Below the pieces are notes generated by a model that saw nothing but the letters and a program-made list of their open reading frames with translations, made no database searches and was not told where the DNA came from. Made by a program: the position numbers and the translations under genes. Of a stretch of 21,668 nt of DNA, positions 1-21,668 are shown one piece after another. Every line of letters begins with the position of its first letter. Positions within the stretch are counted from its first letter, which is position 1. The stretch is from positions 1 to 21,668 of the IMG/VR virus record IMGVR_UViG_3300013101_000117. One strand, written 5' to 3'. The stretch is from a virus.

Positions 1-2004
1 CGCTTGGAAGTCGGCCACCGAGGACGGCGTCCGCTCGTCTACAACCTCAGCTGTGCCGGTCACGCTGCGCCGATACTTGTTGATGTCAACCACTGTGCCG
101 GTCGTCTCGTCGATGATGTCGTCAGCGATTGTCCGAGCAATGTTCTCGCTGGACCGCACATTGACCGCAGCCTTGAGCGCCTCCTCGTCGATGATCGACG
201 GGAGCCTCCCAAAGAACCGAGCCTGAATCTCAGTGATCTCTGACTTCGTCTTCGTCACCCACCCAAGGTTCTTCACGATCTCATCGAGCTGCTTGCGAGC
301 GTCAGCAACAGACGCCGTCAATACGTCAGCCTGCCGAGCCATTGGATCCATGAGACGCTGGAGCACCTGTGGATCCTGGACGCGCCTCACGCCACCAGAT
401 AGGTATTGCTCCAGCGCTCGCTTCTTTCTCCGGTAGTCAGCCTCACTCACCCCGAGCTCACGGAGAGCGCGGTCCACGTAGTCTCGGTAGAGGTCGATGT
501 CGACTCCGAACTTCTTTCCTGTTCTCTGAATGTTCTTGTAGTGCTTGAGGCCATCGGTGATGTAGCCCTTGATGACCCCGTTGTACATGGCGTCGACTTG
601 GACGCCGAAGTTGTTGATCTTCTTGAGCTCTCCAGTGAGCAGGCCGAACATCTTGATGACGTCCCTCTGAGTCACCTTCCGATAGAAGTCATCTGCTCGA
701 TACGCGTACCCACCCTTCCCGAGTATCGACTCAGATGCCTTGTCCAAGATCGTGGTGAGTGCCTTGACCTTCGGATGAACCACAGATCCGAACGCGTCGA
801 AGTTCGCCGCCATGATCGACTCAGTGATCACGTCAACGATCTTGCTCGGGTACTTCGCCTTCATCAAGATCGCACGCTGTGGGATGTTGTCAATCAGACC
901 GATCGAGTAGAGAACTGGGTCGACGAGCGACTCAAAGTACGCATCACCAGCCTTGATGAAGTTGCCGAGCGTGAGCTTCGTAGCGAACTGAACAAGTGGC
1001 TGAGAGATACCGGTCTTGTCGGCCACCTTCTCTGTGAGGTAGATCGCTGTGGTCGACGCCACGTTGAACTCTCCGGTTCGGTACGCACGTCTAACCGCCT
1101 TGGCCCAGTCACGCCACGTGTTCTTTCTGCGGTCAGCCTTGATCGACACGACCTGCTCTTCAGCCGCCTTGTTGTCGACCGCCCCGTGGCCCTGCTTCGC
1201 AGAGAAGGCACGTCGGCAGTTTGGGTGCTCGATCACGTGCTCCATTGCATACTTGATCGTCCACGTCTTGCCGTCAGCCTCAGCACACTCTTCATCGTCG
1301 ACAACGCCATCGTGCACCTTCACACGACTGACGCCGTCCTCGGCGTACTTGTTGAGCGTCCCAGAGCTGTAGGCGTTGGCTGACTTCGTGCGCACAAGCA
1401 TGCGCGTGTACGTCTCCATCTCCCAGTGGTTGCCACCAGCGTCGATGATGGTGACGCCGTCTTCCCACAGATCGTCAGCGAGCTTCTTGGAGACCTTCTT
1501 CGGATCTGCCTCTCCAGTGAGCAGAGCCTGCGCTATCGCCTCTCTGCTCTTCGTCTGAATGAGAGCGATGTCTCCTGGATCCATCCCCTGGTACATCTTC
1601 TGGAGCTCGATCTTTCGATCGAACTCAGCTGAGTACTGCTGGAGTTTCGTGCCGACGTCGTCGTACGCATCCCACGAGAGGACGTCAAGCGCCTCTCGGT
1701 GCGGAAGACTGAACTCCATCGAGGCGCCGGTCTCTCTTCCAGCGATGAACCACCCTTCCTCGTAGAGGCTCGTGATCCCATCGTCTGCCCACAGCTGCAC
1801 GCTTGAGTCGAGCCCAGAGAACGAGGTGCTGACCTCACGCTTCATGGCGTTCAGTCTGGAGATTTGAGAAGCCTTCGACAGCTCACTGTCAGGCAGTGCG
1901 TTTGCCTCAGCGATCTTGGAATCGAGTGTTCCCTGAGCTTCGTGGATCTGAGTGAGAAGCCAACTCTGCCTCTCGTCTTCAACTCCTGGTGCCTTGAAGT
2001 CCAT
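1..2004 (-). CDS. MuF-like minor head protein (partial, runs off left edge)
   Basis: An uninterrupted minus-strand frame of 668 codons runs from ATG at 2004 to the window edge, so the C-terminus is missing. Residues about 231-264 read HDGVVDDEEC, then DG.TW and HPNCRR (His260 to Arg264). This is the D-G-x-x-D-x-x-C...DG...HPNCR signature of the MuF / SPP1 gp7 family, minor head proteins that sit on the portal at the inner capsid face and may be injected with DNA. The N-terminal 220 residues are mainly helical. More than 400 residues follow the MuF motif, much longer than SPP1 gp7 (about 300 aa), and are rich in Lys, Asp and Glu with no domain I recognise. The start follows the connector stop by 9 bases with a GGGGG ribosome site. 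Family assignment is from the motif; the role of the extension is unknown. Confidence 0.8.
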   Translation of the reverse strand, partial: MDFKAPGVEDERQSWLLTQIHEAQGTLDSKIAEANALPDSELSKASQISRLNAMKREVSTSFSGLDSSVQLWADDGITSLYEEGWFIAGRETGASMEFSLPHREALDVLSWDAYDDVGTKLQQYSAEFDRKIELQKMYQGMDPGDIALIQTKSREAIAQALLTGEADPKKVSKKLADDLWEDGVTIIDAGGNHWEMETYTRMLVRTKSANAYSSGTLNKYAEDGVSRVKVHDGVVDDEECAEADGKTWTIKYAMEHVIEHPNCRRAFSAKQGHGAVDNKAAEEQVVSIKADRRKNTWRDWAKAVRRAYRTGEFNVASTTAIYLTEKVADKTGISQPLVQFATKLTLGNFIKAGDAYFESLVDPVLYSIGLIDNIPQRAILMKAKYPSKIVDVITESIMAANFDAFGSVVHPKVKALTTILDKASESILGKGGYAYRADDFYRKVTQRDVIKMFGLLTGELKKINNFGVQVDAMYNGVIKGYITDGLKHYKNIQRTGKKFGVDIDLYRDYVDRALRELGVSEADYRRKKRALEQYLSGGVRRVQDPQVLQRLMDPMARQADVLTASVADARKQLDEIVKNLGWVTKTKSEITEIQARFFGRLPSIIDEEALKAAVNVRSSENIARTIADDIIDETTGTVVDINKYRRSVTGTAEVVDERTPSSVADFQA

Positions 2005-2013
2005 CGTCGCCCC

Positions 2014-2415
2014 CTACACGGTGGCGTAGATGTCCTGCATGGACTTCTGGTGCTCCATGAGTCTTGCCACCAGAGTGCCGGTGCCGTTCGCATCGTCTGG
2101 CACGAGCTCCATCCAGACTCCAACAGATCCGGTGTCGGTACCGTTGGCTTCCTTGTCCTTGTCCAACCAGAACTTCCACATCCTGATTGCGACCTTGTAC
2201 TTCTCGGTGGGTTGGCCCCAAGATTCAGAGGTGTTTCCAACCGACTGGGAGACTGGGTCTCCACCAGTTTCGGAAGCGGTGAGCAGCCAGCCCATCGCGG
2301 TGGCGCCTTCGATGGTGCCTGCTTGATCGTAAAGAGCCTGGAGCTCTTCGTCTGAGAACCTACACGGATCGCCTGTGTCTCTGAGGTACAGCCGCATTGT
2401 GGCGATCGTGTTCAT
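2014..2415 (-). CDS. Head-tail connector (adaptor) protein
   Basis: This 133-aa protein has an N-terminus reading MRLYLRDTGDP.RFSDEELQALYDQAG followed by a helix of small residues (GATAMGWLLTAS). That is the usual pattern of phage head-tail adaptor or gp6-like connector proteins, which bind below the portal and close the head before the tail joins. Trp-rich helices in the second half (MWKFWLDKD) fit the all-helical fold. ATG 2415 has a strong GGAGG ribosome site 5 bases upstream. It lies in the expected place, after the capsid gene, but is separated from it by a strong hairpin. The family match is by eye, so the exact connector class is uncertain. Confidence 0.65.
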   Translation of the reverse strand: MNTIATMRLYLRDTGDPCRFSDEELQALYDQAGTIEGATAMGWLLTASETGGDPVSQSVGNTSESWGQPTEKYKVAIRMWKFWLDKDKEANGTDTGSVGVWMELVPDDANGTGTLVARLMEHQKSMQDIYATV

Positions 2416-2434
2416 CTGTTCCTCCGAACGAGTG

Positions 2435-2466
2435 GGACCGGAGAGGTATGAGCACCTCTCCGGTCC
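2435..2466 (-). terminator. Strong intergenic hairpin after the capsid cluster
   Basis: A perfect 13-bp inverted repeat, ggaccggagaggt (2435-2447) and acctctccggtcc (2454-2466), encloses a 6-base loop. It lies 6 bases past the TAA of the upstream 78-aa gene and about 20 bases before the connector start. No T-run follows on the minus strand, so it may be a partial terminator, RNA processing site or 3' stabiliser that lowers connector and MuF expression relative to capsid. The hairpin is seen directly; the role is inferred. Confidence 0.6.
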
Positions 2467-2472
2467 ATTCGC

Positions 2473-2709
2473 TTACTCCGCTGCTTCGGGTTCGGGTGTT
2501 TCCACAGGAGCTGTGCCCCGTGAATCCGTTCCCTTGACATCACTTCCAGTGAGCGCGTCCATTTCCATGAGCGGCCCCTGGCCCGCGGTGACGTCCGAGA
2601 CAACCACGCCAGTACCAGTGACGTTCACAGGAACGTCAGTGATCTTGACCATGTTGGCCTCGTCGTATGCCGTGGGGTAATCGGCGTTTGGGTATCTTTG
2701 TGGACTCAT
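2473..2709 (-). CDS. Hypothetical 78-aa protein downstream of capsid
   Basis: This 78-aa acidic protein starts MSPQRYPNADYPTAYDEAN and ends in a Pro/Glu-rich tail (APVETPEPEAAE). ATG 2709 overlaps the capsid stop by four bases (ATGA), indicating coupled translation. The central part is Val/Thr/Gly-rich (VPVNVTGTGVVVSDV), suggesting beta structure. Its position directly after the major capsid gene and before a hairpin suggests a virion-associated protein made at a level like capsid, for example a head-surface or head-completion factor, but no family is recognised. Confidence 0.7.
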   Translation of the reverse strand: MSPQRYPNADYPTAYDEANMVKITDVPVNVTGTGVVVSDVTAGQGPLMEMDALTGSDVKGTDSRGTAPVETPEPEAAE

Positions 2710-3833
2710 GCAAGTGCCACCTTCCACATCGAGGACTCGGGAACGGCAAGCATACCGCGCCTCGTCCGCGCAACCATCTGAGCGATGACAAGACGGGAGA
2801 TGTCCGAGGGACGCTCGGTGTCAACCCGCATGTCATGCTTGATGTACTCAAACGTGTTCCGCTTCGGCTGAATGAGGAGAACCTCATCAGCTGCCGCTCC
2901 CTCGTAGTCCCAACGCAGGTTCCCCATCTGCATGTTGTCGCCTTCGTAGACGATGATGCTGGAGATCTGGTTGACACTCGGGTTGGGACCAGCTGTGTCG
3001 GACTGACGTCCGAGGAACAGGTCTGTGGCGTTGGTACCGGCACCAATCGAAGAGGTATCGCTGATGAGCGAAAGCGCATCATTGAGCTCATACGCCGTCG
3101 CGAGACTGCACAGGGCAATCGTGGGACGGATGGCATGCCTACGACCGAAGCCGTCTTCCTTCAGCGCTGCGTCAGCAAGCGCCTTACGGAGAGTCAACCT
3201 GATTGCTTCCAGCCGGTTGCCCGAAGGCGCCGTCTGGAGAGCGGTCGTGTTCCCAACAGCCGCGTAGTTGAAGCCGAGCAACGGCGACAGGTAGATGTGG
3301 TTGAGCAGTGCGTTGTACGAGTCACCGAGTGACTTGTTCGCAAGCTCAACCTTCCAACCTTCGTCGTAGACCTCGACGTCCTCATCCCACTCAAACCCGT
3401 TGGTGTAAGTGATCATCGGAACGGTCGGGCCCTGCTCTGCACGCGTGGTGCCGAATCGAACTTCCTGCCCCTCAAGATGCTTGAGCCAGACAGAGTCGGC
3501 GTACATCTGGAAGCCTGAATCGATCAGACGGGGAAGGTTGGGATTGCTGATCGTCTGGTAGATCGGCTTGTAGAGAAGCGGGTGCTCGTCCCTGCCACTC
3601 TCGATCTGCACCGTGACGTACTGCGCCAACTCTTCGACCATCGCGCTCGATCCGAGGAACTCACCCATCGGCTTGGTCAGGTTGAGCTTCTTCAGCGAGC
3701 CGTCAGGCCCACGAGGAATCTCAAATCGTGTACCGGCTGCTCCGGATTGTGCTGCTTCTCCCACCGCGTACTCGGTCATGACCGAGCCGCTGCGCTCAGC
3801 GAGGAGGCTTTCCTTGGTAATCATTCTCGCCAT
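2706..3833 (-). CDS. Major capsid protein (HK97-like fold)
   Basis: The protein is 375 aa from ATG 3833 (MARMITKESLLAERSG), which has a GGGAGGG ribosome site and lies 3 bases past the upstream stop. An upstream in-frame extension would overlap the neighbouring gene and has implausible composition. It has the expected size for an HK97-fold capsid subunit, and its position after terminase, portal, protease and a DUF2190 gene is diagnostic. Visible features are an N-terminal charged segment, a central acidic-aromatic region (FEWDEDVEVYDEGWKVEL) and a C-terminal half with alternating strands (SSIIVYEGDNMQMGNLRWDY) ending in hydrophobic and basic segments. The call rests mainly on size and gene order plus overall pattern. 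Any N-terminal cleavage site cannot be read with confidence. Confidence 0.8.
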   Translation of the reverse strand: MARMITKESLLAERSGSVMTEYAVGEAAQSGAAGTRFEIPRGPDGSLKKLNLTKPMGEFLGSSAMVEELAQYVTVQIESGRDEHPLLYKPIYQTISNPNLPRLIDSGFQMYADSVWLKHLEGQEVRFGTTRAEQGPTVPMITYTNGFEWDEDVEVYDEGWKVELANKSLGDSYNALLNHIYLSPLLGFNYAAVGNTTALQTAPSGNRLEAIRLTLRKALADAALKEDGFGRRHAIRPTIALCSLATAYELNDALSLISDTSSIGAGTNATDLFLGRQSDTAGPNPSVNQISSIIVYEGDNMQMGNLRWDYEGAAADEVLLIQPKRNTFEYIKHDMRVDTERPSDISRLVIAQMVARTRRGMLAVPESSMWKVALA

Positions 3834-3835
3834 GG

Positions 3836-4195
3836 TTATGCCCTCCCTGCAAACGCGCCTGGGATGACGACCATCCACCCGAAACCACCAGCAGCAGCAA
3901 CAACTCGTGCGACGGTGCCAACCGGCGTGTCCCACGGTGCTGACTGCGCCACATCGATGAACGCTGTGCCGGTGAAGAAGACATCGTCTCCTATCGCCCA
4001 GCCGCCAGCCTTGGCGGGCAGCTGCACTTCGCGCTCTTCCTGACCGATTGACAGCGACACTTCCGCTGTGTCGACCACATCGGTATCACAGAATCCGAAG
4101 ACTCCACTAATACCAGCAGGATCGCCGTGCAGAAGATCGCCACCAGAGTCATTGGTGACTACGAGAGACAGTCCATCAGAGGTCTTGTGACCCAT
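3836..4195 (-). CDS. DUF2190 family head protein (probable capsid decoration or head fibre)
   Basis: This 119-aa protein has the DUF2190 pattern: GDPAGISGVFGF early, a central beta segment (VSLSIGQEEREVQLPA), then AIGDDVFFTG and PVGTVARVVAA near the end. DUF2190 proteins are small beta-rich virion proteins encoded next to the capsid gene, in several phages linked to capsid decoration or head fibres. Older annotations as RecA-like are misleading. ATG 4195 has an AGGAG site. The gene ends 2 bases before the capsid start, suggesting co-translation and matched dosage, as for a protein that coats the capsid lattice. Confidence 0.75.
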   Translation of the reverse strand: MGHKTSDGLSLVVTNDSGGDLLHGDPAGISGVFGFCDTDVVDTAEVSLSIGQEEREVQLPAKAGGWAIGDDVFFTGTAFIDVAQSAPWDTPVGTVARVVAAAGGFGWMVVIPGAFAGRA

Positions 4196-4204
4196 GTGTG
4201 TCTC

Positions 4205-5254
4205 CTATTCCCAGACGGTGCCCTGGCGGGCATCGTCCGTCTTGTTGGAACCGCCACCTGACACGACCGTGGTCTTACCCACGAGTGCCTTGATGTACGG
4301 ACGGTCGAGAGCTTTGGTGATCTCACCGGTGATCTCTTCCTTGGTTGAAGCGTCGGTTACGGATGACATGACTGCGTCACGCACCGCTTCCTTCGCCATC
4401 TCAGCTGTGATCTCCGCACCATCAATCGCCTCGTCAACAGCCTTGCCAAGCTCTACAGCTTTGCTAGCTCCAACTAGGGACCGAACGGCATCAATCACAG
4501 CCGAGGAATCTGCTTCATCATCAAACTCAAAGATGACCCGCATCTCGCCAGCGAGTTCTACGTCGCTAGACAGCTCATCCCTGCCCTCCGCACGAAGTGC
4601 GGTAGCAAGGTGTGCAGGCACCTCATCGAGCTTGAGGGAAGCGATGACCTCTTCACGAGTCACTACATCCTCCTTGGTCTGCTCGCCACTTACATTGATC
4701 AGTTCGGTCTCCATTCCAGCTCGACCCTTTGGCGTCCAGTCCAATGACCAGAGGTCGAACTCCGTCACCCTGTCGTCCTCAGTGCTTCTGACCCCAAAGA
4801 TCGAAACACTGTTGACGATGTCGGCTCCGGACTCTGCCAGTCTCAACTGGGTTCTGAGATCCTCCGCTGTGCGCGGTACGTATCCCTTCACCAACAGCTG
4901 ACCCTTACCTTCGGAATCCGACACGTACTGGGCACCTACCCATGCCGTGACCGCATCCCGATATTCCCAGGACACCTTCTCAGGATCCTGGTGACCTTTG
5001 TAGCCTGGAGGACGCTTCGTGTTGAACTGCGCCTCCAGGTTTCTGAGAAGAGCCTCGTCGTAGACCGGACCTGCGCCCTGGTCTCCACGACTCGGCTTGA
5101 TCGACACCGTCACAAAGAACGGGTCGTCGTCTGTTTCCTTGAGCTTCTCGATGTCGAACCCAGATGCAAACGGAACTTCATGTCCGCTGGCTTCAGCTGG
5201 AGTAAGAACGGCGATCTCACCCAGCAGCTGTGAGCCCTGTTTCACGATCTTCAT
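4205..5254 (-). CDS. Capsid maturation protease with C-terminal scaffold region
   Basis: The protein is 349 aa from ATG 5254, chosen because GGAG lies 7 bases upstream. It overlaps the portal end by 38 bases. Residues about 45-185 resemble phage prohead proteases: FVTVSIKPSRG, then GYKGHQ (His88), AWVGAQYV, KGYVPR, and DIVNSVSIFG (Ser149 and Ser151), then LDWTPKGRAGM. His88 and one of the serines are candidate catalytic residues. The remaining 165 residues are acidic, Ala/Glu/Lys-rich and probably helical, as expected for a scaffold (delta-like) segment that guides procapsid assembly before being degraded. Position between portal and capsid supports this. The fold is inferred from pattern; the catalytic third residue is not assigned. 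Confidence 0.7.
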   Translation of the reverse strand: MKIVKQGSQLLGEIAVLTPAEASGHEVPFASGFDIEKLKETDDDPFFVTVSIKPSRGDQGAGPVYDEALLRNLEAQFNTKRPPGYKGHQDPEKVSWEYRDAVTAWVGAQYVSDSEGKGQLLVKGYVPRTAEDLRTQLRLAESGADIVNSVSIFGVRSTEDDRVTEFDLWSLDWTPKGRAGMETELINVSGEQTKEDVVTREEVIASLKLDEVPAHLATALRAEGRDELSSDVELAGEMRVIFEFDDEADSSAVIDAVRSLVGASKAVELGKAVDEAIDGAEITAEMAKEAVRDAVMSSVTDASTKEEITGEITKALDRPYIKALVGKTTVVSGGGSNKTDDARQGTVWE

Positions 5255-6731
5255 CCTCAAACTCCTCTTGCTCGTCCTTCATGAGAGCCTCGGCCTGAGC
5301 CATCTTCTCTTTGACTTCGTCCTCGATCCTATCACTCTCAGTTGGAGATTCATCAAGGTCGTACGGATCGATCTCCTTGATGAGCTTCATCAGCACGTTG
5401 TTCGCTGTGTGCTTGGAGACCATCTGACCGTCGTTGAGAGCGATCAGGGACTCAGCAAAGTTGCGGAATGCCTCACCCTCAGTCTTGAGGTCTCGCAGTG
5501 CAAGCTCATCCCACGTAACGGTGACCCGCTCGCGCTTGTTGAGGATCGACTTGAGAGCCATGCGACCGATAAGTGACCACACAGACTCTGTCATCGTTCT
5601 CTTGCGTTTGGTCTTGTGCACGAGCGGCGACCCCTGCTCACCGACCGACGCCTTGGAGCTTGCGATCGCCCCGCCGAATGCCCACTCAGGCACCTCGGAC
5701 GCATCAACGATGTTGAGGAAGATGAACTCCAACAGCGTGGTCGTGTCGCCAAGAGGCGCACGGGCCTGGATGATCTCAGCACCTTCGGAATAGATCGAGG
5801 ATCCGGTCGCCATGATGTCCGGATCTCCGGACTCAAAGAAGAGGACGTCCTTGTTCTTGAATCTGAGACGACCCTCAAGAATCTCGGCGTCAGAGAAGTT
5901 GTTGTTGATGAACCGAGTGACGTCACGGGCTCGGATGATCAGCTTCGCTGTGGAGTGGAGCTCGCTCGATGATCCTGCATGGAGCATCACGTCGTTGTAG
6001 AACTTCATGTACGGCTCAATCGGTTCCAGGTCCGAACTGGCGTGGAGCTCACCGATCTCATCCTCGTTCTGGAGGTGAACAGCTGGCACGAACCCGAGCG
6101 GGTTGTCCATGTCACGAGGTGGCTCTTCGTCGTTCTCGTACTTGAGGATGATCTTGTCGGCAGTGATCGTCTCGTAGAGGATCACTTCCACCAACTCACC
6201 CGTCGATCCGTCTGGCCGCATGAACACATGCTTGATCTTGACGGCTTCGATGGCGTCGAGATCCTCATCCTTGGAGATGATCTCAAACGCTTCGGTTGGG
6301 ATCAGCGCGAGCTCCAGGTCTTTGTCGTCAGGGGTGTACAGCGCAGCGTAAGCGCCTGACCTGTTCATCGGCCTCAGCTTGACCAGCACTTCCCCGTCAC
6401 GAAGACACATCTTGTGCGCCTTCTGCATCTGTGATGCCCACTGAGCAGTCAATCGATCGAGCCACATCTGCTCATCGCCGCCCTGGGTATCAGCAGTGAG
6501 GATCGGTACGCCCATGAATCCAACCGGCACATTGATCGCAGGTCGTGAGAATCCGGATCCGAGCTTGTACCGCTGATCTCGGTTGTAGTAGAGACGCCGA
6601 GCCAGCGCGTAGTCCACCTCAGAGGTGTCGAGGCGGTACGGAGAGGTGAACGTCGGGTCGAATGTTGGCAGCGATCCAGGTGACCGCAGCTGTGTCTCAA
6701 GGTTTGGATCTGGGATGGTAATTGGGATCAT
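5217..6731 (-). CDS. Portal protein
   Basis: The protein is 504 aa, a typical portal length. Portals form the dodecameric ring at one capsid vertex through which DNA is packaged and ejected. The N-terminus carries an Arg/Tyr-rich helix (LARRLYYNRDQRYKL) and INVPVGFMGVPI. A middle segment reads LRDGEVLVKLRP, common in SPP1-type portals where a strand follows the first helical block. A long helical stem and crown region (VDASEVPEWAFGG...MTESVWSLIGRMALKSIL) follows, and the C-terminus is very acidic (DEQEEFEDEDRE). ATG 6731 overlaps the terminase stop by four bases (ATGA). Gene order TerL-portal-protease is canonical. Confidence is high on order, length and pattern together. Confidence 0.85.
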   Translation of the reverse strand: MIPITIPDPNLETQLRSPGSLPTFDPTFTSPYRLDTSEVDYALARRLYYNRDQRYKLGSGFSRPAINVPVGFMGVPILTADTQGGDEQMWLDRLTAQWASQMQKAHKMCLRDGEVLVKLRPMNRSGAYAALYTPDDKDLELALIPTEAFEIISKDEDLDAIEAVKIKHVFMRPDGSTGELVEVILYETITADKIILKYENDEEPPRDMDNPLGFVPAVHLQNEDEIGELHASSDLEPIEPYMKFYNDVMLHAGSSSELHSTAKLIIRARDVTRFINNNFSDAEILEGRLRFKNKDVLFFESGDPDIMATGSSIYSEGAEIIQARAPLGDTTTLLEFIFLNIVDASEVPEWAFGGAIASSKASVGEQGSPLVHKTKRKRTMTESVWSLIGRMALKSILNKRERVTVTWDELALRDLKTEGEAFRNFAESLIALNDGQMVSKHTANNVLMKLIKEIDPYDLDESPTESDRIEDEVKEKMAQAEALMKDEQEEFEDEDRETGLTAAG

Positions 6732-8272
6732 GTGAAGCTCGCCTTCGTCAGCGCGTTTCGGATGCTATCAGACTTATCACCTGGCGCCATGCCTGAGATC
6801 ATCGCAGCCTCCAGCATCTTCTCAACGGCATCAAGCCGATCGTCATGTCTTCCTTCATTGAAGTCGATCCACTGATCGTAGAAGTTCTCGCTGTCAATGT
6901 CGTCCTTCCCAGTTGGGAAGATGCCAGGACCGCCTTCGTACACGAGCACTCTGTCGGTCTCAAAGTGCACGCTCATCGTCTCAAACCGTAGCTCTTTGCT
7001 CTTGGTTGTGGGGCTCTTGTACGCAGGGACGTTGGTGTTTCTCCAGATGTCCTGCTTCGCCGCCACTGAGAATGCGACGGCTTCGATCGCCACACGTCGT
7101 AGCCCCTTCTCATTGTGGAGCTTCTGGAGCTGCCTCGTTCCATCAGCGATGTTCCAATCTGAGCTGCCCATCGTCCCGAGCAGATACACGACGCCGTCAG
7201 GTGTCCGACCGCCCCAAGCAATGGCGTACTCGTCTGGTTCAGCCACCTCGGTTTCACCGGTTGCTGGATCGACACCTCCGAAGTAGATGAGGCGCTGCCA
7301 CGGGATCTGGTTGTGCGAGACGAACGTGAGGATGTCGGCCTTGAGGAGCTTGCCGCCTTCGTCAGTGGCGTCGTTCAGATACTTACGAGCGAACCGCCTG
7401 GTGCCCTGTCGCTTGAGCGCAGCATCGAGCCTTTCCTGCGGCATCCACAGCGGAGCTCCCTTCTTGCCGTACGTCCCATCGGTATCGACCGCTGACAGGT
7501 GCATGTGCTGGTAGCCCTCGGAACGACTGAGCGTTGCTGTGAGGTCTCTGCCGGTCTGGAGTGTGCCGTAGCTCGCACAGATCCCACCATCGACAACACG
7601 GTTCTCAATGATCTCCTGCCACATCTCCTGGTCGGCCTGGTTCTTGATCTCGGACAGGGCGCGTGTGCGGTCCTGGACGTCGTCACCGAACACCCAGTCG
7701 AGGCGGGCACCCTGGATCGTGCCGGTGATGCCGGTCGTCCAGATTGACGGATCCTTCGATCGTGACTTGCGCTCCACGAAGATCCGCTGATCAGACCAAC
7801 CAGCAACGTAGTCGGGTCGGAGCTCAGGGAACTCAGCTCGCAGGAGCTGGTTGTTCTCAATGTGCCACTTGATCGGCCCGAGAGACTTCATGGCGTCACC
7901 CTGTCGGTTGCCGATGAGCGTGCCCATCGTCTCCTGATCGATCGCCAGGATCCAAAGTGGGATCACGATCGACATCCAGGTTGTCTTGGCGTGCTCGATC
8001 GGAATCCAGAGTGTCTTGAAGACAGTCTCGGCGTTCTTCTTGGCGTCGTCAGGGCGCGGATACAGCTTCAGGATCTCAGGATCGAACCGGCTCCCCCTGA
8101 GGAGATGGTGCACCATGTCCCGTTGGAACGGCTGCGTCTCCGAGGTCCAACGAGCGTCGTGAGGCTTGACGTACCGCTCACCGAAGTAGATCGGATCAAT
8201 GCGGGCCCGCCGAGCCTCAGGACTCTTCGACTCCGGTACGTGGTAGGCCAACAACCTCGACACCACTGCCAT
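6728..8272 (-). CDS. terL: Terminase large subunit (ATPase and nuclease)
   Basis: TerL drives ATP-powered DNA packaging and cuts the concatemer. From ATG 8272 the protein has 514 aa. The ATPase domain shows a degenerate Walker A, PIEHAKTT (91-98), and a clear Walker B, LDWVFGDD (191-198). The nuclease domain shows FGGVDPATG (Asp335), an acidic IEAVAF (Glu397) and HDDRLDAVE (476-483), the three acidic clusters of an RNase H-like nuclease. The frame is open further upstream to 8521, but that stretch is Ser/Arg-rich and lies inside TerS. ATG 8287 and 8323 are alternatives; 8272 is preferred for its GGAG 9 bases upstream. It overlaps TerS by 56 bases. Function is well supported; the start is uncertain. 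Confidence 0.9.
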   Translation of the reverse strand: MAVVSRLLAYHVPESKSPEARRARIDPIYFGERYVKPHDARWTSETQPFQRDMVHHLLRGSRFDPEILKLYPRPDDAKKNAETVFKTLWIPIEHAKTTWMSIVIPLWILAIDQETMGTLIGNRQGDAMKSLGPIKWHIENNQLLRAEFPELRPDYVAGWSDQRIFVERKSRSKDPSIWTTGITGTIQGARLDWVFGDDVQDRTRALSEIKNQADQEMWQEIIENRVVDGGICASYGTLQTGRDLTATLSRSEGYQHMHLSAVDTDGTYGKKGAPLWMPQERLDAALKRQGTRRFARKYLNDATDEGGKLLKADILTFVSHNQIPWQRLIYFGGVDPATGETEVAEPDEYAIAWGGRTPDGVVYLLGTMGSSDWNIADGTRQLQKLHNEKGLRRVAIEAVAFSVAAKQDIWRNTNVPAYKSPTTKSKELRFETMSVHFETDRVLVYEGGPGIFPTGKDDIDSENFYDQWIDFNEGRHDDRLDAVEKMLEAAMISGMAPGDKSDSIRNALTKASFT

Positions 8273-9137
8273 CCCTGAGCGCTCCATCGCCGTCTCGTCG
8301 AGCCTGAGCTTGGACCCGCTCATCTCCGATTGTGAGGGTGACTGTTGCGTTGTAGAACTGTTGGGCCTCACCAAGGAATCCTGCGACATTGCCCTTCCCA
8401 TCTTGGATGTACTTGATCGCCAACTCGTAGAAGAACTCGGCCCATGCCATGAACTCCGGAACCTCGATCGTGATCTGCTTGCTTGCTGTGATGTCGTTGT
8501 GCTGCTTCGTGAGCTGTCCAACGCGTGACATCAACGCGCCGATCTCTTGAGCTCGTTCCGGTGTGATCGCCTCGTCTGACCCGAGCATCTCGTCCATTGC
8601 GGCGTAGATAATCGCGATCGCTGATCGCAGATCCATCAGCTGCTCCATCTCAAAGTACTCGGAGACGCGAGGAGCCAACCGGTTGTGCTTGAGCAGAGAG
8701 AACTGCCCCGTCTTCACGGTTCCGTTGTCGAGACCGCCGCCGTGCATGATGCACCGGCCTTCACCTGGATGATCCGTCGATAGCCCAGCTGGACTCTTGC
8801 AGACCATGATGACCGGATCCTCAGCAAGTTCATCGTACGTGATCTTGCCTCTTTCAACTTGATTCTTGAGAGCCTCTGCCGTCTTACGAGCTCCGCACAC
8901 GGCGCGGCCCTTCTGCTGCTCAGCCTCCATGACGAGACTGATCCAGTCGTCATCCCACGTCTCTGAGATGACCGTGCCGTACTCCATGAGGTGACCGTAT
9001 CGACGTTTAATCTTCATGTCTGCTCTGCCACGAACATCGTCCTCTGGAGTAGTCACGACATCGGTCACCGGTGGCGACGGCAACGTGTCTGGATCCTCGA
9101 TGTCGTGCATGTCCAGGAATGTTGAGGGGGTACCCAT
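8217..9137 (-). CDS. terS: Probable terminase small subunit with Cys/His motif
   Basis: This is a 306-aa protein directly upstream of TerL. Small terminase subunits bind the packaging site on phage DNA and regulate TerL. Residues 81-140 contain CGARKTAEA, then CKSPAG (Cys113), HPGEGRCIMHGGG (His123, Cys129, His132) and a following NGT.KTG. This C-x-x-x-AG...HPG.G.C..HGG pattern is a recurrent zinc-binding-like signature in small terminases and related DNA-binding proteins of actinophages. The second half is helical. ATG 9137 lacks a ribosome site but sits 6 bases after a plausible -10 (TATGCT), suggesting a leaderless message. An in-frame TTG at 9155 is the alternative. Longer than many TerS proteins (about 150-200 aa). 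Confidence 0.7.
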   Translation of the reverse strand: MGTPSTFLDMHDIEDPDTLPSPPVTDVVTTPEDDVRGRADMKIKRRYGHLMEYGTVISETWDDDWISLVMEAEQQKGRAVCGARKTAEALKNQVERGKITYDELAEDPVIMVCKSPAGLSTDHPGEGRCIMHGGGLDNGTVKTGQFSLLKHNRLAPRVSEYFEMEQLMDLRSAIAIIYAAMDEMLGSDEAITPERAQEIGALMSRVGQLTKQHNDITASKQITIEVPEFMAWAEFFYELAIKYIQDGKGNVAGFLGEAQQFYNATVTLTIGDERVQAQARRDGDGALRDGSGVEVVGLPRTGVEES

Positions 9138-9143
9138 GATCGG

Positions 9144-9172
9144 AGCATAACCCAAACGTGATACAGCGTGAA
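9144..9172 (-). promoter_or_regulatory. Putative leaderless promoter for the late head module
   Basis: On the minus strand, TTCACG (9172-9167), a 17-base spacer and TATGCT (9149-9144) are followed 6 bases later by the TerS ATG. The same 6-base -10-to-ATG spacing occurs at four other promoters in this window, and TerS has no ribosome site. The -35 matches consensus only partly and the spacer lacks the GTGTG element of the early promoters, as might be expected for a late promoter. By eye only. Confidence 0.4.
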
Positions 9173-9271
9173 GTGGCGCACACTGGTGAATGTTGCGCTA
9201 TGATGTCGTCTTCAGGAACGAGCCGGTTCTTGACCCTCCTGTCTTGACGGCTCAGAACCTGAAACAACATG

Positions 9272-9313
9272 GAAGAAGATCCCCAGGGCACTCGCTTACT
9301 GGGGATCTTCTTC
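9272..9313 (-). terminator. Rho-independent-like terminator upstream of terminase
   Basis: A perfect 15-bp inverted repeat, gaagaagatccccag (9272-9286) and ctggggatcttcttc (9299-9313), encloses a 12-base loop. The outer stem is A-rich on one side and T-rich on the other, so it can act in both directions. It begins 9 bases past the stop of the 29-aa basic ORF and separates the accessory operon from TerS. The repeat is certain; termination is inferred. Confidence 0.65.
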
Positions 9314-9321
9314 GTCTTGGC

Positions 9322-9411
9322 TCACTTGCGTTTCTTGGCGCCTCTGCCGACTCGCCGCTTCAGCGGCATGCGGCTCCGCACCTTGGCCCTCGTGCGTTTG
9401 CTCTTCGGCAT
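9322..9411 (-). CDS. Tiny highly basic 29-aa protein
   Basis: ATG 9411 is preceded by AGGAG with suitable spacing and opens a 29-codon frame. The peptide starts MPKSKRTRAKVRSR and ends RRVGRGAKKRK. About half the residues are Lys or Arg and there are no acidic residues, so a nucleic-acid-binding or RNA-binding role is likely. An in-frame ATG pair upstream (9465) would give 47 aa, but its ribosome site is less well placed. It is flanked by hairpins, with the terminator beginning right after the stop, so it looks like a separate short cistron. No family recognised; being so small it could be a fortuitous frame. Confidence 0.5.
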   Translation of the reverse strand: MPKSKRTRAKVRSRMPLKRRVGRGAKKRK

Positions 9412-9540
9412 GTCTCTCCTATGTGCAGCCCGCACCCAGGGAGGTGCTGGAACGTCGGGCATCATATGGATGTCCTGCCTCCCTGAGCGGGGCTTCTAGG
9501 CGGGGGGTTATGTTCCCACCTATTCGGGCTGCTTGTCACC

Positions 9541-9561
9541 GACCGACCATTGTGGTCAGTC
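9541..9561 (-). terminator. Short hairpin at the WhiB stop codon
   Basis: Plus-strand gaccgacca (9541-9549) and tggtcagtc (9553-9561) form a 9-bp stem with a 3-base loop. The single plus-strand mismatch becomes a G-U pair in minus-strand RNA, so the stem is complete only in the RNA that reads the WhiB gene. It overlaps the WhiB stop. No T-run follows, so it may protect the 3' end rather than terminate. Confidence 0.4.
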
Positions 9562-9822
9562 GTCGTTCCTTTGATCTCTTCGGCTGATCCTTCTGTCGTT
9601 CGCCGTCGAGCCCCAGTAGCCAAACTCCTGGTTGTGCACCGTAGCGAACGCAGTGCACTGCTCCCTCACGGAACACTGCGCACAGATCTGCCGAGCCTTG
9701 AAGTGCTGGAGTCCTCTGGAGGTGAAGAAGAGCGCTGAGTCCGATCCCTTGCAGTTGGCATCCTTCTCCCAGTCCTCTTCGATCCAGTCGGACCAGCTCA
9801 GTTTCAATCTGTCATCCACCAC
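9556..9822 (-). CDS. WhiB-like iron-sulfur regulator
   Basis: The protein is 88 aa from GTG 9822 (a second GTG follows at 9819; no ATG is available). It shows the WhiB signature: Cys24, Cys47, Cys50 and Cys56 (C-x22-C-x2-C-x5-C) that hold a [4Fe-4S] cluster, an acidic-aromatic N-terminus (SWSDWIEEDWEKDANC), FF in the middle, then GYWGS (68-72), a variant of the G(V/I)WGG turn, and a basic tail (RRISRRDQR) for DNA contact. WhiB proteins bind the primary sigma factor and change promoter choice. Phage copies such as TM4 WhiB can repress host whiB genes and affect superinfection. It is last in the accessory operon, overlapping the membrane gene by 19 bases. The final Gly of the turn is Ser here. 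Confidence 0.9.
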   Translation of the reverse strand: MVDDRLKLSWSDWIEEDWEKDANCKGSDSALFFTSRGLQHFKARQICAQCSVREQCTAFATVHNQEFGYWGSTANDRRISRRDQRNDD

Positions 9823-9968
9823 ATATCGATGTCGTGCTCGCGAAGCGCAGCGTCCTGGAGTGCGATCATCACAGCGTCGTCTTGTCGGCTCACCGAACAG
9901 AGAAGACCACCGATGAGAATGCCGACAGTGAGTATTCCCCACCCAACGAGAAGAAGTGTCCAGCTCAT
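9804..9968 (-). CDS. Small single-helix membrane protein
   Basis: The protein is 54 aa from ATG 9968, which overlaps the upstream stop by four bases and has AAGGAG 8 bases upstream. Residues 3-23 (WTLLLVGWGILTVGILIGG) form one membrane helix, followed by a Cys and a charged 30-residue tail ending DMWWMTD. The N-terminus is short, so the tail probably lies on the cytoplasmic or the outer face depending on charge (positive residues are few). No family recognised. Its translational coupling to a zinc/HTH protein and to WhiB suggests co-regulated expression rather than a lysis role. Confidence 0.7.
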   Translation of the reverse strand: MSWTLLLVGWGILTVGILIGGLLCSVSRQDDAVMIALQDAALREHDIDMWWMTD

Positions 9969-10594
9969 TTCTGACACTCCTTGCATCGGGACTGCAACCC
10001 AGAGGTAGCAGACGTGAGCCTACTGAACGACGTGGCCAGCTTTGTCTCACCACAACCGGCGCACCGCTTCTCGGTGACGGTCGGCTCTGGGTAGTTGCGC
10101 CTCTGCCGGTACATCTCAACCTCAGCACGGGAGCAGTCAGCGCACTTCTGCGCCTTGCCGTTCACCCCGTGTCGGTCGTTGTAGAACTCCGACCACGGCT
10201 TCCACTCGTGGCACATGACGCAGCGCCGTTGATTCGGGTTGGCTACTCCAGTGGTCGACGTCGGAAGATCCTGCGCAGATACCCACCGCGCCAACAGCAG
10301 CCCGTCGTGCTCAAACAGCCATTCCTCAAACTGGGCCCGCGTGAATCCACGTTCGCTGAAACGAGACGGAATCCACCACTCACGATCCTTGACGATCTGA
10401 TCGGCCTGCGCCTTGATGAGCTCGTCACGAGTGTCTCGCGTGATGCGACTCGGAACCACACCGCAGTGCCGTGCGATCTGTCGGATCCGCTCGCGAGTGA
10501 CGCCGAGATCGTCAGCGATGGACTGAAGAGTCTCACCGCCAGAGACCCGCGATGCGATCAGCGTGTGCTTGCTCTTGTCAATCTTTGTGACCAC
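9965..10594 (-). CDS. HTH protein with two tandem zinc-finger-like motifs
   Basis: The protein is 209 aa from GTG 10594, preferred because GGGAG lies 8 bases upstream and the start touches the previous stop. An ATG at 10609 would add five residues but lacks a ribosome site. Residues 22-45 (TLQSIADDLGVTRERIRQIARHCGV) make a helix-turn-helix like sigma region 4. The C-terminal half has two Cys4 units: C125, C128, C151, C154 and C178, C181, C204, C207, both of the form C-x2-C-x(22)-C-x2-C with a shared K..SEF / K.ATSF core. Such units bind zinc in phage DNA-binding and HNH-associated proteins, but no HNH residues are seen. A DNA-binding regulator is likely. Confidence 0.75.
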   Translation of the reverse strand: MVTKIDKSKHTLIASRVSGGETLQSIADDLGVTRERIRQIARHCGVVPSRITRDTRDELIKAQADQIVKDREWWIPSRFSERGFTRAQFEEWLFEHDGLLLARWVSAQDLPTSTTGVANPNQRRCVMCHEWKPWSEFYNDRHGVNGKAQKCADCSRAEVEMYRQRRNYPEPTVTEKRCAGCGETKLATSFSRLTSATSGLQSRCKECQK

Positions 10595-10794
10595 TAGATC
10601 TTCTCCCATCCTGATACGGTTCGTGACTCAATCCACGCGTCGCCGTCCCTGTAGAACGGACTTCGCTCTCGGTCTCTGATGGCGTGCTTGAGCCCAGTGT
10701 TAGCGTGCTCACGATCTCGCTTCTCAGTATAGTGCTTCCCGCCGAAGCTATCAACTACGACCAGCAAGAACTCCAACTTCTCTACCTTGCTCAT
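10594..10794 (-). CDS. Hypothetical 66-aa protein
   Basis: ATG 10794 overlaps the upstream stop by one base (TGATG) and has GGAGG 7 bases upstream. The protein starts with a strand-like segment (LEFLLVVVDSFGGKHYT) followed by a charged, Arg-rich middle (REHANTGLKHAIRDRERSPFYRDG) and ends ESRTVSGWEKI. It looks like a small alpha/beta domain. No family recognised; the coupling at both ends supports that it is a real gene. Confidence 0.65.
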   Translation of the reverse strand: MSKVEKLEFLLVVVDSFGGKHYTEKRDREHANTGLKHAIRDRERSPFYRDGDAWIESRTVSGWEKI

Positions 10795-11030
10795 CAACGC
10801 ACCTCCGACATGGTGATGAACTTGTGGTGCAGGTCACCGATGACTCGGTCCCTGAGCTCAGCGCTCATCCCCTTCTTGTCCATCTCTTTGCCGAGGCTGG
10901 AGAAGAACGGAATCCAGATGTCCATGTAGACAGCCTGCATCTGATCGGTCCCTGACTTCGCCACAGCAATGGCGTCGGCTGTCTCGTCGTCTGGTGGCTT
11001 ACGTCGTCCTGGAGGTGGTAGTAACGACAT
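10794..11030 (-). CDS. Hypothetical 78-aa protein
   Basis: ATG 11030 lies 2 bases beyond the upstream stop. The protein has a Pro/Arg N-terminus (MSLLPPPGRRKPPDDE) and then a largely helical body with aromatic residues (MDIWIPFFSSLGKEMDKKGMSAELRDRVIGDLHHKF). No membrane segment, Cys motif or known domain is visible. It sits in the middle of the accessory operon. No function can be assigned. Confidence 0.65.
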   Translation of the reverse strand: MSLLPPPGRRKPPDDETADAIAVAKSGTDQMQAVYMDIWIPFFSSLGKEMDKKGMSAELRDRVIGDLHHKFITMSEVR

Positions 11031-11032
11031 CG

Positions 11033-11518
11033 TTACCACTGCTCCAGGATCGGATCGGGCTTGTTCGCTTTCGCGACCTGCCCAAGCGTCCAGCGGAGCG
11101 TCTCAATCTCAGCATCCCGCTTCTCAAGTGCTGTCTCCAGGCTGCGTGCTCTGTCGGCGTGCTGATCAGAAGCCATGACTGCTGACCGCTGATCTCGCAG
11201 AGACACCTCCAGCGCCTTGACGACGTCGTCGAGGTGAGCGAGCACGTAGTCGAGCGCACCTTCGTAGAAGAGCACAAGATCAGCGCGCTGGAGAGCGTGC
11301 TCTGCCTTCGGAGTCTGGTAGCTCTTCGACACGTTCTGGTTGCGGAACAGACTGGTGTGCTGCTTTGACTTTGACGTCGGCGCCCAGTATCCGAGAATCG
11401 TGCGGAACCGGTGATGGAACATCCGGTACCAGACGGACGACTTGTCGAGCATCCCCACTGCAACAGCGTGTGAGCTGTAGCGGAACGGCCAGCTTCCTGC
11501 CTTGTCTCCTGGATTCAT
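11033..11518 (-). CDS. Hypothetical 161-aa protein with C-terminal coiled coil
   Basis: ATG 11518 overlaps the upstream stop by four bases. The first 70 residues are Ser/Arg/aromatic-rich (SSVWYRMFHHRFRTILGYW). The remainder is helical, with a probable coiled coil over about residues 95-150 (LDDVVKALEVSLRDQRS, then ARSLETALEKRDAEIETLRW). The coiled coil suggests oligomerisation or a protein partner. No family recognised. Confidence 0.65.
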   Translation of the reverse strand: MNPGDKAGSWPFRYSSHAVAVGMLDKSSVWYRMFHHRFRTILGYWAPTSKSKQHTSLFRNQNVSKSYQTPKAEHALQRADLVLFYEGALDYVLAHLDDVVKALEVSLRDQRSAVMASDQHADRARSLETALEKRDAEIETLRWTLGQVAKANKPDPILEQW

Positions 11519-11802
11519 CGGCGTCTCCGTTTCTTGTTCTTCTTCGGCGCCTTCGCCTTCAGATGGGACTGGGCCCGCCGCTTCGCTCGCTCTTGCTCCT
11601 GCTTCTTCTTGCGGGTGAAGATCGTCATCGCCTGGTCGAACGGAATGTACGCTCCCTTGTCGACCTGGATGTACGTCATCTGACAGACCTCACATCCGTA
11701 GCCTGCTCCGATCGTCGTCTGGATCCGGATCAGCTTCTCGCACGGTTTGCACGAGTCGTACGCTGGGAGCTCGGGCTCAGCCTTGACGATGGAATCTGCC
11801 AT
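11515..11802 (-). CDS. Zinc-ribbon-like protein with strongly basic tail
   Basis: The protein is 95 aa from ATG 11802 (ATG 11811 is an alternative). Cys18, Cys21, Cys37 and Cys40 form a CxxC-x15-CxxC knuckle, and the last 35 residues are almost all Lys and Arg (TRKKKQEQERAKRRAQ...KKNKKRRRR). The combination suggests zinc-stabilised nucleic-acid binding. It overlaps the upstream gene by 26 bases. The frame beyond the knuckle contains one helical segment (IPFDQAMTIF). No named family recognised. Confidence 0.7.
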   Translation of the reverse strand: MADSIVKAEPELPAYDSCKPCEKLIRIQTTIGAGYGCEVCQMTYIQVDKGAYIPFDQAMTIFTRKKKQEQERAKRRAQSHLKAKAPKKNKKRRRR

Positions 11803-12037
11803 CTTCCTCATCCTCTCTCAACTGCTCAATGATGTTTGCTTCGTGCCGAGCCTGCTCTTCAGCGAACGTGCGCTCAGCTCGTCGTACAACGAACTCCACG
11901 TCTCCGCTGACAAGAGCGTTCGCTCCCACCAGCTCAAGATCATGAAGATCGATCTGCGTCTCGTCAGCGAGCCAATTCCAGAACACATCGTCGGTTACCT
12001 TGACCGTCAGCACGCTGATCGGTTGCTTGTTAGTCAT
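11777..12037 (-). CDS. Hypothetical 86-aa protein
   Basis: ATG 12037 has GAGG upstream and overlaps the previous stop by four bases. The sequence starts MTNKQPISVLTVKVTDDVFWNWLADE, alternates strand and helix, and ends in a long acidic-charged helix (EEQARHEANIIEQLREDEED). No Cys motif or membrane segment is seen. The C-terminus overlaps the next gene's start. No function can be assigned. Confidence 0.65.
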   Translation of the reverse strand: MTNKQPISVLTVKVTDDVFWNWLADETQIDLHDLELVGANALVSGDVEFVVRRAERTFAEEQARHEANIIEQLREDEEDGRFHRQG

Positions 12038-12216
12038 CGATCACCTCTCATCCTCGTTGGGTCGGTCAGCCACAGCACCATCCAGATGAACACCATCCAG
12101 AACGTCGCCTCGGCTGGCCGAGCCTCGACCATGTTCAGAGCCTTCCACAGCGTGTACGCCACCCACGCGAGCGTGAGCCATTCCCACCAGGACAGTCGCT
12201 TCAGGTTCAGCTTCAT
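12034..12216 (-). CDS. Small membrane protein, two predicted helices
   Basis: The protein is 60 aa from ATG 12216 (GGAG 7 bases upstream, four-base overlap with the previous stop). It has two Trp-rich hydrophobic stretches: residues 8-28 (WWEWLTLAWVAYTLWKALNMV) and about 35-50 (TFWMVFIWMVLWLTD). A positively charged start (MKLNLKR) and end (RMRGDR) suggest both ends face the cytoplasm. Size resembles a holin, but no lysis gene is nearby, so another membrane role is as likely. Confidence 0.65.
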   Translation of the reverse strand: MKLNLKRLSWWEWLTLAWVAYTLWKALNMVEARPAEATFWMVFIWMVLWLTDPTRMRGDR

Positions 12217-12452
12217 GTCTCGTCTCCGATCCGCACCAACCACTCATCCTCAAGCGCTTCCTCAATCTCGGTAGGGAATCCTTTGCGATGGTCGATTCGG
12301 TATGCGGGTTGGTCGGCTCGTATCATCGTCACGATTTCGCATTGGTATGCCATGTACTTCATGTAGCCGCTTTCGTTGAAGCACGCCTCACAAGCTCCGA
12401 CAATGGCTTGTTGTTTGCTATGGGTGAAGCACCATCGGATCGTGTCACTCAC
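12213..12452 (-). CDS. Small Cys/His-motif protein
   Basis: The protein is 79 aa from GTG 12452 with GGAGG 6 bases upstream. It overlaps the preceding gene by 8 bases. The N-terminus contains WCFTHS, CEAC and YQC (Cys8, His11, Cys21, Cys24, Cys38), a likely zinc site. The C-terminal half is acidic (IEEALEDEWLVRIGDE). Function unknown. It is one of about a dozen small Cys-rich proteins in the window. Confidence 0.65.
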   Translation of the reverse strand: MSDTIRWCFTHSKQQAIVGACEACFNESGYMKYMAYQCEIVTMIRADQPAYRIDHRKGFPTEIEEALEDEWLVRIGDET

Positions 12453-12711
12453 CGCCTTCCTCCTCTGTGTCGATCAGGCGGGAGACGGGGATCGCATCGA
12501 GGAGCTGACTCTTGATGTGCACCTCGCGCACAGCGGCTCTGGCATCGATGATCTCCTGGTTCATCTTCTGCATGTCCTCGACGCACTCTCTTCGGACCTC
12601 GTACACGCGCTGCGCGTAGTAGATCGAGCTGAGCGCGAACGTGATCAGCACGGCGATGCCAACGAGGATTCCGACCAACATCCAGTCCTGCATCTGAATC
12701 AGGGCGATCAT
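12445..12711 (-). CDS. Membrane-anchored coiled-coil protein
   Basis: This 88-aa protein has one membrane helix at about residues 11-32 (MLVGILVGIAVLITFALSSIYY). A charged helix follows (YEVRRECVEDMQKMNQEIIDARAAVREV) that could form a coiled coil, then an acidic tail. ATG 12711 overlaps the upstream stop by four bases. Topology could be N-out with a cytoplasmic coil, because of Arg residues just past the helix. No family recognised. Confidence 0.7.
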   Translation of the reverse strand: MIALIQMQDWMLVGILVGIAVLITFALSSIYYAQRVYEVRRECVEDMQKMNQEIIDARAAVREVHIKSQLLDAIPVSRLIDTEEEGGE

Positions 12712-12893
12712 CGGCGCACATCCTCGTCAGCGATTCTGATCTCAAGCGCCCACCAGTCCTCACCGGTCCCCGTCGTGTGATGCCGCTCCCACTTACCGAT
12801 CCCAACGCTGGCCCCGTGCTCATCCTCGACCTCGACGAAGCGTCCAGGCTCAGGGCCACTGGGTGGGCCATCGATCACGATGTAGACCTTCAT
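12708..12893 (-). CDS. Hypothetical 61-aa protein
   Basis: ATG 12893 overlaps the upstream stop by four bases and has GGAGG 10 bases upstream. The protein begins MKVYIVIDGPPSGPEPGRFV and looks like a small beta-rich domain with VEVEDEHGASVGIGKW and WWALEIRIADED. The strand pattern resembles phage proteins of the 'EVED..G.Sv.vg.W' type often left unnamed. No function can be assigned. Confidence 0.65.
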   Translation of the reverse strand: MKVYIVIDGPPSGPEPGRFVEVEDEHGASVGIGKWERHHTTGTGEDWWALEIRIADEDVRR

Positions 12894-13168
12894 TCGCCCG
12901 CCACCTCCCACGGATCGTCCTCGCTCTTGCGTTGGATCACGATCCGGTCACCGAGTCCAAACAGCTCACGCAGCATGTCGGCGTCGTTGACCTTCACGAG
13001 CCGATACTGATCATCCCCGATGAGGACGTGCTCAAGGGACAACAGCGATCTGACGCCGCGGAACATCTCGCGCAACTCCTCCTCAGGCATCTGCTCTCTT
13101 TCACGCATGTCGTCGAGGAAGTCCTCCAACGTGGTTCTGAATGAGAACAGGATCTCAGTGCGTGACAT
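12890..13168 (-). CDS. Hypothetical 92-aa protein
   Basis: ATG 13168 is chosen because GGGAGG lies 6 bases upstream. An adjacent ATG at 13171 would add one residue. The first 45 residues are helical and acidic (TLEDFLDDMREREQMPEEELREM). The rest alternates strands (EHVLIGDDQYRLVKVNDAD). No domain recognised. It is coupled to neighbours on both sides. Confidence 0.65.
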   Translation of the reverse strand: MSRTEILFSFRTTLEDFLDDMREREQMPEEELREMFRGVRSLLSLEHVLIGDDQYRLVKVNDADMLRELFGLGDRIVIQRKSEDDPWEVAGE

Positions 13169-13557
13169 CATTGGCCTCCCTCGTGCATCGGGAACTTGCC
13201 GGTCTGCGGTCGTGTGTGGAAGTCGTTCGGCGTCTCCTGTGACACCTCGTACTGCTCGCGCATCGGGTCGTCCGGTACAGACTCAAGACGGTTCGCTTCC
13301 TCAGGCCAGACAGTGAGCAGCACGCTCAGCGTCGTGACGTACTCAAACGCATGCACCATCTTGCCCCATGGATCGTTGGAGTCCATGGCGTCAGCGAGAC
13401 GCTTGCGGGTGATTCCGTACGCAGCGAGGTGCTGGAAGATGCTCGGCTCAGTCATGCTCGTCATGACGTCCTCACCAACTTCCTCCATGCTGCCTTGATC
13501 CGTGATCGTGTCAACCATCGGATCGTCCGTGAGCGCCAGGTAGAAGTGACCCTTCAT
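13168..13557 (-). CDS. Hypothetical 129-aa protein
   Basis: ATG 13557 overlaps the upstream stop by four bases, with AAAGG upstream. The protein begins MKGHFYLALTDDPMVDTI. The middle is helical (SIFQHLAAYGITRKRLADAM, resembling an HTH-like turn) and continues FEYVTTLSVLLTVWPEE. The tail is polar. The ITRKRLADAM stretch could be part of a DNA-binding helix pair, but this is weak. No function assigned. Confidence 0.65.
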   Translation of the reverse strand: MKGHFYLALTDDPMVDTITDQGSMEEVGEDVMTSMTEPSIFQHLAAYGITRKRLADAMDSNDPWGKMVHAFEYVTTLSVLLTVWPEEANRLESVPDDPMREQYEVSQETPNDFHTRPQTGKFPMHEGGQ

Positions 13558-13766
13558 TTCCCCGCCTTTCGTAGATTGCCGAGCCATCTCCAGATGTCGT
13601 GGCGTAGAGTCATGTTGTCGCTCATGTCGGCGTAGAACGCCAACGCCTTGCGAGCCACCGGATCCGTCTCTGGGCTTAGAACGAACACGTTGGTGAGCTC
13701 CGGATTTATCGGGTCGCCGTGCTCGTCAAGACGCCACACTGAGTACTTGTCATAGAGCCCCTTCAT
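13554..13766 (-). CDS. Hypothetical 70-aa protein (FVL...D..A..AL..YA pattern)
   Basis: The protein is 70 aa from ATG 13766, with GAGG 7 bases upstream and a four-base overlap. It starts MKGLYDKYSVWRLDEHGDP, then VFVLSPETDPVARKALAFYA and a C-terminal helix with Trp residues (LRHDIWRWLGNL). This FVL-x-x-x-x-D-x-x-A-x-x-AL-x-x-YA arrangement is common in short proteins of actinophages and is known only as a conserved hypothetical. Longer upstream reading is rejected because it overlaps the neighbouring gene and is Arg-rich. Confidence 0.7.
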   Translation of the reverse strand: MKGLYDKYSVWRLDEHGDPINPELTNVFVLSPETDPVARKALAFYADMSDNMTLRHDIWRWLGNLRKAGK

Positions 13767-14059
13767 GCGGGCACCTCGTGGAGTTGGTACACGTGCCACA
13801 CGAGACCGAGCACTTCGTCGAATACCGTGCCGGTGTGGATCGTCTGTCGATTGGACGTGGTCTCGATCTCGTGTCCGGTACCGAACACGCGGAACTCCAG
13901 CACGCCGATCAACTGACCTGGGTGCACCTCGATCCACACCTCGATGATGTCGTGGAACTCCGACACTCGTGCCGCAACAACCTTCGCCTCGTCAGCGCCA
14001 GGAACCTGCACCGTCTGCACAACGTCGTTGACGAAGATCCTGTACTTCCAGATCTTCAT
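13763..14059 (-). CDS. DUF7352 family protein
   Basis: The protein is 98 aa and starts MKIWKYRIFVNDVVQTVQVPG. It contains EVWIEVHPG, FRVFGTGHEI and HTGTVFDEVLGLVWHVYQL. The WKY..., FGTGHE.I and GLVWHVYQ elements match the DUF7352 pattern found in many phages and bacteria. The fold appears to be a small beta sandwich; its role is unknown. ATG 14059 overlaps the upstream stop by four bases. Confidence 0.75.
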   Translation of the reverse strand: MKIWKYRIFVNDVVQTVQVPGADEAKVVAARVSEFHDIIEVWIEVHPGQLIGVLEFRVFGTGHEIETTSNRQTIHTGTVFDEVLGLVWHVYQLHEVPA

Positions 14060-14280
14060 TGGTAGCTCCCTCTGGTGATCTCAAACGAGATGTCGTCCAG
14101 GTAGAGCTGCGTCTCAGCACCGGCCTCACGCCAGCTGAACCGAAACTCGATCGTGCCCTTAAACAAGAACGCGAAAGCGAACCCTATCCGATCGAGGATC
14201 GGGAACGTCGTGCTCATGAACGTCGTGAACCACCCAGTGCTTGGGTCGTAGTCGGAGATCAGAACCTTCAATGGGCTCAT
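14056..14280 (-). CDS. Hypothetical 74-aa protein
   Basis: ATG 14280 overlaps the upstream stop by four bases. The protein begins MSPLKVLISDYDPSTGWFTT, has an aromatic hydrophobic middle (FPILDRIGFAFAFLFKGTIEF), and ends in strands (ETQLYLDDISFEITRGS). The middle could be a short membrane-contacting segment, though charged residues within it make a buried beta core as likely. No family recognised. Confidence 0.6.
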   Translation of the reverse strand: MSPLKVLISDYDPSTGWFTTFMSTTFPILDRIGFAFAFLFKGTIEFRFSWREAGAETQLYLDDISFEITRGSYQ

Positions 14281-14591
14281 GCGCTCCACCTTCCTTCGCC
14301 GCCGAACTTGCTGGCGCGCGGCGCCGCATCAAGCGGTACGTCGTGCGGATCAAGAACGACAATCGGCGTGTCGTGTAGAAGAACCTTGTAGTCGAGCCCG
14401 TTGTGGATCCCGACACCTGCGTGTTTGCTTCCCGAACGCGGACTCAGCCCGAGCTCAATCATGCGATTGCCGTCGACTGCTTGTGACTCCCGCTTGCTGG
14501 CAATGCAGAGCGGGTAGTGCTCGTTGCCCAGCGAGAAGAGGTACTCGCCGGTGTTCACGTCTGCTGGTGTGGTGTTGATGAACTTGATCAT
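14277..14591 (-). CDS. First gene of the accessory operon, hypothetical 104 aa
   Basis: ATG 14591 is preceded by CAGGAGACC. The frame is open further upstream, but that stretch crosses a terminator hairpin and a promoter. The protein begins MIKFINTTPADVNTGEYLFS and contains CIASKRESQAVDGNRMIELG, SGSKHAGVGIHNGLDYKVLLHD and VVLDPHDVPLD. It looks like a beta-rich domain. It leads the run of overlapping genes down to WhiB. Function unknown. Confidence 0.65.
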   Translation of the reverse strand: MIKFINTTPADVNTGEYLFSLGNEHYPLCIASKRESQAVDGNRMIELGLSPRSGSKHAGVGIHNGLDYKVLLHDTPIVVLDPHDVPLDAAPRASKFGGEGRWSA

Positions 14592-14615
14592 GGTCTCCTG
14601 TCGTCGGCTGCTGCG

Positions 14616-14644
14616 ATCGTAGCACACATCTGCGCTGACGCATA
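14616..14644 (-). promoter_or_regulatory. Promoter-like element for the accessory operon
   Basis: On the minus strand, TATGCG (14644-14639), a 17-base spacer ending ATGTGTGC, and TACGAT (14621-14616) lie 25 bases upstream of the first gene. The GTGTG immediately before the -10 matches the early promoter family of this window, but the -35 is poor. It lies just past a strong hairpin, the expected place for a new transcript start. Confidence 0.45.
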
Positions 14645-14647
14645 TTG

Positions 14648-14680
14648 TGGAGGCGCCCCGTAGAGCGTGGGGCGCCTCCA
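14648..14680 (-). terminator. Strong hairpin between two operons
   Basis: A perfect 12-bp GC-rich inverted repeat, tggaggcgcccc (14648-14659) and ggggcgcctcca (14669-14680), encloses a 9-base loop. It is 27 bases past the stop of the 57-aa gene. No long T-run follows, so it may be a weak or factor-assisted terminator. It separates the OB-like/coil gene pair from the next operon. Confidence 0.6.
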
Positions 14681-14706
14681 TCGATTCCGAGGTGGATCTC
14701 CTTTCT

Positions 14707-14880
14707 CTAGCTGCCGTTCTCGTCCTCGTACGCTTCCTCCAATTCGTCGAAGGCGTGCACGAGATCTTCAAGTGCGTTGGCGGTGAGCATCATCGCGTCA
14801 CCTAGCTTGCGCAGGATCGCTGGCATGGCTCTGACCAGTCTGGTGAATTGCTCCTGCTCAGTCTCGGGTTGTGGGCTCAC
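14707..14880 (-). CDS. Acidic 57-aa microprotein
   Basis: GTG 14880 overlaps the upstream stop by four bases (GTGA) with GGAG 5 bases upstream. The 57-aa protein starts (V/M)SPQPETEQEQFTRLVRAM, continues with an amphipathic helix (AILRKLGDAMMLTANALEDL), and ends strongly acidic (FDELEEAYEDENGS). It looks like a small helical, possibly dimerising, protein. Translational coupling to the 283-aa gene suggests they work together. No family recognised; easily missed because of its size and GTG start. Confidence 0.65.
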   Translation of the reverse strand: MSPQPETEQEQFTRLVRAMPAILRKLGDAMMLTANALEDLVHAFDELEEAYEDENGS

Positions 14881-15728
14881 TGGGTCTCCTCTGTCTCTAG
14901 TTGGGTCGCCTTTGTGGGGCGCTTGAAGAATCCGAAGTGGTCGTCATCCTTGCTGCGTTCAACCGCTGCGTCGAACTGGACACGGTCGCCCTTGCTGACG
15001 TTGATCGCTGCGGGCATCGTGCCGAAGACACGGTTGCCGTTGTCGAGCTCAACGAGCATCTTGACGATGCCGACGCCGTAGTAGCTGTACGGATCGTCAA
15101 CGACCTTCGTGGAGAAGACCGTGCCGGTGATCTGGTAGCGACCCTCAGCGAGCATCGGCGCCTTGGCCAGCTCAGCTTGGCGGGCCTCCAGCTTGGCGGC
15201 GTACTCGGCCTCTTCCCGTGCGATCTTGAAGACCAGATCGATCTGCTTGTCGCTGAGACTTCCGTACTTGGTGAGGTTGCCGCTGATGCTCTCGATGATG
15301 TAGTGCTGCGTGCGGAGCGCCTCAACGAGACCCTCGACGCCAGCTGCGAACTCTTCGCCCTTGCGCTTGAGCTCGCCGCGCTTGCGGGCCTGAGTCGCCT
15401 TGCGCTTCATCATGTCGCTGCGGCTCGTGAGATCGAAGATCCCCAGGCAGGTGCCGCCGATGGCAATCGTGTCGTTGGTGATCGTGTTGTGCACGACCGC
15501 ACCGTGGAAGAAGTGAGTACCACAGGACGCACAGCCGAAGTTGTCGTGGAACAGGACGTCGTCCTCAGTGAGACCGAGCTTCGCGAGAGCAGCTTCCAAC
15601 CACTGCTGTTCGCCGCGGTACGTGGCTGCCTCGTCGTCGCTGGGGCCCTGGTAGAAGACTCCGAGTGTTTCCCACTCAGCAGGATTCAAGTTGGCCCGTC
15701 CGAACTTGGTGTGTGTTGCTGCGCTCAT
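14877..15728 (-). CDS. Cys/His-motif, coiled-coil and beta-domain protein (283 aa)
   Basis: The protein has three visible parts. Residues 60-97 contain GCASCG (Cys66, Cys69), HFFHG, VVHN and GGTCLG (Cys94), a C-x-x-C-G...vG..C pattern seen in unnamed phage and plasmid proteins. Residues about 105-200 are a Lys/Glu/Ala-rich coiled coil. Residues 205-275 are beta-rich (YQITGTVFSTKVV, MLVELDNGNRVFGTMP, KGDRVQF) and end in FGFFKRPTKA, compatible with an OB-like fold. The ATG (15728) has no ribosome site but lies 6 bases after a near-consensus -10, so the message is probably leaderless. A nucleic-acid-binding role is plausible; not assigned. Confidence 0.7.
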   Translation of the reverse strand: MSAATHTKFGRANLNPAEWETLGVFYQGPSDDEAATYRGEQQWLEAALAKLGLTEDDVLFHDNFGCASCGTHFFHGAVVHNTITNDTIAIGGTCLGIFDLTSRSDMMKRKATQARKRGELKRKGEEFAAGVEGLVEALRTQHYIIESISGNLTKYGSLSDKQIDLVFKIAREEAEYAAKLEARQAELAKAPMLAEGRYQITGTVFSTKVVDDPYSYYGVGIVKMLVELDNGNRVFGTMPAAINVSKGDRVQFDAAVERSKDDDHFGFFKRPTKATQLETEETQ

Positions 15729-16033
15729 GCTGGTAGTATACCACGTCTTGATCCAACTTGCAAACCACGTTTGCGATCAGCGGTCTGGCTCATCCTGAGC
15801 AGTGCCGTCTGCGAGACCTTGTCCAACCAGCTACTGGTGCAGCGTGCGCAGAACATCTCATACGTGAATGCGTCGTCGGTCCAGAGCGGCTCCATCAGGT
15901 TGCCGCTTGGGTAGACCGTTCGCCCACAAAGAGAGAGTGCGCTGCCCATGCGTGCGCTGCTCGTGGTGATGTGCATCTTGGTGTTGCGGCTGAAGGCGCT
16001 CGGCACCTCTGCCATGTAGAACTCTTCGTTCAT
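15725..16033 (-). CDS. Small Cys/His-motif protein
   Basis: The protein is 102 aa from ATG 16033 (four-base overlap with the previous stop). His21, Cys36 (SLCGR), Cys62 and Cys65 (CARC) form a possible zinc site, a common layout in short actinobacterial and phage proteins. The last 15 codons (RGLQVGSRRGILPA and stop) are also the promoter of the next gene, and the stop overlaps its ATG by four bases. Function unknown. Confidence 0.65.
   Translation of the reverse strand: MNEEFYMAEVPSAFSRNTKMHITTSSARMGSALSLCGRTVYPSGNLMEPLWTDDAFTYEMFCARCTSSWLDKVSQTALLRMSQTADRKRGLQVGSRRGILPA
15735..15763 (-). promoter_or_regulatory. Early-type promoter inside the 3' end of a gene
   Basis: On the minus strand, TTGCAA (15763-15758), 17 bases with AAGACGTGG next to the -10, and TATACT (15740-15735) are followed 6 bases later by ATG 15728, the predicted transcription start. 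It belongs to the repeated promoter family and lies within the upstream coding region. Confidence 0.75.
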
Positions 16034-16200
16034 GATCGTCTGTCCTTCTTCGGCTTGACGTGGAAGTGGTCGTGGCACCTCCACACGAACCAGCGTTCAC
16101 CGGTCTCGTCGAACTTCCGCGCCACGTTGCGCTGAGCCATGTGGCTTGTCTCAAACCAGACGTTGTCTGGCACCTTGCACTGCTCTGGTCGCTTGCTCAT
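16030..16200 (-). CDS. Hypothetical 56-aa protein
   Basis: ATG 16200 overlaps the upstream stop by four bases. The protein starts MSKRPEQCKVPDNVWFETSH and contains GERWFVWRCHDHFHVKPKK. A Cys near the start and the CHDHFH cluster could bind a metal. The end is basic. No family recognised; a real gene is supported by coupling on both sides. Confidence 0.65.
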   Translation of the reverse strand: MSKRPEQCKVPDNVWFETSHMAQRNVARKFDETGERWFVWRCHDHFHVKPKKDRRS

Positions 16201-16574
16201 CGCCGCCTCCCCCTCTTGAGGAAGTAGTTCATCCATTCCTGCATCACCTTGTCAGGGCGCCGTCGCCACGCCGGTGTTGGGTAGCTGGCCCATGGAGCTG
16301 AGGCAACAATGTCCTGGAACGACTCGTTGTCGAGCTCCAGATCCGGAGCTCCGTAGATCCACTTCGGTTGGCAGAGCTTCATGCCGAACGCCTCGATCTC
16401 CCACTGGATCCGTCCCTCGTCGATCATCGCCACGAGCTCAGTCACCATGCGGTCGACCTCGGGGATCACGTAGGTTGCGATCTCGTTGCGCCTGCTGAAG
16501 AGCAGACCCTTAGCTCTGATCTCGGGGTGCTGCGCAATCACATTCCACAGACGAGCTTCGTAGTCGCTCTTCAT
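16197..16574 (-). CDS. Hypothetical 125-aa protein
   Basis: ATG 16574 overlaps the upstream stop by four bases. The protein is mixed alpha/beta: KSDYEARLWNVIAQHPEIRA, then EVDRMVTELVAMIDEGRIQW, and ends with an Arg-rich tail (YFLKRGRRR). Trp and Tyr residues are frequent (KWIYGAPDLELD, APWASYPTPAWRRR). No domain recognised. Confidence 0.65.
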   Translation of the reverse strand: MKSDYEARLWNVIAQHPEIRAKGLLFSRRNEIATYVIPEVDRMVTELVAMIDEGRIQWEIEAFGMKLCQPKWIYGAPDLELDNESFQDIVASAPWASYPTPAWRRRPDKVMQEWMNYFLKRGRRR

Positions 16575-16855
16575 GACGAGCCCTCCATGTCGAACCTTCT
16601 GGCTAGCTCGTAGAACTTGGGCGCTGACTCGGCGTAGTCGAACCGGTAATTCGACACTGGGCTCATGCGAGCACCTGGGTAGAACGCACGACCGATGCGC
16701 ACGTAGCCGCCTCCTCCTGAGTCCGGATACCAGGCGAGACAGAGTGAGCTGTTCGCGAGTCTGGCGATCGCGCCGCCCGTCATCGGATCCTTGACGAACC
16801 TGATCTGGCCCTTGTTGTAGTCGGCCTCTGCCGTCCAGTCCTTGATCGTCATCAT
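16571..16855 (-). CDS. Hypothetical 94-aa protein
   Basis: ATG 16855 is adjacent to a second ATG at 16852, and the stop of the upstream gene overlaps both. The protein starts MMTIKDWTAEADYNKGQI and is aromatic-rich (CLAWYPDSGGGGYVRIGRAF) with a helical end (YAESAPKFYELARRFDMEG). The fold seems small and globular. Function unknown. Confidence 0.6.
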   Translation of the reverse strand: MMTIKDWTAEADYNKGQIRFVKDPMTGGAIARLANSSLCLAWYPDSGGGGYVRIGRAFYPGARMSPVSNYRFDYAESAPKFYELARRFDMEGSS

Positions 16856-17070
16856 CCTCTGAACCCCCTGTTCATGAAGTCTTCGTCGGCCACTGCTGCG
16901 TCGAACACCTTGGAGTCTGGAACCCCACAGGTCTCACAGTACGCGAGACGGCCTTTGGGGTAGAACCAGATCTGGCTTCCACGCTTGATCTCTCCGTCAC
17001 ACTTGTGGCATTGGCTACCGAACCGTGCCGTCATCCAGCGGGGATCCCCCGCGTAGCTGGAGCGGTTCAT
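16852..17070 (-). CDS. Zinc-finger-like 72-aa protein
   Basis: The protein is 72 aa from ATG 17070, with AGGAG 6 bases upstream and a four-base overlap with the preceding stop. Cys21 and Cys24 (CHKCDGEIKRGSQIWFYP) and Cys45 and Cys48 (YCETCG) form a CxxC-x20-CxxC site. The ARxxSxCxxCxxxIxxGxxIxxYPxG layout recurs in actinobacterial and phage zinc proteins, but I cannot name the family. An upstream in-frame extension is Arg/Pro-rich and rejected. Confidence 0.75.
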   Translation of the reverse strand: MNRSSYAGDPRWMTARFGSQCHKCDGEIKRGSQIWFYPKGRLAYCETCGVPDSKVFDAAVADEDFMNRGFRG

Positions 17071-17339
17071 GCCGTGCTCCTGTTGTGGCGGGCTCGGGCT
17101 GGATTGCCACAGTCGACGCACCAGTGGGCTCCCACGGTGGGGCGCCAGTATCCGGATCCTCCGCAGAGCTCGCACGTGATGAGCTGCTCGATCTGGCTGT
17201 ACTCCATCTGCCAGACACGGATCGCGGTGAGGCGCTTGCCGAACCCAGGCGTGAAGACGGTCTCGTCTCCGACGTGCTTCCAGAAGTACGGGTTGTCCTG
17301 GACGTCTTGCGGGACTGGGAATGTGTTGGTCGTCTTCAT
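17067..17339 (-). CDS. Zinc-ribbon-like 90-aa protein
   Basis: ATG 17339 overlaps the upstream stop by four bases. The first half carries an aromatic segment (DNPYFWKHVGDETVFTPGFG). Cys56 and Cys59 (CELCGGSGYWRP) with Cys74 and Cys77 (HWCVDCG) form a four-Cys site like a zinc ribbon or DnaJ-type knuckle. The final residues are basic. Function unknown. Confidence 0.7.
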   Translation of the reverse strand: MKTTNTFPVPQDVQDNPYFWKHVGDETVFTPGFGKRLTAIRVWQMEYSQIEQLITCELCGGSGYWRPTVGAHWCVDCGNPARARHNRSTA

Positions 17340-17596
17340 CGAACCACCTCGTCTAGGGGAGCAACGGCGTAAGACGCTGCTGCCAGTTCGTAATCCTCGC
17401 CCGCCTCTGAGATGTCGAGGCAAGCGCTGCAACCCTCGGCTGCGTTGAAGAACTTGTTGTCGTGACCACAAGGGAGGCACAGACCGAAGTAGCGTGGGGA
17501 GCGTGCCATCACATCGTGTTCGTCATCCGTGAACCGAACCTCTTCTGTACCGTCGTCGTACTCGGTGACCTGATCGTCCTGATAAACGACTCGCAT
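17336..17596 (-). CDS. Zinc-ribbon-like protein, dual possible start
   Basis: The protein is 86 aa from ATG 17596, which has AGGAG upstream. An in-frame ATG 11 codons earlier, at 17629, lies 6 bases after the -10 and would give a 97-aa form read from a leaderless message. The N-terminus is acidic (EYDDGTEEVRFTDDEHD). Cys40, Cys43, Cys56 and Cys59 (CLPCGHD...GCSACLD) form a CxxC-x12-CxxC site. Function unknown. It is the first gene of its transcript. Confidence 0.7.
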   Translation of the reverse strand: MRVVYQDDQVTEYDDGTEEVRFTDDEHDVMARSPRYFGLCLPCGHDNKFFNAAEGCSACLDISEAGEDYELAAASYAVAPLDEVVR

Positions 17597-17635
17597 GCTC
17601 GCTCCTGTGGTTGCTGGCGTCTTGCTCATGTCCTT

Positions 17636-17664
17636 ATGATACCACACCTTGATTCTAATTGCAA
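17636..17664 (-). promoter_or_regulatory. Early-type promoter
   Basis: On the minus strand, TTGCAA (17664-17659), a 17-base spacer ending AAGGTGTGG and TATCAT (17641-17636) are followed 6 bases later by ATG 17629. It is a member of the repeated family and lies between the 144-aa gene and the zinc-ribbon gene. Confidence 0.8.
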
Positions 17665-17676
17665 ACTGAGATCGGG

Positions 17677-18111
17677 CTAGTGACCCATCTGCCCTGAGGC
17701 GCTCGTGTCGTACTCGGGCTTGCCGTCCCACGGGGATGCGCTGGCGTAGCTGGTCAGTCGCACGTAGCCGTACTGGTTGACCTTGTGGCGTGAGGTGACT
17801 GGCACGAAACACGGCAGGGTCTCCTCGTCCTTGATGTGGTGATGCCACTCTCTCATGAGCTCCAGAGGCTTGAGATCCTTCGACCACTCACAGTCCACGT
17901 GCCGGTACTGGGGCTTGTCAGTCGGCACGACGCCCTTGACGTCGTAGCCGTCCTCGCTGCGGGCCGGTCGCTTCTGGAGCTTGAGCAGGGTGACGAAGTG
18001 GGCGGTGCGCTTGATGACTCGGTAGAACGTGACGTTGGTCTGGTCGTAGCCCCAGCTGCTGGAGAGAATGTCTCCTACCTGGAAGCCTGCGGTCTGTGGT
18101 GTCTGCGTCAT
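17677..18111 (-). CDS. Conserved phage protein (GDI..SSWGYDQTNV pattern)
   Basis: This is a 144-aa protein whose N-terminal part reads FQVGDILSSSWGYDQTNVTFYRVIKRT. I recognise the GDI-x-x-SSWGYDQTNV-x-FY-x-V pattern as recurring in phage and plasmid proteins of unknown function. Later segments include HVDCEWSKDL and KVNQYGYVRLTSYASA. Likely beta-rich at the start. ATG 18111 overlaps the upstream stop by four bases. Role unknown. Confidence 0.75.
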   Translation of the reverse strand: MTQTPQTAGFQVGDILSSSWGYDQTNVTFYRVIKRTAHFVTLLKLQKRPARSEDGYDVKGVVPTDKPQYRHVDCEWSKDLKPLELMREWHHHIKDEETLPCFVPVTSRHKVNQYGYVRLTSYASASPWDGKPEYDTSASGQMGH

Positions 18112-18209
18112 TTGGGAACCTCACAATCGTGGCCGAAGTACCACTCGTCGTTGTCGTCTGGGTCGGTCAGGTCGAAGACTCTGCCGCACTCTGGGCACTT
18201 GACTTTCAT
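18108..18209 (-). CDS. 33-aa zinc-knuckle microprotein
   Basis: ATG 18209 opens a 33-codon frame ending with a four-base overlap with the next gene. The peptide starts MKVKCPECGRVFDL and ends YFGHDCEVPK. Cys5, Cys8, His27 and Cys29 form a C-x2-C-x18-H-x-C zinc knuckle. The ATGA coupling to the conserved 144-aa gene and the intact metal site support it as a real gene despite its size. Function unknown. Confidence 0.65.
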   Translation of the reverse strand: MKVKCPECGRVFDLTDPDDNDEWYFGHDCEVPK

Positions 18210-18211
18210 CG

Positions 18212-18706
18212 CTACCACCCCACTGTGTTTCTGATCATGCGGGCTGTGTTGTCTGGGCACGCTGAGGTCTCAACCGTGAAGACCTTCGGGTCTCTGTCTG
18301 TGAGTCCGGTGGAGATCACGATGTCGAACTGGTCGCCGTGGAGACCGGCGTTGCGGAGGTTGTCGGTCGTGTTGGCGTCCTTGCCCCAGCGGAAGGCGAG
18401 ACGGTTTCCCGCTCGGAGGATCCGTGCGATGCTGTTGAACGTGCGGGAGTACTGCGCCGTGTGAACCATCGAGAAGGCGTAGAAGTTCTCGTACGCCTCG
18501 TAGCTGATCCGGATCTCGCGGAAGCGATCGCCACCGTCGCGCTCTGGGAAGATCTCGGACTGACGTCGTGTGGCGCCGTTGCGGTCGTCGAAGCTGGCGC
18601 GGATCTTGGATCCCTTGTCGTTCGTGTGGAAGCTGACAGACGTTGCGGTGCGCAAGGCTTGAATGTCTTCCTTGGTGATCTCTGCGGATTCTGTGATTGT
18701 GTGCAT
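18212..18706 (-). CDS. Hypothetical 164-aa protein
   Basis: ATG 18706 has GGGAG upstream and follows an early-type promoter, with a leader of about 39 bases. The protein starts MHTITESAEITKEDIQALRT, with alternating strand and helix, and contains ARILRAGNRLAFRWG and DQFDIVISTGL. There is a single Cys near the end (ACPDNTARM). No domain recognised. The stop is 2 bases from the next ATG, so the three following genes may share its message. Confidence 0.65.
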   Translation of the reverse strand: MHTITESAEITKEDIQALRTATSVSFHTNDKGSKIRASFDDRNGATRRQSEIFPERDGGDRFREIRISYEAYENFYAFSMVHTAQYSRTFNSIARILRAGNRLAFRWGKDANTTDNLRNAGLHGDQFDIVISTGLTDRDPKVFTVETSACPDNTARMIRNTVGW

Positions 18707-18751
18707 GCGGGTCTCCCGTGGTTGCTGGCCGTGGCTGCGGCTGATGACTTC

Positions 18752-18780
18752 ATTGTATCACACCTTGATGTGAATTGCAA
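18752..18780 (-). promoter_or_regulatory. Early-type promoter
   Basis: On the minus strand, TTGCAA (18780-18775), a 17-base spacer ending AAGGTGTGA and TACAAT (18757-18752). Six bases later the sequence is ATC, not ATG, in frame with the downstream ATG 18706. It is a member of the repeated family. Confidence 0.8.
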
Positions 18781-18789
18781 GTCGGTTGG

Positions 18790-19035
18790 CTACCGGCGCC
18801 TCCTCGTGATCCGGTTGCCGCTGGTGATCTGGTGCGTGGATCCGATCTCACTTAGGGTCACCTTGACGTAGCTGCCGAACAGGTCGGTGTCGACCAGACG
18901 CAGACGGGAGCCGTGGGCAATGTTGATCTGGTGTCTGGCGGTGTCAATCGCTCGCTCGATCATGCGGCGCAGGGTGGCGTTGCCGCTGGGGTTGATGTGG
19001 TCGAACGGAACCATGACGGTGTATCGGGTCTTCAT
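18790..19035 (-). CDS. Hypothetical 81-aa protein
   Basis: ATG 19035 has GGGAAGG upstream. The frame's longer upstream reading overlaps the neighbour and is not plausible. The protein begins MKTRYTVMVPFDHINPSGNA, then TLRRMIERAIDTARHQINIAHG, and ends basic (GNRITRRRR). A strand-helix-strand arrangement (LVDTDLFGSYVKVTLSE) suggests a small alpha/beta fold. Function unknown. Confidence 0.65.
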   Translation of the reverse strand: MKTRYTVMVPFDHINPSGNATLRRMIERAIDTARHQINIAHGSRLRLVDTDLFGSYVKVTLSEIGSTHQITSGNRITRRRR

Positions 19036-19040
19036 GTGAC

Positions 19041-19304
19041 TCACCTTCCCCTTGACGGGATCTTGATCGGCGTGGTCATCGGCGTGAACGTGGTGACCCA
19101 GTGGGTGCCGGTCGCGGAGAGCGCTGTCTCGTTGAACCAGGCCCTGGTCCCGAACCGCTCGTCGACCGCTCTGAAGTTGAGCGTCGTGGCCTCGCGCCGT
19201 GCGCTGACTAGATTCGTCATATCGACGTGATCGATGTGCAGGCGTGCGGTCACGACTCCCTGGACTGAAGTGACGACTGTGTGATTGTGATTGTGGCTGC
19301 TCAT
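19041..19304 (-). CDS. Hypothetical His-rich 87-aa protein
   Basis: ATG 19304 overlaps the upstream stop by four bases, with CAGGAGACC upstream. The N-terminus is His/Asn-rich (MSSHNHNHTVVTSVQG). The body appears beta-rich (TARLHIDHVDMTNLV, TGTHWVTTFTPMTTP) and ends PIKIPSRGR. The His run resembles the start of the rightward 97-aa gene at 20863 (HETHHTHT). Function unknown. Confidence 0.6.
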   Translation of the reverse strand: MSSHNHNHTVVTSVQGVVTARLHIDHVDMTNLVSARREATTLNFRAVDERFGTRAWFNETALSATGTHWVTTFTPMTTPIKIPSRGR

Positions 19305-19540
19305 GAATGTGGGTCTCCTGGGCTGGCGATATTCCAATGGCGGGTGAACTGTTCGGCGGGGACTCCCTTGAGAGCGGTGCGCGTTGCGTCGAGCACGTCG
19401 GCGCAGCGGAGCAGGTCTCGTGCGTCGTCGGAGTCGTCGGGCAGGAACAGCGCAATGCGGCGCAGCGTGTCAGAGCGCTGGCGTGCGGGGAACGTCTTGC
19501 GGAGTGTGTGGAGATCCTGGATGTTGATCTTGTGCTTCAC
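19301..19540 (-). CDS. Hypothetical 79-aa protein
   Basis: GTG 19540 overlaps the upstream stop by four bases (GTGA), with AAAGGA upstream. The protein is helical and Arg/Asp-rich: NIQDLHTLRKTFPARQRSDT, then IALFLPDDSDDARDLLRCAD. No domain recognised. It follows the leaderless 72-aa gene on the same message. Confidence 0.6.
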   Translation of the reverse strand: MKHKINIQDLHTLRKTFPARQRSDTLRRIALFLPDDSDDARDLLRCADVLDATRTALKGVPAEQFTRHWNIASPGDPHS

Positions 19541-19755
19541 CTTGCTGCGTCCTTTGCTCTCTTGGCGATGAGCTTACGCTGGAGCTCGTCGGCTGCGGCC
19601 TGGTGCGCCTTGCAGAACGATCCGTTGGGCAGAGCGTTGAGCCTGCACCATGCTGGGCGTGTGCCGAACGATTCGGTCCCTTTGGCGAGGATGCCTCTGG
19701 TGACCTTGCGCTGCACGATTGTCTGGCACTTGCCTGGGGCTGGTGTTGATTCCAT
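19537..19755 (-). CDS. Small Cys/His protein read from a leaderless message
   Basis: The protein is 72 aa from ATG 19755, which has no ribosome site and lies 6 bases after a -10. Cys10, Cys37, Cys48 and His51 (GKCQ, WCRLN, GSFCKAH) suggest a C..C..C..H zinc site. The C-terminus is a basic helix (DELQRKLIAKRAKDA). The open frame extends upstream to 20067, but that stretch contains the promoter and reads unlike a protein. First gene of the leftward operon. Confidence 0.7.
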   Translation of the reverse strand: MESTPAPGKCQTIVQRKVTRGILAKGTESFGTRPAWCRLNALPNGSFCKAHQAAADELQRKLIAKRAKDAAR

Positions 19756-19761
19756 ACCTGG

Positions 19762-19790
19762 ATGATACCACACTCTGATGCAAACCGCAA
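19762..19790 (-). promoter_or_regulatory. Early-type promoter, leftmost reader of the noncoding region
   Basis: On the minus strand, TTGCGG (19790-19785), a 17-base spacer ending AGAGTGTGG and TATCAT (19767-19762) are followed 6 bases later by ATG 19755. The -35 departs from TTGCAA at the last two bases. Confidence 0.7.
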
Positions 19791-20064
19791 GTCGAGATGT
19801 GTTGGATAGGCAAGATGTGATACATGGGGCTGGGAATCGGTTGGCGCATTCCTGAGTACTCCCCCTCCTGGCGACGCTGGTGGTGCGCAAAGACTCAAAG
19901 TCAGCGCGGTGCGCGTGCGGGACACAGGCGTGGCATTGATCAAGCTCGATGCGATGAGAACCTGCGAGAGAACGATTGAATGCGTTGCTGCTGCTGAGCT
20001 GTAGCCCGATGAGGAGGGGGCGTGTGTGCCCCATGTGTGAGCTCACGTGCCTAGCCCTACTTGA

Positions 20065-20080
20065 CATAACATTGGTTATG
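20065..20080. repeat. Inverted repeat CATAAC-ATTG-GTTATG
   Basis: Perfect 6-bp arms (20065-20070 and 20075-20080) around a 4-base centre, overlapping a TTGACA hexamer at 20061-20066. The size and layout suit a dimeric repressor operator. No convincing -10 lies at the expected distance on the plus strand. Confidence 0.45.
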
Positions 20081-20139
20081 GGCGCTTGGGCATTCGGCGT
20101 TATCCGTACAGGGCAAGGGTTTCTCCATGCCCCCCGCTT

Positions 20140-20169
20140 GCACGTGCTAGCACAGGGTACTTATCCACA
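20140..20169. promoter_or_regulatory. Palindromes next to a consensus DnaA box
   Basis: GCACGTGC (20140-20147) and GTGCTAGCAC (20144-20153) are overlapping perfect palindromes. TTATCCACA (20161-20169) matches the bacterial DnaA-box consensus exactly. A near-copy, TTATCCGTA, lies at about 20099-20107. Only one perfect box is seen, which is weak evidence for a DnaA-dependent origin. Confidence 0.4.
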
Positions 20170-20351
20170 GGCTACCCCTCCCCCTGTGTGCACCCCCCAT
20201 ACCCCCGTGGTACACTGGGGCGCTTTCCCTTGGTACGCCTGCTGTACACCCCTTCACGTCGCTCTCCTGGGCTGCTGGACCCCCGATCCCTGAGCTCACT
20301 GGGCACGTGCGTGGAGAGGAGCAGGCAGATCAACGACCATGTCTGACCCGC

Positions 20352-20390
20352 ATTGGTATGACAACCATACGACCATACGACCCTACCAAT
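20352..20390. repeat. Inverted repeat with tandem ACCATACG
   Basis: ATTGGTA (20352-20358) and TACCAAT (20384-20390) are 7-bp arms. Between them ACCATACG occurs twice in tandem (20364-20379) and the first arm is followed by TGACAACC. Function unknown; possible protein-binding site. Confidence 0.4.
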
Positions 20391-20630
20391 CCCCTCCGCA
20401 CCTCCACCCAGCACTCACCCTGGGACCATTACGCCACACCCCTTGCCCCACAAGGGCTACAGCCCGATCCCACCCCCTCACGGGACTGTTTCAGATTCCT
20501 CTGTTTCCCAGGCCCACTCTACATAACACCCCCATCTCGCACCGTTTGCACTCAAACGACCCCCTACTTTGCACGTCTATACACGCACCCCCACACACAC
20601 CCCCCTACACACACCCACCCCCTTACGTAT

Positions 20631-20643
20631 AGATATCATATCT
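20631..20643. repeat. AT-rich palindrome AGATATcATATCT
   Basis: A perfect 13-base odd palindrome, the only AT-rich patch in a C-rich kilobase, directly after ttacgtat. It could be a melting element or an operator. No nearby promoter is convincing. Confidence 0.35.
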
Positions 20644-20649
20644 TCTCAA

Positions 20650-20742
20650 TGGTCCCAACGGTCCCAAACTCGACGTTTCCCCAGCCGCACCAACGAGTTT
20701 CCCGTTCCACCAAAGCGTCCCAAAGCCGCACCACTGGGACCA
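20650..20742. repeat. Nested inverted and direct repeats
   Basis: tggtccca (20650-20657) pairs with tgggacca (20735-20742). Inside, aaactcg (20666-20672) pairs with cgagttt (20694-20700). The sequence agccgcacca occurs twice (about 20683 and 20724). These could fold into a cruciform or RNA structure just upstream of the rightward promoter. Confidence 0.4.
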
Positions 20743-20794
20743 ACTCACTCCGACCACCCCCCACCCATGCCCAGACACACCTCCACCAAACAAC

Positions 20795-20823
20795 TTGCAA
20801 TCTCCGCCAAGGTGTGATATACT
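20795..20823 (+). promoter_or_regulatory. Early-type promoter, rightward
   Basis: TTGCAA (20795-20800), a 17-base spacer ending AAGGTGTGA and TATACT (20818-20823) are followed 6 bases later by ATG 20830. It is near-consensus and the best match to the family. It shows that the same promoter type drives both directions. Confidence 0.8.
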
Positions 20824-20862
20824 CCAGTCATGGAGCAAGCAACCACCCAGGAGGCCCACACA

Positions 20863-21156
20863 ATGTCTACCCTTCACGAGACACACCACACGCACACGGT
20901 CCACTTCAACCTTGTCACACCAGCCGCCACCTCCCGCCACACCTCGACCTTCGTCACCGATGATCGCCCCAACGCCCCCGTCAAGGCAATGGACGCCTTC
21001 CGCGACTCGATCGACTCCATGGTGCTCCCCGCAGACGCAAGCATCGATGCCGTAGCTGTTGTGACACACACGATCGGCACGCTCACCACCAACGCCGTCC
21101 TGGTCAACAGCCACACGTTCTCCCAGCCCATCCGGATCCTGCTCCCCACCGTGTAG
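20863..21156 (+). CDS. Hypothetical 97-aa protein, dual possible start
   Basis: ATG 20863 has GGAGG 8 bases upstream and is preferred. In frame, 11 codons earlier, ATG 20830 sits at the predicted transcript start and would add MEQATTQEAHT. The protein begins MSTLHETHHTHTVHFNLVTP, then reads ATSRHTSTFVTDDRP and ends beta-rich (VVTHTIGTLTTNAVL, PIRILLPTV). Codons are unusually C-ending. No family recognised. Confidence 0.65.
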   Translation: MSTLHETHHTHTVHFNLVTPAATSRHTSTFVTDDRPNAPVKAMDAFRDSIDSMVLPADASIDAVAVVTHTIGTLTTNAVLVNSHTFSQPIRILLPTV

Positions 21157-21205
21157 CACACGAGCCCACACACCACACCCACACCCCACAGGAGGCACCA
21201 ACCAC

Positions 21206-21523
21206 ATGAGCACCTACGGCACCCCAGCACACGCAATCGTCGGCTACACGTACCAGGCAGACCAGTACTGCCCAGACTGCATCGCAGACCAAGTCAGAGC
21301 CGACCTCCCCGAAGAGCTCCACGTCCTCCGCTACCCAGTCGATGCGGACGGCGGCGAGTACCCCTGGGACGCTGAGTGGTTCCTCACGACCATCGCACCG
21401 CACCTCGACATCACCGACCGCTACGACGAGACCACGTTCGACAGCGACACGTTCCCCAAGGTGATCTTCTCCAGCCAAGTCGAAGACACTGAGTACTGCG
21501 GCGCCTGCCACAAGGAGCTGTAG
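21206..21523 (+). CDS. Conserved actinophage-type protein with paired CxxC motifs
   Basis: The protein is 105 aa from ATG 21206 with GGAGG upstream. It starts MSTYGTPAHAIVGYTYQADQ and has Cys22 and Cys25 (CPDC) and, near the end, Cys98 and Cys101 (CGAC). The VGYTY.AD.YCP.C pattern is common in small proteins of actinophages and is uncharacterised. The middle is acidic with LTTIAPHLDIT. The two pairs may bind one zinc in trans across the fold. Confidence 0.75.
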   Translation: MSTYGTPAHAIVGYTYQADQYCPDCIADQVRADLPEELHVLRYPVDADGGEYPWDAEWFLTTIAPHLDITDRYDETTFDSDTFPKVIFSSQVEDTEYCGACHKEL

Positions 21524-21545
21524 CCGCCAACCCACCACACCCAGT

Positions 21546-21574
21546 TTGCAACCCAACGCAGAGTGTGATACACT
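21546..21574 (+). promoter_or_regulatory. Early-type promoter, rightward
   Basis: TTGCAA (21546-21551), a 17-base spacer ending AGAGTGTGA and TACACT (21569-21574). The predicted start carries no ATG; the following ATG 21604 has AGGAG upstream and a leader of about 23 bases. Confidence 0.75.
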
Positions 21575-21603
21575 CTACGTAGCCAACCACAGGAGACCGC
21601 ACC

Positions 21604-21668
21604 ATGAACGCAACCACTCACCAGGAGCTCTTCGGAGCAACAGCCACGATCACCGCAATCGGAGACGA
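21604..21668 (+). CDS. Start of a further rightward gene (partial)
   Basis: ATG 21604 has AGGAG 8 bases upstream and follows an early-type promoter. Only 21 codons are visible (MNATTHQELFGATATITAI), cut by the right edge. No function can be assigned. Confidence 0.6.
   Translation, partial: MNATTHQELFGATATITAIGD

Follow-up and report, generated by a model that had tools for sequence, protein, structure and literature searches.

The six elements and their layout

Whether repeated elements in a phage genome represent ordinary promoters of the host RNA polymerase or sites read by a dedicated regulator is the question raised by the window, which is an IMG/VR contig in its entirety (21,668 bases) and comes from a tailed phage. 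Between 15.7 and 21.6 kb, the first-pass annotation had described a family of six near-identical early promoters with a conserved spacer, and all six are present in the sequence, letter for letter and on the strands given, while the designation as early derives from their position alone. Each consists of TTGCAA (TTGCGG in one copy), a spacer of 17 bp throughout, and TATxxT or TACxxT:

15735..15763, minus strand: copy 1, TTGCAA-N17-TATACT; TTGCAAGTTGGATCAAGACGTGGTATACT
17636..17664, minus strand: copy 2, TTGCAA-N17-TATCAT; TTGCAATTAGAATCAAGGTGTGGTATCAT
18752..18780, minus strand: copy 3, TTGCAA-N17-TACAAT; TTGCAATTCACATCAAGGTGTGATACAAT
19762..19790, minus strand: copy 4, TTGCGG-N17-TATCAT; TTGCGGTTTGCATCAGAGTGTGGTATCAT
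20795..20823, plus strand: copy 5, TTGCAA-N17-TATACT; TTGCAATCTCCGCCAAGGTGTGATATACT
21546..21574, plus strand: copy 6, TTGCAA-N17-TACACT; TTGCAACCCAACGCAGAGTGTGATACACT

In every copy, a TTG-type -35 hexamer is thus followed at exactly 17 bp by a TANNNT -10 hexamer; SigA promoters are recognised by such a pair at a distance of 16-18 bp. TG-R directly precedes the -10 in all six, extended to TGTG-R in five and replaced by CGTG-G in the copy that overlaps a gene. The shared core therefore reads TTGCAA (once TTGCGG), 17 bp, and TAYNMT with a TGTG-type extended -10, and assigning the six to the sigma-70-type promoters with an extended -10 is, as far as sequence can tell, well supported. We consider it probable that the elements are strong promoters of the housekeeping-sigma (SigA) type, carried by a tailed phage with a probable actinobacterial host, and that four of them give rise to leaderless messages.

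All six elements face into the gene behind them, and these genes are small and non-structural; the leftward genes of the window also include those for the capsid, the portal, the large terminase and a small terminase whose recognition is weak. Copy 1 lies within the 3'-terminal part of the upstream gene and carries a deviant box, CAAGACGTGG. The triplet ATC ahead of the spacer box is shared, as had been noticed, by the four leftward copies only. Copy 4 heads the leftward and copy 5 the rightward gene set, and together they form a divergent pair that encloses the following interval:

19791..20794, no strand: interval of about 1 kb between the divergent promoters, in which GC skew switches sign; repeats TTATCCACA and TGGGACCA/TGGTCCCA

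The family stands well above the background of the phage genome. A second contig, IMGVR_UViG_3300013099_000051 (G003; 35,193 bases), matches positions 1-11180 of the window at 99.97% and, judged by this match, derives from the same phage or from one almost identical to it. When each copy was scored by a position matrix built from the other five, the six copies reached 21.9-39.2 bits; across 91,244 other positions in the window and the rest of the phage on G003 (~46 kb), the highest score was 12.7-17.9 bits. Likewise, the box CARRGTGTGR does not occur at random positions: its five occurrences in the window all lie at elements, the sixth element (15735) carries a variant, and it is absent from the other 24 kb of the phage (the rest of G003). 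A search of Rfam gave no match.

A weaker seventh copy, which the first-pass annotation had added to the family, does not hold up. This candidate, TATGCGTCAGCGCAGATGTGTGCTACGAT, was rejected as a family member as it lacks a -35 and its score of less than 9 bits falls short of the background:

14616..14644, minus strand: proposed seventh copy, TGTGCTACGAT, extended -10 only; upstream of gene 14277-14591, which has a ribosome site

Start sites and predicted leaderless messages

Sigma-70 promoters initiate transcription ~7 nt downstream of the -10. In 6 of 6 copies, exactly six bases follow the -10, the last of which is a pyrimidine, and then comes an A; this Y(-1)A(+1) step at offsets 5-6 after the -10 provides the purine start typical of SigA promoters. 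Moreover, in four copies (15735, 17636, 19762 and 20795) the A at the candidate +1 begins the ATG that opens the gene, and the chance of finding at least four of six ATGs at a fixed offset is ~6e-7. Since the start codon lies where transcription is expected to begin, the four mRNAs are predicted to be leaderless. The start codon at a fixed distance after the -10, overlooked in the first-pass annotation, is the most telling feature of the locus. The genes behind copies 1 to 5, including that of copy 3 without an ATG at +1, are:

14877..15728, minus strand: gene behind copy 1, 283 aa, phrog_4750
17336..17629, minus strand: gene behind copy 2, 97 aa
18212..18706, minus strand: gene behind copy 3, 164 aa, phrog_27970
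19537..19755, minus strand: gene behind copy 4, 72 aa
20830..21156, plus strand: gene behind copy 5, 108 aa

The predicted +1 coincides with the A of the ATG at 15728 for copy 1, where the start codon forms an ATGA overlap with the upstream gene, at 17629 for copy 2, at 19755 for copy 4 and at 20830 for copy 5. Around the starts of the genes at 15728 and 19755, neither another ATG nor an evident ribosome site was found. In the genes at 17629 and 20830, another ATG follows in frame after 11 codons, preceded by AGGAG and AGGAGG, respectively, and because this ATG has a good ribosome site the true start may be the second one; translation of these two genes may begin at the leaderless or at the internal ATG. 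The remaining copies, 18752 and 21546, are followed by short leaders with ribosome sites instead of a start codon at +1: the predicted +1 of copy 3, A 18745, begins ATC rather than ATG, with gene 18212-18706 downstream behind GGGAG, and that of copy 6, A 21581, precedes a short leader, AGGAG and an ATG at 21604.

In the mechanism that we favour, the SigA RNA polymerase of the host would bind TTGCAA and the extended -10 (TGTG-R-TAYNMT) 17 bp apart and would start the RNA with the A located 7 nt beyond the -10. At four copies this +1 A would be the first base of the ATG and yield a leaderless mRNA, while the other two would produce an mRNA with a short leader and a ribosome site. The divergent pair in the region of 19.8-20.8 kb would open both gene sets, leftward from 19762 and rightward from 20795, and the further copies, situated at short gaps inside each set, would restart transcription, so that the small non-structural genes are driven from the family as a whole.

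The phage and its probable host

Beyond the part shared with the window, G003 encodes further large genes, an endolysin-like gene and a DNA polymerase I. For the DNA polymerase, 12 of the 12 best matches listed belong to actinobacterial phages, and the start of the following gene resembles a RuvC-type resolvase, in line with the annotation of several of those phages. An actinobacterial host is likely, although the capsid and terminase are closest, distantly, to Bacillus phages. A prophage search for the host was uninformative, its one match being a 3.3-kb scaffold in a deltaproteobacterial MAG.

G003 also carries one related site at 32648-32676, TTGTGC..GAAGGTGTGATACACT, whose arrangement resembles that of the six elements, with 7 nt from TACACT to the ATG of the DNA polymerase I gene. 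In a relative, G004 (70% terminase identity), TGTGCTACAGT stands seven bases before the polymerase ATG. The two polymerases align from near their first residues, so that the start codons align, whereas the promoter sequences differ. A search for homologous early regions returned no relatives of the proteins encoded at 17677-18111 and 19537-19755 and a single one, at 30% identity, of that at 18212-18706; the closest contigs, G001 and G002, start at the terminase, without the promoter region.

Known systems and other promoter families

The spacer TG had been interpreted as part of an extended -10, and this interpretation is borne out by the SigA consensus of the actinobacterium Corynebacterium glutamicum, tgngnTA(c/t)aaT (PMC2230225), with which TGTG-R-TAY-N-M-T agrees. 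Much of the spacer box, namely TGTGR, is hence extended -10; what the phage adds is a constant TTGCAA at 17 bp and CARR. In Mycobacterium smegmatis, no conserved -35 was found among the promoters, and ~24% of transcripts are leaderless (PMC6448022). Leaderless mRNAs are normal in actinobacteria.

The closest precedent is provided by the leaderless SigA promoters predicted for the Cluster O mycobacteriophages, and by analogy the window phage would work in the same manner. The promoter passages of the Cluster O study (PMC4351075) describe eight to nine strong predicted SigA-like promoters per genome, among them a divergent intergenic pair (PL1, PR2); for this pair and for PL2, leaderless mRNAs are predicted whose +1 is the initial base of the start codon. 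More promoters are described inside the leftward gene set. By this description, the two systems have in common the divergent pair, the leaderless +1 and promoters within the leftward set. On the other hand, those passages report no conserved spacer box, the repeats being separate 17-bp palindromes (PMC4351075), and the promoter quoted there has TGTCAA as its -35 in place of TTGCAA; near-identical copies and the CARR box set the window phage apart from Cluster O as described. The start-associated sequences of Cluster K mycobacteriophages (PMC3203893) are likewise short, phage-specific and repeated at many gene starts, and their function, as for the six elements, was read off position. However, these 13-bp sequences, GGGATAGGAGCCC, are thought to act in translation initiation (PMC3203893), while the six elements are predicted promoters upstream of +1.

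Several families in IMG/VR resemble the six elements. Multi-copy families on the same core were found in three contigs, with 29 aligned sites in G010, 34 in G014 and 16 in G013 and hardly any control matches; their core is TTGCAA or TTGCGA-N17-TAYAMT with a TGTG-type extended -10. In G010 and G014, T occurs at -1 in 83-85% and A at +1 in 69-85% of sites, at the same offset as in the six elements, each family has four copies with ATG at +1, and the spacer is almost unconserved. G013 has its own spacer box, CRACCG, located elsewhere in the spacer, and conserved flanks. All three share the core with the six elements, but CARR is present throughout in none. One protein of G014 has matches almost exclusively in actinobacterial phages. 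In addition, G005, which is more distantly related to the window phage, contains a phage-specific promoter family of its own, with TGATACAATAGC in seven copies. No comparable family was found in the isolated actinophages Madraxi, Trogglehumper, Orchid, Kurnik, DSL-LC01, Atuin and Ajin. Taken together, the families of G010, G013, G014 and G005 indicate that repeated promoters with a host-type core recur as a design, in which spacer conservation varies by phage.

The conserved spacer box and its possible readers

An IMG/VR scan with TTGCAA-N7-CARRGTGTGRTAYNMT matched 28 stretches with one exact copy each, on contigs of 33% to 71% G+C, and without the requirement for CARR the scan matched at least 120 stretches. 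The presence of the core in many unrelated phages is expected of a sigma promoter. Among the matches listed, 71-72 distinct same-core promoters of unrelated phages served as a comparison set, which is richer in A+T than the six elements. In this set, again among the matches listed, A accounts for 50, 49 and 57% at positions 15-17, ARR precedes GTGTG in 30% of promoters, and C occupies position 14 in 24%. C14-A15-R-R, by contrast, is found in 6 of 6 elements here as opposed to 7 of the 71-72 (10%).

The spacers of the six contain 11.1 bits of information, compared with 5.9 +/- 1.2 bits in random sets of six resampled from the comparison promoters (P ~1e-4), a value that also holds with free choice of the best four-column stretch. 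Some excess spacer conservation is therefore real: the box is conserved past the needs of the core promoter, as measured by resampling against 71 unrelated promoters among the matches listed and with copies that may share ancestry and thus be non-independent. The first-pass claim that the wider box is more strongly conserved than sigma requires consequently stands for CARR, present in all six, but not for TGTGR, which is extended -10, nor for ARR, since such A-richness is usual in same-core promoters and this part of the box is ordinary.

A regulator, a common origin of the copies or a preference of the polymerase could account for the excess. Most likely, it arose by common descent or by copying of one promoter within the phage, together with a weak purine preference of RNA polymerase at these positions. 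Spacer conservation above the need of the core speaks against the SigA reading in so far as this reading covers it only by shared descent or polymerase preference.

The notion that a phage regulator reads the box retains the excess conservation in its favour and loses ground otherwise. As an operator, CARRGTGTG would be bound in all six spacers by a phage (or host) protein that switches the set together, which we hold to be unlikely. Apart from the excess of CARR and the restriction of CARRGTGTGR to the elements within the window and G003, this reading would draw on the families of 29 and 34 copies, in which the core functions without a conserved spacer, and on the third family (16 copies) with its different box. 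Against it, the box displays no dyad symmetry beyond CA-N5-TG: a reading as an AYCA-N5-TGRT dyad was rejected, as position pair 13/23 is complementary in only 1 of 6 copies. Moreover, no repressor-like or regulator gene was recognised in the window and the scanned part of G003, from a genome that is incomplete; the copies number just six, possibly of recent shared ancestry; and CA is missing in the promoter of this phage's polymerase gene, where GAAGGTGTG is found. The more far-reaching version, in which a phage or host regulator of an undescribed type recognises CARRGTGTG in all six and co-ordinates the non-structural genes while other phages (G013 with CRACCG) evolved other spacer codes, appears quite improbable.

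Alternatively, the host RNA polymerase itself might read the spacer, through the beta-prime zipper or sigma region 3 (the 'Z-element' at -17/-18 and its neighbours), with CARRG as the mark of strong promoters. A zipper-contacted spacer element has been described, with contacts at -18/-17 (PMC5101437), and the A-richness upstream of GTGTG in the unrelated promoters agrees with such a contact. Yet CARR lies at -22 to -19, adjoining but off these contacts, C14 is not generally enriched (the 24% among the matches listed), and in two contigs that probably belong to actinophages the spacers of the families are almost unconserved; this explanation, too, is unlikely.

It is very unlikely that TTGCAA, which differs from TTGACA, is read by a phage-encoded sigma-like protein. 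The candidate, gene 9965-10609, has a sigma-70 region 4 helix-turn-helix (Pfam Sigma70_r4, 24.9 bits against a cut-off of 24.1), but the match spans only 24 residues, sigma region 2 is missing, the remainder of the product resembles an endonuclease VII/zinc-finger protein, and the frequency of TTGCAA with an extended -10 in unrelated phages makes a special factor unnecessary. Chance or non-promoter repeats are highly improbable in view of the exact 17-bp spacing, the orientation, the position at gene starts, the Y-A at the start and scores far over background.

Implications for promoter design in phages

The SigA-type reading of the six elements would provide a clean promoter set for an uncultivated phage group, and the ATGs at +1 represent predicted start codons at which automated gene calling might go wrong. 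The leaderless promoter strategy as such is already known in phages; the six elements would add an example to it, along with a short spacer box. Large families on a single core (TTGCAA, 17 bp, TGTGRTAYNMT) occur in several unrelated phages with spacers that differ, and this combination makes what the spacer may encode accessible to experiment.

Putative origin and operator elements in the divergent gap

Within the 1-kb divergent gap at 19.8-20.8 kb, the sign of the GC skew switches, and the same interval harbors a consensus DnaA box that occurs nowhere else in the window, which from sequence would be compatible with a replication origin at this location. A cluster of repeats lies 5' of the rightward promoter 20795, including a variant copy at 20716, and may constitute an operator or iteron set.

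20161-20169: DnaA-box consensus, TTATCCACA
20421-20742: repeats TGGGACCA/TGGTCCCA, copies at 20421, 20651, 20660 and 20735

Coding features of the window

9965-10609, minus strand: sigma-70 region 4-like helix-turn-helix protein (Pfam Sigma70_r4, just over the cut-off)

In this protein, the N-terminal helix-turn-helix is followed by endonuclease VII/zinc-finger-like repeats. In the ORFs starting at 17629 and 20830, both predicted to be leaderless, another ATG lies in frame exactly 11 codons further on and has its own ribosome site, and each ORF could possibly yield two protein forms.

Promoter families in other contigs

G013 (L226, L227): 16 promoter copies, spacer box CRACCG and conserved flanks
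G005 (L079-L080), a more distant relative: seven copies of TGATACAATAGC
G010, G014 (L224, L228, L229): 29 and 34 promoters, TTGCRA-N17-TACAMT

The flanks in G013 comprise attaccccc upstream and ATNNNNCGT immediately 3' of the -10. Several of the G005 copies are followed by a leader with AGGAGGTCAG. Part of the G010 and G014 promoters are predicted to be leaderless, and both contigs probably represent actinobacterial phages.
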